A stretch of DNA of 64,000 nucleotides from Paenisporosarcina antarctica (GTDB lineage Bacteria > Bacillota > Bacilli > Bacillales_A > Planococcaceae), in assembly GCF_004367585.1 (NCBI RefSeq), contig NZ_CP038015.1, positions 62,001 to 126,000 on the forward strand, read 5' to 3'. Below the pieces are notes generated by a model, which saw only the letters and a list, made by a program, of their open reading frames with translations, ran no database searches and was not told the DNA's origin. The position numbers and the translations under genes were made by a program. Below, piece after piece: positions 1-64,000 of the stretch; within the stretch, counting starts at the first letter, position 1, and every line of letters begins with the position of its first letter.

Positions 1-2
1 GT

Positions 3-1043
3 TTTTCCACTCTAGACCATTTAACAAAAGGAAGAGTGGCTTGGAATGTAGTCACTTCCTATTTACCTAATGCAGCGAAGAATTTTGGCCTTCATGAGAT
101 GATCAAGCATGATGAACGCTATGATATTGCTGAGGAATTTCTCGAAGTATCGTATAAGCTTTGGGAATCTAGCTGGGAAGACGGAGCGGTTATCGACGAT
201 GCCGAGAATAATATGTTAATAGACTCTTCCAAGGTACATGAAATCAATCACTCTGGTAAATATTTTAATGTTGAAGGTCCTCATTTAACTGAGCCGTCCT
301 TACAGCGTACACCGGTCATTTACCAAGCAGGAACTTCTGAAAAAGGAAGAGCTTTAGCTGCGAAGCACGCAGAATGTGTTTTCGTGGGTGGACCGACGCC
401 TGAAAAAATCAAGTACTATACAGAGGATATTAAAAGTCGTGCCGAACAATTTGGTCGAGATCCAGACCATATTAAGATTTTTTCATTCCTAACTGTCATC
501 GTGGCAGAAACAACAGAATTAGCGGAGTTGAAATTCCAAGAGTTCAACAGTCTGTGGAGTCCTGATGCTGCCATGGCTCAATTTGGCGGAGCAAGTGGAT
601 ACGACTTAGCTGAGTTTGAAGAAGTGGACCAGGAGCAGCCTTTTGAATTTAAGCCTACAGAACATGGCCACTATAAAGCAGCTTCATTAACTACAGATTA
701 CAAGAAAAAATTGTCTATTAAAGAAGCAATACAGCGACTTGAGAAATTAGACCGAGAAACAATTATTGTGGGCAATCCAAGCGAAGTGGCAGATGCCATT
801 CAATATCAATTTGAAGCGTCAGGAGTGGATGGATTTAATCTAAACCATCTTGTTACGCCGGCGAGCTTGGAAGACTTTATTGATTTAGTCGTCCCAGTGT
901 TACAAGAAAGAGGACTTTACAAAACGGAATATAAAGAAGGAACACTAAGAGAAAAATTGTTTGACCATGAAAGTAGCCTATTGCCAGAGAGTCATCCTGG
1001 CAGCAAATATAGAAAACCTAAACCAATTAGTGTGTGGGCTTAG
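3..1043 (+). CDS. LLM-class flavin-dependent monooxygenase, NtaA/SnaA/DszA type (5' end missing)
   Basis: The reading frame is open from base 3 and already reads FSTLDHLTKGRVAWNVVTS, the conserved STLDHLT-GR-WN-VTS segment of the NtaA/SnaA/DszA subfamily of bacterial luciferase-like monooxygenases. The GTG at 36 is therefore internal and the gene starts before the window. These enzymes use FMNH2 from a separate reductase to oxidise small organic substrates such as nitrilotriacetate, sulfones or alkyl compounds; the substrate cannot be told from sequence. Further family signs are the RTPVIYQAGTS-GR segment and the VVGGPTPEKI-like stretch after it, and the C-terminal GF-L-H-VTP-SLEDF--LVVP-LQERG block. 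The C-terminus is complete. A rho-independent terminator follows 43 bases later, so this is the last gene of its transcript. Confidence in family is high; physiological role is unknown. Confidence 0.93.
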   Translation, partial: FSTLDHLTKGRVAWNVVTSYLPNAAKNFGLHEMIKHDERYDIAEEFLEVSYKLWESSWEDGAVIDDAENNMLIDSSKVHEINHSGKYFNVEGPHLTEPSLQRTPVIYQAGTSEKGRALAAKHAECVFVGGPTPEKIKYYTEDIKSRAEQFGRDPDHIKIFSFLTVIVAETTELAELKFQEFNSLWSPDAAMAQFGGASGYDLAEFEEVDQEQPFEFKPTEHGHYKAASLTTDYKKKLSIKEAIQRLEKLDRETIIVGNPSEVADAIQYQFEASGVDGFNLNHLVTPASLEDFIDLVVPVLQERGLYKTEYKEGTLREKLFDHESSLLPESHPGSKYRKPKPISVWA

Positions 1044-1085
1044 ATTACAGCTTAAAGGACCGAATGATTTTTAGAAACAATTGAG

Positions 1086-1115
1086 GCACACCCTTCACTT
1101 TAAGGGTGTGCTTTT
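1086..1115 (+). terminator. Rho-independent terminator of the monooxygenase gene
   Basis: Ten-bp perfect stem GCACACCCTT / AAGGGTGTGC around a CACTTT loop, followed by TTTT. Confidence 0.85.
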
Positions 1116-1662
1116 AACACTAGAAATCCTTAACGAAAAGACTGTCATTCTATATCGGCTATGGTTTCCGGTTCGCTATGGACGGCTCACTAGCAGCGCC
1201 ATAACCTATAGAGTAAAAAGAATTGCGATGTGACGTTGTCATATCGCAATTCTTCTTTTTTAAAGGCAATCTTGCGGCTGGTGTACGTCCGTCCGTCGCT
1301 CTCCTACAAACATAACGTGCACAGTTCTTTGATTTTGGTTTACTAGAGAATAGATAGTTACTACATAGAAAACATGCGGCCGAAGATGCAATTTCGGCAG
1401 CTTCATACTTTTTTTATAGTATTGTATTCCTCCAAAATTGAAAAAAGATTGCGTCACTAGTCTTTCAAACAGGAGCGTAGCAGAAAAAGAGACATTTAGT
1501 TAAACGGGTGCTTTCCTATAATAACCGTTGTCTTCTATTGTTTTACAAACGAGCAGGTTAGTTTAGAAAAAAAGTTTTTATTAAATTCTATTTATAGGGC
1601 TGAGAGGGTAATCGTGTCTCGATGTAGAAACAATTAACAGGCGAAAAATTAAGGAGGACGAT
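1116..1662. other. Gene-free stretch with a second hairpin and a repeat fragment
   Basis: No convincing gene. At 1218-1260 lies a 12-bp stem (AAGAATTGCGAT / ATCGCAATTCTT) followed by a T-rich run, a strong terminator-like hairpin. At about 1466-1490 the phrase AACAGGAGCGTAGC is a fragment of the repeat seen in full at 4375 and 61968. The minus-strand open frame across 1260-1457 has no ribosome binding site and is not called. Confidence 0.6.
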
Positions 1663-1983
1663 ATGAGTAAATTTAGTTTGTTTGGTAAGTTTATAGTACA
1701 AGAAGGCGAACGAGACACAATGGTAGATATTTTGTTAGAAGCAGCAGAATCAATGAAGAATCTAGATGAATGTGAGATATATCTCATAAATATTTCTGAA
1801 AGTGAACTAAATTCTGTTTATGTTTATGAAGTGTGGAGCAATGAAAATGCCCATCAAGCTTCTCTTACCCTTGAAACTACACAAACATTAATAAAGCGTG
1901 CAAAACCAATCATTACTGGAATGGAGAGAATCAGCACCCTTGAAACAATGGGTGGAAAGGGAATTTCACCGAACTCTTATTAG
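1663..1983 (+). CDS. Antibiotic biosynthesis monooxygenase (ABM) domain protein, YcnE-like
   Basis: A 106-residue protein with the dimeric alpha+beta barrel pattern of ABM-domain proteins: an N-terminal strand (FSLFGKFIVQEGERD), a helix (MVDILLEAAESM), strands ECEIYLINIS and VYVYEVWSNENAHQASL, and a final helix before the typical I--ME----- tail. ABM proteins are cofactor-free small monooxygenases or heme/quinone-handling proteins; the substrate here is unknown. AAGGAGG at 1651 gives an ideal ribosome binding site for the ATG. It stands alone, with a terminator at 2147. Confidence 0.8.
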   Translation: MSKFSLFGKFIVQEGERDTMVDILLEAAESMKNLDECEIYLINISESELNSVYVYEVWSNENAHQASLTLETTQTLIKRAKPIITGMERISTLETMGGKGISPNSY

Positions 1984-2146
1984 ACCAACCTGCTCTTGAT
2001 ATACTGTATATAAGGATGCTTTAGTTGAATAAGGGACCGCTAAATCACTGAAATAATCAATAATTAAGTTTTACTATGTATCAATCCCTTCGATCGGTCT
2101 CGTTAATCAAGTTAGCTTTACCAATGAGACCGTTATAACGGGGAAA

Positions 2147-2178
2147 ACCAGTAACCTCAAGGGCTACTGGTCTTTTTT
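2147..2178 (+). terminator. Rho-independent terminator after the ABM gene
   Basis: ACCAGTA...TACTGGT stem with a C-rich/G-rich inner part, then CTTTTTT. Just before it (2094-2120) lies the repeat phrase TCTCGTTAATCAAGTTAGC, which recurs at 4772. Confidence 0.8.
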
Positions 2179-2265
2179 ATGGACTTGCGTTCTGAATAGC
2201 GTAACGCTGAAATTTAGTTAATAGGTGAAAAATGTATTCGTGCCAGGCACATTAATACAAAAGTA

Positions 2266-3768
2266 TCACGACAAATTTTCTGAGTTGTTTTCATAAAAGG
2301 TAAATTGATTTTTTCCTTTTTTCTTTGATATATACATGGCAGTGTCTGCATGGTTAAGCAATTCATAAAATTTTTGACCGTCTTTTGGTAGCTGACTTAT
2401 TCCCAAACTTGAAGTAATGTGCATTGTGTATCCTTGTATTTCGTAAGGTTCACTAATTACTTCAGTAATTAGTTGGGCAAATGAGCCAAGTTCTTCTTGT
2501 TGTTGATGTTGCACCAAAATAATGAATTCATCCCCACCTATACGAGCTACCATGCCTGGAGTATCTTGCATTAAGGTTGTTAAACGGGACGCGACTGCTT
2601 GAAGAAGAGAATCTCCCGCTGCATGCCCATATACATCATTTATTGCTTTGAAACCATCCAAATCAAGGAATAGAATCCCTAGTCGCTCTGAAGATTCAGC
2701 AAATGATTCAAAATCTCGCTGCAAGCGGAAGCGGTTAGGAAGACCTGTTAAAAAATCAAGATAGGCGAGCCGTTTAATTTCTTCATGCGATTCTTCAAGG
2801 GATTGCATCATGTCGTTGACCGTATGTTCCAAGACATAAATTTCATCTTTATTTTTTCGGCTGTAACCAAGACGAGTTGATCCATCTTTTGATTCTTGAA
2901 TATCACGTAGTTGTCCCGACAAGGTTGTAACGCGTGAAACAATAAGTCGGTCAAGCAAGATATAAATTAATAAAACGATCATCAAAATCATCACGATGAA
3001 TGTAATGAATAAGTTATTTATACTATCTAGTTTTTGAAGGAAGTAGTCCCGATTCTGCAACATGGAAATTTCAATGTACTTTCCATCGGTTATCTCTTCT
3101 ATATAAAGCGTTCCTAGAAGTTGTTTATTGCTAATAATCTGAATATCCTTAAGCTGTGCTGACTGTTTCGTGACTTGAGTGAAGCTCTCTAGCTGTAAGG
3201 ACAAATTCATTTCTAACGTTTCAATAAATAGTTGATCAATCAAACGAATCATAACCATTTTTCCGTTGGATGGCCCCTCACCATTACTTGGGTAAACCTT
3301 TTCAATATCGATCAAAGCTAGTCCTTTTGGTGTGCTTGCTAGAAAAGGGAGTTCTTGATTTTTGGTATTATCGATTAGGGTTTGTATCGTTTGTTTCATT
3401 GAAGAATCGATGGGTTCAATCCCTGAGCCGTTTATATATTGATTATTCTTATCGTAAAATAGCATATGCGTAATTTCTAGATTATCAAATGTCGCATCCA
3501 TTAAATTTCGTTCGACATAGTTTCTATTATTGCCTTCAATAAACTCAAAGGAATCGTCCCAAACCGCCCAATCCAAGGAGAGCCTGTTCAAATCTTCTTT
3601 TTCGGATTCAAAATAATTATGTACCATGTCCAGATTTAGTTCTAATCGCTCACGGTCCAAGTGATCTCCATCCCTAATTAATAGTGGACGGGTGACTAAC
3701 ATTAGAAAAGCTAGAAAGAGAACCATGGATATACCAATAATGAACAATGTCTGTACTTTCAATTTCAT
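2266..3768 (-). CDS. Membrane diguanylate cyclase with CHASE4 sensor, HAMP and GGDEF domains
   Basis: This 500-residue protein starts with a membrane segment (residues 7-27), followed by an extracellular CHASE4-type sensor region marked by DWAVWDDSF at 66-74, a second membrane segment near 250-272, a HAMP-like linker, and a GGDEF domain. The catalytic GGDEF sequence at 411-415 is intact, as are the upstream FLDLDGFKAIND and GHAAGD blocks, so it should make cyclic di-GMP from GTP in response to an external signal. No RxxD inhibitory site is visible just before GGDEF. There is no EAL domain. It is one of three GGDEF proteins in this window (others at 37840 and 47073). It is monocistronic with an AT-rich upstream region; the ligand is unknown. 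Confidence 0.93.
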   Translation of the reverse strand: MKLKVQTLFIIGISMVLFLAFLMLVTRPLLIRDGDHLDRERLELNLDMVHNYFESEKEDLNRLSLDWAVWDDSFEFIEGNNRNYVERNLMDATFDNLEITHMLFYDKNNQYINGSGIEPIDSSMKQTIQTLIDNTKNQELPFLASTPKGLALIDIEKVYPSNGEGPSNGKMVMIRLIDQLFIETLEMNLSLQLESFTQVTKQSAQLKDIQIISNKQLLGTLYIEEITDGKYIEISMLQNRDYFLQKLDSINNLFITFIVMILMIVLLIYILLDRLIVSRVTTLSGQLRDIQESKDGSTRLGYSRKNKDEIYVLEHTVNDMMQSLEESHEEIKRLAYLDFLTGLPNRFRLQRDFESFAESSERLGILFLDLDGFKAINDVYGHAAGDSLLQAVASRLTTLMQDTPGMVARIGGDEFIILVQHQQQEELGSFAQLITEVISEPYEIQGYTMHITSSLGISQLPKDGQKFYELLNHADTAMYISKKKGKNQFTFYENNSENLS

Positions 3769-4267
3769 GTGAATTCACTCCAGTATAATTACCTTAATAA
3801 TATTATACTGCTAATCATGGTATTAAAATAGATAATTAACCAAGTTATTATAATATAAAATTACTTATAAATGCCTGCATAAAAGGGTTTTTAAACCAAT
3901 TATAAGTGTTTAGTCGAAATCTGCTAATCTATTATTTTAGATGAATTTTCACATAGTGAAAGATAATAATTTAACGTTAAATTCATTTAAAATAATTTTA
4001 GTGAAATTCGATGATGGATTCCTTTGTTGACCATGATTTAAATAATTGCGCATGATAAAAATCCGCATTTGAGGAGATTAGAGAAAAATAAAGGGGTATT
4101 TACAATAAGAAGAAAGTGTGAATATTAAAAAGTGAAAATATGGTGAAGTGTAACTTGTATTGAGGAAAGCTATCGAATATTATTATCATTCACATAATAA
4201 ATGTATAGATATTTATAAGAAAATGCTGTGATGATAACAACCATTCTTAATGATTTTTTCAAAAAGT
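3769..4267. other. AT-rich gene-free region upstream of the CHASE4-GGDEF gene
   Basis: About 500 bases of very AT-rich DNA that must hold the minus-strand promoter of the diguanylate cyclase gene. No gene or strong hairpin is seen. Confidence 0.5.
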
Positions 4268-4765
4268 TAACTAGGCCCGATAAATTTTTAGCAATCGAAG
4301 AAAGGCTGAAATAGAGTCTTAATAAACAAGTTGACTTCAAATTGAGATGAGCCTAAGATGATTTCTTCTTTTAAACAGGAGCGTAGCGAAAACAGATCCA
4401 TTCAGCTGCACTAGTCGAATCAAGCTGGAAACTGCTGAATGGTAGCCATTTCGCTAAGCTACATGGCCCTTTTCTGTTGGTGACGGTTTGTTCATATAAA
4501 TATCCAATTACTAGTAGCAGTTTCAGCAAGTTAACTAGGTTGTGAGATGAGTTTGGCCGATAAATCCTGAGAGTGGCCGATAAAACTCCAGAAGTGGCCG
4601 ATAAATCTTCCAAAGTGGCCGATAAACACCCGAAAATGGCCGATAAATTTTTAGCAATCGAAGAAAGGCTGAAATAGAGTCTTAATAAAACAAGTTGAGA
4701 TGAACCTCAGATGAATTCATCTTTCGAACAGGAGCGTAGCGAAAATAGATCCATTCAGTGCCACT
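4268..4765. repeat. Direct duplication plus two copies of an interspersed hairpin repeat
   Basis: The sequence GATAAATTTTTAGCAATCGA with the following ~45 bases (AGAAAGGCTGAAATAGAGTC...) occurs at about 4279 and again at about 4643. Each copy runs into a copy of the phrase AACAGGAGCGTAGCGAAAA-AGATCCATTCAG (4375 and 4727). The first copy continues as a long imperfect hairpin (ATCCATTCAGC...GCTGAATGGTAGCCAT) up to about 4480. Related copies lie at 1466 and 61968, so this is an interspersed repeat family. The minus-strand frame at 4371-4613 is only this repeat. Confidence 0.8.
4552..4650. repeat. Five tandem GTGGCCGATAAA units
   Basis: The motif tGGCCGATAAA recurs at about 20-21 base spacing five times with variable intervening bases. 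It is joined to the 3' direct-repeat copy. Confidence 0.85.
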
Positions 4766-4889
4766 TCGAACCTTCTCGTTAATCAAGTTAACTTTCAAAA
4801 TTAGGCCATTTGAGAAGGTCATGAAAAAAATAATTAGAAAAAATTCTAAATATTGCTGGATTATTTAGAATTTTTAGATAAAATAAGAA

Positions 4890-5040
4890 AAAGGAGGAAA
4901 TTAGTTTGAGTTCTGGGTTTAACAGTAATCATACTTTTTTTCATAGTAGTTGCAGTGAGTATTGGCATTAATCTAAGAATGATTCACAAAGAAGAATTCA
5001 GGAATTAGAGGACGAGAACAGAAATCTTTAAAAAAGTAGG
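4890..5040 (+). pseudogene. Decayed duplicate of the small membrane protein gene at 5185
   Basis: AAAGGAGGAAATTAG followed by segments close to AATCATACTTTTTTT, TATTGGCATTA, AAGAAGAATTCAG-AATTA and GAACAGAAATCTT copies the ribosome binding site and body of the intact gene at 5169-5373 in the same order, but the frame is broken by deletions and stops. It is best read as a tandem duplicate that has lost function. Confidence 0.65.
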
Positions 5041-5184
5041 ACCAATTAAAAATGGATCTTATTTGTTAAACAGTAGGAGCAAAGAATAATCCGAAATATG
5101 CCGAAGATATTCACTATGAAATGGAATATCCAAATTAAGAAGCTCATTTTTGAGGAAATGTAATTAGGAAGAGGAGGAAATTAG

Positions 5185-5373
5185 ATGGATACTCTTATTG
5201 GATTATTACCGATCATACTTTTCTTAGTACCAGCAGCGTTAATCATTGGCATTATCGTAGTGGTTTCTTCCAAAAATTCAAAGCCTAAGAATGATTTAGA
5301 AAGAAGAATTCAGCAATTAAAAGAAGTGAACAGAAATCTTAAGAGCAGAAACAGGAAACACATGTTTTATTAG
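5185..5373 (+). CDS. Small single-pass membrane protein with charged C-terminal helix
   Basis: Sixty-two residues: a membrane helix at 5-28 (LIGLLPIILFLVPAALIIG) followed by a lysine/arginine-rich segment (ERRIQQLKEVNRNLKSRNRK) likely to form a short cytoplasmic helix. AGGAGGAAATTAG gives a strong ribosome binding site for the ATG. A terminator follows at 5396. A decayed copy sits just upstream. I do not recognise the family; it resembles many small Bacillales membrane proteins of unknown role. Confidence 0.7.
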   Translation: MDTLIGLLPIILFLVPAALIIGIIVVVSSKNSKPKNDLERRIQQLKEVNRNLKSRNRKHMFY

Positions 5374-5395
5374 CCCAAAATCAACACTAAAGGAA

Positions 5396-5428
5396 AACGG
5401 CTCATTTATTTTTGGAGCTGTTTTTTAT
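5396..5428 (+). terminator. Rho-independent terminator
   Basis: AACGGCTC...GGAGCTGTT stem followed by TTTTTATTTTTC. Confidence 0.75.
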
Positions 5429-5567
5429 TTTTCTTTACATAAGTATACTGAAAGCCCCTCGAAAAAAGAAAGATCACTCTCATGACAACTTCCAAATATA
5501 CCCTTCAAATATTTCTTGATAAAAGAACAAACGTTCGCATATAATAAAAGGAAAGGAGATAACACGA

Positions 5568-5795
5568 ATGAAAGACACCATTATTAAATATATGCAGCGA
5601 CAAAACAGTGTGGAAATGATTTATCTTGCACGGGATGGAAACATCACAAAACGTCGTGTGAAAGTCATTAAGGCCTGCGAAGACACATTTCAAGCGTACT
5701 GTTTTACAAAGAAGGCAAAGCGAACTTTTTACTTTGATCATGTTCTCGCAGTGGTCCCTGTCATTCGAAGAGAAAGGGAGGACGTCATTTCATGA
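5568..5795 (+). CDS. Small WYL-like protein, partner of YolD-like protein
   Basis: Seventy-five residues with the strand pattern of a WYL/SH3-like fold: VEMIYLARDGNITKRRVKVI, then FQAYCFTKKAKRTFYFDHVLAVVPV. Such small proteins sit next to YolD-like genes in Bacilli. GGAAAGGAGAT precedes the ATG. Its stop overlaps the next start by four bases (ATGA), so the two are translationally coupled. The molecular role is unknown; in related genomes this pair is often next to a UvrX/Y-family DNA polymerase gene, which is missing here. Confidence 0.7.
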   Translation: MKDTIIKYMQRQNSVEMIYLARDGNITKRRVKVIKACEDTFQAYCFTKKAKRTFYFDHVLAVVPVIRREREDVIS

Positions 5796-6148
5796 AAATT
5801 AACCGAGGTCTAAAAGTCCAAGATGACCTTAAAGATCGCGGAAACATCAAATGGACGGCCATGATGCTACCAGAACATGTGATAGAACTCCGTGAATGGC
5901 AAGAGGACCAAGACAAAGTTAAAAAACCTGTACTCGATGAATTTGATTACGATACCATGCAAGAAGAAATTGAGCGAGCACTGATAAGCCGAATGGAAAC
6001 ACGTCTCACCTCATGGAAGAAAGACAAACTTTGCTATCATCAGGGCATTATCAAAGAAGCAAACAACCACTATCTTCGCTACGAAGACCCAGTCGGTATC
6101 CATCAACTGCCGCTCGAAGAACTCGTCGGTGTGATGATCCTTACGTAA
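5792..6148 (+). CDS. YolD-like family protein
   Basis: The 118-residue protein has the YolD hallmark DRGNIKWTAMMLPEHV near residues 16-31, then LREW, KPVLDEFDYDTMQEEIERAL, and a C-terminal segment (YHQGIIKEANNHYLRYED) ending in the LPLEELVGVMIL block. YolD proteins are phage- and plasmid-linked and commonly accompany error-prone polymerase UvrX; the function is not established. ATGA overlap with the upstream gene shows an operon. A 21-bp-stem terminator closes it at 6283. Confidence 0.9.
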   Translation: MKINRGLKVQDDLKDRGNIKWTAMMLPEHVIELREWQEDQDKVKKPVLDEFDYDTMQEEIERALISRMETRLTSWKKDKLCYHQGIIKEANNHYLRYEDPVGIHQLPLEELVGVMILT

Positions 6149-6282
6149 CTTTCTATGGTAAAGATCCAAATTACATCTTCGGCAGCCTGCTTCTAATCTC
6201 TCGTTTACCAAACTCAAAACACTATGTGCTTATAGGTTGCCAGTTTTACTCTGCGACGAGTAAGCGCTTGATTTACCTTTAT

Positions 6283-6331
6283 AAAAGACGACATGGAAGT
6301 GACAAAGTCACTTCCATGTCGTCTTTTATTT
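6283..6331 (+). terminator. Very long-stem terminator after the YolD gene
   Basis: A perfect 21-bp stem beginning AAAAGACGACATGG with an AAA loop, then TATTTTT. The gene-free stretch 6149-6703 holds only this and the promoter below. Confidence 0.9.
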
Positions 6332-6607
6332 TTGAGATGCGTTGCAATCCGATGCGACCCGGAAATTCATGTCGTACTGTGTGGAAAATCTTTTTTCAGG
6401 TGGAAATTTCGCCATTTTTCTTTAAATTAATACAAAACGTACATATTTCTTAAAATCAAAATAATTTTCTATTGTGAGTATTAATACCTAAGGTGGATGA
6501 TTACTGTTATAGATTCTTCGGAGGTTGAGCGCTTTTACATCGTGATAGGGTAGATAACTTTTTAAGATAATAGGTTATTTATCCTACTAATCTATGGGAA
6601 TTTAATG

Positions 6608-6636
6608 TTGACAGGAAGAGATATTACAGGAATAAT
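6608..6636 (+). promoter_or_regulatory. Probable sigma-A promoter of the symporter operon
   Basis: TTGACA, a 17-base spacer and AATAAT, 67 bases before the first gene of the operon. Read by eye only. Confidence 0.55.
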
Positions 6637-6703
6637 AAGGAAAAGTTAGAATTTTCATTATATTCTATTCTTTTATAAAACACTTAAAGTTCGGAGGGGT
6701 AAA

Positions 6704-6889
6704 ATGATTCCGGTATGGGTATTTGCAATTATTACAATCGTTTCTGTGTTTCTGGCATTAAAGCTGAAGAAAAAGTGGTTATTTGCATTACCGCTATTAG
6801 CAGTTGGTAGTTTGCTTTTAGTAGAAATAATAAAAGTTCCCTTACCATTATGGGAAACGATTCAATTTATCTTTGATTTAAAAGGCTAG
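6704..6889 (+). CDS. Small two-helix membrane protein, first gene of symporter operon
   Basis: Sixty-one residues with two membrane helices (about 2-20 and 26-46) separated by a lysine-rich turn (KLKKKW). CGGAGGGG precedes the ATG. It lies 22 bases before the DUF4212-like small subunit gene, suggesting it belongs to the transport operon. I do not recognise the family. Confidence 0.65.
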   Translation: MIPVWVFAIITIVSVFLALKLKKKWLFALPLLAVGSLLLVEIIKVPLPLWETIQFIFDLKG

Positions 6890-6911
6890 AAATGAAAGGG
6901 GAGAACATGCG

Positions 6912-7214
6912 GTGAAGAGAATTGATAAAAAAGTGGCAGATGCTTATTTTAAAACACGTACGACTTTAATAATGAGCTTTTTGGGGATAGGAGTTATTGT
7001 GTCATTTGGTGTTGTATTATTCGCTGAATCTTTAACTGAAGTTACGTTTATTGGAATCCCAATTCATTATTACATGGGAGCACAAGGTGCAATCGTGACG
7101 TTTATCATCTTATTATTTTTAAACGCCATTATTAGTGATCGTATCGATAAGAAATACGGCATTGATGATTCGCGAAATGAAACAATTGGTAAAGGTAAAC
7201 CGATGGATCACTAA
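6912..7214 (+). CDS. DUF4212-like small subunit of sodium:solute symporter
   Basis: One hundred residues with two membrane helices (about 18-40 and 60-82) and the DUF4212 pattern: Y----RT-LIMSFLGIGVIVSFGVVLFAE, F-GIPIHYYMGAQGAIVTFIILL, and the closing DRIDKKYGID. DUF4212 proteins pair with actP-like symporters. The GTG start is favoured by AAAGGGGAG 8-9 bases upstream. It is followed by the symporter gene after 45 bases with its own AAAGGAGGG site. Confidence 0.85.
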   Translation: MKRIDKKVADAYFKTRTTLIMSFLGIGVIVSFGVVLFAESLTEVTFIGIPIHYYMGAQGAIVTFIILLFLNAIISDRIDKKYGIDDSRNETIGKGKPMDH

Positions 7215-7259
7215 AATATTGTAACTGTAGAAAGAGCTCGATTAAAGGAGGGAAATACT

Positions 7260-8936
7260 ATGGAAACACAATTTATTGTGTCATTTGCATTCATACTAGC
7301 AACATTTGGATTATACGTAGGGATCGCTATTTTCAATAAAGCAAAGGTTGCTTCTGATTTCTATGTTGCCGGTCGAGGCGTTCCAGCGATTTATAACGGG
7401 ATGGCCATCGGGGCAGACTGGATGAGTGCTGCTTCTTTCATTGGTTTAGCCGGTACCGTTATGATCTTGGGATATGACGGACTTGGTTACATTATGGGTT
7501 GGACAGGCGGTTACTTATTACTAACATTCCTGTTAGCTCCTCAACTGCGAAAATACGGTCGATACACAGTGCCAGAATTTATAGGAGATCGCTATGATAG
7601 TAATGTAGCTAGATTAATTGCTGCTGTTGCAACAATTATCATCAGTTTTACATACTCGATTGGTCAAATGTCAGGTTCAGGTATTGTTATTGGTAGATTA
7701 CTAGAAATTGATTATCGTCTTGGTACGATTATTGGAGCAGTTTTAATCGCGATCTATGCTTCTTTAGGCGGGATGAAAGGGATTACATGGACTCAGGTTG
7801 CTCAATATGTTGTGTTGATCACTGCCTATTTAATACCTGTAATTTTCATGTCTCTTCAATTAACAAATAACCCACTTCCATGGGTATCTTATGGTGAAGT
7901 GTTAGAACAAATGAAAGTTCTCGACGCGGATCTCGGAATCTCGGATTACTTAACCCCATTCACCAATGGGACCAAGTGGCAATTCATGGCTCTAATGTTT
8001 ACGCTTATGGCTGGTACAGCTGGATTGCCTCACGTAATTGTAAGATTCTTTACAGTTGCAACAATGAAAGCTGCTCGATGGAGTGGCGCTTGGGCACTTC
8101 TATTTATTGGACTACTTTACCTTTCAGCACCAGCATACGCTGCATTTTCTCGTTTCATTTTGATGACGAAAGTGGCGAATTCTCCAATAAATGCGTTGCC
8201 TGAATGGACAAAATCCTGGGTAGATACAGGCAAGCTTCTGATTGCAGATACAAATGGTGATGGAATTTTACAATGGACAGAATTACAAATCTCAAATGAT
8301 ATCGTAGTTATGGCGACACCAGAAATTGCGAATTTAGGAATCTTTGTTATTGGATTGATGGCGGCTGGAGCGATGGCTGCTGCATTGTCTACTGCTGGTG
8401 GACTAATGATGGCCATCTCTTCTTCGTTATCACATGATATATATTTCCGTTCAATCAATCCACAAGCGACAGATCAAAAACGTTTAGCAGTTGGTCGTTG
8501 GTCTATTATTATCGCTTCTCTAGTTGCAGGTGTTGTGGCACTTAACCCACCTGGCGCGATTACACAAATTGTTGCGTGGGCATTTGCTTTAGCCGCTTCA
8601 TCCTTCTTCCCGGCATTACTACTAGGAGTGTGGTGGAAACGTTCGAATGCAGCTGGTGTCATTTCAGGTATGCTCGTAGGTTTAACTGTCACACTCGGAT
8701 ACATTTTCGCTGCAAAATATGGCGGATTTACGATTTTAGGAATTATCGATACAGGAGCTGGTGTCTTTGGAACAGCTGCAGCATTAATAACAAATATCGT
8801 CGTGTCTCTTGCTACTAAGCCACCATCTAAGAAAATCCAAGAAGAAGTACAGGATTTACGTTATCCAGAACAGATGACGTATAGAGATGGAGAGGTGTGG
8901 TTGGATAATGGAGAAGACATTCCGCCAACCAAGTAA
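7260..8936 (+). CDS. Sodium:solute symporter of the acetate/VC_2705 type
   Basis: The 558-residue protein is a many-helix SSS-family transporter. It shows FYVAGRGVPAIYNGMAIGADWMSAASFIG near residues 37-65, the GRYTVPEF-GDRY block near 100, and GLPHVIVRFFTV near 255-266, all typical of acetate permease ActP and the VC_2705 subfamily. It should import a small carboxylate with Na+. A loop near residues 320-340 (DTNGDGILQWTEL) reads like an EF-hand-type calcium-binding loop, unusual inside a transporter. The 3' end overlaps the next gene by 29 bases. Its association with DUF4212, a DUF294 sensor and an exonuclease matches a recurring arrangement of this subfamily. Confidence 0.93.
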   Translation: METQFIVSFAFILATFGLYVGIAIFNKAKVASDFYVAGRGVPAIYNGMAIGADWMSAASFIGLAGTVMILGYDGLGYIMGWTGGYLLLTFLLAPQLRKYGRYTVPEFIGDRYDSNVARLIAAVATIIISFTYSIGQMSGSGIVIGRLLEIDYRLGTIIGAVLIAIYASLGGMKGITWTQVAQYVVLITAYLIPVIFMSLQLTNNPLPWVSYGEVLEQMKVLDADLGISDYLTPFTNGTKWQFMALMFTLMAGTAGLPHVIVRFFTVATMKAARWSGAWALLFIGLLYLSAPAYAAFSRFILMTKVANSPINALPEWTKSWVDTGKLLIADTNGDGILQWTELQISNDIVVMATPEIANLGIFVIGLMAAGAMAAALSTAGGLMMAISSSLSHDIYFRSINPQATDQKRLAVGRWSIIIASLVAGVVALNPPGAITQIVAWAFALAASSFFPALLLGVWWKRSNAAGVISGMLVGLTVTLGYIFAAKYGGFTILGIIDTGAGVFGTAAALITNIVVSLATKPPSKKIQEEVQDLRYPEQMTYRDGEVWLDNGEDIPPTK

Positions 8937-10812
8937 CGGAAAATCGATTAAAGATTTTGTGAAAAACACGCCGCTTTTTAAAGGAAGAAATCAACTCGAG
9001 TTTGATCAGCTGTATGGTCGTTGCGAAGAGCGTCAGTATGATAAAGGAGTGTTGATAGCGAACGCTAGAAAGAAGAGAGCGGGAATACTACTCGTCACTT
9101 CAGGTTTAGCGGAAGTGTATGCAGCAGGCTATCAACATGAACGAGAAGTGCTCGAATTAGCTGGTCCAGGTGGAATTATTGGATTAGCTAGTTTGAGTAA
9201 TATGTTGAAAATTCAGCAAAAACCGCCAAATACAGTAGAAATTCAAGCATTAGAAACAACACTTGGGCTGTTTCTTCCTTACGATGTCGTCAAGGAAATG
9301 CTGGAAGAACATGAAATTCAACGTTATTTTTTAGAAAAAGTGGTGTTTAGACTTCAAGATGTCTATCAATCATTTACTGAGCAGCTGCAGCAATCCAGCT
9401 TTATGGATAGTCAGAAAAAAGTATTTCAAAGGGTGCAAGACATGATGTCTTCCCCTTTGCTCATGCTGCCACCATCAAGTTCAATGTTAGATGGTATTCA
9501 ATTTATGTATAAAGAGGGACTCAGTGCTGTCGTTTGTCTAGACTCTTATTCCTCACAATCGCTGGTCGTATCGATGAGGGAAATCATCTCTGCGATTGCA
9601 CAAGAGAAACCTATGACAACGAAACTTTTAGAGATTGTTGGGAAAGAAAGCATCACAATCAAACGTTCCGCATATTATTATGAAGCGTTAAGCATCTTTC
9701 AAAAGAATCCAACTTTGCGACATGTAATCGTTGTAGATGAAATGGAAGCACCAGTTGGGATGCTGACACTTTCTGATGTACTAAAGCAGAGACATCGCTC
9801 GATACAACAAGTGATGGCAAATATTGATCACTTGGACGAGACATCTGTAGAGGAAGTATCACAAAAAGTGAAACAAGTGAGTAGTCAACTTTTAGAAGAA
9901 CGAGAAAGTATACGATTAATTGTTTCTACAATGACACCAATCTACGATGAAATTGTTAAAAAAAGTATCGAACTCGCTCAACAACGTCTTTTAAAAGAAA
10001 ATGGTCTCACAACACCTTGTGAATTCGTATTTTATCAAATGGGAAGCGCAGGTCGTGGGGAACAACTTTTGATGACGGACCAGGATCATTTTTTAGTGTA
10101 TGAAAAATCAACCAAGGCAATAGACGACTATTTCAAGCAACTTGCAGATGAAATCGTTCGCCTATTAGAAATGGTCGGGTTCAAACGTTGTGATGGGGAT
10201 ATGATGGCTAGCAATAAAATTTGGAGAGGTTCACTTGCAGATTGGCAACAACGTATCCATCGTTGGACCATTAATACCACAACACAAAATACATTGTACG
10301 CTTATAATTTCTTTGCGATGAGGTGGGTGAGCGGGGATCGCTCACTACATCACGACTTTATGAATGCGATTAACGAGGAACTTGAACGGTCGGGGATTCT
10401 TTTATTACAAATGGCGAGAGAACTTAAAGGGACCATCATTCCTTCATTAGATCATCGTATCCTTTCCTTTATTTTGCGTGAAGGAAAGGAAATTGATCTA
10501 AAGCTACGCGTATTGTTCCCATTCCATCACTCCCTTCAGTTGATATGCTTAAAAAATAAAATTGTTGATGGCTCTACCTTTGAAAAACTTGAATCATTGC
10601 GTGAATTAAATCGTTTTGATGATAGTACGTTAGAAGAGTTAAAAGAAAGCGCAGATTATGTGTTAATGGTAACCCTTCAACAAAAACTATTAGTAGGAAA
10701 TTCTAAAGTACAAATTGACAAGCTAACATCTAGAGAAAAAGCGTTGCTATCGAGAGCCTTGACAGTGTTACGCGAGTTTCAGATGACAGTTTTACGAGAT
10801 ATGGGTGTATAG
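8908..10812 (+). CDS. cNMP-binding, CBS-pair and DUF294 nucleotidyltransferase-like protein
   Basis: I place the start at ATG 8908 because GAGGTG sits 10 bases upstream; an ATG at 8887 has no such site. Domains in order: a cyclic-nucleotide-binding-like region (residues ~10-130, TPLFKGRNQLEFDQL to LGLFLPYDVV), two CBS domains (~180-310, ending VIVVDEMEAPVGMLTLSDVL), a DUF294 nucleotidyltransferase-like domain with the GSAGRGEQ...TDQD signature near residues 375-395, and a DUF294 C-terminal domain. The family resembles GlnD-type nucleotidyltransferases and is thought to sense adenylates or nucleotides. Being co-transcribed with the symporter and an exonuclease suggests it regulates transport; that is inference. 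Confidence 0.9.
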   Translation: MEKTFRQPSNGKSIKDFVKNTPLFKGRNQLEFDQLYGRCEERQYDKGVLIANARKKRAGILLVTSGLAEVYAAGYQHEREVLELAGPGGIIGLASLSNMLKIQQKPPNTVEIQALETTLGLFLPYDVVKEMLEEHEIQRYFLEKVVFRLQDVYQSFTEQLQQSSFMDSQKKVFQRVQDMMSSPLLMLPPSSSMLDGIQFMYKEGLSAVVCLDSYSSQSLVVSMREIISAIAQEKPMTTKLLEIVGKESITIKRSAYYYEALSIFQKNPTLRHVIVVDEMEAPVGMLTLSDVLKQRHRSIQQVMANIDHLDETSVEEVSQKVKQVSSQLLEERESIRLIVSTMTPIYDEIVKKSIELAQQRLLKENGLTTPCEFVFYQMGSAGRGEQLLMTDQDHFLVYEKSTKAIDDYFKQLADEIVRLLEMVGFKRCDGDMMASNKIWRGSLADWQQRIHRWTINTTTQNTLYAYNFFAMRWVSGDRSLHHDFMNAINEELERSGILLLQMARELKGTIIPSLDHRILSFILREGKEIDLKLRVLFPFHHSLQLICLKNKIVDGSTFEKLESLRELNRFDDSTLEELKESADYVLMVTLQQKLLVGNSKVQIDKLTSREKALLSRALTVLREFQMTVLRDMGV

Positions 10813-10842
10813 GAGTTGGGTACGTGAAGAGGGGGAGAACGA

Positions 10843-11490
10843 ATGGCAATTTGGTCAAAGAGGGTATTTCAAGATCGTATAAACCGTGAAATCCCCCTTT
10901 CAACACCACTTGATGAATTGAGTTTTTTGGTTGTAGATACGGAGACGACAGGATTTGCAGTTGGCAAGGACGATCGACTAATTGAAGTTGGAGCTGTGCC
11001 GATTGTAGGTTTAAAAGTTCTCGAGAATAAAACCTTTCAATCGTATGTGAACCCTAAGCGTGATATCCCTGAAATTATTACTAATTTGACATCGATTAAT
11101 AACAAGGATGTAGAAAATGCACCTGACTCACTCCAAGTGATTGAAGATTTATTTGCGTTTGCCGAAGAGCATGGTGCTCATAGCATGGTTGGGCATTATC
11201 TTACATTCGATATGCAAGTGCTTAAACATGAACTTCGTCGTGCAGATATCAAATTTCAACCACCCCCTTCAGTCGATACGCTTGATTTACTGTCCTATTT
11301 AGTGCCGACCTGGGAATTAAAGGACCTTGAATATTATGCTGTTGTGTTTGAAACACGAATATTTGAACGGCATAGTGCTCTTGGAGACGCGTTAACCACT
11401 GCTTATTTGTTTTGTGAGCTATGTGAGCGGGTTCAAGAGCGAGGTAAGCACACATGGGGGGACCTTCTAGCTCTTAGTCCTGTTAGATAG
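10843..11490 (+). CDS. DnaQ-like 3'-5' exonuclease (DEDDh)
   Basis: The 215-residue protein carries exonuclease motif I as VVDTETTGF near residues 30-38, motif II as VGHYLTFDMQVL near 113-124, and motif III as HSALGDALTTAYLF near 177-190, so all DEDDh acidic and histidine residues are present. It stands alone without polymerase domains. AGAGGGGGAGAACG precedes the ATG. It is the last gene of the symporter/DUF294 operon and is followed by a terminator at 11541. Whether its substrate is DNA, RNA or a small nucleotide is not known. Confidence 0.92.
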   Translation: MAIWSKRVFQDRINREIPLSTPLDELSFLVVDTETTGFAVGKDDRLIEVGAVPIVGLKVLENKTFQSYVNPKRDIPEIITNLTSINNKDVENAPDSLQVIEDLFAFAEEHGAHSMVGHYLTFDMQVLKHELRRADIKFQPPPSVDTLDLLSYLVPTWELKDLEYYAVVFETRIFERHSALGDALTTAYLFCELCERVQERGKHTWGDLLALSPVR

Positions 11491-11540
11491 AAGGAAACCG
11501 TAGTGGTCTTAAAAATGAATACCTTGTTTTCCATAAAGAA

Positions 11541-11574
11541 AACGACCGAAATTGCTTCTTCGGTCGTTTTTTAC
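11541..11574 (+). terminator. Rho-independent terminator of the symporter operon
   Basis: AACGACCGAA...TTCGGTCGTT stem and TTTT tail. The same CGACCGAA/TTCGGTCG hairpin ends the two long direct repeats at 12648 and 23726. Confidence 0.88.
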
Positions 11575-11856
11575 TTTCTCTTTTACACTTCATAGAACCA
11601 TCCGTTTAAATCCATCTACGTATCGTTGTTAAAATGTTTATTTTGATCAAGTGTAACGGCGGCGGTAGTATTCAAACCTGTTAGACAATGGCCGATTACT
11701 TGCGCAATGAAGCGGGAGAAACCATTAATAGGCATATTTGTACGAGTTAAATCGTATCTTGATAAGAATGCATACCGGATGTTCTTTGCTTTCGTATGGA
11801 TATGTAATTATATAGTGGGAATTTTCCCTCAAATTAGTATTTTATGATAAATTTTC

Positions 11857-11880
11857 GGTATAATGAATATACCATATAAT
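11857..11880 (+). promoter_or_regulatory. Promoter region with GGTATA-N5-TATACC palindrome
   Basis: The inverted repeat GGTATA ATGAA TATACC covers TATAAT, a likely -10 box, just upstream of the gene at 11897. A regulator could block the promoter here. The 11491-11856 stretch before it has no gene. Confidence 0.45.
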
Positions 11881-11896
11881 GAGAGGGTTGATTTAC

Positions 11897-12331
11897 ATGT
11901 CTATTGCTAGTGAATCGTCTAAGGTGAATTTAGCCTTTTTAAAAAATGATTTAGGTTTAAATCAAGTTAGAAACACAACGCTTTTTCAAAAAGATGAATT
12001 CTTCATTATTTCACCATCCGTTCAAAATAAGAAGAATTGGTTTGATGTGAGTGAGTCAGTGATGGATAACTTCGATCCGGAGAATCAAGAAGGTTATTTA
12101 CTGATACGATTCCAAGATAAGTTTCTCATGGCTAAATTACAAGCATTTCAAAAGCAAATGATGATTAATGGTTCTCAGGCAAGTAGTAAATCAAAATCGC
12201 CTCATTGGAAATTCAAAGTAATAGAAGCAACGAGTCCGTATATTGTAAATATGGGAGATATCAATCTTAACTACCCGATACAGATGCCTAGTGAAAATCA
12301 ATTAAAGAGCTTTTTTAATAAGGAAAGCTAA
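11897..12331 (+). CDS. Hypothetical 144-residue protein
   Basis: I choose the ATG at 11897 because GAGAGGG lies 8-9 bases upstream; the ATG at 11879 overlaps that site. The protein is soluble, with no membrane segment and no motif I recognise. Its pattern of strands (EFFIISPSV, GYLLIRFQDKFLMAKL, HWKFKVIEA) suggests a compact alpha/beta protein. It lies between the symporter operon and the left repeat of the defence island, so it may be core genome or island edge. Confidence 0.65.
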   Translation: MSIASESSKVNLAFLKNDLGLNQVRNTTLFQKDEFFIISPSVQNKKNWFDVSESVMDNFDPENQEGYLLIRFQDKFLMAKLQAFQKQMMINGSQASSKSKSPHWKFKVIEATSPYIVNMGDINLNYPIQMPSENQLKSFFNKES

Positions 12332-12400
12332 ATTTTTGTTGAGTTCATGTAGAACGAGTCCATCCGAAATTTAAACATATATATGTGTGAAGAACGGACA

Positions 12401-12686
12401 GCTGGGCTTGTTTAAGGACTAAGGACTTTAAATGGGTTGTTTTGTAATGCTAGTTTGAAAGTATGCGAAAATAAGATGCCTGTGTGCTTTTGTGCACAGG
12501 CATCTTATTGGTACTAGATTATAAACAGACAGTACAGGTACTATTTATTGTCCAGGGTGCCGACTTCACTTGACGGACCTTACTTTTATTCATCCAGTTT
12601 AAACATTTGGGTTACTAAAGAATTGTCACCATGTATTCTTTAAAGGGAACGACCGAAGATTCAATTTCGGTCGTTTTTTACTTTCA
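12401..12686 (+). repeat. Left direct repeat flanking the Mza-like island
   Basis: This ~285-bp sequence matches 23514-23758 over its length at roughly four bases in five. Shared phrases include GGCTTGTTTAAGG, AGTTTGAAAGTATGC, CAGGGTGCC-ACTTCACTTGA, GGTTACTAAAGAAT-GTCACC and the final hairpin GACCGAAGAT-CAATTTCGGTCGTTTTTT. The left copy carries an extra ~45-bp insert holding a separate hairpin (12473-12506, AAGATGCCTGTG / CACAGGCATCTT). Both copies end in the same terminator. Confidence 0.88.
12473..12510 (+). terminator. Terminator-like hairpin inside the left repeat
   Basis: AAGATGCCTGTG...CACAGGCATCTT stem, absent from the right repeat copy. The T-tract is short (TTATT), so it may be a bidirectional hairpin. 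Confidence 0.6.
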
Positions 12687-12790
12687 TTTACAAGTAATCA
12701 TAAGTTTCTTATACAATCAAAAATCAGTTACTTTTATACAATATATCTTTTTAATACATATTTTATTAGTGGAATTGATTTCATATTGAG

Positions 12791-12816
12791 TGCATCAAAA
12801 GCGTTGCTTTGATGCA
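12791..12816. promoter_or_regulatory. Inverted repeat upstream of the methyltransferase, candidate operator
   Basis: TGCATCAAA...TTTGATGCA, nine-bp perfect arms extended by AGC/GCT next to the centre. It lies 22 bases before the first possible start of the island and could be bound by a regulator or by the methyltransferase itself. Confidence 0.5.
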
Positions 12817-12837
12817 AATTCGGTGGATAAGTAAAAG

Positions 12838-13110
12838 GTGAAAATTAACCATGTTAAACAGACTCTCATGTCTTATAATGGTCATAGTAACTTTCTCTAT
12901 TCTGTTAATGAGTGTGTCGAACTCTCATTATATAAGCTTGTAGTAGCAAGAACACAGAATTTAAAAATTGAAATACAAACAAAATATGCTAATAGCAAGG
13001 TTGCGTTTTCCTCTAATTTGAGTTATGCTGCATATAATAATGATGAGAATACATGTTCTGCATTAGGAAGGAAATACGCTGATGAAAGAAACAACATTCA
13101 ACTTAGTTGA
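12838..13110 (+). CDS. Possible small leader protein before the methyltransferase
   Basis: A 90-codon open frame starting GTG (or ATG 12868) whose end overlaps the methyltransferase start by 29 bases. There is no strong ribosome binding site and no recognisable motif. It is polar with no membrane segment. It may be a real small gene, for example a control protein, or only an open stretch of leader DNA. No helix-turn-helix is evident. Confidence 0.3.
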   Translation: MKINHVKQTLMSYNGHSNFLYSVNECVELSLYKLVVARTQNLKIEIQTKYANSKVAFSSNLSYAAYNNDENTCSALGRKYADERNNIQLS

Positions 13111-14788
13111 CCTTTTTGCAGGCGCTGGGGGATTAAGTATTGGTTTTACTCAAACTGGCAGATTTAATGTTATTGGTGCTGTTGAAATTAATGATGCGGC
13201 CAAGGAAACTTTTATTTATAACCATGGAAACAACAGAGATATCATCTTATCGGTTGATAATTCAGGCAGAAGTGATATAACTCAAATGGACTTTAATAGT
13301 TTTAATTTTGAAGCAGATAAAACCGTTGTAGTGGGTGGTCCGCCTTGTCAAGGTTTTTCAAACGCAAATCGTCAAAAAAATTATCTTATTTCAGGAAATA
13401 ATCAACTAGTAAAGGAATACGTTCGAGCAATAAGAGACATTAAACCGATAGCATTTCTGATGGAAAATGTAAAATCAATGAATTCCTCAGTCCATAAGTT
13501 TTTTGTAACAAAATCTGATACTAACAATTTGAATGATTTTAGTTCGGAAAAACATCTTGATCAAATCTCAAGTCAAACGAAAGAATCATTATACACAACA
13601 GATTTTATAACTTTATTAGAAACTGAGAATATTGCTTTAAATAATGTGGCTTCTAAATTTGTGGACATAAAAGATGTTCCCAAACCTATCGTAGAAGATC
13701 CGCAATTAATTATTAGACTTAGAACTATAGAAAGTAGATATAATAAAAGTGGATCTGTACTGTTGAAAACAAATAAAGAAAAACAAGAAGTAAGTAAGAT
13801 AATTGAGTTATTAAAAGAAAGAGTGAATGGTGATGCAGATATTAATTGTATGCTTAATGAAGCAATTGTTTCCCTTCAATTATTAATTAAGGACCCTACA
13901 AGCTATAACGAGCAAAAAAGTTATTCAATGGATTTCGTTGAATATAATCGCTTTTTAACACGTTGTCAGGAACTCCAGGACGAAAAAATTGATTGTGATA
14001 AATTTATATTTGAAAATGAAGAAAAGTATATTGTGAAAATTCAGGTTAAATCATATAACGTAGTTGAATATTTAACTAGTGTTTTTGAATATTATGGATA
14101 TAAAGTGGACAGTAGAGTACTTGATGCATCTAAATTTGGTGTTCCACAACGAAGAAAAAGATTCATGATGCTAGGAGTAAGAAAAACAAGACAATCAATA
14201 ATTCTTCCTCAAAAATTAACAAATAAAATCTTTACTGTAAAAGATGCCATAGAAGATTTGGAAGAAATTAAACCGCAACATGAACTAGAGAGTTATTGTT
14301 CAAGTAATTATGAAAATCATCAAATTCAAAGTGATTTAATTAAATATTATCGTAAAAATATTGATGAAACATTACTCTTTAACCATGTGAATACTAAGAG
14401 TACTGAATTAGTAAAAGCGCGTTTCAAACATATATTGGAAAAAGGCGGGAAAAACTTTCACAGTCTTCCAGAAGAATTAAAAAAGAGTTATCAAGACGCA
14501 TCCCGAACCCAAAATACGGTTTATTTAAGATTGAATTATGATGAACCTTCACCTACAGTAATAAATGTTCGGAAATCAATGTGGCAACATCCAAGCAAAG
14601 CGCGAGCTTTGAGTATAAGAGAAGCCGCAAGATTGCAATCGTTCCCAGATAACTTTGAGTTTATGGGTAGAAAAGATGAACAATACCAGCAAGTTGGGAA
14701 TGCTGTCCCACCTTTGTTAGCTAAAGCAGTTGCTGAACAAATGCTTAAATATTTAGATAGTATGACAAATCAGAAAGACAGTTGCTGA
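13082..14788 (+). CDS. DNA (cytosine-5) methyltransferase with large central insertion
   Basis: All key C5-methyltransferase motifs are present: motif I LVDLFAGAGG (8-17), motif IV GGPPCQGFSN with catalytic Cys89, motif VI ENV at 128-130, motif VIII FGVPQRRKR at 352-360, motif IX/TRD region, and the final QVGNAVPPLLAKAVAEQ. About 190 residues (131-320), mostly charged and helical, are inserted between motifs VI and VIII, much more than in simple Dcm enzymes. AGGAAGG lies 9-10 bases before the ATG. The gene has its own terminator, so it is transcribed apart from the four effector-like genes that follow. In Mza-type and MutL/Z1-linked restriction systems a C5 methyltransferase protects host DNA; the recognition site cannot be read from sequence. 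Confidence 0.95.
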   Translation: MKETTFNLVDLFAGAGGLSIGFTQTGRFNVIGAVEINDAAKETFIYNHGNNRDIILSVDNSGRSDITQMDFNSFNFEADKTVVVGGPPCQGFSNANRQKNYLISGNNQLVKEYVRAIRDIKPIAFLMENVKSMNSSVHKFFVTKSDTNNLNDFSSEKHLDQISSQTKESLYTTDFITLLETENIALNNVASKFVDIKDVPKPIVEDPQLIIRLRTIESRYNKSGSVLLKTNKEKQEVSKIIELLKERVNGDADINCMLNEAIVSLQLLIKDPTSYNEQKSYSMDFVEYNRFLTRCQELQDEKIDCDKFIFENEEKYIVKIQVKSYNVVEYLTSVFEYYGYKVDSRVLDASKFGVPQRRKRFMMLGVRKTRQSIILPQKLTNKIFTVKDAIEDLEEIKPQHELESYCSSNYENHQIQSDLIKYYRKNIDETLLFNHVNTKSTELVKARFKHILEKGGKNFHSLPEELKKSYQDASRTQNTVYLRLNYDEPSPTVINVRKSMWQHPSKARALSIREAARLQSFPDNFEFMGRKDEQYQQVGNAVPPLLAKAVAEQMLKYLDSMTNQKDSC

Positions 14789-14815
14789 TAAAAGTGACTG
14801 TCTTTTTGATTTGTC
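14764..14815 (+). terminator. Terminator overlapping the end of the methyltransferase gene
   Basis: A near-perfect 19-bp stem, GACAAATCAGAAAGACAGT against ACTGTCTTTTTGATTTGTC, whose left arm is inside the coding sequence. Confidence 0.8.
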
Positions 14816-15019
14816 AAATTCTCTTGTTAATTATTTAAAAAATGAAGATTCTTTTTACTTAATTAAGAAGGGTGGAATCTCTCAATCCCTGAGAGACCAG
14901 TAATAAAACAGAATTGTAAAATAAAACTTAATAAAGGAAGGAATGCTAAGTAAGTGGGGAAAATACTTTATGGAAATTGATTTTAACTCAGCCTAGCAAC
15001 GCGACCTGTAATTAATAGC

Positions 15020-15256
15020 ATTACGTTCACTCGGATAATGCTAAAGGTGCTAACGCAGACCCCCATAAATATAAAAAGTATGAAATTTTATAATGCAATT
15101 TGAATATAACCATGGAGGTGGATATATCCAAATTATTGACCATGGAATAAGAATGACTTATTTAGATATCCAAGTTGGTAAAGCTGAACGGAATAGCTTT
15201 TGTATAATATGGGTGGAGAACCTATACAAAAAATTGGATCAGAATTCGACATTTAA
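15020..15256 (+). pseudogene. Decayed fragment, possibly an M23-type peptidase
   Basis: Short readable pieces in shifting frames: one ending NADPHKYKKYEIL-stop, then NHGGGYIQIIDHGIRMTYL from 15108, then GGEPIQKIGSEF ending at 15256. GGGY-IIDHG---TYL followed by GEPI-KIGS resembles the order of an M23 LytM-type metallopeptidase core. No intact frame spans the region. The match is short, so this is tentative. It lies between the methyltransferase terminator and the operon. Confidence 0.35.
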
Positions 15257-15259
15257 TTT

Positions 15260-15304
15260 AAAGAGTATATGATGTATTGAAAGTTCATCATATACTCTTT
15301 TTTG
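15260..15304 (+). terminator. Strong terminator before the four-gene operon
   Basis: AAAGAGTATATGATG / CATCATATACTCTTT, a perfect 15-bp stem with T tail. It isolates the downstream operon from upstream transcription. Confidence 0.9.
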
Positions 15305-15358
15305 ATATTTTGATAAGCTTAACTTAACTTAACTAGAAATTATTGGGAGATGGTAGAT

Positions 15359-16840
15359 TTGTATACAATTCTTACACAGCCTTCAGCTGCTCCGGTTATT
15401 CAATCTTTAAGGAATATTGGATATAAAGCACAAACAGCTATTGCAGATATTGTCGATAATGGGATAGATGCAGAAGCAACTGATATTCATATTACTTTTA
15501 AATACGACAATGGTAATGGATATATAAAGATACAAGATAACGGCAAAGGTATGACAGATAAGGAATTACAAATTGCCATGACAATCGGTTCTAAGGATCC
15601 AAGAGAAGAACGCAAGCAACATGAGCTTGGACGTTTTGGAATGGGATTAAAAACAGGTTCGTTTTCTTTAGGTCAACGTCTAAGCGTACTGACGAAAATA
15701 GATGGAGTTATCTCTGAACGTTGCTGGGATTTAGAATATGTAAGCACACATAATGAGTGGTATCTGTTTAAAGAAATACCAAGTGAAGTTAAATGGAAAA
15801 TGGGAACAATCGATTCTGATAATGGGACAATTGTATTTATTGATAAGTTAGATAGATTTTGTGGATATGGGACAGAAAAAATCATTCAATTAAGTAGTTA
15901 TTACGCTAAGGTAGCACGTATTAGAAAATTTTTAGAAATGGTCTTTCAGGTCAAATTAGATAACGGTCTTAATATCTATATAAACGATAACTTTTTAGAT
16001 TCATGGGATCCGTTTTTATGTGAACACCCTAAAACTTTGGAAGGTGAAACGCAAATAATAAAGGTTAATAGAAAAAGAGTGAAAATAACCCCATATGTAT
16101 TACCTCATCCATCAACATTTAATGAAACTGAATATAAAATAGCGGGTGGTATCAAAGGATGGCGTGATCAACAGGGATTTTATATTTATCGAGAAGGAAG
16201 ACTTGTTAATTTTGGGGATTGGTTTGGTTTATTTACAAAAGATAGTTTCTCTGAATTAGTCCGAATTAAAATTGATTTTACAAATAATGCAGACGATGAT
16301 TGGAAAATTGATATAAAGAAATCAAGTGTTTCAATACCCGAAGATGCTAAAGAAAATCTAAAAGCAATTGGTAAATACTATAGGCAAGTTTCAAAGGAAA
16401 TAATGCTTTATAGAGCAAAACCTTCACGTACTCAGTCTAAAATGAAAGGTTCATTACATACTTGGGAATTAGCTAATGATGAAGCTGACAGTCCGTATCT
16501 ATTAAATCGTAATCATTCTATATTGACAAATATATTGAAAGATATTGATGAAGATATGCGTAGAAAATTTAACTTGTATTTAAAGTTAGTTGAATTAGGA
16601 TCACCTAATAATTTATTGCATTCTTCCAGTTTAGTGAAAAAAGAAAAGCAAGTACAAGAAGTGGATGAAAAAATAAAGTATTACATTATTGAACTATCAA
16701 AAACTTTAATAGATTCAAATGAAATAATAATCCTTGAAGAAATAGTGGATGCAATATCTCTATTCCCAGGATTTGAGTCTGTAGAAAGAACGACTATTAA
16801 AAATATATTAGAAAAGGATGTGTTAGTTAATGAACGGTGA
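15359..16840 (+). CDS. MutL/MORC-like GHKL ATPase of Mza-type defence system
   Basis: The N-terminal GHKL ATPase fold is clear. The N box is AIADIVDNGIDAEATDI (near residues 27-43), the G1 box is IQDNGKGM (58-65) and the G2 box is LGRFGMGLKTGSFSLGQ (90-106), as in HATPase_c_3 MORC/MutL relatives. The remaining ~350 residues are helical. GGGAG at 15345 touches the ATG at 15350, so the TTG at 15359, nine bases away, is the likelier start. It overlaps the Z1 gene by 11 bases. MutL-like ATPases joined to Z1 proteins, restriction-fold nucleases and C5 methyltransferases were described as restriction-like systems by Iyer, Abhiman and Aravind, and the Mza system is a tested anti-phage member. The role here is by homology. 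Confidence 0.92.
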   Translation: MYTILTQPSAAPVIQSLRNIGYKAQTAIADIVDNGIDAEATDIHITFKYDNGNGYIKIQDNGKGMTDKELQIAMTIGSKDPREERKQHELGRFGMGLKTGSFSLGQRLSVLTKIDGVISERCWDLEYVSTHNEWYLFKEIPSEVKWKMGTIDSDNGTIVFIDKLDRFCGYGTEKIIQLSSYYAKVARIRKFLEMVFQVKLDNGLNIYINDNFLDSWDPFLCEHPKTLEGETQIIKVNRKRVKITPYVLPHPSTFNETEYKIAGGIKGWRDQQGFYIYREGRLVNFGDWFGLFTKDSFSELVRIKIDFTNNADDDWKIDIKKSSVSIPEDAKENLKAIGKYYRQVSKEIMLYRAKPSRTQSKMKGSLHTWELANDEADSPYLLNRNHSILTNILKDIDEDMRRKFNLYLKLVELGSPNNLLHSSSLVKKEKQVQEVDEKIKYYIIELSKTLIDSNEIIILEEIVDAISLFPGFESVERTTIKNILEKDVLVNER

Positions 16841-19508
16841 GCTAAAAGATCGATATAACAGATCATTCAAAGACACTTATGATTTTTTCAAAAATAACGG
16901 ATTTCCCAATCCTTTCGAAAAAACTCAGGAAATGGTAGAAAGTAAGTTGCAAAAAGAATATGCAGCTATTAAGAAATCGGATTTAGAGAGTCTAGCATTA
17001 GAAATGTACGAAAAATATGAGACATCATTTACAATTCCTAAATCAAATACAATGAGAGGGGAAGGTTGTGGTAATTGGTTTGGAGAAACTACCCCAAGTT
17101 ATCGATACTATTGGCCTCGGTATAAGAGATATTTAGAAGAGTATAAAAAGTGGGAATTAGAGACTGTTGAATCTATAAATGAATCGACTAATGAAATTTT
17201 AAGGTCCGTTGGAGATCCCAATAATATAGAATCATTTGATGTAAGAGGATTAGTGCTCGGATATGTTCAATCAGGTAAGACAGCTAACTTTACAGGACTT
17301 ATTAATAAAGCGTTTGATGTAGGCTATAAATTAGTAATTGTATTAGCTGGTATGCATAATGATTTACGTTCACAAACGCAAATTCGTTTAGAAGAAGAAA
17401 TAGTAGGCACAATTGATAAAAATACGGATGAAAAAATTGGAGTTGCTCAAATAAGAAATGATGGAGAACTAGTGGTTACTTGGACAACTAAGGAGAAAGA
17501 TATTTCAACAGCGGAGTCTGGAAAAAGACAAAACTTTGGTGTGCCCAATTTGCTAGTAGTTAAAAAGAATAAAGATGTATTAGAATCACTAAAAGAGCTC
17601 TTATCACAAAGTATTCGCCTATCAAGTGAAAATGCAAATGTACCAGTTCTAATTATAGACGATGAAGCAGACCAAGCATCTATAGATACATCTAATCCAA
17701 ATAAAAATGAAGACCCTAAGACAATCAATCGTCTAATTCGTGAAATCTTGGAGTTGTTCAAAAGAAAATCATATGTAGGATATACAGCTACACCATTTGC
17801 CAATTTATTAATTCGAATGGATGCTGAACATGAATTTGCCGGAAGAGATTTATACCCAAAAGATTTTGTAATTGGGTTACCTAAACCTTTAGGATACTGT
17901 GGACCTGCAGAATATTTTAATGTAACAGGTTATGAAGAAGATAATAAACCATTATTTATTCGTCATTTAAAACAAGAAGACTTAGACTTATTTGATGGTA
18001 TGAAGAAAACTGTAGATGCTGATAAATTTATAAAAGTTCCCGAATCAATGAAAGAGTCAATTTTAGCTTTCCTTATTACTATAGCAGTACGTAATCTTCG
18101 TGGACAAAATGGGCAACATAATTCGATGCTTATCCATACTTCAAGATTTACAGATACACAAGGGGTTATGCAAGATGTAATTGAAAGGTATTACCGTGAG
18201 ATGTCGAATGATATTGTTTACAATGGGGATAGCAAATTTATTTCAGAGTTGGAAACCTTATATTTGAATGACTATGCGCCAATACAACAGTTGGTCTATT
18301 CCGATATTCCAGTTTTGGAGTGGAAAAAAGTATTGAAAGCAATTAAGAGCATAATTAGTGCTGTACATATAATGGAGATTAATGGTAGTAGTGGGCAAGC
18401 TTTAGAGTATCACAAATATAAAGAAGATGGACTAAACGTTATTGCTATTGGTGGTGACAAGTTGTCTCGAGGTTTAACCCTGGAAGGCTTAAGTGTTTCT
18501 TATTATTATCGTAATACGAATATGTACGATACTTTAATGCAAATGGGTCGTTGGTTCGGATTCCGAAATGGCTATATGGATTTATGTCGTATTTATACTT
18601 CTAATACAATTGCTGATAATTTTGAGCATATGGCTCAAGTAATGGTTGAGTTAAGACAAGAATTTGATTATCTTGCGAACAATAATCTTACACCTGAACA
18701 ATATGCAGTTAAAATGCTTGATCACAATAAAATGTCAGTAACAAGTTTAGCAAAAATGCGTTCAGTAGACCGTCTATTTAATTACAGTGGTACTATGCAA
18801 CAAACACGCATATTCGAAGCCCAAAAATCTGTTTTCGAAAAAAATATGAAAGCAACCGTTCAATTTATTGATTCAATAGTTGAGCCTTTTATCATTCAAT
18901 CAGGAGATACTACTTATCATATTGCTAGAAATGTACTAAGTGAGCAAGTAGTAAAATATTTAGAAGACTATGAAACTGCCTCAACTGTAAACAAAGTAGA
19001 TAGTAAAAAAATCGCGGAATATATTAAGCGATTAAACAGAGAAAATAAGCTACTAAATTTTAACGTAGCTGTAGTCAATGGTACAAAGAGCACATTAATG
19101 CGGAAAGATGTTGTAGCGCACGGAATAGAAAAGTTTCCGGTGAAATTAGGGAAAATAGATATAGAAAGTACAGTTATTCGTGCTACACAAAGAGGTGGAA
19201 ATCATGGAGTGAGTAAGGTAGATATTGGTGCGCTGGTGGCGGCTAAACAAGAATTTATAGATTTGAATGCTGCAACGCAAATTGAGCGAAATCAAAATAA
19301 TCCTTTGATACTTGTATATCCGTTACATCCAGAAGTAGGTGTATTTAAAAAGTTAGGACATAAATTTGATGATAATCTTGTGCCGATTGGACTAGCTTTC
19401 TCGTTCCCAAAAGTTTATGTGACAGATATTTATGAGGATGGAAGTGTAGTTGAAAAATTTGGGGATTATGTTGTAAATAAAACAGTAGCGCGAGGTAATA
19501 GTCAATGA
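16830..19508 (+). CDS. Z1 domain superfamily-2-like ATPase of Mza-type defence system
   Basis: The 892-residue protein has a Walker A motif GYVQSGKT at 144-151, a DEAD-like Walker B LIIDDEAD at 275-281, motif III YTATPFANLL near 320, and motifs V-VI IGGDKLSRGLTLEGL ... DTLMQMGRWFGFR with the arginine finger. These mark the Z1 family, helicase-like ATPases found with MutL-like and nuclease genes. It is the largest subunit and probably the motor that acts on phage DNA. Its start overlaps the upstream gene by 11 bases and its stop overlaps the next start by four bases, so dosage is tightly coupled. Confidence 0.95.
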   Translation: MNGELKDRYNRSFKDTYDFFKNNGFPNPFEKTQEMVESKLQKEYAAIKKSDLESLALEMYEKYETSFTIPKSNTMRGEGCGNWFGETTPSYRYYWPRYKRYLEEYKKWELETVESINESTNEILRSVGDPNNIESFDVRGLVLGYVQSGKTANFTGLINKAFDVGYKLVIVLAGMHNDLRSQTQIRLEEEIVGTIDKNTDEKIGVAQIRNDGELVVTWTTKEKDISTAESGKRQNFGVPNLLVVKKNKDVLESLKELLSQSIRLSSENANVPVLIIDDEADQASIDTSNPNKNEDPKTINRLIREILELFKRKSYVGYTATPFANLLIRMDAEHEFAGRDLYPKDFVIGLPKPLGYCGPAEYFNVTGYEEDNKPLFIRHLKQEDLDLFDGMKKTVDADKFIKVPESMKESILAFLITIAVRNLRGQNGQHNSMLIHTSRFTDTQGVMQDVIERYYREMSNDIVYNGDSKFISELETLYLNDYAPIQQLVYSDIPVLEWKKVLKAIKSIISAVHIMEINGSSGQALEYHKYKEDGLNVIAIGGDKLSRGLTLEGLSVSYYYRNTNMYDTLMQMGRWFGFRNGYMDLCRIYTSNTIADNFEHMAQVMVELRQEFDYLANNNLTPEQYAVKMLDHNKMSVTSLAKMRSVDRLFNYSGTMQQTRIFEAQKSVFEKNMKATVQFIDSIVEPFIIQSGDTTYHIARNVLSEQVVKYLEDYETASTVNKVDSKKIAEYIKRLNRENKLLNFNVAVVNGTKSTLMRKDVVAHGIEKFPVKLGKIDIESTVIRATQRGGNHGVSKVDIGALVAAKQEFIDLNAATQIERNQNNPLILVYPLHPEVGVFKKLGHKFDDNLVPIGLAFSFPKVYVTDIYEDGSVVEKFGDYVVNKTVARGNSQ

Positions 19509-20524
19509 TAAATATTACAGAGGCTTTTAGAAACCTAATTGAGCATTCCGAGCAAGAAAATACGAAAGAAGTATATAAACTTAAAACACTTTTTTTTCAA
19601 CAGCCGTTTACCATTATAGGCATTGATTTGATAACAATGGAAAGAAGACTTTATATTGATATTACAGAGGAAAATTGGGATGAAGAGCAGTTGAAATCCT
19701 TTCCAAAATGGAAAGGGTTGTCTGTTAAAAAGGAATTTTTCGGTAAAATTGGTCCGCTAAAAGAAAAGGATTTCCTGATTATTGCTCAAGAAACTGAGAA
19801 AAGTGAAGAAATTTTTGAAAAGATATTACAAAGTTTAGTGGATCGTATTTTTGAAAAAGAAGATCGAAACTTATTTTCTATTATATATGAGATATTAGAT
19901 CGTTGGCATAACTTCTTTCGATATAAAAATAATAAAAAACTTTCAACAGAAGAACAGATGGGGGTATTTGGGGAATTGTATTATATTCATAATTGGTTGA
20001 ATAAATTCCCAGAAGAACCGCCACTAATTGTGAATTATTGGAAGGGTCCTACAAGACATAGAATTGATTTTGTGAAAAATAATATAGGTGTAGAAATTAA
20101 AACAATGTCTCCTAAATTACATGAAGAAATCCGAATTTCTAGCGAAAAACAATTAGAGTTAAGTACTGTTATAAAAAAGATTTATCTTTATATACTGAAG
20201 ATTGAAGATACACAATCAGATGGACAAACTATCCAAGATTTAATAGATTCGATTAGAATTAAGTTGTCAGATAGAGCGCCATCAAGTTTAATGAGATTCA
20301 ATGATTTATTAATGGAACTATATATTGTAGATGGAATATACAATGATATTTTCTTTTATGTACACAACGAGGAAACATACGAAGTAACTAATCAATTTCC
20401 AAGAATAACAAGTGAAGACTTGCCGATAGGTGTATCAAATGTATCGTATTCCATCGATTTATCTCATTGCAAAAACTTTAAAATTGAAACAGAGAAAGCT
20501 TATTATTTAAGTAAAGAAGGTTAA
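19505..20524 (+). CDS. PD-(D/E)XK family (DUF4420-like) protein of Mza-type system
   Basis: The 339-residue protein contains a restriction-endonuclease-fold signature: Glu157 in GVFGELYY, then Asp188 in HRIDF and the Glu197-x-Lys199 of GVEIKT. This fits the PD-(D/E)XK motif proteins (DUF4420-like) that follow Z1 genes. It is the likely nuclease component. ATGA overlap joins it to the Z1 gene and it ends four bases before the AIPR gene. Cleavage has not been shown for this sequence; the motif spacing is as expected. Confidence 0.88.
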   Translation: MINITEAFRNLIEHSEQENTKEVYKLKTLFFQQPFTIIGIDLITMERRLYIDITEENWDEEQLKSFPKWKGLSVKKEFFGKIGPLKEKDFLIIAQETEKSEEIFEKILQSLVDRIFEKEDRNLFSIIYEILDRWHNFFRYKNNKKLSTEEQMGVFGELYYIHNWLNKFPEEPPLIVNYWKGPTRHRIDFVKNNIGVEIKTMSPKLHEEIRISSEKQLELSTVIKKIYLYILKIEDTQSDGQTIQDLIDSIRIKLSDRAPSSLMRFNDLLMELYIVDGIYNDIFFYVHNEETYEVTNQFPRITSEDLPIGVSNVSYSIDLSHCKNFKIETEKAYYLSKEG

Positions 20525-20528
20525 TTAA

Positions 20529-22358
20529 ATGAGAGAAGATAAAAAGAAACTGGATTTTCTAAATGAATTTATTGACTCAGTAGAAACTAAGGGAAGTACA
20601 ATTGGTAGTAGAGAAACGCCCTTTTTTGCAGAAATGTTTGCATATATGGACCAGGAAGACGAACCATCAATTATTTTTCCTTATAACAAGAAAAATATTA
20701 AATTGAATGGTTATATCTATCAAGAAGAAACAGGTATACTCAGTTTGTATATAGTGGATTACGATAATGATTTTGAAGAAGGTACTTTACCTGAAATAAA
20801 TAAAACTGTTTTAACAGAAGTGGCAAATAAGGCGAAACGTTTTTATACAAATGCAGAAACCGTGTTAGCTAATGCAGATCGTTCTCTAGAATTCTATGAT
20901 TTAGCAAAACTTATAATTGAGAAAAAAAATGAAATTGATGAAGTGGATATATATGTATTAACAAGCAAATTTTATTTAACGAATAAACCTATTGAGATTA
21001 ACATTCCCGGTGTACAAACTGTTAACATACATATTTGGGACATGGATCGAATATATCGATTATCGGAAGCTGAACAGAGTATTCGTGATTTTGATATTGA
21101 ATTTGAAAAAGATTATAATCAAGCAATTGAAATGATGTATGTTCCGAAAAATATTCATTCTAAAGGGAATTATAATTTCGATTGTTATATTGGATACATA
21201 CCTGCAAAATTACTAGCTGAACTTTATGATGACTGGGGTCCCAAGTTAGTCGAACGAAATGTTCGTTCTTTTTTACAAGCACGTGGCGGAACAAATAAAG
21301 GTATCCGTGACACATTGAAAGATTCAGTACAACGCGAAATGTTCGTAGCCTATAATAATGGGATTTCAAGTGTCGCAAAAGATGGTGACATTGAACAGAT
21401 TGGCAATACGAATTTGTATCGCATTACACGTATTACAAGCTGGCAGATTGTCAACGGGGGTCAAACTACTGCTTCAATTCATCAGGCATATAAGAGTGGT
21501 GTAAATTTAGATGGAGTATATGTACAATCAAAGTTAACAATTATTAAAGTTGCTGCTGAAGATGAGCAAGATCGTCATCTACTAGAAGACGAAATGGTAT
21601 CAAAAATTTCTGAGTTTGCAAATACACAGAATAAAATTAATAAATCAGATTTGCTTGCAAACACTCGATTTATGTCTGATATTGAAAAATATTCTCGTAG
21701 TTTATGGATTCCTAGTCTTGATAATCGTAAAGAAGAATCTAAGTGGTATTTTGAAAGAGCACGAGGTCAGTATATGGTTGATATTGGAAGGCGTATCACG
21801 GGGAAGGAACAAAATGCATTCAGAAAAGTATTTCCTAAAGAGAATGTGATTACTAAAGTTGAGTTAGCGAAGTACTTTATGTCATGGGAAGGCCATCCGC
21901 ATGTTTCCAGTAAAGGTGGCGAAGAAGCATTCAAACAATTTATGAATTTAAATAGTCAATATTGGAAGCAGACGACCGATGAAGATGGTCGATCGGTGAG
22001 TATTAAAAGTATTGACAGTGATTACTATAAACTTTTAATAGCACGTAAAATCACAAATTCTTATGTTACAAAAATTGTGACAGAAATGAATTTGAAAGGC
22101 TATCGAGCAAACGTAATTTATTATACAATAGCAATGCTAGGTTATCTTTACGGTAAAGATATTGATTTAATAGAAGTTTGGGAAAAACAATCGCTTACTA
22201 ATAGATGGGATAGCATAATAAAAACGATTGCTCAAAATGCATTGAATTATTTACGAGACTCAGCCGGTGATCGTAATGTTACTCAATGGGCGAAACAATC
22301 GGCTTGTTGGGAAGAATTCAAAGAAGAGTCAGCTGCTGTGTTGAGTCAGTTGATCTAA
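20529..22358 (+). CDS. AIPR (abortive infection phage resistance) family protein
   Basis: The 609-residue protein carries the AIPR core: VERNVRSFLQARG near 240, NNGISSVA near 275, the IVNGGQTTASIH signature near 307-318 and ISEFANTQNKINKSDLLAN near 358-376. AIPR proteins were first named from lactococcal abortive infection loci and are the last gene of Mza-type operons. It probably acts with the Z1 and nuclease partners. The start has only a weak site within the end of the preceding gene, consistent with translational coupling. A helicase remnant follows. Confidence 0.93.
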   Translation: MREDKKKLDFLNEFIDSVETKGSTIGSRETPFFAEMFAYMDQEDEPSIIFPYNKKNIKLNGYIYQEETGILSLYIVDYDNDFEEGTLPEINKTVLTEVANKAKRFYTNAETVLANADRSLEFYDLAKLIIEKKNEIDEVDIYVLTSKFYLTNKPIEINIPGVQTVNIHIWDMDRIYRLSEAEQSIRDFDIEFEKDYNQAIEMMYVPKNIHSKGNYNFDCYIGYIPAKLLAELYDDWGPKLVERNVRSFLQARGGTNKGIRDTLKDSVQREMFVAYNNGISSVAKDGDIEQIGNTNLYRITRITSWQIVNGGQTTASIHQAYKSGVNLDGVYVQSKLTIIKVAAEDEQDRHLLEDEMVSKISEFANTQNKINKSDLLANTRFMSDIEKYSRSLWIPSLDNRKEESKWYFERARGQYMVDIGRRITGKEQNAFRKVFPKENVITKVELAKYFMSWEGHPHVSSKGGEEAFKQFMNLNSQYWKQTTDEDGRSVSIKSIDSDYYKLLIARKITNSYVTKIVTEMNLKGYRANVIYYTIAMLGYLYGKDIDLIEVWEKQSLTNRWDSIIKTIAQNALNYLRDSAGDRNVTQWAKQSACWEEFKEESAAVLSQLI

Positions 22359-22374
22359 TAATATAGTGTTTTTC

Positions 22375-22692
22375 ATTTAGCAAGCTCTTGTGAATTTGGC
22401 AAGGATGTCATTGTCGGAATTTTGGCCGACACGGGTAGAAATTGTTATGCATTAAGAAATGTCATCGTCTCAAAAGGACTTGAATTTGATGTTGGAATTA
22501 TTATTGGATTAGATGAAAAATACCCGACTATGAAGTATTGTTCAGAAGAAGAGATTCACGAGCAAATTGAAATTAGCAGAAGCTTCTCTATGTTTCCATG
22601 ACTCGTGCAAAAGAAGTCCTATTCTGATTTATAAAGGTAATCCGTCACTATATATCGGTGAGACGGATAATACTTTGTATGAGATTGATTAG
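22375..22692 (+). pseudogene. C-terminal remnant of a UvrD/PcrA-type helicase
   Basis: One frame reads VIVSKGLEFDVGIIIGL, which is helicase motif V of superfamily 1. About 100 bases on, a shifted frame reads KLLYVSMTRAKEVLF, the motif VI arginine-finger segment, then the frame breaks again before YKGNPSLYIGE and a stop at 22692. The 5' part of the gene is missing. It is the leftover of a helicase gene displaced when the island formed or decayed. Confidence 0.8.
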
Positions 22693-22773
22693 TACTAAGA
22701 CACTAGTACAAAAGGAAAAGTAAAATAGTTTAAAGCACGTTAGAACTTGTTGTAGAATGTAGAAATTAATAAA

Positions 22774-22820
22774 AATGTCTTTATCGGTTCCTATAAAGGA
22801 TTGATAAAGACACTTTTTTG
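22774..22820 (+). terminator. Rho-independent terminator after the helicase remnant
   Basis: TGTCTTTATC / GATAAAGACA stem with a 17-base loop and CTTTTTTG tail. It may serve the four-gene operon. Confidence 0.8.
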
Positions 22821-22951
22821 TTTTCTATGACCATTTTATTATAATTTATTAGGTTGGTATTTATTTAAAGAACACCAACACGATAACCTTAAATTAAGTC
22901 TTAATTTTTGGGATATTGGTATGGTTTACCAATAATTACTTCGTTTTTATC

Positions 22952-23030
22952 CAAAGGTTATCAGGTCGAAATAAACTCCTACCAAAATAATATCCACTCC
23001 AAGGTTGTATGATAGAGCTGATAACCTTTG
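22952..23030. promoter_or_regulatory. Widely spaced inverted repeat upstream of the 108-residue gene
   Basis: CAAAGGTTATCAG (22952-22964) and CTGATAACCTTTG (23018-23030) are perfect 13-bp arms 53 bases apart. A further GATAACCTT lies at about 22881. This looks like paired operator sites or a DNA-processing site rather than a terminator. Confidence 0.5.
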
Positions 23031-23158
23031 ACCATTGGAGGTAGTTGAAGGTGTTGCATCCTCACCTAATTATTAATGATTATATACAGTTGTTAGCTTT
23101 AAAATGGCTAAATGCGATTACCAAACTTTATGATACGATTGTATTGAGGTGATTAATC

Positions 23159-23485
23159 TTGGAAGATAAAATAGTAAAAAGAGCAATTGAATCGGCAGGT
23201 TGTTGGTTTGTGGGATATTATGCCGCGCAGGTATTTGATAATTATAACCGATTAGAAACGGACCGTATGTATAAAAAAATTTTTATACAAAATATTTTTG
23301 AAAAAGATCAAAGAGATCGAACGATTGGAGGTACAGGGACAAGAGTAAATTCGTTAATGAAGATTGTCCGAATGAATAAGGTTCCTGAAGCTATGAAGTA
23401 TTTAATTCAGTCAAAAAGATTGAATCACGAAGACCCGAAGGCCGTGGAAATGGCAAAGGACATGATTAGAAAGCTAAATTTATAG
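23159..23485 (+). CDS. Hypothetical 108-residue protein at the island edge
   Basis: The TTG start is supported by GAGGTG 7-8 bases upstream; no ATG in frame fits. The protein is helical and basic, with no membrane segment and no known motif (segments IESAGCWFVGYYAAQ, GGTGTRVNSLMKIVR, MAKDMIRKLNL). It lies just inside the right repeat and has a candidate operator pair upstream, so it may be an accessory gene of the island. Function unknown. Confidence 0.65.
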   Translation: MEDKIVKRAIESAGCWFVGYYAAQVFDNYNRLETDRMYKKIFIQNIFEKDQRDRTIGGTGTRVNSLMKIVRMNKVPEAMKYLIQSKRLNHEDPKAVEMAKDMIRKLNL

Positions 23486-23513
23486 TGATGATTCTCCTTA
23501 TCCTATACTAATA

Positions 23514-23758
23514 GCTTGGCTTGTTTAAGGGGCAATTAGGACTTTAAGTGAGTTGCGCAATGCCAGTTTGAAAGTATGCAAAGTACTAGCTTTTAAACAG
23601 GCAGTAAAGGTACTACTTTTTTTTCAGGGTGCCAACTTCACTTGATGTAGTTTACTTTTATGCATCCATTCTAAACTGCATTTTTATGGTTACTAAAGAA
23701 TCGTCACCTTGTATTCTATAAAGGGAATGACCGAAGATACAATTTCGGTCGTTTTTTT
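23514..23758 (+). repeat. Right direct repeat flanking the Mza-like island
   Basis: Second copy of the 12401-12686 sequence, lacking the ~45-bp hairpin insert, ending in the same terminator (23726-23758, ATGACCGAA...TTCGGTCGT and T run). Confidence 0.88.
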
Positions 23759-23834
23759 CTTTCTTTATTGAGTTATTTATGTAACATTTATATCTGGAAA
23801 TAGATTGTGCGTTACTTCTTTAGACTGAGAAAGT

Positions 23835-24965
23835 TCATTCTTTCTCTATAAACTCAAGTTCTTTTGTATGTTCATTATAAATATACTTAATTAATCTTAA
23901 ACTAGACCAATGCATTGTAACGGCTGGATGCCGACCTTTAACAAAGGTGCGTTTACCTGCCTCATTTCTTAATCTGACTACTTCCTCTGGGAAGTCTTGA
24001 GCTACTACAAAAGCCTCAATCATCGAATAATCACCAAAGCTATATTCGTGATTTATCCAGTCCACATATTTCATGAGTTGGTTAATCACTTCTTTATCAG
24101 CAACTTCTCTTTTGATTTCTATAGTTAGGTATTTCGAAATTGTTGTAAATGAAGGTATAAACCTGTATCCGAATATATCCATCTTGTCCATATAATGAAC
24201 TGGCTTAAAAGGCGAAGCGACAACTTGATGCGATAAATAATCCCAATCACCGAATATATTATTGGTGGTATTTTTTATATAGTCTATTATTCCTGCTTCA
24301 ATTGCCATTTCGTGTTTCATCTTTGATCCATTTGCAGCTAAGGCTAAGATATTATTCGCGTTCACTTTATAGTTGATGTCTATTAACGACTTCACCCGGT
24401 TATGTAATTTATCTGAATAAGAAAAGATGTTTTTTGGATTAGCAATTTCATTTTCATTTGTTTTTAAAATTATGTCGCATAATGCTTTGTTTTCAACATC
24501 ATCTATCTTAATAAAAGATAATCTCGATAGTACACGTAGCATTTTGAAAGCTCGTGGATTTGAAGATAATACATCGTCCATGTCAATGCCGGTCTTAAAA
24601 AAGTATGGAGCATTTTCAAAAGTACATAAAAATCGATTGCCTAGGTTAAACGTGGACTTATTCAGTATCATTTTATCTTTTAGTGCTGGAAACTTTGCTG
24701 TAAGTGGAATGTCTGCGCCGGGAAAGTTTAAATGCTTACAATCACCATTAATATTAACAAGTTTTCCAACACCATATATTTTTCTTTTTATGAAAAAGTA
24801 AACATTATCGCCCTCAGACATTGATAGATAATCAGTGAAAGTACCCTCGTGATGTATTAACCATTGGTTTTTTAGAGGAACATTTAGGTTCGTGCTATAA
24901 ACCCCGTTTAAAATCAGTTCATTTAAAGATTCAATATTATCAAGTGTAAAGATATATCCTGCCAT
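23835..24965 (-). CDS. Putative nuclease-like third protein of the Sau3AI-like cassette
   Basis: A 376-residue protein transcribed with the restriction enzyme gene (12 bases apart). The N-terminal part (GDNVYFFIKRKIYGVGKLVNI near 50-70) resembles a PUA/EVE-like beta fold. Near the C-terminus YLTIEIKREVADKE with a following QLMKYVDWI looks like the E-x-K and helix of a PD-(D/E)XK nuclease. I do not recognise a named family. Other Sau3AI-type loci, such as one in Listeria monocytogenes, also have a third gene with the methyltransferase and endonuclease; equivalence is inference. Confidence 0.7.
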   Translation of the reverse strand: MAGYIFTLDNIESLNELILNGVYSTNLNVPLKNQWLIHHEGTFTDYLSMSEGDNVYFFIKRKIYGVGKLVNINGDCKHLNFPGADIPLTAKFPALKDKMILNKSTFNLGNRFLCTFENAPYFFKTGIDMDDVLSSNPRAFKMLRVLSRLSFIKIDDVENKALCDIILKTNENEIANPKNIFSYSDKLHNRVKSLIDINYKVNANNILALAANGSKMKHEMAIEAGIIDYIKNTTNNIFGDWDYLSHQVVASPFKPVHYMDKMDIFGYRFIPSFTTISKYLTIEIKREVADKEVINQLMKYVDWINHEYSFGDYSMIEAFVVAQDFPEEVVRLRNEAGKRTFVKGRHPAVTMHWSSLRLIKYIYNEHTKELEFIEKE

Positions 24966-24977
24966 TTCTTCAACTCC

Positions 24978-26354
24978 CTAATTAATTATATTTGCTACAT
25001 AATCTTTATCCAGCCAAAAAGCTTGCTTAGCAATCATTTGGCCATCAGGTAAAGGAGTTTTATCTTGCCCATTTCTCCCTTTAGGGCGTATATGACAGAG
25101 ACCATTGGAACCGGGGGAGGGTAAATTATTTCTGGCAACTACAGTATTTCCCTTTGAAATCATATTAATTTGAACCCCAAATAAAAGCTGAAGTTGGAGA
25201 TTTTGATAGAATTCCATTAATTGTGATTCAATTTCTTGAATAGGCATATTCCACAATTTAATACCTATAAAAAATAACTCTCGATTTTTATTTTCTCGTT
25301 CCGTTTCTCTGAATTCAAAAATAACAAATAAAAATTTTGTTTGTTCAAAATGATTTTTTAGCCAACTTACATCCCATTCTTCAGTAACCCATTCCATAAA
25401 GTTCATATTCTTAAATGACATATGCTCACGGGGTACACCATTAGGTTCAAGTCGTATCGTTTTAAATTGAATGTTTGCTTTAGAGAATTCTTCAATGTCG
25501 TCTAATTTAGTTCCTTTAATTCCAAGTAATGCACTTATAAAATTAGGAACGAAACTTTTTGAATTATTGATTGAGATTCCATTTTCATATGCAATTTGAG
25601 TAAGGGGTTTACCGATATAAGGTAGAAATCTATCGTGAAGAATTTCTTCTAGAGTTTTACTTTGTAGTTCTTGGCTATTAGTAATTGAGACCATGTCTTT
25701 ATTAGATAGAATTTGTCTGGCCACGCCAGACATAAAACTAGCCTTTAAACTATAAGCTCTTTGCATGGCATAAATAGGACTAAATGGTTGAGTTCTTAAT
25801 GAATCTTTGTTTTTCCCTTTTGTACATGCGCCTAAATAAATGGTATCGGCCTCAGAAAGATTATGTGCTTTACCAGCTTTAATTTTACTGGTTATGAATA
25901 ACCAATCGTTCTTAATAATTTGTAGATCCTCCTCGCTAAAAGTTAAAAGGTGACTTTTTAGCACTTGATATTCAGAACGGTGAACTTCAGGAATCCATTG
26001 ATAGAACATGAGTAAAATCTTTTGGTTCTTTGTCCAAAAACTTGATGTCTCAAATGTAGTTAATACTTCTTTCTGGTAGTTGATAATATTTAAGACTAAT
26101 CGTTCTTTAGCTGAAATCGTTTTATTCTTGTTAAGCTTCAACGGAGTAACTTTTAGCTCAATGCCTAATTCAGCAAAGTCCGCTTCAGACTTAGAATTCA
26201 CTTCATAACCAAAGAAACTTTCTTCGATGATTTGTCCTAGATGACCTTTCGATTTCTCGTTTTCAACACGACCTGTTCTATCAATCTCACCGAAAGTTTT
26301 TCCTTCAGCTTCTTTTGCTTTATAAAGCAACTCCGCTTCCGTTTTATACAACAT
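24978..26354 (-). CDS. Sau3AI-like type II restriction endonuclease (GATC)
   Basis: The N-terminal domain carries the MutH/Sau3AI core: KGHLGQIIEESFFGYE followed by SEADFAELGIELKVTP, giving the catalytic Asp-(x)6-Glu-x-Lys pattern. The C-terminal half matches the tandem MutH-like arrangement of Sau3AI, where the second copy binds DNA allosterically. Length (458-461) is near that of Sau3AI. Enzymes of this family cut 5' of GATC. I choose the ATG at 26354; a GTG at 26363 is also possible. It has its own upstream region because a terminator separates it from the methyltransferase gene. Specificity is by family, not proven. Confidence 0.9.
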   Translation of the reverse strand: MLYKTEAELLYKAKEAEGKTFGEIDRTGRVENEKSKGHLGQIIEESFFGYEVNSKSEADFAELGIELKVTPLKLNKNKTISAKERLVLNIINYQKEVLTTFETSSFWTKNQKILLMFYQWIPEVHRSEYQVLKSHLLTFSEEDLQIIKNDWLFITSKIKAGKAHNLSEADTIYLGACTKGKNKDSLRTQPFSPIYAMQRAYSLKASFMSGVARQILSNKDMVSITNSQELQSKTLEEILHDRFLPYIGKPLTQIAYENGISINNSKSFVPNFISALLGIKGTKLDDIEEFSKANIQFKTIRLEPNGVPREHMSFKNMNFMEWVTEEWDVSWLKNHFEQTKFLFVIFEFRETERENKNRELFFIGIKLWNMPIQEIESQLMEFYQNLQLQLLFGVQINMISKGNTVVARNNLPSPGSNGLCHIRPKGRNGQDKTPLPDGQMIAKQAFWLDKDYVANIIN

Positions 26355-26405
26355 ATGTATCACTCACTTCTTGGATAGTAATTGTATAAATTTTACCATA
26401 AATAG

Positions 26406-26437
26406 AAAAAAGCCGATACATAAAGTATCAGCTTTGC
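26406..26437 (-). terminator. Terminator of the Sau3AI-type methyltransferase gene
   Basis: On the minus strand AAGCTGATAC-TTTAT-GTATCGGCTT then TTTTC. The left arm overlaps the TGA stop of the methyltransferase. Confidence 0.82.
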
Positions 26438-27687
26438 AATGCCAGTTTTAATTGAACATCGGTAAGAATATTTGTTTTTTCAATTTCTTCAATTCGTAAG
26501 CCTAGTCTCTCTATTAATCCAACTACCAAGGCATTACCCATACAAAAATATCTCATACGGTCTGACATTGAGCTCGTCCAATTATCGTCGAATCCATTAA
26601 GACGTTCGCATTCTAGAGGTGTTAAGAAACGTTTTCGACCATTCACTTCAATAATGTGAGTGCTTCGATTTGTAGAACCTTCACTTGTTAGCATCGTTCT
26701 ACCGGGTTTGTCCAAATCGTCTACAGGTGACATTCCACCTTCGGAAAATTGATAGACATGTCCATCGGCCGTTTTCCGTTCAATTTTCTTTGGTCCACGA
26801 AGATATGAAAATTTCTCACTTGTCGCTTCGGATAAGTAGAATTTTTCATCCACTTCAGTTTCAGCGATAAGAATATTACGCAAAGTTACTGGCTTTTCTT
26901 CTTTTGGGATGACTTGTGTGGTGAAAACTTGCCCTTCCTTCATATAGCCGGCAGTATGAAATCCAAATGAGAAATTATCTGATAGGGATACTATATCATT
27001 CGGTAAGGCGACAGAAGTTATTCTATCTTTATATGGTTCAAACTCAACTGGAAAAGGTTTAGCAAAGAAACCTTCATTAAAAACAATTTGATCTTCAGAG
27101 TACTTACTTTGGAATTGGTCAAAAGCGATGCCATTTTTATATGCAAAGATAAAGACGCGTCGTCGTCTTTGAGCAAAGCCATAATCAGCAGCATTTATAA
27201 CTCGCCATTCAACGGTGTAATTTAAATCTCTAAAAGTTGCCAACATAACCGCAAAATCACGTCCGCGCTGTGATGACGGTGATTTTAAAAGACGGTCTAC
27301 ATTTTCTAAAAGAACATACTTAGGTTGTGTATTTTCGATTACTCTCTTAATTTCCCAAAATAAGACTCCTTTTTTACCTTGGAGCCCTTTCTCTCCAGAA
27401 AGAGTGCGTGCTACTGAGTAGTCTTGGCATGGAAAACCACCTACTACTAGATTTGGCTCTAAATCTACAAATGTTTCGTCTGAAACTTTTGTTATATCTT
27501 CATTCGAATGTATTCCATTATTAAATTTTTCTACATAACAATCGAAAGCATCTTGAGCTTTTCGAGCAGGTTCCCATTGGTTACCCCAAACTATTTTAAA
27601 TAAATCGGGGTTCGCTTTCTCGAGACCTAAACGAAAGCCACCGACACCAGCAAATAATTCAATTACATTAATTTTAGAATTTTGCAT
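26428..27687 (-). CDS. C5-cytosine DNA methyltransferase of the Sau3AI-like system
   Basis: The 419-residue protein has motif I VIELFAGVGGFRLGLE (8-23), motif IV GGFPCQDYSVAR with catalytic Cys87, motif VI LLENVDRLL, motif VIII YGFAQRRRRVFIF, and the C-terminal LTPLECERLNGF (motif IX) and MGNALVVGLIERL (motif X). Its partner is the Sau3AI-like endonuclease just downstream, so it should methylate the cytosine of GATC. Transcription is from the 27688-27917 region. Its terminator separates it from the endonuclease gene, allowing protective methylation to be made first. Confidence 0.93.
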   Translation of the reverse strand: MQNSKINVIELFAGVGGFRLGLEKANPDLFKIVWGNQWEPARKAQDAFDCYVEKFNNGIHSNEDITKVSDETFVDLEPNLVVGGFPCQDYSVARTLSGEKGLQGKKGVLFWEIKRVIENTQPKYVLLENVDRLLKSPSSQRGRDFAVMLATFRDLNYTVEWRVINAADYGFAQRRRRVFIFAYKNGIAFDQFQSKYSEDQIVFNEGFFAKPFPVEFEPYKDRITSVALPNDIVSLSDNFSFGFHTAGYMKEGQVFTTQVIPKEEKPVTLRNILIAETEVDEKFYLSEATSEKFSYLRGPKKIERKTADGHVYQFSEGGMSPVDDLDKPGRTMLTSEGSTNRSTHIIEVNGRKRFLTPLECERLNGFDDNWTSSMSDRMRYFCMGNALVVGLIERLGLRIEEIEKTNILTDVQLKLALQS

Positions 27688-27917
27688 ATACGAACACCCT
27701 TTCGCTTTTCTTCTTTATTATACAGCATTATTAGTGAAGTTTAAAGATCGAATTGCACTATGAGTGATATTATTTTCTTGCTTAAAACATAACAAATTAT
27801 CTGACTTAGTCCCTTTAACGCGAATCAATATTAAACAGTATTTTGTGACAATTCATATTGTAACCAGATATGGGTTGTATTAATGGTAAATACACTTACC
27901 AATATGAAGGCAATTAA

Positions 27918-28058
27918 GAACTGCTAAGATCTATATTCGAATTGCTAAATGACATATATATGATAGATTTAATGTGTGATGAAGAGTTGCAAGGGTATTA
28001 TGAGAAGCTTGGGATGCAACAGGCACATGGAATGATTCTAAGGAATTATAGGAAATAA
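27918..28058 (+). pseudogene. C-terminal remnant of a GNAT acetyltransferase
   Basis: An open frame bounded upstream by TAA reads MIDLMCDEELQGYYEKLGM then GMILRNYRK-stop, the typical end of a GNAT N-acetyltransferase (strand beta4, helix alpha4 and YEKLGM). The acetyl-CoA-binding part is missing. It is the truncated end of a gene cut at the outer border of the restriction-modification cassette. Confidence 0.8.
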
Positions 28059-28082
28059 TCTGGATTGTAAGGGGAGAAATAT

Positions 28083-28355
28083 ATGGAGTTCGATACATTA
28101 AAGTGGGTGTTGTTAGGCGTTTGTGTGTTGTTATTTATGATCAAATTCTACATTAAACGCGAGTCGCTTTTATGGGGAATTATTTTCTACACGACTGCGT
28201 TCGCGGCGATTAGCTATTATGTGTATTTCAATGAATGGAGACAGGGCTTTAAGATTGTATTTTTATTACTGTTCTCTTTTGCATATTGGCAGTTTTTATT
28301 TAAAGAAATTGCACAGTTTCGCAGGCTGCGTAAGTCACGTCGGAAATTTACTTAA
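28083..28355 (+). CDS. Small three-helix membrane protein
   Basis: Ninety residues with three hydrophobic segments (about 8-22, 30-48, 58-72) and a very basic tail (RRLRKSRRKF). AAGGGGAG precedes the ATG. Followed by a strong terminator at 28374. Family not recognised. Confidence 0.7.
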   Translation: MEFDTLKWVLLGVCVLLFMIKFYIKRESLLWGIIFYTTAFAAISYYVYFNEWRQGFKIVFLLLFSFAYWQFLFKEIAQFRRLRKSRRKFT

Positions 28356-28373
28356 CAGTACATAGAATATATT

Positions 28374-28419
28374 AACGCCTTCATTTACGATATTCATTCG
28401 TAAAGAAGGCGTTTTTTTT
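28374..28419 (+). terminator. Rho-independent terminator
   Basis: AACGCCTTC...GAAGGCGTT with an inner TTTACGA/TCGTAAA extension and an eight-T tail. Confidence 0.92.
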
Positions 28420-28564
28420 CATCTTAAAATATTTTTTAAAAAATTGTCTCCTCACTGATCAGTTTGTTCTATGTAAGGACTACTAAGGCAAAAAACCTGA
28501 ATATCCAAACATACAAATAAACCCCAACTACTTAACAAGTAGAGAGTGGCGATCGGAGCAGACT

Positions 28565-29320
28565 ATGTATTATTTATCAGAGTATCAAACATTTACTAGC
28601 GTCAAAGAAATGGATAAGCATGTTCAGCAGCATACCAATGCCCATTATCATGAGTTAATCCAAACGGATCGCGACGTCCTATCTTTACTTAGTCGATACT
28701 CTTGTAAATTTCCTGGGGCTGCTCATTTGAAAGTAGAAACGATCATGAAGGCATTGTCAAAGTCAGATGTGACGATTCGTCGTGCCATTCGTAAATTGGC
28801 GAAGTTACATATTATCGAAAAAATCTCGTTTATACGTCGCGTCTCAAAAGGCTATGGTGCGAACATTCTTCGTATTTTACCCTTTGAAGACAAGTCGACT
28901 ATGATCACTCGCAGTTCTACCGAAAGTGTTACGCCTGTAAGCGTTCAATCTCCTGAAATCGAGAAACAAACCTCTCTTTCTAATAATCTTATACAGGATA
29001 CATATGATACAGAGGACGCGATTAAGGAGGGGTTAATTACCAAGTTACCAGAAAGAATCGGACGTATTTTGGGTGCTTTCTTTGACATGAATACCGTTTA
29101 TAAAGTGTATGGCATCATGCTGCGAGCTAAAGCAAAAATAGATCGAACCATGATGTTTGAGGAGTATGAAGAAGACTATATTAGCGCGATTCTTTCCGTG
29201 GTCAATGCCTATAAACGAGGACGAGTTAAGAATATATTTGGTGTATTATATGCAGCGATTCTAAGTGCCACAAAGCGTTTATATGTGACGGCTTTATTTA
29301 ACGATGCTATGGATCGGTAG
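28565..29320 (+). CDS. Helix-turn-helix domain protein, replication-initiator/DnaD-like architecture
   Basis: The 251-residue protein has a winged helix-turn-helix segment near residues 35-105: LSLLSRYSCKFPGAAHLKVE, then SDVTIRRAIRKLAKLHIIEK. The C-terminal half is helical (ERIGRILGAFFDMNTVYKVY ... VKNIFGVLYAAIL), recalling DnaD- or Rep-type proteins of Bacilli. GGAG lies 6-7 bases before the ATG. It stands alone. Whether it is a regulator or a plasmid/prophage-derived replication protein cannot be settled from sequence. Confidence 0.72.
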   Translation: MYYLSEYQTFTSVKEMDKHVQQHTNAHYHELIQTDRDVLSLLSRYSCKFPGAAHLKVETIMKALSKSDVTIRRAIRKLAKLHIIEKISFIRRVSKGYGANILRILPFEDKSTMITRSSTESVTPVSVQSPEIEKQTSLSNNLIQDTYDTEDAIKEGLITKLPERIGRILGAFFDMNTVYKVYGIMLRAKAKIDRTMMFEEYEEDYISAILSVVNAYKRGRVKNIFGVLYAAILSATKRLYVTALFNDAMDR

Positions 29321-29476
29321 TTCAGTTATATGCATTTAGTGAGTAGCCTTAATTTTGAGGGACACTTGCGTACCAAGGAAGCGAGCCACCACTTTTCAGA
29401 GATGGCTGAGTTTTGTTTATTCTTTAAGTCGGTGATTTTCTCTCATCGATAAAATTACAATGTTTGCATTTACCAA

Positions 29477-30004
29477 TCATCTTTTCAACTTGAGATTTAA
29501 GTATTCTTCCGATTTACCTTTGGGAATACTGAGGCTTAACCAATTCTCATCTTTTAATTGCTTTCCAATATAAACGATTTGGCCTATATGATAAGCATAA
29601 TGAGCCAACTGTCTTTCTATTGCTTCAAGTATAGTGTGACTTTCACCACGAATATAAATATTCTCTAATAAATCTTGTTCTACTAAATCATTTAATGTTT
29701 CAAAAAGTATATGCCACCCTTTTTCCCATATTGAAATCAATTCTTGCTTTGACGAAATATCATTTACAAATTCTTGTTCGCGGTTTCTATAAGATTTTTC
29801 TCCATCTGAGGTTTTAAAGTCAGACCATCTAGAAATCATATTCCCACTTAGATGTTTTACAATAACTGCTATACTATTCGAACCACTATTTAAGACCCAA
29901 TGAATATCCTCTTCCGATAATTGACTTATTGTTTTATCACCAAGGACTTTAACGCTTTTAAACCTTTCTTGTATAACTTTCAAGTACTCATGTCCAATAC
30001 TCAA
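29477..30004 (-). CDS. DinB superfamily DUF1572 protein
   Basis: I place the start at TTG 30004 because AAAGGGGAG lies 7 bases upstream; this gives 175 residues beginning MSIGHEYLKVIQERF. The four-helix bundle pattern is seen as SNSIAVIVKHLSGNMISRW and LEAIERQLAHYAYHIGQIVYIGK, which hold the three metal-binding histidines typical of DinB-like proteins, and the closing LSIPKGKS phrase is common in DUF1572. These are stress-related, thiol- or metal-binding proteins of unclear function. It is a single gene. Confidence 0.88.
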   Translation of the reverse strand: MSIGHEYLKVIQERFKSVKVLGDKTISQLSEEDIHWVLNSGSNSIAVIVKHLSGNMISRWSDFKTSDGEKSYRNREQEFVNDISSKQELISIWEKGWHILFETLNDLVEQDLLENIYIRGESHTILEAIERQLAHYAYHIGQIVYIGKQLKDENWLSLSIPKGKSEEYLNLKLKR

Positions 30005-30312
30005 TAGTATTCTCCCCTTTACAATGTGGTTTATCATAACTATTCTACTGAATAAGATAACATCTTTAAATCGCAATCTGGAGCTTTAAACAACATGATC
30101 AATATTCAAAAAGAAATATTATATCCAAACCTATGCGTGAAGCCTGTAGTCACTTAGCTATTCAAGTTATATCTGATGTATCTATGACATTAAAGCATTG
30201 AAGGAACAGAAACAGGAGCAATCTTTCTAGCGACGAGTAACAACAGTAGCCGAGGCTGTTTTCCTCCATATCACTACATAGTAAGTAATATTATACATAT
30301 CCTGTTCGTTCT

Positions 30313-30440
30313 AGTGATTGTAGTGGAAGACGGCGACTCCAGCGGAATTAGCATGAGCGGAAGACCCCACAGACGAGCTTGCTCGTCGAGGAGGCTGAGG
30401 CCATGCCCGCGGAAAGCGTCCGTCTGCAACGGAAATCAAC
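30313..30440. repeat. GC-rich Bacillaceae interspersed repeat, copy 1
   Basis: Contains GGCGACTCCAGCGG, GAAGACCCCACAG, GAGGAGGCTGAGG, CCCGCGGAAAGCGTCC and GGAAATCAAC, much richer in GC than its surroundings. It is the common Bacillaceae repeat of the pattern CGACTCC-GCGG...GACCCC-CAG...CCGCGGAAAGCG...GGAAATC. Copy 2 is at 35421. An open frame through it (30314-30511) is not a gene. The stretch 30005-30312 before it holds nothing else I can identify. Confidence 0.88.
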
Positions 30441-30554
30441 CTTTACAAAGAAAGAGAACTTCCCTTAACTCTACTTTAAGCACACCTAGCTATGTTTACA
30501 TTTATTCCTAAAAATAACTTGACTTCCTCTTTTCATTTTGATAAATTCAAATAC

Positions 30555-30793
30555 AATATCCAAGACGAAGAGAGTACCAAATACTGAACACTTAGCGAGC
30601 TGGGGATGGTGTGAGCCTGGTTGTGAAGATTTGTGAAGCGCACTTCGGAGATGCTTTTTCGAATAATGTAGAAAAAGCCGGTGACTCACCGTTATGAGAA
30701 AGTGGCCCTATATGGGGTAATTTGAGTGGTACCGCGGAAGTTAAGCTTTCGTCTCATGTGTTTGATGAGACGAGGGCTTTTTTTATATATTTA
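30555..30793 (+). promoter_or_regulatory. T-box leader of argS, arginine-specific
   Basis: The T-box sequence GAGTGGTACCGCGG at 30723-30736 is unmistakable. Upstream lies stem I with AGAGAGTA, the GATGGTGTGAGCC distal element and a specifier loop TGAAGCGCACTTCGGAG, in which CGC at 30639-30641 is an arginine codon. After the T-box a terminator stem (GCTTTCGTCTCA / TGAGACGAGGGC) and T run ends near 30786. Uncharged tRNA-Arg should bind and favour the antiterminator, turning argS on when arginyl-tRNA is low. The 5' boundary is approximate. Confidence 0.92.
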
Positions 30794-30814
30794 TATACTA
30801 TCGGAGGAGTTCAT

Positions 30815-32479
30815 ATGAAACAGAAAGTGGTAGACATTCTTCAAAAACACACAACGGAGTTAATTGATAAACAGATGATTGACGTACCTACTCATGCACG
30901 TCTAGGAGATTTTACGCTGCCCTGTTTTCAGTTTGCGAAAAAAATGAAAAAGTCTCCTACGTTAATTGCTGAAGAAATAGCAGGCAACATTCAGGATCCG
31001 ACCATTGAAAAAGTCGAAGCGCTAAATGGGTACGTAAATATTTTTATGAAGAGAACGGGATTTACGCAGTCGATTATGAATACAATTTTATATGAAGTAA
31101 ACCACTATGGTTCTTCAAACGTCGGCGGAGGCGGCGTAGTAACCATTGATATGTCTTCCCCGAATATTGCGAAGCCTTTTTCAATGGGGCATTTGCGATC
31201 GACAGTCATTGGGAATTGCATGGCGTTATTGCTTGAAAAAAGTGGGTATCAACCAGTAAAGATTAATTATATTGGGGACTGGGGAACTCAATTTGGAAAG
31301 TTACTGGTGGCTTATCGATTATGGGGCAATGAACAACAAGTGCAGAAAGCGCCAATCCAAACGTTATTGGCACTTTATATTCGTTTTCACAAGGAAGCAG
31401 AACTTGATGATTCTTTAAATGATCAAGGGAGAGCCGCTTTTAAATCTTTGGAGGATGGTGATCTGGAGGCATTAGCACTATGGAAATGGTTTCGAACAGA
31501 ATCCTTAAAAGAATTTCAAAAAATTTATGATGTGTTGGGAGTGACCTTTGATTCGTATAAAGGTGAAGCCTATTACAATGATAAAATGGATCCAATTGTT
31601 GAAGAGTTACAACGAAAGAACTTGTTAGTCGAATCGGATGGTGCACTTGTTGTAAATGTAGGAGAGAATATGCCCCCTTGTATCATCAAAAAGTCTGATG
31701 GTGCGACATTGTATGCAACGAGAGATATTACGGCTGCAATAGATCGACATAACACTCATAAGTTCGTGAAATCACTGTACGTAGTGGGAAATGAACAGAG
31801 CTTGCATTTTGTACAGTTGAAGTCGGTGCTACACCAAATGGGCTATAAGTGGGCGGATACGCTTCAACATATTCCATTTGGGTTAATTTTGAAGGATGGA
31901 AAAAAATTATCGACGCGTAAAGGGAAAATTATTTTATTAGAAGAAGTGTTAAAAGAAGCCATTCAATTAGCAGAGGACACTATTGACGAAAAGAATCCAT
32001 CCCTGTTGAATAAAAAAGAAGTAGCAAAAGAAATTGGAGTAGGTGCCATTATTTTCAGTGATTTAAAACAACATCGAAAACATGACATCGAATTCGATTT
32101 GAAGAAAATGTTACAAACAGAAGGTGAAACTGGTCCTTATTTGCAATACACCTATGCTAGAGCATGCTCGATTCTGAGAAAAGCGGGAGTGGTGGGTGAG
32201 TTTAGCGTTGAAGAAGTCAATAATCATGAGTGGGAAGTAATCAAATGCCTAGAACAATTCCCAGCTGTCGTCAACCGAGCTACAACTGAGCTAGATCCTT
32301 CTTTAATGGCAAAATATGCGGTGGAATTAGCACAGGCATTCAATTCATTTTACGGAAACGTTCAAATCGTCACTAACTCAAGTTTGATGGCGTACCGAGT
32401 TTCTTTAGTCCAGAGTGTTGTTATTGTCTTAGAACAAGCATTAAGACTTCTAGGCATGAAAGCTCCAAAGGAAATGTGA
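30815..32479 (+). CDS. argS: Arginyl-tRNA synthetase
   Basis: Class I synthetase of 554 residues from the ATG at 30815, which has TCGGAGGAG 6 bases upstream. An open frame extends back into the T-box but is not coding. The N-terminal Add-1 tRNA-binding domain covers about residues 1-85. The HIGH-equivalent is HLRS at 126-129 in the SPNIAKPFSMGHLRST segment, and the KMSKS-equivalent is KLSTRKG. The C-terminal anticodon-binding helical bundle ends in ALRLLGMKAPKEM. It attaches arginine to tRNA-Arg. Its expression is set by the T-box. Bacilli usually carry argS; whether a second argS exists elsewhere is not visible. Confidence 0.97.
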   Translation: MKQKVVDILQKHTTELIDKQMIDVPTHARLGDFTLPCFQFAKKMKKSPTLIAEEIAGNIQDPTIEKVEALNGYVNIFMKRTGFTQSIMNTILYEVNHYGSSNVGGGGVVTIDMSSPNIAKPFSMGHLRSTVIGNCMALLLEKSGYQPVKINYIGDWGTQFGKLLVAYRLWGNEQQVQKAPIQTLLALYIRFHKEAELDDSLNDQGRAAFKSLEDGDLEALALWKWFRTESLKEFQKIYDVLGVTFDSYKGEAYYNDKMDPIVEELQRKNLLVESDGALVVNVGENMPPCIIKKSDGATLYATRDITAAIDRHNTHKFVKSLYVVGNEQSLHFVQLKSVLHQMGYKWADTLQHIPFGLILKDGKKLSTRKGKIILLEEVLKEAIQLAEDTIDEKNPSLLNKKEVAKEIGVGAIIFSDLKQHRKHDIEFDLKKMLQTEGETGPYLQYTYARACSILRKAGVVGEFSVEEVNNHEWEVIKCLEQFPAVVNRATTELDPSLMAKYAVELAQAFNSFYGNVQIVTNSSLMAYRVSLVQSVVIVLEQALRLLGMKAPKEM

Positions 32480-32587
32480 CTGTCTAAAATTATAGTGCGA
32501 TTTAATACAAAAAATAGAATTACTAGTTCTTTATAAAGATTGATTTGGTAATATAGTTATTATGTACAATATGAAAAGAGGAACATC

Positions 32588-33019
32588 ATGACAAATCCAG
32601 CAGGTTTTTGGGTACGACTTTTAGCCAGTATAATGGACTCCTTGGTTATTAGTGTACCGCTCGGCATTATTTTTTACCTCTTGACGGGCAATTGGGAAGA
32701 TGAAAGTTTTTCATCTCTTCTAAACATACTATATTCAATCATAGTACCTATCCTTTGGTACGGTTATACCGTGGGTAAACGAATAATGAAAATTCGGATT
32801 GTTAAAGTCGATGGCAGTAAACTAGGTATTGGAGCTATGTTAATGCGTGTTGTCGTCGCAGCGTTGATTTATATCGTTACTCTTGGAATCGCAGCGATTG
32901 TCAGTGCATTTATGGTAGGCCTAAGAGAAGATAAACGCGCTATACATGATCTCATCGCAGGAACATACGTTACATATAACGCTCCTGGTGATGAGGAAGA
33001 CTTTGTTGTAAATGAATAG
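32588..33019 (+). CDS. RDD family membrane protein
   Basis: The 143-residue protein opens with the RDD pattern GFWVRLLASIMDSLVIS (the Arg and Asp of the signature), followed by three membrane helices and the paired basic motif TVGKRIMKIRIVK. The second part (LREDKRAIHDLIAGTYV) is the usual ending of RDD proteins. RDD proteins are linked to ion exchange or to membrane protein handling; the role is unknown. GAGGAAC precedes the ATG. A terminator follows at 33037. Confidence 0.9.
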   Translation: MTNPAGFWVRLLASIMDSLVISVPLGIIFYLLTGNWEDESFSSLLNILYSIIVPILWYGYTVGKRIMKIRIVKVDGSKLGIGAMLMRVVVAALIYIVTLGIAAIVSAFMVGLREDKRAIHDLIAGTYVTYNAPGDEEDFVVNE

Positions 33020-33036
33020 CGATAAATAAATTGATA

Positions 33037-33071
33037 AAATCCTCATGTGAAAGCTGCATGGGGGTTTTATT
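33037..33071 (+). terminator. Rho-independent terminator after the RDD gene
   Basis: AAAATCCTCATG...CATGGGGGTTTT stem and ATTGT tail. Confidence 0.8.
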
Positions 33072-33196
33072 GTATCAAGTTAAAAGAAGAACTCTAAATT
33101 AGAAATATTACAATTTCAAAAATATAATGTAACGAACTGTAACATTTTTCCTTCCCCATTCGTCATAAATAGGTATAGAGACAGGGGGGACATTCG

Positions 33197-34114
33197 ATGA
33201 TGAGAAAGATCATTTTTGTTTTACTAATTTCGAGTTTATTTATACTCCTGGCAGCATGTAGTGCAGGTGATTCCGAATCTTCATATGACTCTACAGAAGA
33301 CAAAGCTGTTGCACCTAGTTCGAATGAAGCAGTAGGAGACTCTGATGAATCAGCAGAAGAAGAAAGTGAAGTAGTGAGTGAAGAGCGAGATGAGGTGGAA
33401 CAGAAATCTCCGGAAGCAACAACGGAAAGAATGATTATTCACAAAGCGATCATGAGTGTAAACGTAAAAGAGTTAAAAAAAGCACAGAGTAATATTGAAA
33501 AAAAGGTCACGCAATATGAAGGTTATATTGTTGAATCAAGTGTCTATAAAGAAAATGATGATACCAGCAGTGGGAAAATGATCGTTCGGATTCCTGAGAA
33601 ACATTTTCAAGCATTCCTTTTAGATGCTGAAGGGGAAGCAGCTGATGTAATAGAACGCAATGTGACTGGTCAGGATGTCACGGAACAATTTGTGGATTTG
33701 CAATCACGCGTGAAATCCAAACGAGCAGTAGAGGAACGCTTGCTTGAGTTTATGAGCAATGCACAAAAAACAGAGGATTTGTTGAAAATCTCTGCAGATT
33801 TAGCAAAGGTTCAAGAAGAAATTGAAGTCATGGTAGGCAATATGAAATTTCTTGAAAATCAAACGTCTTTCTCGACGATTGAACTAACGATGTATGAAAA
33901 CCGAGTGGTTGTTCCAGCGATAGATAGCAAAGAGTTAAATACATGGGAAAAAACAAAAAAACAACTGGCTACAAGCACAAACTCGATATTAGCAGCTGGC
34001 TCCGCATTAATCGTATTTTTCATTGGGAATTTACCAGTACTATTGATTTTGGGGGTTATTGGAGCCATTTTATTTATGTTTATTAAAAGAAGGTTTCGCC
34101 CTGATCAAAAATAA
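33197..34114 (+). CDS. DUF4349 lipoprotein
   Basis: A lipoprotein signal peptide with lipobox LAAC (cysteine near residue 21), then a long acidic low-complexity linker rich in Ser/Glu/Asp (22-75). The DUF4349 domain begins RMIIHKAIMSVNVK and contains GYIVESSVY, MIVRIPEKHFQAFL, VTGQDVTEQFVDLQSRVKSK and LLKISADLAKVQEEIE, and it ends with one C-terminal membrane helix and a basic tail. It is therefore anchored by both a lipid and a helix, facing outward. AGGGGGGAC precedes the start. Function of DUF4349 is not settled. Confidence 0.9.
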   Translation: MMRKIIFVLLISSLFILLAACSAGDSESSYDSTEDKAVAPSSNEAVGDSDESAEEESEVVSEERDEVEQKSPEATTERMIIHKAIMSVNVKELKKAQSNIEKKVTQYEGYIVESSVYKENDDTSSGKMIVRIPEKHFQAFLLDAEGEAADVIERNVTGQDVTEQFVDLQSRVKSKRAVEERLLEFMSNAQKTEDLLKISADLAKVQEEIEVMVGNMKFLENQTSFSTIELTMYENRVVVPAIDSKELNTWEKTKKQLATSTNSILAAGSALIVFFIGNLPVLLILGVIGAILFMFIKRRFRPDQK

Positions 34115-34129
34115 TAAGTGAATGTTCAA

Positions 34130-34205
34130 AAGCAGCTCTTTTGTTGAGCTGCTTATTTTTATGTTTCGATGATTTCCTACAACTATGGTGGTATGTAAAG
34201 GCACA
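34130..34205 (+). terminator. Terminator followed by repeat phrase ATGGTGGTATGTAAA
   Basis: AAGCAGCTC...GAGCTGCTT stem with ATTTTT tail, followed by the repeat phrase CTATGGTGGTATGTAAAGG, which recurs in related form at 47015, 48959, 62600 and (minus) 63495. The stretch 34206-34522 after it holds no gene. Confidence 0.8.
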
Positions 34206-34522
34206 TGAAAAACTTAAGATTCTCACCTTTGTATAATATTTTTTAATTTTAAAACAACAACATAAGGATTTGGACTCTGTAGAGTGTTATGACTAGAGAA
34301 AAGGGCTAAAATTATGAACATATATCTTGAAAAAATAGCTGTTATTTTTTCAAGATATATCATCAAGTTTTTAGTATTGGATGGTTATATATATCTTCAC
34401 CTAAACAATTATTAAATAATAAGCAAACAAGCTTAGTTGGGGATTTTTAACGCCAACTAATATGCATGGGAAATTAACTTGATATACCTCTCTTTTACTA
34501 ACAGTTCGTAATATGAATAGAT

Positions 34523-34550
34523 TAAAAAAACACGTCTAAATCTAGACGTG
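34523..34550 (-). terminator. Terminator of the Ena-like gene
   Basis: On the minus strand CACGTCTAGA / TCTAGACGTG-type stem with TTTTTTT tail, 20 bases past the stop. Confidence 0.88.
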
Positions 34551-34570
34551 CCTGTTTCCATTTGAAATGA

Positions 34571-34963
34571 TTAGATTTCAAACGTGTACGTTGCTTGGAA
34601 CTTGAAAGATCCAGTATACTCTTGACCAAAACCAAAAACTGAAACGCGAGTTACATCGTCATAAACAAATGATAGAGAAGAATTAGCTAAAATTGTTCGT
34701 GAGATGTTTCCAGAACTTCTTTCAAAGATGACGTTAATCCCGTCATCACTGAAATTTTCAATCGTACCAGCTAAAACAACTGGTAGTGAATTTGGTTCTA
34801 CATCAAAAATAATGTTCGCTTCTGTGTTGGACTCACCTGCGAAAGGGACACAATTTTCGAAAGTCAATGTTAAAAAGCGATCTAATTCTGGTCTCCTTGG
34901 ACATTTACAATCACAGCGACCGATAGAACCTAAAGGTACTGTGTATTTACTTTTACAAGACAT
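34571..34963 (-). CDS. Ena-like (DUF3992-type) endospore appendage protein
   Basis: The 130-residue protein has cysteines near its N-terminus (C3, C17, C19, C21) and a beta-rich body ending VYDDVTRVSVFGFG then TGSFKFQATYTF. The order (a variable strand, a NSSLSF-like strand, V-RVSV-G, TG-F---YT) fits the DUF3992 jellyroll of Ena spore-appendage subunits, which polymerise by N-terminal cysteine bridges. AGGAGGTG precedes the ATG. It is a single gene with its own terminator. The match was made by eye from strand pattern; another beta-rich spore-coat protein is possible. Confidence 0.6.
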   Translation of the reverse strand: MSCKSKYTVPLGSIGRCDCKCPRRPELDRFLTLTFENCVPFAGESNTEANIIFDVEPNSLPVVLAGTIENFSDDGINVIFERSSGNISRTILANSSLSFVYDDVTRVSVFGFGQEYTGSFKFQATYTFEI

Positions 34964-35230
34964 CTATTTTCACCTCCTTTTTTAATAGAGTATGAGGTTT
35001 TACAAGACATGCTTGGGCGTCTTGAAAAATACTCTCACAAAAAAGGTGATAGAATAGTTTTAATTTAAATTTTAGTTATTTTTCATAAAACGTTAATGGC
35101 AAACATGCAGTTCTTAATAATAAGGTGTAGATAGTTATCAAAAGAAGATAAGTCCTCATAAAAAAATAAACGCAAAAAAGCAGCTTGCATTAGAAGCTGC
35201 TTTTTAAAAACATAGGAAAGTATATAAAAT

Positions 35231-35318
35231 TGATGTACCAAGAACCCTTTGTTCATAGTATATGGAGACTAACTTGATAAAATGGAATTTATTTGATGTG
35301 ACTCTAGTTAATTCTATT
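35231..35318. repeat. Interspersed repeat, copy 1
   Basis: Shares CCAAGAACCCT-TGTTCAT, AGTATATGGAGACTAAC, TTTGATGTGA and TCT-GTTAATTC with 39129-39227 in the same order and orientation. Confidence 0.85.
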
Positions 35319-35420
35319 AACATAAAAAATCGTCCACTAAGGTACTTTCATTTTAGGACGAATTTTTATATTTATTTTTAAAACTATATGGTTATCACTG
35401 TTGATTTTTATATAGGTGAA

Positions 35421-35582
35421 TGATTGTAGTGAAATGCGGCGACTCCGGCGGAAAAAGCGAGTCAGGTGAGACCCCGCAGGCAACGAATTGTGAACAATTC
35501 GTTTGCGACGAGTAACCGCAGGAGCATAGGTTTTTCAGGCTCACGGACCGCCCGCGGAAAGTGTCCGCATGTAACGAAAATC
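35421..35582. repeat. GC-rich Bacillaceae interspersed repeat, copy 2
   Basis: Shares GATTGTAGTG, CGGCGACTCC, GACCCCGCAG, GACGAGTAACCGCAGG and CCGCCCGCGGAAAG with copy 1 at 30313, and contains an extra palindromic insert AACGAATTGTGAACAATTCGTT. Confidence 0.85.
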
Positions 35583-35637
35583 ATAGTTGATACTGTATGG
35601 AATATCCTATTTGCACCTTGAACCTTATGAAATCTCT

Positions 35638-36312
35638 CTATAACCTCTTCGCTAAAACAGCAGCAATCCATTCAGGTGCATATGGAGACGTACACCCTTT
35701 ATGGACCTTTTTATCACTTAACTGACCAAGTCTTTCACCAATTTCTAGGCAACGAGCTGTATATGAATCGTGATGCAGAGCAATCTCAACGAGGCATTTG
35801 TTCATCGTCTCTTGTTTATATGGTGGTGCATCTTTCATTTCGGATTCGATGGTATGAAGTAGTGAATTAATTTCCTCATTGGATAGGTTCACTCTTACCG
35901 CATACATCATGTGAATATGCCAACCTGCACGTGCTTTGAATACTTCGGATGCGTTCATCCATTCGTTTGCAAAGTCTTTGGCGTAGGGGGTATTCATAAC
36001 GACTTTGCCGACAACTTCATCTAGTAGTTTACTGTAGGAAATCTCATCCACCAATTGTTCAATTTGATGTTTTGATAGCTCACTTGGGTTCATAATGAGC
36101 GCTGCTAAAAACTGTGCATCGCTATTTCCAGTTTGCCAAAGTTCCAACGCTAGTGGATGATCTTTTTTGATTTTCTTCGCAATCGCTCTTGTTTTGACAG
36201 CGCCGACGCCAAATTGCTTCGTGCCAGCTCCAAGCTTTTCGTAACTAGCTCTACTATTCTCTGATCCGAGTTCCTCGAGTTGAGACATAACTTTCTCTAG
36301 TGTCGTGTTCAT
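35638..36312 (-). CDS. DNA alkylation repair protein, AlkD-like HEAT-repeat family
   Basis: The 224-residue all-helical protein has the HEAT-like repeats of the AlkC/AlkD family, including GVGAVKTRAIAKKIKKDHPLALELW, LAALIMNPSEL and the closing SPYAPEWIAAVLAK. AlkD enzymes are DNA glycosylases that remove 3- and 7-alkylated purines without base flipping. The catalytic Asp/Trp positions were not verified. The gene is monocistronic on the minus strand. Upstream, 36313-36424 is AT-rich with a run of T. Confidence 0.88.
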   Translation of the reverse strand: MNTTLEKVMSQLEELGSENSRASYEKLGAGTKQFGVGAVKTRAIAKKIKKDHPLALELWQTGNSDAQFLAALIMNPSELSKHQIEQLVDEISYSKLLDEVVGKVVMNTPYAKDFANEWMNASEVFKARAGWHIHMMYAVRVNLSNEEINSLLHTIESEMKDAPPYKQETMNKCLVEIALHHDSYTARCLEIGERLGQLSDKKVHKGCTSPYAPEWIAAVLAKRL

Positions 36313-36518
36313 TTGGATATGACCTCACAATCTGTCTATTTTTAGACCTCTATTTATTATTCGACAAATAGCTAGTAGCATCCTTTTTTTTTCAAAAAAG
36401 GGTTAAATTAATGTGTGATCAATCATGAATCTACTCAAATCAATTCAAATAAAAAGGAATTTTGTATCAAGAAAACGAATAGTAAATAATAGAGATGAAT
36501 GTGAAATGAGTGATAAAA

Positions 36519-37232
36519 ATGATAGAAAAAGACGGACCTTCTTTTGTTATGTTTTCAACAGCACATTTGGGCGCAGTAGTAGTGTTATGCATAATCATTT
36601 TTCTGCTGTTCATAGTAAGAAAGAAATGGTCGTCTATTCAACCCAAGAACAAACGGTTAAACGAACGTCTTTTTGCGTTGACGTTATTAATCATAGATAC
36701 TATTTATTATGTGTGGCTCTTTCAAACAGAAAGGTGGAACTTAAGTAACTCGTTGCCGCTTGAATTATGTAGTATTAGTTTGGCTATGACGATTGTGCTT
36801 CTTTGGACTGGCAATAAACATGTCTATGATTTCGTCTTTTATGCAGGAATTGGTGGAGCTCTTCAAGCTATAGCGACACCTGTTTTAGATCTCAGTTTTC
36901 CTCACTTCAGATACTTCCACTTTTTTTATACACATATTGGAATAATTTCCACGGCTCTTTATTTTACTTGGGTGAAGGGATACCGCCCTACCTTTAAAGG
37001 AATCATTAAAACAATGGTTGCATTAAACGTATTGCTTCCCATTGTATTTGCTATAAATGTTGTTCTTCAAGGAAACTATATGTTTTTACGAACTAAGCCC
37101 ACACAAGGAAGCCTACTTGATTTGCTAGGCCCTTATCCGTGGTACATAGTGTCACTAGAAATCGTGACATTTATTATTTTCGTATGTTTGTGGTTACTAT
37201 TTAAAAAGAAAGTACCGTTTGAAACGAGGTAA
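36519..37232 (+). CDS. YwaF/TIGR02206 family membrane protein
   Basis: A seven-helix membrane protein of about 237 residues. It has the family features FQTERWNLSNSLPLELCSISL, ATPVLDLSFPHFRYFHFFYTHIGII and LLDLLGPYPWYIVSLE, all typical of TIGR02206. Function is unknown. Start ATG at 36519 or GTG at 36510; neither has a strong ribosome binding site. An overlapping frame at 36425-36748 is a shadow. A terminator follows at 37268. Confidence 0.88.
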   Translation: MIEKDGPSFVMFSTAHLGAVVVLCIIIFLLFIVRKKWSSIQPKNKRLNERLFALTLLIIDTIYYVWLFQTERWNLSNSLPLELCSISLAMTIVLLWTGNKHVYDFVFYAGIGGALQAIATPVLDLSFPHFRYFHFFYTHIGIISTALYFTWVKGYRPTFKGIIKTMVALNVLLPIVFAINVVLQGNYMFLRTKPTQGSLLDLLGPYPWYIVSLEIVTFIIFVCLWLLFKKKVPFETR

Positions 37233-37267
37233 ATGGACTAGGGGTTTGTCCATTAGGAAATTGAATA

Positions 37268-37326
37268 AAAAAAGAGGGGCTTAAGTCGTTTTGATCCGAC
37301 CTTAAGTCACCCTCTACTTTTTTAAA
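37268..37326 (+). terminator. Bidirectional terminator
   Basis: AAAGAGGGG-CTTAAGTCG...CGACCTTAAGTCACCCTCT with T-rich flanks on both strands, between convergent genes. Confidence 0.85.
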
Positions 37327-37342
37327 AATTTCTATTTATAAC

Positions 37343-37471
37343 TTAGCACCAAGCGGCACCGACAATTATAAGCAGTATAAATAATACGACGATTAACACA
37401 AACGAACTGCCTGCGTCATGTCCAGCTCCAGCAACAGGTCCGCCATACCCACATTCAGGACCATATGACAT
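37343..37471 (-). CDS. YjcZ family sporulation protein
   Basis: A 42-residue protein missed by length cut-offs: MSYGPECGYGGPVAGAG followed by a single membrane helix FVLIVVLFILLIIVGAAW. This Gly-rich head plus LIVVLFILLIIVG tail is the hallmark of YjcZ/YrkA-like small sporulation membrane proteins of Bacilli. TTAGGAGGA lies 7 bases before the ATG. Confidence 0.92.
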   Translation of the reverse strand: MSYGPECGYGGPVAGAGHDAGSSFVLIVVLFILLIIVGAAWC

Positions 37472-37511
37472 AAAAATTCCTCCTAACATTCCTTATTTTT
37501 ATTTTCCTTTA

Positions 37512-37616
37512 TTAACAAACAAACGCTGCTCCTACAATAATCAGTAGGATAAATAACACGACAATTAAAGCAAATCCTCCACCAGCATCATGACCATAGC
37601 CTGCTCCACCACTCAT
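37512..37616 (-). CDS. YjcZ family sporulation protein, second copy
   Basis: A 34-residue protein MSGGAGYGHDAGGGF followed by the same ALIVVLFILLIIVGAAF helix. TGGAGGTG lies 6-7 bases before the ATG. It is upstream of and parallel to the other YjcZ gene, so the two probably form a spore-specific unit made by tandem duplication. Confidence 0.92.
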   Translation of the reverse strand: MSGGAGYGHDAGGGFALIVVLFILLIIVGAAFVC

Positions 37617-37839
37617 ACCAACACCTCCATATCGCCTTAAGTACTAGTATATGTAGGTTAAAGTTGAGGATTTGGGACATTATCACAATATTTAATAAGA
37701 AATCTAATTAACAGCAAAGGCTTATCTGAATGAAACCCTATATTACCCTGTGAAGTTATATCAAATGTATCAGAATTTTACATTCAATTATTCTTTGCTA
37801 TGCTATAATTTGAATACTCAGAGTAAGTAGGTGCACGAA

Positions 37840-39084
37840 ATGAAGAAGTACAAAATTTTTGATGTTTTTCTGTTTGTAGCCAGTATTATTATCGGATTTT
37901 CGTTTGCACCACTCGATATAGATCTAAAAAAATATATACTCGTAGTAACTATTTATCTTGTTTTTTCTGCTATGTATTCTAACCAAAAAATTTTACAAGA
38001 AAAAGGAAGTTTAAGTTTCGATTACGGTATATCCTATAGCCAATCATTTGCTTTGTTTGCAGGACCATTTGGACTGTTGCTCTTTGAAATTGTCAATCGC
38101 TTTACTACTTATTTTCAACGGAAAGTGGCAAAGACGGCCGATGAAGATGAATTTACCGATACATTATATAATATTGGATCTTTCACGTTGTATCATACGG
38201 TAGGCTTTATTTTCTTTTTCTCTTTATATCCATATGCACAAATGATTCCTTTTGGTTTCTTTCTTCTTTTCTTTTTGACTGCACTACTTATTAGTTTTCA
38301 GGGCAATATTCTTATGCTGTTATCGTTTTATTTTAGTGGCAATTTACACTCTTGGAGTGAAGTCGTCGTATTCATTAAAGGTAGAAGTATACTCGATATT
38401 GCTAAAGTTGCTTTGACGAATGCACTTTTATACTATTTCGTTATGGAAAACCAGTGGGAAATGTTAATTATTTTGTTCACTTTAAACTTCATGGTCAGCA
38501 GGTCATTCGTTTCGAAACAAGAAAGTGTTAAAAATGAATTGGAACGTGACCGTTTCCGTGAAATGGCCTACTCAGATTTCATGACGGGGTTGTCAAACCG
38601 AGCAATGATGGATAAAAAAATGCGAGAAATTAATGGTACAGGTGAATTGTTAGCTATTGTCGTTGCAGATATCGATAAATTTAAACGTATCAATGACAAC
38701 TATAATCATTCCGTTGGTGACTATGTTATTGAACATTTCGCCGGAATGTTAAAATCTCATACAGGCAAAGAGGATTTAGTCTTTCGAAGTGGGGGAGAAG
38801 AATTTACACTCTTCTTGCGAGGTCGTGGTTATGAAGAATGCGTGGAATTGCTTGAGTCTCTGCGTCTGAATGTAAGTGACCATCCGGTTGAAGTGGAGTT
38901 TAATGGAGTGGAAACATCGATCTCGTATAGTGCATCATTTGGTTTGTATTTCAATGAAATGTCTGAAGACTTACCAATGGAGCGTGCGTATAATTACGCA
39001 GATCAACTGTTATTTGAAGCAAAAGAGCTCGGACGTGATCGCCTAGTAGTCAGAAATGGTCAACAATCACTTGTTTATTCATAA
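37840..39084 (+). CDS. Membrane diguanylate cyclase (GGEEF)
   Basis: I use the ATG at 37840, with TAGGTG 6 bases upstream, rather than the GTG at 37831. The first ~230 residues hold about six membrane helices, as in 5TM/MASE-type sensor regions; the rest is a GGDEF domain with MTGLSNRAMMD, VVADIDKFKRINDNYNH and the active-site RSGGEEF. It should synthesise cyclic di-GMP. No RxxD inhibitory site is visible. Upstream, TATAAT at 37804 is a likely -10 box. It is a single gene followed by a terminator-like hairpin. Confidence 0.93.
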   Translation: MKKYKIFDVFLFVASIIIGFSFAPLDIDLKKYILVVTIYLVFSAMYSNQKILQEKGSLSFDYGISYSQSFALFAGPFGLLLFEIVNRFTTYFQRKVAKTADEDEFTDTLYNIGSFTLYHTVGFIFFFSLYPYAQMIPFGFFLLFFLTALLISFQGNILMLLSFYFSGNLHSWSEVVVFIKGRSILDIAKVALTNALLYYFVMENQWEMLIILFTLNFMVSRSFVSKQESVKNELERDRFREMAYSDFMTGLSNRAMMDKKMREINGTGELLAIVVADIDKFKRINDNYNHSVGDYVIEHFAGMLKSHTGKEDLVFRSGGEEFTLFLRGRGYEECVELLESLRLNVSDHPVEVEFNGVETSISYSASFGLYFNEMSEDLPMERAYNYADQLLFEAKELGRDRLVVRNGQQSLVYS

Positions 39085-39092
39085 TAGCCATT

Positions 39093-39119
39093 TCCTCGAC
39101 ATTGTTGAGGAGATTTTTT
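39093..39119 (+). terminator. Rho-independent terminator
   Basis: TCCTCGACA / TTGTTGAGGA stem followed by GATTTTTT. Confidence 0.7.
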
Positions 39120-39128
39120 AACATTAAA

Positions 39129-39227
39129 TTGGTATGCCAAGAACCCTGTGTTCATGTTTTTTTTAGTATATGGAGACTAACATGCTAAGACCGACTTTCT
39201 TTGATGTGATTCTCGTTAATTCAATAA
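39129..39227. repeat. Interspersed repeat, copy 2
   Basis: Same repeat as 35231-35318, with an extra GTTTTTTTT insertion. Confidence 0.85.
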
Positions 39228-39322
39228 ATAGATGGCTGTCTTATTCTTCAGGTAATAGTGTAGTAAGTATGACAGTGTCCATTACGACAACATATTGACG
39301 AACATTAATGGTTGACTTTTAA

Positions 39323-39367
39323 TAGTTCACCCCCTAAACTAACGTTATTGGTTTAGGGGGTGAACTA
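39323..39367 (+). promoter_or_regulatory. 17-bp perfect inverted repeat covering the ribosome binding site of the marR-type gene
   Basis: TAGTTCACCCCCTAAAC (39323-39339) and its exact complement GTTTAGGGGGTGAACTA (39351-39367) with an 11-base loop. The GGGGGTG of the right arm is the ribosome binding site for the TTG at 39370. It may be the MarR operator, an RNA hairpin that limits translation, or both. Confidence 0.85.
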
Positions 39368-39369
39368 TT

Positions 39370-39813
39370 TTGGATAAGAGAATACAAGAAGCTGTTTCAC
39401 TATTTGAAGAAGTACTAATATACGGTACCGAACGTGTGATTCGCAGCGTGGATGATCCACTATGGAGAGAATATTCACCCGAACAAATGCAAGTGTTGAA
39501 ATTGATTTATAAAGAAGGAGAAATTACATCAGGTAGACTTGCCATTTTGCAAGGCGTACATAAGAGTGCCATTTCCAATCGCTTAAAGAAACTGATTGAA
39601 AAAGAAGTCATTAGTATTAAACCTTCAGGTGATAAAAGAGAGAAAATTCTTGTTCTCACTGCACGAGGGGAAACGGTTATCAAACGATCTGACGCAGTAT
39701 TACATGAATACATTGGGAAATTGATGACTAATAAAGTGGATGATCAGGAAATTGAACAGTTTTTAGTGACATTTCGCAAGGTAAAAGAAATCTTGAAAAT
39801 GAATGGAGTTTAA
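39370..39813 (+). CDS. MarR family transcriptional regulator
   Basis: A 147-residue winged helix-turn-helix protein: MQVLKLIYKEGEITSGRLAILQGVHKSAISNRLKKLIEKEVI with the wing SGDKREKILVLTARG, which is the classic MarR arrangement. It starts with TTG, chosen because of GGGGGTG upstream. It is three bases from the MMPL gene, so it probably represses the operon and its own gene through the inverted repeat at 39323. The ligand is unknown. Confidence 0.92.
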   Translation: MDKRIQEAVSLFEEVLIYGTERVIRSVDDPLWREYSPEQMQVLKLIYKEGEITSGRLAILQGVHKSAISNRLKKLIEKEVISIKPSGDKREKILVLTARGETVIKRSDAVLHEYIGKLMTNKVDDQEIEQFLVTFRKVKEILKMNGV

Positions 39814-39816
39814 AGA

Positions 39817-42417
39817 ATGCGTACGATTTTAAAACTGAAATGGCCAATTACGATTGCCTTACTGATTGTAACGATTGCTCTATTTTTAATGGCTCCTGAT
39901 TTAACGAAACAAGCTGAGGAAGCGGGCTCATTCCAACTGTCCGATGATGCATCTTCACAACAAGCCGCTCAAATGCTTGCAAGCGCAGGGGATAGTGATC
40001 AAACGATTTCCGTCGTAGTGGAACTTGATCAACCATTAACGAATGATGTCCGTGACCAATTGAGTACTATGGCAAAGGATATTGTAGCGCTTTCAGAAAC
40101 CGTGACAAGTGTATTAAACCCGGTGGAAAGCAAAGAGTTAGAAAGTCAGCTCGTTTCTGAAAATCAACAAACGGTGCTCATTCCCATTACTGTAGATGGC
40201 ACCGATGAAGAAGTAAATCAAGTTGCAGAAGACATTCGTGAAACTGTTATTCCGTCTGATATGGTCGCGTATGTAACGGGTGAGGCAATCATTAATAACG
40301 ACGTCAATAAAAGCGCACAAGATGGCTTAAAGCGTACGGAAATTATTACAGTCGTTTTGATTTTCGGTTTATTACTTGCGGTTTTTCGCTCCATTGTAAC
40401 GCCTTTCGTTCCTTTAGTGGCAGTGGGGATTACGTATTTACTTAGCCAATCATTGGTGGCATTTTTCATCGATTGGTTTGGCTTCCCAGTTTCGAACTAC
40501 ACTCAAATTTTCTTAGTGGCCATATTATTCGGTATTGGAACGGATTACTGTATTTTACTGTTAAGTCGCTACAAAGAAGAATTATCGGCAGGTCACGCAG
40601 TCGAAGAAGCCATTGTGAATACCTACAAAACAGCGGGACGCACATTGTTCATTAGTGGTCTTGCCGTCTTTATTGGATTTTTCGCCATTGGTTTTGCCGA
40701 TTTCCCAATATTTAAATCAGCGGTAGCGGTAGCAGTCGGTATAGCGGTGTTATTGCTTGTGCTGTTTACCATTGTGCCTGTGTTAATGTTGGTGTTAAAA
40801 GAGAAACTATTTTGGCCATCAAAAAAATCAGCAGCGCATCATGATAGCAAATTATGGAGTAGGATGAGTAAACTATCCGTCAATCGTCCAGTCGTATCGA
40901 TACTAGTAGTGGCCGTTATAACGGTGCCGTTATTGTTAACATATAATAACTCATTATCGTTTAACACGGTGGACGAAATTGGGGATGACTATGAATCAGT
41001 TCAAGGATTACGTGCCATTGAGAATGGCTTTGGAAAAGGCGATTCATTGCCTGTTCAAGTAATTATCAAGTCAGATGAACAGCTAGCAAATGGAGAAATG
41101 ATTCCATACGTAGAACGATTGAGTCAGCGCTTTGAACAAATTGAAGGTGTTGATAAGATCCGCACCGTTACACGTCCAACAGGTGAAATCATCGATGACC
41201 TATATGTTGATCGTCAACTCGGCTTGATGGCAGATGGTTTAACCGAGGCTCGCGAAGGATTAACTGAAATTGGAGCGGGACTAGAGCAAATTCAAGGTGG
41301 TTTAGCTAGTGCCGGTGAAAGTGGTGGACTTGGTGAAGTAGCTGCAGGTCTTGGTCAGTTAAATGAACAATTAACACTAGCGACTCAAGGGTTGCAACAA
41401 ACAGGCAATGTACAACAAACTGTTGGTGCCTTGTCCGCAATTAACGAACAGCTTGGTCTAATTCAACAAGGTCTTGCAAGTGCAGGGGGAGATGGTGAAG
41501 GTTTATCACAAGTAACTGATGGACTATCAGCATCAAGCGAAGGACTTACACAAATTGCAGATGGTTTAACGGAAGTTAGCGACATGATGTCTGCGATGAG
41601 TGAAAGTGACAGTGTGCGTGCTACAGGATTGTTTATTCCAGCAGGTACGCTTGAAAATGAAGATTTCGCTCAAGTGTTAGAGCGTTACACATTTGCAGAT
41701 GGCAACGGCATAAAAATGGAAGTTGTGTTATCCGATGATCCATATTCACCTGAAGCCATCGACACGGTTCACCGTTTGAAAGAAGCGGCTGCGTCTGAAG
41801 TGAAAGGAACACCTTTTGAAGATGCCGATATTGCATTTGGCGGTATTTCAAGTATCAACAGTGATTTAGCTGACATTTCTTCAAGTGATTTCAAGAGTAC
41901 TGTAATGATTATGTTGATTAGCTTGTTTGTGGTATTAGCTATTATGTTCCGTTCGATAATTATGCCATTATTCATGATTGGCTCGTTGTTATTAACGTAC
42001 TTTACGTCAATCGCAATAGCAGAGTTAATTTTTGTGAATCTATTAGGCTATGACGGCATTAGCTGGGCAGTACCATTCTTTGGATTCGTCATGTTAGTCG
42101 CACTCGGTGTAGACTATTCCATATTCTTACTCGATCGTTTCCGAGAAGAAGCGGCGAGAGGAATAACTGTGCGCGAAGCGATGCGTATTTCAATGGAGAA
42201 AATGGGCACTGTCATCATCACAGCCGCTATTATTTTAGCAGGTACATTTGGGGCAATGTTACCTTCAGGCGTATTGAGTTTGATGCAAATTGCGTCAATC
42301 GTCGTAATTGGATTACTGCTTTATGGATTAATTGTCTTGCCACTGCTGATCCCAGCTATCACGGTATCGTTTGACCGTGGTGTATGGTGGCCATTCGGCA
42401 TGAAAAAGAAAAAATAG
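39817..42417 (+). CDS. MMPL/RND family membrane transporter
   Basis: The 866-residue protein has the MMPL layout: one N-terminal helix, an exported domain (~30-170), five helices with the motif GIGTDYCILLLSRYKEEL near residue 240, a second exported domain, and five more helices with the matching motif ALGVDYSIFLLDRFREE near 765. The second exported domain holds an extended helical, Gly/Gln-rich stretch (~470-600) with repeats of the type GL-Q---GL that recalls YhgE/Pip-type coiled coils. Such proteins export lipids, peptides or drugs using the proton gradient. Co-transcribed with a MarR regulator. Terminator at 42426. Confidence 0.93.
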   Translation: MRTILKLKWPITIALLIVTIALFLMAPDLTKQAEEAGSFQLSDDASSQQAAQMLASAGDSDQTISVVVELDQPLTNDVRDQLSTMAKDIVALSETVTSVLNPVESKELESQLVSENQQTVLIPITVDGTDEEVNQVAEDIRETVIPSDMVAYVTGEAIINNDVNKSAQDGLKRTEIITVVLIFGLLLAVFRSIVTPFVPLVAVGITYLLSQSLVAFFIDWFGFPVSNYTQIFLVAILFGIGTDYCILLLSRYKEELSAGHAVEEAIVNTYKTAGRTLFISGLAVFIGFFAIGFADFPIFKSAVAVAVGIAVLLLVLFTIVPVLMLVLKEKLFWPSKKSAAHHDSKLWSRMSKLSVNRPVVSILVVAVITVPLLLTYNNSLSFNTVDEIGDDYESVQGLRAIENGFGKGDSLPVQVIIKSDEQLANGEMIPYVERLSQRFEQIEGVDKIRTVTRPTGEIIDDLYVDRQLGLMADGLTEAREGLTEIGAGLEQIQGGLASAGESGGLGEVAAGLGQLNEQLTLATQGLQQTGNVQQTVGALSAINEQLGLIQQGLASAGGDGEGLSQVTDGLSASSEGLTQIADGLTEVSDMMSAMSESDSVRATGLFIPAGTLENEDFAQVLERYTFADGNGIKMEVVLSDDPYSPEAIDTVHRLKEAAASEVKGTPFEDADIAFGGISSINSDLADISSSDFKSTVMIMLISLFVVLAIMFRSIIMPLFMIGSLLLTYFTSIAIAELIFVNLLGYDGISWAVPFFGFVMLVALGVDYSIFLLDRFREEAARGITVREAMRISMEKMGTVIITAAIILAGTFGAMLPSGVLSLMQIASIVVIGLLLYGLIVLPLLIPAITVSFDRGVWWPFGMKKKK

Positions 42418-42425
42418 GTTGAGAG

Positions 42426-42472
42426 AGAGGCTATCCATCAGGATTTAACTGATAGATAGCCTCTATTTTTTT
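42426..42472 (+). terminator. Rho-independent terminator of the marR-MMPL operon
   Basis: AGAGGCTATC-ATCAG...CTGATAGATAGCCTCT stem then ATTTTTTT. A second hairpin at 42511-42544 (AAGCAAACTT...AAGTTTGCTT) follows and may end the opposing gene. Confidence 0.9.
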
Positions 42473-42599
42473 ATTAGGCTAGGTTAAAGTTTAATATTGA
42501 TTTCAAATAATAAGCAAACTTCCAATTATATGAAAGTTTGCTTCGTTGTTAATAATGGCTTCTCCATCTACGCTATCCTTTACTTCAATAAGAGAGAAA

Positions 42600-43151
42600 T
42601 TATTCAATCTCATTATTGTCATTATCATAAAAAGATAATTTAACAGGATAAGGTCTTTCTACGCCAGTTGGTATTTTTGCGGATTGCAAAAACGTTTTAT
42701 CCTCGGAAACATCGAATATAAAATCATATTCACCAGTATGAGCAGTAGCTAAAATATGGTCAATTTTAAAATCAGGATTTCCACCGTATAAAATCATATA
42801 CTTTCCTTTGTTAGTGTCAATGACTTGATAAGATGAATTATGAAATCCAGAACCGTACCCTGCAATATCAATCTTAAACTTTCCATTTACACCTTTTACT
42901 AAACGAGAATACCCATAATTTCCATTATCTAATTGAAAAAGAATAATATGTGAAGTTGTATCCCCTAATTGTTCTACCTTTAATACTTTTGGATTGATTT
43001 CTATTCCATTTGGTCGATTCAACCAGGTTTCTAAATTAGATTGAATAGATAAATCATTATCCTCAATATGATATTGATTAAAATAATACAAAGAATATCC
43101 CAATGCTACTATGACAATCATAGAAATAAAAAACAGTAATTTTTTACTCAA
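42600..43151 (-). CDS. Hypothetical protein with N-terminal membrane anchor
   Basis: A 183-residue protein with one membrane helix (residues 5-25) and an extracytoplasmic beta-rich domain (HIILFQLDNGNYGYSRLVKG, YMILYGGNPDFKIDHI, YDFIFDVSEDKTFL). No lipobox. I do not recognise the family. GAGGGGGC precedes the start. It lies upstream of the MMPL operon end and convergent with it. Confidence 0.7.
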   Translation of the reverse strand: MSKKLLFFISMIVIVALGYSLYYFNQYHIEDNDLSIQSNLETWLNRPNGIEINPKVLKVEQLGDTTSHIILFQLDNGNYGYSRLVKGVNGKFKIDIAGYGSGFHNSSYQVIDTNKGKYMILYGGNPDFKIDHILATAHTGEYDFIFDVSEDKTFLQSAKIPTGVERPYPVKLSFYDNDNNEIE

Positions 43152-43312
43152 AAAAATGCCCCCTCGAAAAATGTCCCTCTACGAATGAATGGTTTTTATC
43201 TGTTCACCTGATTCGTTAGTCGAATAAGAAATATGATTATTTAATAAACTTAGACAGCCTAAGCGTATCATATGTTTCCTTATTTGGAATTAAATTTCCT
43301 TTAATTATGAAG

Positions 43313-43630
43313 TCATTTATTGTGACTTCCTTTCTTTGGTGATGAATGCACTTGAAACCATGCAAGGTAATTGTTCAAATACTTGGTTGCGACGCCATTA
43401 AACCGTTGTATCCAACCCTTCAACCTGCGGTGGTAATTATTGACGTTCTGTATGTGATAAAGCCCCTTTGTACGAACTTGCCCGTCAGACTTGAATTGGT
43501 GAATAACCATTTCTTTTCCAGCAACGTATGTTTTAAAGGCACGCCAAGAATCCGTACATAAAATATTTTCATTTGAAAGTTTATGGCCGATTGCTTTTTC
43601 CAGTTGCACTTTCGTTAATCTACCCATTCC
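43313..43630 (-). mobile_element. IS1595-type (ISXO2-like) transposase remnant, C-terminal part
   Basis: The frame carries CTDSWRAFKTYVAGKEMVIHQ and IQNVNNYHRRLKGWIQRFNGVATKYLNNYLAWF, the C-terminal region of ISXO2-like transposases of the IS1595 family. The N-terminal part with the zinc ribbon and first catalytic residues is missing and no terminal inverted repeats were found, so it is a dead fragment. Confidence 0.85.
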
Positions 43631-43672
43631 TAATGTCTGCGAATAGGTTAACTTGGTTAAGTATCATATAAA

Positions 43673-43700
43673 AAAGAGCACCTCATTTGAGGTGCTCTTT
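43673..43700 (-). terminator. Terminator of the FAD reductase gene
   Basis: AAAGAGCACCTCA / TGAGGTGCTCTTT-type stem with T-rich tails on both strands; on the minus strand it lies 26 bases after the stop. Confidence 0.85.
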
Positions 43701-43725
43701 GTGCAATAATAACAATAAGATCTTG

Positions 43726-44823
43726 CTACTTACTCCATAATTTCATAAATGGAGTTGATAATTTGAGTAAATCTATACTGCTATTTTTACTAAAAATCTT
43801 ATTAGCAACTTTACTCATGATTTGCTTATCTAAATTTTTAACAGCAAAGTCAATTTGATCATCAGTTAAATTCTCTAAAAATCTTCTTAAAGCAAGAGAA
43901 TGGTTATAATTTTCAACTAAAGGTTTAGTAAGTTCTTCGTAATTTCCTTCTTTACAAATATCGAGTCCCGAAAAAACGCCTGTTAATATGGATGCATATT
44001 GGCCAAATCCGAGTCCTGGGGTCATGCTCCCAAAACAATTTCCAACAAAATATGTATTATCAATTTTAGGTTTACCGCATATGCCCATCATATACCTTGT
44101 AATTTCAAAGTTGTCTGTTATTTTAAGGTGTTGATCTAATTTAGCACATGCTAAATTATAGAATTTATCCCACATATCATTTAAATCCAATTTTATATTG
44201 TCTGGATAATCTGGGTAACCAATAACTAAATTTGCTTCTTTTTCAGAATAAGGAATAAGCCAAGCATATCCTTTGGGTATTATTTCGTAATTAAACCATA
44301 CATGAGGATTATTCGTTACAAAATCTCCTTGAACAGTGGCTCCCTTTATCGTACAAGTAAGGTCACTCCTAAAGTTCCCTAAATGAGAAGCATATGCTCC
44401 ATCTCCCGTTGCCAATACCACACACTCAAAATCCTTACATAACTTTTCGTATTCGTAGGTAGAGCTAAAGATAATTTTAGATTTTACTTGTTTCTCTAAT
44501 TGACTTTCAAATGAATTCTCATGTCTTCCTCTTATATTTGTGTATCCAATTTTACCGTCAATTGAACTAACCTCATTTTTAGAATGAATAAATAATTTAT
44601 CTACTTCAGCGGTAGGATTTAAATTTATATGGAAATTCTCTGCTAGGTAAGATAAAGAGTCTTTATTAGGTCGATTAAAGATACTGAATATGGCTTCTGC
44701 ATTAACAAATCTATCCCCAACAGTAGTTTTACTTTCAAAAATTGTTGGAGTAATTCCATTTCTCTCTAATGTTATAGCACAACAAAGTCCAGAAATTCCT
44801 GCTCCCATAATGGCAACTTCCAT
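43726..44823 (-). CDS. FAD-dependent oxidoreductase, geranylgeranyl reductase-like
   Basis: I use the ATG at 44823, with AGGAGGTG 8 bases upstream; a GTG at 44832 overlaps that site. The N-terminus shows the dinucleotide-binding motif GAGISGLCCAITLE near residues 7-20 and FESK for the adenosine end. Further on VVLATGDGAYA near 140 is the second nucleotide-binding strand and GNCFGSMTPGLGFGQYAS near 265-282 is the FAD/active-site segment seen in geranylgeranyl reductase-like enzymes. The substrate may be an isoprenoid or another unsaturated compound; this is inference. It is monocistronic with a candidate operator at 44837. Confidence 0.88.
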   Translation of the reverse strand: MEVAIMGAGISGLCCAITLERNGITPTIFESKTTVGDRFVNAEAIFSIFNRPNKDSLSYLAENFHINLNPTAEVDKLFIHSKNEVSSIDGKIGYTNIRGRHENSFESQLEKQVKSKIIFSSTYEYEKLCKDFECVVLATGDGAYASHLGNFRSDLTCTIKGATVQGDFVTNNPHVWFNYEIIPKGYAWLIPYSEKEANLVIGYPDYPDNIKLDLNDMWDKFYNLACAKLDQHLKITDNFEITRYMMGICGKPKIDNTYFVGNCFGSMTPGLGFGQYASILTGVFSGLDICKEGNYEELTKPLVENYNHSLALRRFLENLTDDQIDFAVKNLDKQIMSKVANKIFSKNSSIDLLKLSTPFMKLWSK

Positions 44824-44836
44824 GTAACTCACCTCC

Positions 44837-44870
44837 TAAACATATAGTGTGTGCGTTAGTTATATGTTTA
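44837..44870. promoter_or_regulatory. TAAACATATA-N14-TATATGTTTA inverted repeat
   Basis: Perfect 10-bp arms directly before the ribosome binding site of the FAD reductase gene. Probable operator or 5' UTR hairpin. Confidence 0.6.
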
Positions 44871-44999
44871 TACATGAGTATTTTGAGTTTGTGAAGAGAG
44901 ATAAAGTGCAGAAATTGCGACAGGTTAAGGATATTTATTTGGATTTTCGTTCTATACCAATAAAAATACACCACCAAAAGGCAGTGCAAAATTTCATCG

Positions 45000-46172
45000 T
45001 TATTGTCGATCAACCGATACTTTTTCTCCTAAACCAGCATCATTCCGTATTTCAAACTTCCCAATTTTCCCCGGTTCTGAAAGGATTGCCATACCTTTTA
45101 TCTCATGTTGTGTAACTACTCCGGCGTTGTTTGTATAGTCTACCTGTGCAGTAAAGTCATAATTCTTAGGTGATGACTCGTTTTCACTTTGAGTCACTTG
45201 TATATCGTTAACTTTCATTTGATACCGAACATTTTCGTCAAAGCCTAAATACCCATAGTGGTAACGAAAGGCAATAGCTCTAGGAATAATGGTCTCAAAT
45301 GCATAGTCCATAAAGAAAGGTCCATATGTTTTTTTCACTAAGTCCTCGTAGGCACGCCATTCATCTGAGACCCCTGACTCTTCGATTCCATTTACTTCAT
45401 TAGCTTCAGCTGTACTGCTGCCTATTTCAGTCATTTTTTTATCGATTTTTCTTACAATAAGCATGTATTCTTCGTTCGGAACAGTGAATTCCGATTCAAG
45501 AACAGTACGAACTGTTTGTTGATTATTTAATTCTGTAGATCCATTGTCCTCAGATATTTTCTCCATTAGACCACCCACATCGCGGATTGAATATTTCCCG
45601 ATTTTTCCTACTTCTGAAAGAATCGCTACTCCTTTTATTTCGTGTTGTGTAACTTTCCCATCGTTGTTTGTATAGTCTACCAGAGCGATAAAGTCATAAT
45701 TCTTTGGTGACGACTCGTTTTTACTTTGAGTCACTTGTATATCACTAACTTTCATTTGATAACGAACTTGTTCCTCTTCCGTTCCAAAGTGGAACCGGAA
45801 AGCCTGATTAGTAGGAATAAGGTCATCATAAGCATAGTCCATGAAATATGATCCATATGTTTTTTTCACTAATTCTTCGTAAGCAATCCATTCGGCAGAG
45901 TCCTCTGGAATTCCGAAACTACTTACTTCTGGCAAGCTTTCTCTTATTTCATCCACTTTTTTATCGATGCTTTTTTGGATTAGAATATATTCTTTATTAG
46001 GAACCGTTAATTCCGATTCAACAACAGCACGAACTGCTTCTTTATTTTTATCTGCTGTTGAAACAACCACTTCTTTTTGCTGTTCAGTCTGTTCTATCGA
46101 AAAGAACGCAAAAAGAAAACAAGAGCTAATCAAAAGAAAGATGCCGGCTATTTTTAGTTGTTTATTATACAT
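45000..46172 (-). CDS. Membrane-anchored protein with two tandem homologous domains
   Basis: From the ATG at 46172 (GGGAGGG 5 bases upstream) this is 390 residues. A membrane anchor (residues ~8-25) is followed by two copies of a ~150-residue unit. Each copy has VRAVVESELTVPN or VRTVLESEFTVPN, then EEL/DLVKKTYG-FMDYA, Y-MKV-DIQVTQS-NESSPKNYDF and TQHEIKG-AILSE-GKIGK. The two units are easily aligned by eye, so this is an internal duplication. No enzyme motif is seen. The protein is probably exported and surface-bound; function unknown. Confidence 0.78.
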   Translation of the reverse strand: MYNKQLKIAGIFLLISSCFLFAFFSIEQTEQQKEVVVSTADKNKEAVRAVVESELTVPNKEYILIQKSIDKKVDEIRESLPEVSSFGIPEDSAEWIAYEELVKKTYGSYFMDYAYDDLIPTNQAFRFHFGTEEEQVRYQMKVSDIQVTQSKNESSPKNYDFIALVDYTNNDGKVTQHEIKGVAILSEVGKIGKYSIRDVGGLMEKISEDNGSTELNNQQTVRTVLESEFTVPNEEYMLIVRKIDKKMTEIGSSTAEANEVNGIEESGVSDEWRAYEDLVKKTYGPFFMDYAFETIIPRAIAFRYHYGYLGFDENVRYQMKVNDIQVTQSENESSPKNYDFTAQVDYTNNAGVVTQHEIKGMAILSEPGKIGKFEIRNDAGLGEKVSVDRQ

Positions 46173-46428
46173 ATTACCCTCCCTGATAATTTGTGTTATG
46201 TTCAAATCATCATCTTGTTACTTGTAATACGTAATAAAAACTGAAAAGTTTCATTATTCGATCTTTAACTTCTATTTACAAAACCTCCAGGTTCACTTTA
46301 TTGCTAAATTTGAATTACTATTCGCAGGTCAATTAGCTATGTTACAAATTCTATTGTTATGTAGCCAAATAGGTTGTTAATTAACAACTAAAAATCCCAT
46401 TACTCATAAGAAGAAGGCTTAAATATCA

Positions 46429-46476
46429 ACACAAAAGGACTACTGATTCATATGGAATCGGTAGTCCTTTTGTGTT
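46429..46476. terminator. Long perfect hairpin between divergent-facing genes
   Basis: AACACAAAAGGACTAC...GTAGTCCTTTTGTGTT stem, about 22 bp with one mismatch and an ATAT loop. It lies between the minus-strand duplicated-domain gene (which starts at 46172) and the plus-strand ABM gene, so it belongs to a lost gene or acts as an insulating hairpin. The rest of 46173-46612 has no gene. Confidence 0.65.
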
Positions 46477-46612
46477 GTGTTTTAATGTTTTGCAACTCTG
46501 AAGAGAACCTTCAGAGGGGGTGAAATTAATTTGCTTGTTGATCAAACAGGATAGTTCAACAAAAAGTCACTAAAAAAGAGGGATGATATACTTTTAAAAA
46601 GGGGGAAATTAA

Positions 46613-46906
46613 ATGATATTAGAAGCTGTTATGCTACAAGTTAAGGAAGGTATGGAAGGAGAATATGAAGAAGCATTTCATGGGGCATCAGAGATTATTT
46701 CTTCAATGAAAGGGTACATATCTCACGAATTACAGCGTTGTATGGAGGTTGAAGGGAAATATTTACTACTAGTGCGATGGGAAACAATAGAAGACCATAC
46801 AATTGGATTTAGACAATCCAACGAGTATCAAGAATGGAAAAAGAAATTACATAATTTTTATGACCCATATCCAACAGTTGAACATTTTGAGAAAGTTAAA
46901 CTTTAA
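46613..46906 (+). CDS. Antibiotic biosynthesis monooxygenase (ABM) domain protein
   Basis: The 97-residue protein shows the ABM fold: MLQVKEGMEGEYEEAFHGASEII, then MKGYISHELQRCMEVEGKYLLLVRWETIEDHTIGFRQSNEYQEWK, ending DPYPTVEHFEKV. The WETIEDH and FR-S-EY-EW phrases are typical. Substrate unknown. GGGGGAAATTAA precedes the ATG. It is a single gene with a terminator at 46952. Confidence 0.92.
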   Translation: MILEAVMLQVKEGMEGEYEEAFHGASEIISSMKGYISHELQRCMEVEGKYLLLVRWETIEDHTIGFRQSNEYQEWKKKLHNFYDPYPTVEHFEKVKL

Positions 46907-46951
46907 TAGTTGTTTGTTCCTGAACTAACGCACCCTTTAGTTTAACAATTG

Positions 46952-46980
46952 GCAGCTGCCTTTTCAGGGCAGCTTTCTTA
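46952..46980 (+). terminator. Terminator within an interspersed repeat
   Basis: AGCTGCC...GGCAGCT stem and TTTCTT tail, preceded by CTAACGCACC and followed by CTGTGGTGATATGTAAAC (47013), the same layout as at 48861 and 62530. Confidence 0.75.
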
Positions 46981-47072
46981 TTGAGTAATGAAGTCGAATG
47001 CTTCCTAACTGTGGTGATATGTAAACTAATAATGAATACATTTCTAAAAGCAATCTTTATCTATTTATTCAC

Positions 47073-48086
47073 TCACACTAAATATTTTAAACTTTCAAAA
47101 AATTTATTAGTGTACATATTTTTATCTGCTTTTTTAAATACTTCTTCAATTTCACCTTCCTCATTATATTTAGTTTCATAACCAAATGAAATAGAAATAT
47201 TATTTGAGCCTACTTTTTCTAGTAATGTCAGTTCACTGATACGTTTGATAATTATCTCTGCTTCAAAAGCTCCTGTTTTAGGTAATAGAATAACAAATTC
47301 ATCACTCCCGATTCTGGAAATAATATCATCAGTCCGGCAGCCCTTTTTAATTGCTTCAGCAGATTTTTTCAGCAATTCATCACCTATGGCATGTCCAAAG
47401 GAATCATTGATTAGTTTTAAACCATTTACATCTCCCACTACTAAAGTCAAAGGTAGGTTTCTTGTTGTATCAAGTCTCTTTAACTCTGCTTCGTAAAATC
47501 TTCTGTTATATAAACCTGTTAATTGGTCATAGTAGCTAAGATATAAAATCTCTTCGTTTTGAAAGGCAAGCTCATTATTTGCAATGATTAACTCTGCTGC
47601 ACGGTTCTCTTTCTCTTCGTTTTGAAAGACCAGCTCTTTATTCGCAATGACTAACTCTGCTGCACGATCTGCTTTCTCTTTGTTTTGAAAGACCAGCTCT
47701 ATATTCGCAATGACTAACTCTGCTGCACGGTCTGCTTTCTCTTCGGTTTGAAAGATCAGCTCTTTATTTGCAATGACTAACTCTGCTGCACGGTCTGCTT
47801 TTTCTTCAGTTTGAAAGACCAGCTCTTTATTTGCAATGACTAACTCTGCTGCACGGTCTGCTTTCTCTTCGGTTTGAAAGGCCAGCTCTATATTAGCGAT
47901 GACTAACTCTGCTGCACGGTCTGCTTTCTCTTCGGTTTGAAAGGCCAGCTCTTTATTTGCAATGACTAACTCTGCTGCGCGGTCTGCCTTTTCTTTGTTT
48001 TGAAAGACCAGCTCTATATTAGCAATGACTAACTCTGCTGCACGGTCTGCTTTTTCTTTATTTTGAAAGTGAAAATCATTATCCAT
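47073..48086 (-). CDS. Soluble GGDEF protein with eight 21-residue coiled-coil repeats
   Basis: The N-terminal ~170 residues are eight tandem copies of FQTEEKADRAAELVIANKEL with only a few changes (N/T, K/E, I/K); 21 residues equal three heptads, so this is a long coiled coil. The GGDEF domain follows: YYDQLTGLYNRRFYEAEL, VVGDVNGLKLINDSFGHAIGDE and the active-site RIGSDEF. GSDEF is a variant in which the second Gly is Ser, still found in active cyclases. There is no membrane segment. GGAGTG precedes the ATG. The same repeat occurs in Bacilli and other sensor proteins as a dimerisation linker. Confidence 0.92.
   Translation of the reverse strand: MDNDFHFQNKEKADRAAELVIANIELVFQNKEKADRAAELVIANKELAFQTEEKADRAAELVIANIELAFQTEEKADRAAELVIANKELVFQTEEKADRAAELVIANKELIFQTEEKADRAAELVIANIELVFQNKEKADRAAELVIANKELVFQNEEKENRAAELIIANNELAFQNEEILYLSYYDQLTGLYNRRFYEAELKRLDTTRNLPLTLVVGDVNGLKLINDSFGHAIGDELLKKSAEAIKKGCRTDDIISRIGSDEFVILLPKTGAFEAEIIIKRISELTLLEKVGSNNISISFGYETKYNEEGEIEEVFKKADKNMYTNKFFESLKYLV
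47555..48070 (-). repeat. 63-bp tandem DNA repeat coding the coiled coil
   Basis: About eight near-identical 63-base units with the phrase AACTCTGCTGCACGGTCTGC recur on the plus strand. Unit number is expected to vary between strains by slippage or recombination. Confidence 0.93.
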
Positions 48087-49293
48087 ATAGCACTACACTC
48101 CAATTTGTTTTTTTATTAGGATCTCCAGGCTTCTCAGCATCTTTAGGTAATACCCATAAGTTCGTTAATTTTTTTAGCCTCTTCAAATCTTACAGTAATG
48201 GGTTTTTAGCATTTTTTAAACTCATTAATCATGAATTTTATACTTAAGACATTTCTCATAATTTATATGCAAGTAAATATTACAAATATTTACTTGCTTC
48301 TTGTTTCTGGTCATTATTACTCTCAAGGCCGTTTTACCTATTTCTGCATTCTATATTGGTAATTATACATACTCAAAATATTAATTCCCGAATAAAGAAC
48401 TTTATAAACTTTGAGCGACCTATTAAGCGAACAATAATGAAAAAATCATTCAGTGGAACTATGATAATTGAGTTCATGGAATTGATTATTGGTGTGCTGT
48501 ACAGTCCATTTCTGAATCAAATATAACAGGTGTTATGACACCCTAGGTTGAGCGGTCGAATCGATGCTTTGTGGATTGGATTTCATTTCATTTCGTCCAG
48601 TTTCTGTTAATCTAATAGCACAAGTTTCTTGAAAAAAAGAAGTGGATGGAATGGAAAGGCTTGAACTAAGTTTTAAAAACAAGACATTGAGAATGTGACT
48701 CATAACTGTGATACCAATAGGATTATTTTCTATGTTGCTATATGTTCTTTTACCAATAGAGTTTCATCATATCCCAGCATTGTTATTTATAACTGCTGTA
48801 ATTATTTATTGCGGATGGCTTATTTTTTTAAAAAAGAAGCTGAAGAAAGATAATAAATCTCTCAACTAACGCGCCTTAATAACAGCCACCTTTTAAATAG
48901 CCATCTTTTTTATGGACAATTAATACACTAATTGTTGTTTGGTAGGGAAAAATTTCTAGATGTGGTGTTATGTCAACCTATTATATTTCAAGTTAGACAC
49001 TTTAATAATGGATTGTAAGTCATCCCTCATTAGTTCATATCATTTGGATAAGAAAGTAATCAACTTCATTACTCCATTAGAAAAAGCTACCCCTTTGAAA
49101 GAAGCCGGTTCTTCAACTAGCACCCGTTAGCCATCCATGTAGGTTGTATAAGCAATAGACTCACGTAGTAAAACCTTAGCCGATTATTTAACTAGTTGAA
49201 ATCTCCCTATACCATTTTCTTGAACCACTCTTCCAATACTTGAGTCGCGCTTTAATTATTGAATTTACGGATTAAGTGTAATCAATATTACTC
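48087..49293. other. 1.2-kb stretch without an intact gene
   Basis: Apart from the decayed gene at 48651 and the repeat with hairpin at 48861-48985 (CTAACGCGCC..., AATAGCCATCTTTTTTATGG, ATGTGGTGTTATGTCAACC), I see only AT-rich DNA with many stops in all frames. It looks like a gene graveyard. Confidence 0.55.
48651..48869 (+). pseudogene. Small membrane protein gene with an in-frame stop
   Basis: ATG at 48651 with GAAGTGGATGG upstream opens a frame of 73 codons that is interrupted only by TGA at codon 16. The rest, IPIGLFSMLLYVLLPIEFHH and ALLFITAVIIYCGWLIF, makes two membrane helices with a lysine-rich end. It could also be read from the GTG at 48697 as a shorter protein. Confidence 0.5.
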
Positions 49294-49322
49294 AAAAAAA
49301 TAACCCCGGAACAATTCCGGAG
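49294..49322 (-). terminator. Terminator of the 123-residue gene
   Basis: On the minus strand CTCCGGAATTGTTCCGGGG stem then TTATTTTTTT. Confidence 0.88.
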
Positions 49323-49386
49323 TCACATACTAGCTATTTGATCGATAGATTCTAAATTAATGCTACCCATTTTACTGTAACCATTT

Positions 49387-49758
49387 TCATAATCCAAGTG
49401 GCAATTGGAATAGTAGATAGTTGTTCGTCCATTTTTGACTTTTGATCATGACCTTTTCGTCGTTCTTTTCAAAAAAGAAACCAGACCCGTTTGCCTCTAC
49501 ATATTCCCAGCCATTCTGTATCATTCGTTGCTTCAGGGATTGCAGAGCAATGTCTTCAGGGTCATTTGTTACAAACCATACATAGCCATCTTCTTGCGTT
49601 ACTTTTGAAAGGGGCAAATTAGAAGTCGTAGCAAGGTTTGCCACTTCAAGTTTCGTTTTATTAGTAAATGGAAGTTCAGGGTAATGTACTTTAGTTGAAA
49701 GCACGAGATTTACGCAAAGAATTAATAATATAGCAATCGGTATTATCCACTTTTTCAC
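49387..49758 (-). CDS. Hypothetical exported or membrane-anchored protein
   Basis: A 123-residue protein with an N-terminal hydrophobic segment (KKWIIPIAILLILCVNLVL) as signal or anchor, and a small alpha/beta exported domain (YVWFVTNDPEDIALQSLKQRM, GSGFFFEKNDEKVMIKS). Family not recognised. Terminator at 49294. Confidence 0.72.
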   Translation of the reverse strand: MKKWIIPIAILLILCVNLVLSTKVHYPELPFTNKTKLEVANLATTSNLPLSKVTQEDGYVWFVTNDPEDIALQSLKQRMIQNGWEYVEANGSGFFFEKNDEKVMIKSQKWTNNYLLFQLPLGL

Positions 49759-50173
49759 TTTTCAAACCACCCCGTTCACAAACCCAATTTATTCTCATAT
49801 TCATTAGACTCTATAATCTCATATAAAGTTCCAACAATTCACTGTATTCCCAAAATAAATAGTATTGAAATTTCTTCGAGCAGCTAGTTGGCCTAGGGTG
49901 AGATAGATATATGGTTATCATCTCAATAATTTAGTTATCAATGTTTAGCTACGACAAAATCTGTTCACCCAACTATATACCCGCAAAACTACTATCCTAA
50001 TCAACCTTACATTGTGAACGAAGTGGAAAAGGTCATACGTGAGTTAGTTAGAATAGGGATTTTTAATTACAAAAATTAAAGAAAAGAGGAAACATTGATT
50101 GAAGCTTAAGCAGGGATTACAAACGTTTTAGCGAAAAGTAAATAGAGAGTGAATTATTCTAAGGAGGCATAAG
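49759..50173. other. Gene-free stretch
   Basis: AT-rich intergenic DNA between divergent genes, presumably holding both promoters; no repeat or hairpin of note. Confidence 0.4.
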
Positions 50174-50677
50174 ATGATGTACCATACCATTGAAGAGTTT
50201 TTAGCCGAATGGACTTACGAAAGTGACTCTACTCAACAAATATTGGACTTATTAAACGATGATTCGTTAGGGACAAGAGTCAAAGAAGGAGAACGTTCGT
50301 TAGGTTTCTTAGCATGGCATATCGTCATCTCAGTACATGAAATGATGTCCCGTGTCGGCCTTGATTTTGAAGGACCTCAACACGATGCAGAATTACCAAC
50401 GGCAGCAAGCGAAATTGCTCGTGGCTATCGCAAATCGAATCAGGCTTTTACAGAAGCCATTCGCACACAATGGAAGGATGCCAATCTTTCTGATGAACAC
50501 GATATGTATGGCGAAATGTGGTCGAGTGCTACAACACTCAATGTGTTAGTCAAGCATCAAATACATCATCGTGGTCAATTAACGTTGCTCATGCGTCAAG
50601 CTGGACTTCCTATGATTGGCGTTTATGGTCCATCACGTGAAGAATGGGCTTTCTATGGTGGCGAAATACCTAAATGA
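50174..50677 (+). CDS. DinB family protein
   Basis: The 167-residue four-helix bundle carries the three conserved histidine sites: FLAWHIVISVHEMM near residue 48, and LVKHQIHHRGQLTLLMR near residues 126-142, as in DinB/YfiT-like metal-binding proteins; LPMIGVYGPSREEW is the typical ending. Role may be thiol transfer or stress response. AAGGAGGC precedes the ATG. Terminator at 50688. Confidence 0.93.
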   Translation: MMYHTIEEFLAEWTYESDSTQQILDLLNDDSLGTRVKEGERSLGFLAWHIVISVHEMMSRVGLDFEGPQHDAELPTAASEIARGYRKSNQAFTEAIRTQWKDANLSDEHDMYGEMWSSATTLNVLVKHQIHHRGQLTLLMRQAGLPMIGVYGPSREEWAFYGGEIPK

Positions 50678-50687
50678 ATACTTAAAA

Positions 50688-50717
50688 AACAACTTCCAAA
50701 AAGAAGTTGTTTTTTTA
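50688..50717 (+). terminator. Rho-independent terminator
   Basis: AACAACTTC...GAAGTTGTT stem and T7 tail. Confidence 0.9.
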
Positions 50718-50740
50718 TTGCAAAAATTCAAAATATGTAA

Positions 50741-50770
50741 TATAGTACATTACAACAGTAATGCACTATA
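50741..50770. promoter_or_regulatory. Operator of the GntR/ABC operon
   Basis: TATAGTACATTAC-AACA-GTAATGCACTATA, 13-bp arms with one mismatch, in the leader 27 bases before the GntR start. Matches the kind of long palindrome bound by YtrA-type regulators. Confidence 0.8.
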
Positions 50771-50796
50771 AAATGGTAAAGGAAGGAGGCACTTAT

Positions 50797-51183
50797 GTGA
50801 AGTTTTATGATGACTCAGATCTTCCTATTTACATCCAAGTAGCGGAATGGCTTGAAAATGAAATATTACGTGGTCAGTTTAAGCCTGATGACAAAATGTA
50901 CTCACAATATCAACTCGCAGATTTATTCACGATTAACCCAGCGACTGCTGGAAAAGGACTTTCCATCTTACTAGACACCGACATTTTATATAAGAAAAGA
51001 GGGCTAGGCATGTTCGTTACTTCAAATGCACGAAGTACGATTTTATCCAGGAGAAAAAGCGAAAAATTATCGACTCTTGTCAAGGGGATCGTCGATGAAG
51101 CCGAGCGTTTAGAAGTGCCTTTTGCAGAATTAATCGACATGTTGAAGCGGGAGAAATTGAACAATGAACGGGGGAGAGTCTAG
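50797..51183 (+). CDS. GntR family regulator, YtrA subfamily
   Basis: I use the GTG at 50797, which has GGAAGGAGG 7 bases upstream; an in-frame ATG at 50761 lies within the operator. The 128-residue protein has the GntR winged helix (PIYIQVAEWLENEILRGQFK, then YSQYQLADLFTINPATAGKGLSILLDTDILYKKRGLGMFV) and only a short C-terminal helix, as in the YtrA subfamily that regulates ABC transporter operons. It overlaps the ABC gene by one base. It likely represses the operon through 50741-50770; YtrA in B. subtilis responds to cell-wall antibiotics. Confidence 0.92.
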   Translation: MKFYDDSDLPIYIQVAEWLENEILRGQFKPDDKMYSQYQLADLFTINPATAGKGLSILLDTDILYKKRGLGMFVTSNARSTILSRRKSEKLSTLVKGIVDEAERLEVPFAELIDMLKREKLNNERGRV

Positions 51184-52070
51184 TGATTAAATGTAAGGAT
51201 TTATCGAAAAAATATCATTCTGCCCATGCTTTAACGAACTTAAGTTGCGACATTAAAGAAAATACAATTACGGGTGTAATAGGGAGAAACGGTGCAGGGA
51301 AGACGACCTTTATGAAATTAGTTGCTGGCTATTTAAAGAAAACGACTGGGGAAATTCAGGTGATGGGGGAAAACCCTTTCACTAGTTTAAAGGTATCCGC
51401 TAATACGATTTTTATTGATGATCAAATGAGCTTTCCCACATCACTAAATTTAGAGGAACTCCTCGATTCTTTTGCTATGTTTTATCCTAATTGGAATATG
51501 CCTTTAGCAAAAGAACTGATGACTTATTTTAAGTTGCCACAGAATACGTATATTCAAAACTTATCAAAAGGAATGCGCAGTACTTTTCATGCCATCATTG
51601 GCTTTGCAGCAAGATGTCCATTGACCATTTATGATGAACCTACAACAGGGATGGATGCAGCCGTTCGCAAAGATTTTTATCGTGCCCTTTTAAAAGATTA
51701 CTTAGCTTTTCCGAGAACGATTTTAATTTCAAGTCACTACTTAGATGAGATTGAGAACTTACTCGAAGACGTGCTAATTATCCATGAAAAACATACATTT
51801 TTGCATACTTCAGTTTCTAAATTAAAAGAAAGCGTGATTGGAGTTAAAGGAGAGAAAGGTGCAGTCGAAAGCTTTATGTTGATGCATGAAAAACTTTCAT
51901 GCACTGAAACGATGCCAGGTTTTGTGATGGCTGTCGTCAAAACGAGTGGGAACGTATACCAAAGTAAACACCCCAACTTAACGTTTACGAATCTTTCAGC
52001 AAACGAAGCTTTCGTGAACTTAACTGCTCCATCAGAAGGAGGGATTGATCGTGTCTTTACAGGAAGTTAG
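51183..52070 (+). CDS. ABC transporter ATP-binding protein, YtrB-like
   Basis: The 295-residue ATPase has Walker A GRNGAGKTT (near 36-44), a signature-like NLSKGMRS (near 128-135; the usual LSGGQ is LSKGM as in many YtrB/EcsA relatives), Walker B LTIYDEPTTGMD and the H-loop SSHYLDEIE. It energises the permease next to it. GTG start overlapping the GntR stop (TAGTG). The 3' end overlaps the permease gene by 20 bases. Confidence 0.94.
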   Translation: MIKCKDLSKKYHSAHALTNLSCDIKENTITGVIGRNGAGKTTFMKLVAGYLKKTTGEIQVMGENPFTSLKVSANTIFIDDQMSFPTSLNLEELLDSFAMFYPNWNMPLAKELMTYFKLPQNTYIQNLSKGMRSTFHAIIGFAARCPLTIYDEPTTGMDAAVRKDFYRALLKDYLAFPRTILISSHYLDEIENLLEDVLIIHEKHTFLHTSVSKLKESVIGVKGEKGAVESFMLMHEKLSCTETMPGFVMAVVKTSGNVYQSKHPNLTFTNLSANEAFVNLTAPSEGGIDRVFTGS

Positions 52071-52794
52071 TTTATTTGAAGTAGTTAGGAAACAGTTTGT
52101 TTATAAAGTTAAATCGTATACAGGAATACTACAGAAGTTAATGATCCTTCAAACAATAGGTATATTATTAGCTGCGAGTGGAAGTACTGGAATGATGGGT
52201 GGAAGCTCAGGGACCTTACACTATACGATTACTTTTTTTAGTGGAACAGCTATTATGGTGATGACCATTATGTGGATAATAACAAATGGTTTTTTAATAT
52301 CAACAACAGCATATAAAAATGATGATTTTACATTCGTGTCTACTAGATGGAGCAGGCATTTGGCAAATGGTGTTTATATTGGATTTCTTGCAATCTTGGG
52401 AACGTTGACTTCCTATATGGGAATTAGCGTAATAAAAGTTGTTTACCAAGCACTTCGAATAGAGGTTATGTATGATATGAATTACACTTATATGGAACAT
52501 TTCGCTAGCCTGGCTACTATATTTGGATATATTTTATTGTCGGGAATTTTAGCTTACTTCATTGGGTCAGTACTACAATTTAATAAGGTATTTACTGTCA
52601 TCGGAATGATAGTAATCGTAGCTTTAATTGCAGTATTTAATAGTTACAGTCAAGTGAATCTTTATTATTCTATAGGCAAATTTATTTTAGCAGAAGAATC
52701 CATACCAATTTTTATGATTAAAATAGGTAGCATTTGCATTCTTACATTTATTGCATCTTGGTTCTTGAATAAAAATCAGGAGGTGCATTTATGA
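52051..52794 (+). CDS. ABC transporter permease
   Basis: I use the GTG at 52051; AAGGAGGG lies 8 bases upstream while TTG 52045 is too close. The ~247-residue protein has about six membrane helices, e.g. MVMTIMWIITNGFLI, VYIGFLAILGTLTSYMGIS and VIGMIVIVALIAVF. It forms the channel for the ATPase upstream. ATGA overlap joins it to the next gene. Substrate unknown; antibiotic or cell-wall peptide efflux is suggested only by the GntR/YtrA context. Confidence 0.85.
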   Translation: MSLQEVSLFEVVRKQFVYKVKSYTGILQKLMILQTIGILLAASGSTGMMGGSSGTLHYTITFFSGTAIMVMTIMWIITNGFLISTTAYKNDDFTFVSTRWSRHLANGVYIGFLAILGTLTSYMGISVIKVVYQALRIEVMYDMNYTYMEHFASLATIFGYILLSGILAYFIGSVLQFNKVFTVIGMIVIVALIAVFNSYSQVNLYYSIGKFILAEESIPIFMIKIGSICILTFIASWFLNKNQEVHL

Positions 52795-53513
52795 GTATTG
52801 TAGCTATTATTATATCTTCTTTAATACCAATATTAATAATAGTTTCCATTGTATTCGCCATTCTACGTTTTAATAGTACAAACGTGAAAACTAGAAAAAC
52901 TAAACTATCATCAAACGTGAGTATTCGGTTACTGATGATTTATGTCATTGTTTTACTAGCTTCAACAGTTTGGGCATGGGCTTTCCCGGTTTCCTCTGAA
53001 ATTGTCACGGCGTTATCAAGTAAAGAAGTGAATGAGAAGAAACAAGATTATCTTCGCTTACTTACTACAGGTAATGGTAAAGGAATGGATGACAGCAGTA
53101 TCATTAAAGAATGGTTACACCCAATAAATGAAGGAGTTTTTAAAATTACGTCAAAAAGTTCTGAAGAAATGCCACTGAATCTCGTTATTAAAAGAACAGA
53201 TGATAATGAATCGGTCGTTAAAGCTTCTCTCTACCAAAGTATGGTTCTGTATAATCAATTCGAAATTCAGACGAATCTAGATCAAGTTAACATAGAATGG
53301 CAGAATGATACACTAGAAATTGGAAACCAGTCTCCAGAAATAACGAACCTCAATCTAAAATTTTTTGATTACGAACCAATAACTCAAAAAATCATGAAAG
53401 GCGACTTTGGCTACGGTGAATTTAGTCAAAATTCACCAGTCTTATATGTAGAAGTGCCAAAATCAATCATACTGTATGTGGATCAAAAATTTGTGACCTA
53501 TATTAGTGAATAA
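52791..53513 (+). CDS. Membrane protein of the GntR/ABC operon
   Basis: A 240-residue protein with two N-terminal membrane helices (about 3-23 and 43-65) and a C-terminal domain of about 170 residues, probably extracytoplasmic and beta-rich (VFKITSKSSEEMPLNLVIKR, FEIQTNLDQVNIEWQ). No family recognised. Its ATGA coupling to the permease and its AGGAGGTG site make it part of the transporter; it may be an accessory or sensor subunit. A terminator follows at 53517. Confidence 0.75.
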   Translation: MSIVAIIISSLIPILIIVSIVFAILRFNSTNVKTRKTKLSSNVSIRLLMIYVIVLLASTVWAWAFPVSSEIVTALSSKEVNEKKQDYLRLLTTGNGKGMDDSSIIKEWLHPINEGVFKITSKSSEEMPLNLVIKRTDDNESVVKASLYQSMVLYNQFEIQTNLDQVNIEWQNDTLEIGNQSPEITNLNLKFFDYEPITQKIMKGDFGYGEFSQNSPVLYVEVPKSIILYVDQKFVTYISE

Positions 53514-53516
53514 TCT

Positions 53517-53562
53517 AAACCCGATGCATGTAAAGAGTCCTTTACACGCATCGGGTTTTTTA
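53517..53562 (+). terminator. Terminator containing a TGTAAAG-N4-CTTTACA box
   Basis: AAACCCGATGC-TGTAAAG...CTTTACACGCATCGGGTTT stem and T run. The top of the stem is TGTAAAGAGTCCTTTACA, nearly the same as the box at 53573. Confidence 0.9.
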
Positions 53563-53572
53563 TTATGATATA

Positions 53573-53590
53573 TGTAAAGAACTCTTTACA
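53573..53590. promoter_or_regulatory. Operator of the XRE regulator gene
   Basis: TGTAAAGA-AC-TCTTTACA, perfect 8-bp arms, directly before the AAGGAGGG site of the regulator gene. Confidence 0.8.
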
Positions 53591-53605
53591 CAAGGAGGGT
53601 GAACA

Positions 53606-53815
53606 TTGCCAGTACTAAATCAAATAAAACATATGCGAACAGCGAGAGGACTTACACAAGTAAAAATGGCCATCGATTTGCAGATTACACGACAAACTAT
53701 TACAGCTATTGAAAATAATAAATACAATCCAAGTTTAGAGTTGGCTTTAAAGCTTGTGAAATATTTTAATGTCTCGATTGATGAAATTTTCGAATTAAAG
53801 GAGGAAGACAAGTGA
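53606..53815 (+). CDS. XRE family helix-turn-helix regulator
   Basis: A 69-residue single-domain HTH_3 protein: IKHMRTARGLTQVKMAIDLQITRQTITAIENNKYNPSLELALKLVKYFNVSIDEIF, as in the small YgzD/YozG-type regulators that sit next to a membrane protein. TTG start with AAGGAGGG upstream. GTGA overlap with the next gene. Likely autoregulates through 53573-53590 and possibly the terminator copy. Confidence 0.95.
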   Translation: MPVLNQIKHMRTARGLTQVKMAIDLQITRQTITAIENNKYNPSLELALKLVKYFNVSIDEIFELKEEDK

Positions 53816-54192
53816 ATAGGACAAAATTGAAAATCTGGTCGTGGATTTCGTTATTGGTAGGGGCAGTGATTGGAATAGGTATCGTCTATTCAATAGAAGG
53901 AATGCCGGTTATGCCAGTGGTACTAGGTTATATCGCATACGGGATCTTTTTGGCTATCTATTTATATTTCATGGGTCGTTCGGAAATGTCAGATGCGGAT
54001 GAACGTACCAACTACAATGCACGAAATTTCTTTGCGTACGGATCAACCATGATGCTATTTTTTATCGGGTTTATCATTTACGTTTTTTATATGTTTGGTT
54101 ATGAGTCGGTTGAAGTAGGCATGTTGGCTATCTTTTTCTCTGTTGCCTTCGCAGTACTAATTCTAGGTAGTTATATTGCTAGAAAGCTTTAG
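53812..54192 (+). CDS. Four-helix membrane protein paired with XRE regulator
   Basis: The 126-residue protein has four membrane helices (about 9-28, 33-52, 78-98, 101-122) and the loop MSDADERTNYNARNFFA, recalling the DER motif of DUF2178-type proteins. Such pairs of a small XRE regulator and a membrane protein recur in Firmicutes; function is unknown. GTG start with GGAGGAAGAC upstream. Confidence 0.78.
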   Translation: MNRTKLKIWSWISLLVGAVIGIGIVYSIEGMPVMPVVLGYIAYGIFLAIYLYFMGRSEMSDADERTNYNARNFFAYGSTMMLFFIGFIIYVFYMFGYESVEVGMLAIFFSVAFAVLILGSYIARKL

Positions 54193-54210
54193 GAAAGGAA
54201 GGTCGCTGCG

Positions 54211-55656
54211 ATGAATATCTTGATTCTCACAAAAGACCCACTGGAGGGACAAGGTTTAAAGTGGATTATCACTTCCCAACTCCGAGATATCCATGTGGAT
54301 GTAGTGGATGATATACAACAGTTCTCAAAATATATTAAAGACCATGCCAGTGATTTCTTAATTGTGGATCTTGATTTATGGTCAGTAGAGCAGCAATCCT
54401 TTCTGCCACAACATATTCAGTGGCTCGGGATTTCTTCTGAGAGAACATTTCAAACAGCCTACCGAGCGCTGACGCTTAAAGCGGAAGATGTGTTATTTAG
54501 ACCTTTTCAACCTGAACATCTCGTTAAGCATGTGCAACAAGCACGCTTTCGTTTTCGTAATGAAAAGCAGAGCACTACTCAACTCAATTCAGTACAGGAA
54601 ACAATCCTTACATATGAGGATTTACTATTAGCTGAGACGTACCCAAATTATCCACTATTAATGAGTGCGATTGTGCCTTCTGATAGAGAACAAGGGTCGC
54701 AGCTAGTAAGAGCTTTAGAAGAGTTCCCATTTCCGACAACTTTTGACGTATTCCCTTTCTCGCAGTTTGTTCTCGTTGTCCACCGATTGTCTCAACAGGC
54801 TGACCTTCAAGATGCCTATCGGTCATTTTTTGCATCATGGAAACGTCAGTCCGATGCACTATTATCCATTTATCTGTACGAATCTGTGGAGGGTAAAAGT
54901 ACGCGAACATTGTATCAAAAAATGCGTCGTTTCCAAGAACGAATTTTTTATGACGGATACGATATTTTGTCGCTAGAATTGACCGACTTAACATGGCGAG
55001 AGCTCGATCCATTCTTGTCTCCACTGGAGCAACGAACATGGATTGAAATGTTAGAAAAGCAAGATGTGAATGCGATTCGTAATTGGTTTGAGCAAGACTT
55101 TCTAACGCTCGAGGCACCGTATCCAGATCCTGAAATGGTTCGCATTCGCTTGACGAGTGTACTTGCGCAAATGCGAAGATATATGAAGGCAAAATCGATT
55201 GGCAATGAGTCAATCGAACAACAATACCATCATTTATTTCAAGACATCATTCGTGAGCCTGTCATGTATCTTATTATTCAAAAGTTAGGTGACTTCACTT
55301 CCAAATTAATGAAAGAAACGAGTCTTCATGAAGATGGAGGTTCCAATTTTTCTGAAAAAGTCCGCATGATGATGGAATCAAATTATTGGGATTCTTCATG
55401 GAATTTAGCGACTTGTGCGCAAACACTACAAATGAATAAAAGTACGCTGAGTCGTAAGTTCTCTCAAAATACTGGAAAGAAATTTCGAGATACTCTTCAA
55501 GAAATACGTATTCGAGAAGCCAAACGATTACTAAAAGAAACGACAGCATCTCTTGAAGAAGTTTCGAGATTAGCTGGCTACTCCCATCAAACATATTTCA
55601 ATGCGAAATTTAAAGTTGCAACAGGGGTAACACCTTCTATGTATCGATTTGATTAA
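54211..55656 (+). CDS. AraC family regulator with degenerate response-regulator receiver
   Basis: The 481-residue protein starts with a receiver-like domain (1-115): MNILILTKDP, FLIVDLDLW at 49-57, and ALTLKAEDVLFRPFQPEHL. The usual acidic pair after the first strand is missing (TKDP in place of DDE), and the switch lysine is Arg (LFRPF), so phosphorylation may not occur. A ~250-residue middle region is followed by an AraC-type double HTH at 385-480: WNLATCAQTLQMNKSTLSRKF and ASLEEVSRLAGYSHQTYFNAKFK. No histidine kinase gene is adjacent. GGAAAGGAAGG precedes the ATG. Terminator at 55672. Confidence 0.87.
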   Translation: MNILILTKDPLEGQGLKWIITSQLRDIHVDVVDDIQQFSKYIKDHASDFLIVDLDLWSVEQQSFLPQHIQWLGISSERTFQTAYRALTLKAEDVLFRPFQPEHLVKHVQQARFRFRNEKQSTTQLNSVQETILTYEDLLLAETYPNYPLLMSAIVPSDREQGSQLVRALEEFPFPTTFDVFPFSQFVLVVHRLSQQADLQDAYRSFFASWKRQSDALLSIYLYESVEGKSTRTLYQKMRRFQERIFYDGYDILSLELTDLTWRELDPFLSPLEQRTWIEMLEKQDVNAIRNWFEQDFLTLEAPYPDPEMVRIRLTSVLAQMRRYMKAKSIGNESIEQQYHHLFQDIIREPVMYLIIQKLGDFTSKLMKETSLHEDGGSNFSEKVRMMMESNYWDSSWNLATCAQTLQMNKSTLSRKFSQNTGKKFRDTLQEIRIREAKRLLKETTASLEEVSRLAGYSHQTYFNAKFKVATGVTPSMYRFD

Positions 55657-55671
55657 AGAGAATACTGAAAA

Positions 55672-55712
55672 GACATTCAATAATGGAGCAACTTACTTAT
55701 TGAATGTTTTTT
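55672..55712 (+). terminator. Rho-independent terminator
   Basis: ACATTCAATAA...TTATTGAATGT stem with T7 tail. Confidence 0.9.
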
Positions 55713-55856
55713 TAGAAATTATAGTTGGGTAAAGACCCCAATTATAGGAGGGTTAATGATAAAATAGGGGATAGCTTGAAAAAATGGATAGTCAGAAATG
55801 TATTAGCGTACAATCCAGAAGTGGATTATACAAATTAGATAATATGCAGGTGGTGT

Positions 55857-56141
55857 ATGTTAATGGGATTATTTTTTGAAAAAGTGCCTAAACTGAATAG
55901 TTCAAAAACAGTTACTGTTTTTAGGTCTTTTATTGTGGTAACAATGGTCACTCTGTTGATATTGGCAATAATCAACGATTTTGATTTCTTTTTCATAAAG
56001 TGGCTTTTTATTGCGGCTGGGATATCTTCATTTGTGGATGGGATTGAAGGATATCTTCAAAAAGTAGATAAAAAGTTTTATCTTTTTAATTTTGGATTTG
56101 CTGTTTTGTGGATTCTTTTCCCGTTTATTTTAAAATTTTAG
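55857..56141 (+). CDS. Small three-helix membrane protein
   Basis: Ninety-four residues with three helices (about 24-43, 46-62, 75-92). GCAGGTGG precedes the ATG. It resembles short DUF4181-like proteins but I cannot assign it firmly. Followed at once by another small membrane protein gene. Confidence 0.65.
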   Translation: MLMGLFFEKVPKLNSSKTVTVFRSFIVVTMVTLLILAIINDFDFFFIKWLFIAAGISSFVDGIEGYLQKVDKKFYLFNFGFAVLWILFPFILKF

Positions 56142-56152
56142 GGGGACTTCTG

Positions 56153-56392
56153 TTGTTGATAATATCTAGAATTATAGTATTAATACTGATTTTGACATTA
56201 TCAAGTTATAGTTTGATAACCGAAAATTATGTGTTGATTCCTTACATGATTCTGTCTTTAGGAGTACTTGTGATGATAACGGGATTAGTAGAACTTCAAA
56301 AAAACAAAAAATCAATCTTGAGCTATTTTTCTATTATTGCTTCATTTTTTATTTTTTTCGTGTTTATACGGGGTTTAATAGTGAGCTACTGA
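56153..56392 (+). CDS. Small membrane protein
   Basis: The TTG at 56153 (or 56156) follows TTAGGGGGA by 6-9 bases, giving about 79 residues; a GTG at 56108 has no such site. Two to three helices (ISRIIVLILILTLSSYSLI, VLIPYMILSLGVLVMITGL, YFSIIASFFIFFVFIRG). Probably co-transcribed with the preceding gene. Family not recognised. Confidence 0.6.
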   Translation: MLIISRIIVLILILTLSSYSLITENYVLIPYMILSLGVLVMITGLVELQKNKKSILSYFSIIASFFIFFVFIRGLIVSY

Positions 56393-56883
56393 GTGGCTAT
56401 TTCCTAAAAGATCGATAAATCGGTGAAAGTGGATAGGAAAATACAATGAGCTTGGAGATATATTTCATTTGTACCTTTAATTTATATTTTAAATGTCATG
56501 GTGTTCGTCTTTTCATTTGACACTTTCCTTATCAGAGTATAAAAAATAAACTCATTTGAAATAATTTATTAAAACGAATTTAGTTCAATTTGTGCTAAAG
56601 CGGAAAAGATTTTGTGTTAAAGAAAAAACGTAATATGTGAAATCCCTGATGCTTTATTGTGTCATTAAAAGTTGTATAGATTAGTTCCTTAAAGACCGAA
56701 ATTAATGGGTCTTTTTTGAATTAAAGAAATGAAAGCGATTTTTGTAGCAATTAATCATAAGATGTCCAAGTGATGCATAAATTATTTCAAATGAATCATA
56801 CTAATGGTTGTATTATTTTGGTTTTATAGTGGCTTTAAAGTTATAAAAATAGAATAACTATTAAACAGAAGGAGTTGGAGAAG
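56393..56883. other. Gene-free stretch with terminator-like hairpin at 56691-56717
   Basis: AAAGACC...GGGTCTTTTTT is a terminator-like hairpin without a gene in front of it. The rest is AT-rich, presumably with the promoter of the next gene. Confidence 0.5.
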
Positions 56884-57078
56884 TTGAAAAATTTAAATTC
56901 CATTGCACTTTTATTAATTATTATTGGTGGATTAAACTGGTTGCTATTTGGTTTATTCCAATGGGATCTGGTAGGCGGACTTTTTGGCGGCATGGATAGT
57001 GCTTTCGCTCGTATAGTTTATGTACTAGTTGGAATTGCTGCAATTTACTCTTTAACATTATTGAAGAAAGTAACATAG
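56884..57078 (+). CDS. DUF378 family small membrane protein
   Basis: From TTG 56884, with AAGGAG 9 bases upstream, this is 64 residues: MKNLNSIALLLIIIGGLNWLLFGLFQWDLVGGLFGG, then VYVLVGIAAIYSL. The IGGLNWLLFG--DLV--LFGG pattern is the DUF378 signature. Two membrane helices; function unknown. Confidence 0.93.
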   Translation: MKNLNSIALLLIIIGGLNWLLFGLFQWDLVGGLFGGMDSAFARIVYVLVGIAAIYSLTLLKKVT

Positions 57079-57191
57079 GAGTAACATAAACTTAAAAGAA
57101 TTTAGTTAATAAGTAGTATTTTAAGGAGACCGACGAAATTAATAACGGAGTTCCGTTACCTATCACAAACATAAAAAATGTTATATGAATT

Positions 57192-57229
57192 GATCGTCAA
57201 ATTGCATGCTAATTTGATGGTCATTTTTT
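57192..57229 (+). terminator. Rho-independent terminator
   Basis: GATCGTCAAATT...AATTTGATGGTC stem with ATTTTTT tail, 114 bases past the DUF378 stop. Confidence 0.85.
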
Positions 57230-57478
57230 GTTGATTTATAAGTCTTTAATTTTTTGTTCACACAAAATATATAAAATGAAATTCTAAACAAATTGTTGAT
57301 TTACACCAATTAGGGTATGTGTATATCTTTCAAGGTATTGTGTCTATATATGTTAAAATATGTATAGATATTGTGAAGAGGTGCACTGAAAATATTGGTG
57401 AGAACAGTGAAAAAACAATAATTTGTCATAGTTGTATCTAACTAAGAGAGAATTAATATATACCACAGGGGGGATTTT

Positions 57479-57868
57479 GTGAAGTCGAAATTAGTACAAC
57501 AAATTTTACTAATCGGGGTACCAACTATTATCATATGCTTTTCAATTTTTTTATTAATAAAAGGAGAGACTGTTTTAGTTTTGGGATTAGTCTTATTTGG
57601 TTGGGCATTTGATACATACATTGAATTTAAATTAAATGGAATTTACAAGAAAAGTCACGAAGGTTACCTTAATATAATTAGAAAAGGTACTGACTTTGCT
57701 CATCGTATGATGATGTCCGCTATTATTATTTTAATGTATATTCATTTCTTACACTATCCACTTGAGACAGGATTTGTATTGACGTTGTTACTTCTAATTG
57801 GTTATATTTCTGAAACTTTAAGTAAGTTATTTTTATACAATAAGATTAAAAAAGAAAATTCTAATTAA
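57479..57868 (+). CDS. Hypothetical four-helix membrane protein
   Basis: A 129-residue protein with GTG start and CAGGGGGG 7 bases upstream. Helices at about 8-25, 29-45, 70-90 and 97-115. No motif recognised. It precedes the hut genes by 164 very AT-rich bases and is probably a separate unit. Confidence 0.65.
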   Translation: MKSKLVQQILLIGVPTIIICFSIFLLIKGETVLVLGLVLFGWAFDTYIEFKLNGIYKKSHEGYLNIIRKGTDFAHRMMMSAIIILMYIHFLHYPLETGFVLTLLLLIGYISETLSKLFLYNKIKKENSN

Positions 57869-58032
57869 ATTGTAATCTTATTAATTAAATGATTTAAATG
57901 ATAAAAAAGTTTGTAAAATTAATTAAATAGTCAATAAAACATAAAAAATGAATTAAAATATAAAAAATAAACTGAAATTTCAAGTTACAATAGAGTTATA
58001 AATAATGAAATTGATAAAGGGGATGACTGAAA

Positions 58033-59706
58033 ATGAAATCAAATACACAAGGTCGAGTGTTCCGTTATAGAGGTACAGAGTTGAACACGAAAGGATGGCA
58101 ACAAGAGGCGGCTCTTCGCATGTTAATGAATAACTTAGATCCAGATGTGGCGGAGCGTCCTGAGGATTTAGTTGTTTATGGTGGAATCGGCAAAGCTGCG
58201 CGTAACTGGGAATGCTTTGACGCGATTGTTCGTTCATTGAAAGAGTTAGAAAATGACGAGACATTGCTCGTTCAATCTGGAAAACCAGTGGCGATTTTCA
58301 AAACGCATTTGGATGCACCACGTGTATTGATTGCCAATTCCAATATTGTTCCTGCTTATGCAAACTGGGAAACATTCCATGAGTTAGATAAGAAGGGCTT
58401 AATGATGTATGGACAAATGACGGCGGGTAGCTGGATTTACATTGGTTCACAAGGAATCGTGCAAGGGACGTATGAAACATTTGCAGAATTAGCAAAACAA
58501 CATTTTGGCGAGTCGCTAAAAGGAACAATTACCTTAACTGCTGGACTTGGTGGAATGGGTGGAGCTCAACCGTTAGCAGTATCTATGGTTGGTGGTGTGT
58601 GTATCGGGATTGAAGTGGATGAGACGCGAATTGACCGACGCATTGAAACACGGTATACAGATGTCAAAACGGATTCTTTAGATGAAGCGATTCGATTAGC
58701 TGAAGAAGCAAAGGCTGCAGGTAAAGCGTTATCAATTGGCTTGCTTGGAAATGCATCTGATGTATTGCCACAAATGATTGCTCGTGGCTTTATTCCGGAC
58801 GTATTGACAGATCAAACGTCAGCACATGACCCATTAAATGGCTATATACCGTCTGGGATGTCTTTACAAGATGCAGCGAAACTTCGCGAAGCAGATCCAG
58901 TTGAATATGTGAAATTATCTAAAGCATCTATGGCAAAGCATGTGTCTGCGATGGTAGAAATGATGGATAAAGGCGCAGTTACTTTTGATTATGGAAACAA
59001 TATTCGACAAGTAGCAAAAGATGAAGGGGTTGAACGTGCGTTTGATTTCCCTGGATTTGTACCAGCATATATTCGTCCTCAGTTCTGTGAAGGAAAAGGG
59101 CCATTCCGTTGGGTCGCGCTGTCTGGTGATCCTGCAGATATTCTTAAAACAGACGAAGTGATTTTACGAGAGTTTAGTGACAACAAGCATTTATGTAACT
59201 GGATTAAAATGGCGCAAGAAAGAATTCAATTCCAAGGCCTACCGTCACGTATTTGTTGGTTAGGATATGGCGAACGTGCGCGTTTCGGGAAAATCATTAA
59301 CGACATGGTTGCAAGTGGTGAGTTAAGTGCACCGATTGTTATCGGACGTGACCATTTAGATTCAGGTTCTGTTGCTTCACCAAATCGTGAAACAGAATCA
59401 ATGAAAGACGGCTCTGACGTGGTTGCAGATTGGCCAATATTGAACGCAATGGTCAATGCTGTTGGTGGCGCTACATGGGTCTCAGTTCATCATGGCGGAG
59501 GCGTTGGGATGGGGTACTCTATCCACGCGGGAATGGTCATTTTAGCAGATGGAACAAAAGAAGCGGAAGCACGTATTGAGCGGGTCTTAACAACGGATCC
59601 TGGTATGGGTGTCGTTCGTCACGTAGACGCAGGTTATGACTTGGCGATTGAGACAGCGCGCGAAAAAGGCGTAAATATTCCTATGCTAAAGGACGCTAAA
59701 TTATGA
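58033..59706 (+). CDS. hutU: Urocanate hydratase
   Basis: The 557-residue protein matches urocanase along its length: [18 protein letters not shown] near 40-57, [14 protein letters not shown], the NAD-binding [16 protein letters not shown] near 173-188, and [19 protein letters not shown] near 475. It converts urocanate to imidazolone propionate in histidine degradation, using tightly bound NAD+. AAAGGGGATG lies before the ATG. It overlaps hutI by four bases. No hutH or hutP gene is next to it. The AT-rich 57869-58032 region holds the promoter. Confidence 0.98.
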
Positions 59707-60956
59707 GACCACTTTGGATAAAGAACGCCGCGCAACTTGTCACAGTAGCTGGTGAAAATGGACCTCGACGTAAAAAAGAAATGTCGGAACTTGGAATTAT
59801 TGAAAACGGCAGTATGTGGATTGAAAATGGAGAAATTATCGCCATGGGCACAACTTCAGAGCTTGAAGCGTCGTTTGGTGCACGTGCTCATGAAGCAGAA
59901 ATAGTGGATGCGACGGGGCGTTTAGTGACGCCAGGTTTAGTTGATCCACATACGCATGTTGCCTATGGTGGGAGTCGTGAACGTGAATTCGAAATGCGTC
60001 TTGAAGGCTCAACTTATATGGAAATCATGAATGCAGGTGGCGGAATTCATGCGACCTCACGGATGACTCGCGAAGCAACAGAAGATGAATTAGTGGCGCA
60101 AACAACACGTCGTCTCGACTCTTTCTTGCAACACGGTGTCACAACCGTTGAGGGGAAAAGTGGCTATGGCTTAGATTTGGAAACGGAATTAAAACAGCTT
60201 CGCGTCATGAAGCGATTGAATGAAAGTCATCCGATTGATTTAGTACCGACGTTTATGGGTGGCCATGCGGTTCCTGTCGAATATAAAGGCCGCGAAGAAG
60301 AATATATCGATATATTGGTCAATGAGATGTTGCCACGTGTGGCGCAAGAGGGACTCGCTGTTTTTAATGATGTATTTTGTGAAGTTGGCGTATTCACACC
60401 TGAACAATCTGAAAGAATTTTAGAGGCAGGAAAGAAACTCGGATTGGTTCCGAAAATACACGCCGATGAAATTAAATCATATGGCGGTGCTGAACTCGCT
60501 GCTAAAGTTGGTGCCATTTCAGCGGAGCATTTATTGAAAGCATCTGACGAAGGTGTTCGTTTAATGGCTGAAGCGGGCGTTATCGCATGTTTATTGCCGG
60601 CAACAGCCTTGTATTTGAGAGAAGAAGCGGCGCAAGGTCGTGCCATGATTGATGCGGGAGTTGCCGTGGCCATTTCGACGGATTGCAACCCAGGGTCTTC
60701 TCCAACAACTTCTATGCCACTTGTCATGAACTTAGCGTGTATTTCCATGCGTTTAACACCAGCAGAAGCATTAGTTGCAGCAACTATGAATGCCGCTTGT
60801 GCTATTGGTATGCAAGGCCGTGTCGGTTCTTTGGAAGTAGGAAAGCAAGCGGACCTCGTGATGTGGAATGTATCAAATTATCAAGAATTGCAATATTTAT
60901 TCGGCGTCAATCACGTCGGTTGTGTGTGGAAAAAAGGTGTTCAGGTGGTGGGTTAA
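59703..60956 (+). CDS. hutI: Imidazolonepropionase
   Basis: The 417-residue amidohydrolase has the metal motif [11 protein letters not shown] near residue 80, EGKSGYGLD near 150, [11 protein letters not shown] near 180, [10 protein letters not shown] near 250 and [13 protein letters not shown] near 323, all diagnostic of HutI. It opens imidazolone propionate to formiminoglutamate. ATGA overlap with hutU and no gap to hutG show one operon. Confidence 0.98.
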
Positions 60957-61913
60957 ATGAAACATTTACAACAACCTGAATGGTCTTGGCGTGCTGCTAC
61001 TGGAGATTTCGTGCATCAATGGGTTAAACCACTTGGTGAAGGTGTAGCAGACATGGTTCTTTATGGAGCGCCGCTTTCGCGTTCATCAATTAGCGTGTCA
61101 GGGGCTTCCTTATATCCACTGGAATTTCGCAAGATGTGGAAAGGGTTCTCTACCTATAATTTGGACGAGGACTTGGATTTGTCAGGGTACGCTGTTCGTG
61201 ATGCTGGAGATATCGCCATGCATACAACGGATATTTTACTCTCACATGAGCGAATTGAAGAAACAACTCGTGAATTGGTGAGCGTATTTGACACGGCGAC
61301 TACGTGTTTAATCGGTGGAGATCATTCCGTCACCGCATGTGCAGTTAGAGGGGTAAAACGTGCATTTCCAACTGAACGCATAGGCATTTTGCAACTCGAC
61401 ACACATTTAGACGTACGTGATCCGGTTGAATTAGGTCCAGCGAACGGCACACCGATTCGACAACTCATTGATGGTGGAACTGTTCGCGGCGAAGACGTTG
61501 TGAATATTGGGTTACACGGGTACTTTAACGCCAAGCCATTAGTCGCTTATGCAAGAGAGCAAGGCATTCGAATGGTGACTTTGCGTAAAGCACGTGAGCT
61601 AGGGGTGGCTCAGTGCGTAATGAATGAACTATCTCTATTAGCAGAAAAAGTTGATAGAGTGTATGTAACAATCGATATGGATGTGCTTGATATATCGGTC
61701 GCGCCGGGGGTACCGGCTTCAACACCAGGGGGCATGAGTGCAGAAGAATTGTTCCAAAGTTTACTGCTCATCGGCCAACATAACGCCGTTCGACACATCG
61801 ATTTCGTGTGCCTGGATCCAACTCGAGATGCTGCGTCAAATACCACTGTGAAAACAGGCGTTTATGCATGGTTGGAATTTATCACGGGGAGAGTTTTAAG
61901 GGAGAAATTATAA
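60957..61913 (+). CDS. hutG: Formimidoylglutamase (arginase family)
   Basis: The 318-residue ureohydrolase carries the six manganese ligands of the arginase fold: His123 in GGDHSVT, Asp148, His150 and Asp152 in LDTHLDVRD, and Asp240 and Asp242 in TIDMDVLD. Adjacent to hutI it should split formiminoglutamate to glutamate and formamide. DTHLDV replaces the more common DAH-D. Start ATG immediately follows the hutI stop. Terminator at 61930. Confidence 0.93.
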   Translation: MKHLQQPEWSWRAATGDFVHQWVKPLGEGVADMVLYGAPLSRSSISVSGASLYPLEFRKMWKGFSTYNLDEDLDLSGYAVRDAGDIAMHTTDILLSHERIEETTRELVSVFDTATTCLIGGDHSVTACAVRGVKRAFPTERIGILQLDTHLDVRDPVELGPANGTPIRQLIDGGTVRGEDVVNIGLHGYFNAKPLVAYAREQGIRMVTLRKARELGVAQCVMNELSLLAEKVDRVYVTIDMDVLDISVAPGVPASTPGGMSAEELFQSLLLIGQHNAVRHIDFVCLDPTRDAASNTTVKTGVYAWLEFITGRVLREKL

Positions 61914-61929
61914 AATAATATTGTTACAT

Positions 61930-61959
61930 AGCGCTGCTCATCAGGAGTGGCGCTTTTTT
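61930..61959 (+). terminator. Terminator of the hut operon
   Basis: AGCGCTGCTC-ATCAG-GAGTGGCGCT stem with T6 tail. Confidence 0.88.
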
Positions 61960-61967
61960 GTGTTATT

Positions 61968-62150
61968 TCAGCAAGTTAACTTCCTAGTAAAAGTGATTGC
62001 TTCTTTCAATAGGAGGTAGCGGAAACAAAACCATTCAAAACCTAAATGGTTACCATTCCGCTAATCGCTCCATGGCTGTTTTCTGTTTTGTGAGGGTTTC
62101 GTAATGAAACCCTCACTTTATAAGGAGTTGTTTCACCAAGTTAACTAGGC
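61968..62150. repeat. Interspersed hairpin repeat, same family as 4375
   Basis: CAGCAAGTTAACT at both ends, GTAGCGGAAACAAAACCATTC, AAATGGTTACCATTCCGCTAATCGCTCCATGG and CTGTTTTCTGTTTTGTGAGGG correspond in order to CGTAGCGAAAACAGATCCATTC and GAATGGTAGCCATTTCGCTAAGCTACATGGCCCTTTTCTGTT at 4384-4480. Confidence 0.75.
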
Positions 62151-62456
62151 TATCAGACGTGATTGGCTATGCCCTTTTCAAACAAAATATTTCGTAAAAA
62201 TTTAATTTTAAAGAGCAACAAAACATAGGAGTTAATGAACACCCTATATTTACAGTGTTTTTTGAGCTTTGGAGCTTTCTTGAATGTTCAAGAACTCGTT
62301 CAACAATCTAAGTTCAGTAACCTATACGATACTAAGTATAGGTACACAATTGAATATCTTAGATCAAGTGCGTCAGTCCATATTCACTTCCTTTCTTATT
62401 TCGTCAAGATTGATATTATAACCGTTGCTCTTTAGGTGTCATCTACCATTTCCCAA

Positions 62457-62509
62457 ACTGAAAAATGCTGCATTAGACCGAATTTGGCCAAATGTAGCGT
62501 TTTTCAGTT
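62457..62509. repeat. Long hairpin AACTGAAAAATGCTGCATT...AATGTAGCGTTTTTCAGTT
   Basis: A ~19-bp stem with two mismatches and no clear T tail, followed at 62530-62610 by the repeat with CAACCGGCTGCC...GGTGGC and ATGATATGTAAACC. No gene is seen in 62151-62726; the plus frame at 62235-62435 lacks a ribosome binding site. Confidence 0.65.
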
Positions 62510-62726
62510 AGTTGGTAAGTTCTCCTGTGGTACGCAACCGGCTGCCTTTACAAGGTGGCTTTTTCTTACAATTAGTTATGTACTTCCGCATCCGTCATGA
62601 TATGTAAACCTATTTAAATAAGAGCTTTAAATCCTTATAGAGCAATCCTTTGAATGATGCTTTGTAATAAGTCAGTTTTTATGATTTTTCTGATGAAGCC
62701 ATTTTAATGCTCGTTAAGAAAGCACA

Positions 62727-62757
62727 AAAAAAGCCTTTCCGCTAATAATTGGAAAGG
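62727..62757 (-). terminator. Terminator of the 63-residue gene
   Basis: On the minus strand GCCTTTCC...GGAAAGGC stem with TTTTTTTG tail. Confidence 0.88.
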
Positions 62758-62768
62758 CAATTACTATC

Positions 62769-62960
62769 CTATTCTCTTTTATTCCAGTTTTTTAATGTAA
62801 AGATAATAAGAGTAAGGCTGTAAAAAAACACAATCCATGAAGTCAGTCTCGGAAATATATCTACCTGTATTTGGTAGATGATATCTCCAATAGAGTATAT
62901 AAAGGCAAGGATTGCAAGCACCAAAAGAAAACGTGGTCCTTTGTTTCTAAAAAAATTCAT
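62769..62960 (-). CDS. Small two-helix membrane protein
   Basis: Sixty-three residues, two helices (about 10-28 and 38-56), short basic ends. AAGGATT is close before the ATG, a weak site. Terminator at 62727 supports it being a gene. Family not recognised. Confidence 0.65.
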   Translation of the reverse strand: MNFFRNKGPRFLLVLAILAFIYSIGDIIYQIQVDIFPRLTSWIVFFYSLTLIIFTLKNWNKRE

Positions 62961-62993
62961 AATCCTTGGGTGTTTATGTTGTTCATAAGCATC

Positions 62994-63188
62994 CTAAGAC
63001 CTCCAATTATATGGTGTTCCTGGAATCGCTCTATAAGAAGCCATTGTTTTGTTACAAATACTAAAATATTTAATAACAGCATAAATAATTGGAACGCCAG
63101 GGATAGATTTTAAATACTGTTTAAAGAACGCTTTCAAATTAGCGTAAGTAGGATTTTTCACGGTTTTAAATGCCTTATCGAGTACACA
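62994..63188 (-). pseudogene. C-terminal fragment of an unknown protein
   Basis: A frame open for 64 codons without a start codon, bounded by a stop upstream, reading FKTVKNPTYANLKAFFKQYL, IPGVPIIYAVIKYF and ASYRAIPGTPYNWRS-stop. It looks like the end of a larger protein whose front is gone. No family recognised; the SYRAIPGTPYNW ending could help a search. Confidence 0.5.
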
Positions 63189-63208
63189 TTAGGGGGAAAC
63201 GCGGTTTT

Positions 63209-63373
63209 CTAAAAAGTTTTAAACATAGCATCCAGCAAAAAAATTAATAATACGATGATAGCGATAATAGTAAACTCTTTTTTATCAATTTTATTTTTTT
63301 CTTTGTATTGTTGTTTAATCTTCCTGTATTTTCCCTGTAACTTTTTTTGTTTATGTTTTTTATCTTCTGACAT
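63209..63373 (-). CDS. Small basic single-pass membrane protein
   Basis: Fifty-four residues: MSEDKKHKQKKLQGKYRKIKQ, a lysine-rich head, then the membrane helix EFTIIAIIVLLIFLLDAMF. An AAAAGAG stretch 12 bases before the ATG is a weak ribosome binding site. The plus-strand frame across the same region (63255-63494) is its shadow. Confidence 0.55.
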   Translation of the reverse strand: MSEDKKHKQKKLQGKYRKIKQQYKEKNKIDKKEFTIIAIIVLLIFLLDAMFKTF

Positions 63374-63649
63374 CAAAACAGACTCTTTTCCATTTTCAAT
63401 CGTCTCCTTTGAATTTTTATTAATATACCTTTTATTCTATACCTTATTAATAAAAACCTTCTTCAACTTCTCCAGGTTATACACCACAGGTTGACATAAC
63501 ACCCAGAATGGGAAGTATTCAATTTGATTAGCCGTATATTTCAGCGGAAACTAAGGAATATCAAACAAATTTAAACAGGGCTCTTACAATAAATGTATTA
63601 TACTATCATCAGAAAGTGAAAAATTTGAATTTACCTTAGGAGAATGAAA

Positions 63650-64000
63650 ATGATCATCAAAAAGATAGCGCTGGGAGTAACAGTATCTATATTAATTTTG
63701 GCTGTTACTCTATTTTTTATTTTAAATTCTTTTATTCACGTTGAACTTGATGAGCTTAATGGAACTGGTGAATATCAGGATACCTTTTTGTCGCCAAATA
63801 AAGAGTACAAAGCTGATTTATTCTTAATCAATAAAGGTGGAGCAACTAATGGATATCAAGAAAGAGTATCCATTACTTCTTTAAACGATAGCAAAAAAGA
63901 ATTCAATGATACTACTATATATTGGTTGTATCCTTCTGTAAATGTCACATCTATTGAGTGGGAAAGTAATACTGATATAGTCATTAATGGGGAAAAAATA
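63650..64000 (+). CDS. DUF5412-like membrane-anchored protein (3' end cut by window)
   Basis: The ATG at 63650 has TTAGGAG 7 bases upstream; the ATG at 63644 is too close. The 117 visible residues hold a membrane helix (8-28), then a beta-rich outer domain with SPNKEYKADLFLINKGGATNGYQERVS and IYWLYPSVNVTSIEWESNTDIVING. The SPNK-Y-----INKGGAT-G---RV and I-W----VING pattern is that of DUF5412 proteins. The gene runs past the window edge. Confidence 0.82.
   Translation, partial: MIIKKIALGVTVSILILAVTLFFILNSFIHVELDELNGTGEYQDTFLSPNKEYKADLFLINKGGATNGYQERVSITSLNDSKKEFNDTTIYWLYPSVNVTSIEWESNTDIVINGEKI

What the first reader, a model, noticed from the sequence alone, without database searches (positions are those of the whole stretch)
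13082..22358. Mza-type defence system: C5 methyltransferase plus MutL-like, Z1, PD-(D/E)XK and AIPR genes
Directly seen: intact GHKL, Walker A/B, E-D-ExK and AIPR motifs in four coupled genes (overlaps of 11 and 4 bases, then a 4-base gap), preceded by a C5 methyltransferase. From known families: MutL-like/Z1/C5-MTase operons were described as restriction-like systems and the Mza set is anti-phage. Inference: the methyltransferase protects host DNA and the four-protein machine attacks unmodified or incoming DNA. Unusual points are the ~190-residue insert in the methyltransferase, no Vsr gene, and the methyltransferase being on a separate transcript.
Basis: partly seen in the sequence, partly recalled or inferred. 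Interest (0 to 1): 0.8.

Follow-up and report, generated by a model that had tools for sequence, protein, structure and literature searches.

The report
Restriction system guarded by swapped methyltransferase
This is a known kind of bacterial anti-virus restriction system (a DNA-marking enzyme plus a four-protein attack machine), but here the marking enzyme comes from a different lineage than the attack machine, and DNA scars of the exchange are still visible.

Summary
In detail: five intact genes at the stated coordinates, with overlaps of 11 and 4 nt and a 4-nt gap. The four-gene block (MORC/MutL-like ATPase, Z1 helicase, DUF4420 PD-(D/E)XK nuclease, AIPR) keeps order and strand in all 79 complete loci of 81 examined. 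It is Mza-like, not Mza: MzaA, a sigma factor, is absent, and all four proteins score far below the MzaB-E equivalog cut-offs. The best match is the "Type II" putative system of Miller 2022 and the MORC/Z1 operons of Iyer 2008. The methyltransferase insert is not odd: all 23 close Bacillota sequences measured, window included, have one. What is new is the junction. Trees place the methyltransferase with Priestia koreensis and one unnamed relative, but the attack block with genome G031; the alternatives are rejected. The 561-nt gap holds two relics: a P. koreensis-like mutL start and the 3' end of a G031-like methyltransferase. So the block's own methyltransferase was lost and a foreign one now sits in its place, the only C5 enzyme found in the genome besides a Sau3AI-type one. 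Related methyltransferases also sit beside other effector modules, which suggests interchangeable guards sharing one mark. Activity is untested.

The parts
13082..14788 (+). C5-cytosine methyltransferase (568 aa) with ~190-residue mostly helical insert between motifs VI and VIII; lineage of P. koreensis (L053) and unnamed G098, foreign to the block downstream
   Evidence: PF00145 210.5 bits; tree and AU test; AF2 model pLDDT 86.6
14968..15173 (+). relic of the start of another mutL/MORC gene, frames broken, nearest to L053
   Evidence: blastn E 3e-11 to L053 8396-8610; blastx 63 % over 27 aa, E 1.3e-5; 61.6 bits vs maximum 41.8 in 100 shuffles
15200..15256 (+). relic of the 3' end (about 19 codons with the stop) of the block's former methyltransferase, nearest to G031; similarity runs on through the intergenic hairpin into mutL
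   Evidence: blastn E 7e-13 to G031 joined piece 12132-12249; 66.2 bits vs maximum 37.2 in 100 shuffles
15260..15305 (+). hairpin followed by T-run between the methyltransferase relic and mutL, also in G031 at the same place; probable terminator
   Evidence: read by eye; not listed by the terminator scan, whose loop limit it exceeds
15350..16840 (+). MORC-type GHKL ATPase (MzaB-like, 496 aa)
   Evidence: PF13589 110.3 bits; solved relatives MORC2/3/4
16830..19508 (+). Z1-domain SF2 ATPase/helicase (MzaC-like, 892 aa) with Walker A GYVQSGKT, DDEAD and DTLMQMGRWFG
   Evidence: PF10593 256.7 bits; 152 of 152 conserved columns
19505..20524 (+). DUF4420 PD-(D/E)XK nuclease (MzaD-like, 339 aa), D188, E197-x-K199
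   Evidence: PF14390 176.5 bits; D188, E197, K199 conserved
20529..22358 (+). AIPR protein (MzaE-like, 609 aa)
   Evidence: PF10592 256.8 bits, PF22879 71.9 bits; AF2 model pLDDT 85.5, no PDB fold match at E<=0.001
12381..12700 (+). left copy of a ~290-nt direct repeat ending in a terminator, bracketing methyltransferase + block
   Evidence: one copy seen beside the same exonuclease gene in same-genus genome G073 before that contig ends
23501..23780 (+). right copy of the direct repeat
   Evidence: 79-84 % identity to the left copy in two pieces; 83-91 % in ungapped parts
11879..12331 (+). 150-aa protein related to the N-terminal part of McrB-like AAA_5 proteins near such methyltransferases, and to a lone gene upstream of G098's methyltransferase; possible accessory
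   Evidence: tblastn E 3.6e-29 (L131), 8e-9 (L118), 2e-6 (L133)

Best explanation
A restriction-like anti-phage system in which a stand-alone C5 methyltransferase marks the host's DNA at one fixed site, and a MORC ATPase, a Z1 translocase, a PD-(D/E)XK nuclease and AIPR attack DNA lacking the mark. By analogy with CglI/NgoAVII, the Z1 protein burns ATP to move along unmarked DNA and licenses the nuclease; the MORC protein probably clamps or loops DNA; the role of AIPR is unknown. At this locus the block's original methyltransferase was replaced by one from another lineage of the same kind of system (most simply, two tandem systems fused by one deletion). That could survive, if the block is active, only if the newcomer protects the same site. 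Shown here: gene content, conservation, the two ancestries, the scar. Inferred: the enzymatic steps, the shared target, the activity of the system.
For: Families and conserved motifs in place. Fixed block in 79 of 79 complete loci; C5 methyltransferase of at least 480 aa in the fetched stretch of 62 of 81 loci, within 700 nt of the block in 43 of those 62. Incongruent trees: methyltransferase window+L053+G098 100/99, window+G031 rejected (p-AU 2.9e-61); block window+G031 SH-aLRT 100, window+L053 rejected (p 6e-16). Two relics in the gap, each matching the lineage the trees predict. Second half of the target-recognition region conserved (58 % mean pairwise identity; insert 25 %) over 26 methyltransferases with various neighbours. 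One other C5 methyltransferase found in the genome, that beside the Sau3AI-type endonuclease. Vsr beside 35 of 81 loci suggests that 5mC is made. Z1 precedent: ATP-dependent cleavage by CglI/NgoAVII (passages of PMC4267653).
Against: No activity data. Which protein reads the DNA sequence is unknown. The first half of the target-recognition region (373-430) is only 32 % identical between window and G031, so the targets could differ. Blocks L043 and L104 have no C5 methyltransferase in their full 10-kb flanks, though both genomes have one elsewhere; a high background (10 of 14 control genomes have one) makes that weak. pN/pS between window and G031 is 0.17-0.29 for the block genes and 0.48 for the methyltransferase, but dS is saturated, so a recent loss of function in the window is not excluded.
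Confidence: 0.68

Rival explanations
1. The block is an independent, phage-triggered abortive system of the Mza type that ignores DNA methylation; the methyltransferase is a defence-island neighbour.
For: The validated anti-phage Mza set is named without a methyltransferase (the original paper is recalled, not seen); L043 and L104 have none in their full flanks.
Against: Long C5 methyltransferase with 62 of 81 blocks, 35 of the 46 MzaA-bearing ones among them; in L147, L148 and L229 its ORF overlaps the end of AIPR as last gene of the run.
Confidence: 0.2
2. The methyltransferase is a built-in subunit of the attack complex, docking through its insert and directing cleavage as in Type I/ISP enzymes.
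For: Insert present in all 23 measured members of this lineage and confidently folded; it is the most variable part.
Against: A cross-lineage partner here, with 27 % insert identity to G031; kin of this methyltransferase beside quite different effectors; a hairpin with T-run between methyltransferase and mutL in the seven gaps printed (G031, L038, L041, L046, L049, L051, L053, by eye).
Confidence: 0.12
3. The locus is decaying: after the swap the block is silent or mismatched and kept only for now.
For: Relics and repeats around the locus, no Vsr.
Against: All five ORFs open, conserved residues in place.
Confidence: 0.15

Closest known systems
'Type II' putative defence system of Miller et al. 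2022 (PMC9523054, one section read)
   Same: Z1 protein, PD-(D/E)XK protein, C5 methyltransferase and AIPR, associated with a MORC protein; low similarity to MzaBCDE; MzaA present only in a few
MORC/Z1 operons of Iyer, Abhiman and Aravind 2008 (PMC2292703, abstract and parts 1-2 of 4 read)
   Same: MORC with SF2 helicase bearing DThhQXuRhFG, RE-fold E-D-ExK protein, cytosine methylase, AIPR, sometimes Vsr
   Different: No Vsr here; methyltransferase of another lineage
Mza (MzaABCDE)
   Same: Four homologues in order B-C-D-E
   Different: No MzaA; below all four equivalog cut-offs; linked C5 methyltransferase
CglI/NgoAVII restriction systems (PMC4267653, passages read)
   Same: C5 methyltransferase plus Z1-type ATPase plus separate nuclease
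   Different: Their nuclease is PLD+B3; only three genes, no MORC or AIPR

Membership tests
Mza (MzaABCDE) | MzaA sigma factor | tested here: not met
   46 MzaA-like proteins of related loci against the window by tblastn, E<=0.001: none (window only, rest of the genome not searched). The cluster was named from two members, NF041931.2 at 224.8 and 487 of 800 bits
Mza (MzaABCDE) | MzaB-E at NCBIfam equivalog level | tested here: not met
   276.7/850, 560.9/1500, 85.7/420, 303.7/1050 bits; the cut-offs are strict, as related MzaA-like proteins miss theirs too
Mza (MzaABCDE) | homologous B-C-D-E genes in order | tested here: met
Mza (MzaABCDE) | anti-phage activity | not testable with these tools
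   needs plating
Miller 2022 Type II | Z1 + PD-(D/E)XK + C5 methyltransferase core with AIPR | tested here: met
Miller 2022 Type II | associated putative transcriptional regulator | tested here: inconclusive
   none recognised beside the block; small ORFs 11879-12331, 12838-13110 and 23159-23485 unassigned by Pfam
Iyer 2008 MORC/Z1 operon | MORC S5 motif GhXhhpXXRhl | tested here: met
   GFYIYREGRLV at 276-286 (motif; G276, Y278, Y280, R281, R284 conserved)
Iyer 2008 MORC/Z1 operon | helicase motif DThhQXuRhFG | tested here: met
   DTLMQMGRWFG at 567-577
CglI/NgoAVII | PLD+B3 nuclease | tested here: not met
   nuclease is DUF4420 PD-(D/E)XK

The most novel reading that the evidence does not exclude
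This insert-bearing C5 methyltransferase is a shared, exchangeable guard: one mark protects the host from several unrelated attack modules (MORC-Z1-PD-AIPR; Z1 plus three unknown genes plus PD; M33ABC; McrBC-like AAA_5-DUF2357), which plug in beside it and can be swapped because all check the same site. The window is a guard swap caught by its scar, and Sporosarcina globispora DSM 4 (L044) carries the block, M33ABC and the start of the McrBC-like pair around one such enzyme.
Probability: 0.35. Interest if true: 0.72.

Novelty: new member of a known kind. Interest (0 to 1): 0.5.

Why it matters
The scar is a natural complementation test: it predicts that a methyltransferase of one lineage protects against the attack machine of another, so the marked site and the recognised site should be one and conserved. 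That makes the target and the self/non-self rule of the uncharacterised MORC/Z1/AIPR systems directly testable, and offers a simple rule (one mark, many attackers) for how some defence islands grow.

Tried and rejected
Mza membership in the strict sense. Insert as an oddity of this gene: rejected, 206-232 residues ENV-to-QxRxR in 23 of 23 close Bacillota rows; the motif search failed (None) for part of the other rows, whose found values are mostly 56-82 (34-128 in all). Vsr in the genome or MzaA in the window: none. AIPR by fold: no PDB match at E<=0.001; function open. The methyltransferase model matched DNMT1/MET1, HaeIII and other C5 enzymes, which says nothing on the insert. Solved relatives by sequence: none for Z1 and AIPR at E<=0.01 and PD at E<=1. 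My early reading of a UvrD-like remnant after AIPR (22362-22595) found no support. Any C5 methyltransferase in nine genomes without a long one nearby: 8 of 9, but 10 of 14 controls too, so uninformative; a search of eight genomes with the window's enzyme itself found it too narrow a query for this. Mobile carriage: one record of 72,556 plasmid records at E<=1e-60 (a 2.6-Mb one) and one partial match in 50,697 phage records. The full-length enzyme is rare: 5 of 261 genomes of the order. Prior art on guard sharing or the swap: (two phrasings, open-licence papers only) listed nothing fitting in title or abstract; some searches sought the system itself. Promoter scan: fewer hits than in shuffles.

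Rows left out: the methyltransferase alignments dropped rows under 480 aa; the block tree left out L051 and L055 (cut or broken genes); A1 used 40 of 67 listed AIPR rows and A2 41 of 56 listed methyltransferases; one search excluded 3, 3, 4 and 1 rows by length.
Full report
WHAT IS THERE. PADLOC and NCBIfam models MzaB, C, D and E match the last four, but at 276.7/850, 560.9/1500, 85.7/420 and 303.7/1050 bits against NCBIfam's equivalog cut-offs. The GHKL protein's solved relatives (9 sequences at E<=0.01) are all MORC2/3/4, and it holds the MORC S5 motif given by Iyer 2008 (GFYIYREGRLV); the Z1 protein holds their helicase motif (DTLMQMGRWFG).

HOW REAL. One scan of genome contigs with the Z1 protein kept the best 80 loci of 576 that encode a relative. 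Of window + 80, 79 hold all four genes, always on one strand in the same order. A C5 methyltransferase of at least 480 aa lies in the fetched stretch of 62 of 81, only a shorter one in 11, none in 8 (6 of these 8 are cut-short stretches); 43 of the 62 are within 700 nt of the block. An MzaA-like sigma factor is beside 46 of 81 and Vsr beside 35 of 81 (each cluster named from two members); among the 24 Bacillota-type rows (window, L038-L060) MzaA is beside 0 and Vsr beside 7. The window has neither, and its genome has no Vsr.

TWO ANCESTRIES. The window's methyltransferase is instead closest to G098 (60 %) and to Priestia koreensis L053 (58-59 %), whose own block is far off (37-52 %). Trees agree: window+L053+G098 methyltransferases form a clade at 100/99 and window+G031 is rejected at p-AU 2.9e-61 (26 rows); in the joined block tree (23 rows, quick method, no bootstrap) window+G031 has SH-aLRT 100 and window+L053 is rejected at p 6e-16.

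THE SCAR. The 561-nt gap between methyltransferase and MORC gene explains this. Window 14968-15173 matches the start of L053's mutL gene (blastn E 3e-11, frames broken; 63 % over 27 residues, E 1.3e-5). From 15200 on, the window matches G031 without a break from the last ~19 codons of G031's methyltransferase, through an intergenic hairpin, into mutL and on. In 100 dinucleotide-keeping shuffles each, the best scores were 41.8 and 37.2 bits against 61.6 and 66.2 observed. So the order is: guard 1, broken attacker 1, end of guard 2, intact attacker 2. The simplest history (inference) is two tandem systems joined by one deletion; Neobacillus drentensis L052 shows two blocks on either side of one methyltransferase. 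The only other C5 methyltransferase found in the window's genome is that beside the Sau3AI-type endonuclease, so guard 1 should serve attacker 2 if attacker 2 is active.

THE INSERT AND THE TARGET. All 23 measured close Bacillota enzymes (window, 21 loci, G031) have 206-232 residues between ENV and QxRxR. In the model the insert is a confident, mostly helical domain. Over 26 methyltransferases the insert is the most variable part (25 % mean pairwise identity), and the second half of the target-recognition region, whose limits I set from recalled C5 motifs, is conserved (58 %; motifs I-VI 62 %, IX-X 72 %), with NH..T, NFH.L and RTQNT in at least 25 of 26 rows; the first half is less so (33 %). 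This favours one shared target but does not prove it.

OTHER PARTNERS. Kin of this methyltransferase sit beside other modules. G098: Z1, three genes without Pfam match and a DUF4420 protein, without MORC or AIPR, which resembles Miller's Type I. G205: no Z1 match at E<=0.001 in the genome, but M33ABC on one side and an AAA_5 + DUF2357/PDDEXK_7 pair on the other. Viral contig L151: M33ABC. G031 and G234: the block plus AAA_5 + DUF2357. Five further loci looked at hold just the block with the methyltransferase (L147, L148, L149, L152, L229), and L150 none of the modules sought. Of the 22 Bacillota loci with a long methyltransferase (window and 21), 9 have another recognisable piece within 7 kb: M33ABC in L044, L049, L054, L055; AAA_5-DUF2357 in L047 and L050; a second block in L052; a second Z1 gene in L048 and L059. 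In L049 and L055 M33ABC has its own short methyltransferase beside it, and L055's block is broken. L044 and L047/L050 match at 91 % over block, Vsr and methyltransferase, and again (92-94 %) at the AAA_5 start, but L044 has 4.5 kb with M33ABC in between. As a control, strong DUF2357 genes (E<1e-60) are in 12 of 261 genomes of the order, yet in 3 of the 5 with a full-length match to the methyltransferase, each within about 10 kb of it (hypergeometric p 0.0007), and in 5 of the 22 genomes with a Z1 match or such a methyltransferase (p 0.0014) (groups chosen after seeing the data). General clustering of defence genes could explain part of this. The window has no recognisable second module; its 150-aa gene at 11879-12331 resembles the N-terminal part of those AAA_5 proteins.

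SETTING. Methyltransferase and block lie between two copies of a ~290-nt repeat (12381-12700, 23501-23780); with the left copy as query the genome shows besides these only a piece at about 11503-11581 and a 35-nt match. In G073 of the same genus the same exonuclease gene is followed directly by one copy, the likely empty site, though that contig ends about 515 nt beyond the gene and the rest of G073 was not searched for the repeat.

MECHANISM. Inferred: mark by the methyltransferase; unmarked DNA engaged by the complex; Z1 as ATP-driven motor as in CglI/NgoAVII (passages of PMC4267653); MORC as looping engine (Iyer 2008's proposal); PD-(D/E)XK as cutter; AIPR unknown, with no PDB fold match.

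VERDICT. A known kind of system; new are the documented guard swap and, more tentatively, the shared-guard pattern. I found no report of either, but the two searches aimed at it were narrow and cover open-licence papers only.

Noticed in passing
24978-26363 (-) and 26428-27687 (-): Sau3AI-family restriction endonuclease (555.7 bits, cut-off 300) with a second C5 methyltransferase beside it: a separate restriction-modification unit right of the island.
   Followed up: partly
23835-24965 (-): 376-aa protein before the Sau3AI unit with only a sub-threshold NucS_C match; no match in the loci compared.
   Followed up: no
11503-11581, 12381-12700, 23501-23780: Diverged direct repeats ending in a terminator, delimiting a small gene and then the methyltransferase + block; one copy at the same site in G073. 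Possible module-by-module insertion at one site.
   Followed up: partly
30553-30759 (+): T-box leader (Rfam, 122.8 bits).
   Followed up: no
L135 28-162, window 30313-30449 and 35421-35583: A dispersed element of up to ~140 nt shared between G073 and two places in the window; not identified, and no Rfam match there at gathering level.
   Followed up: no
L044 18439-21931, L151 3099-6885, L132 10746-14223: PADLOC candidate M33ABC sits beside the insert-type methyltransferase in several genomes and in a viral contig: possibly a restriction partner.
   Followed up: partly
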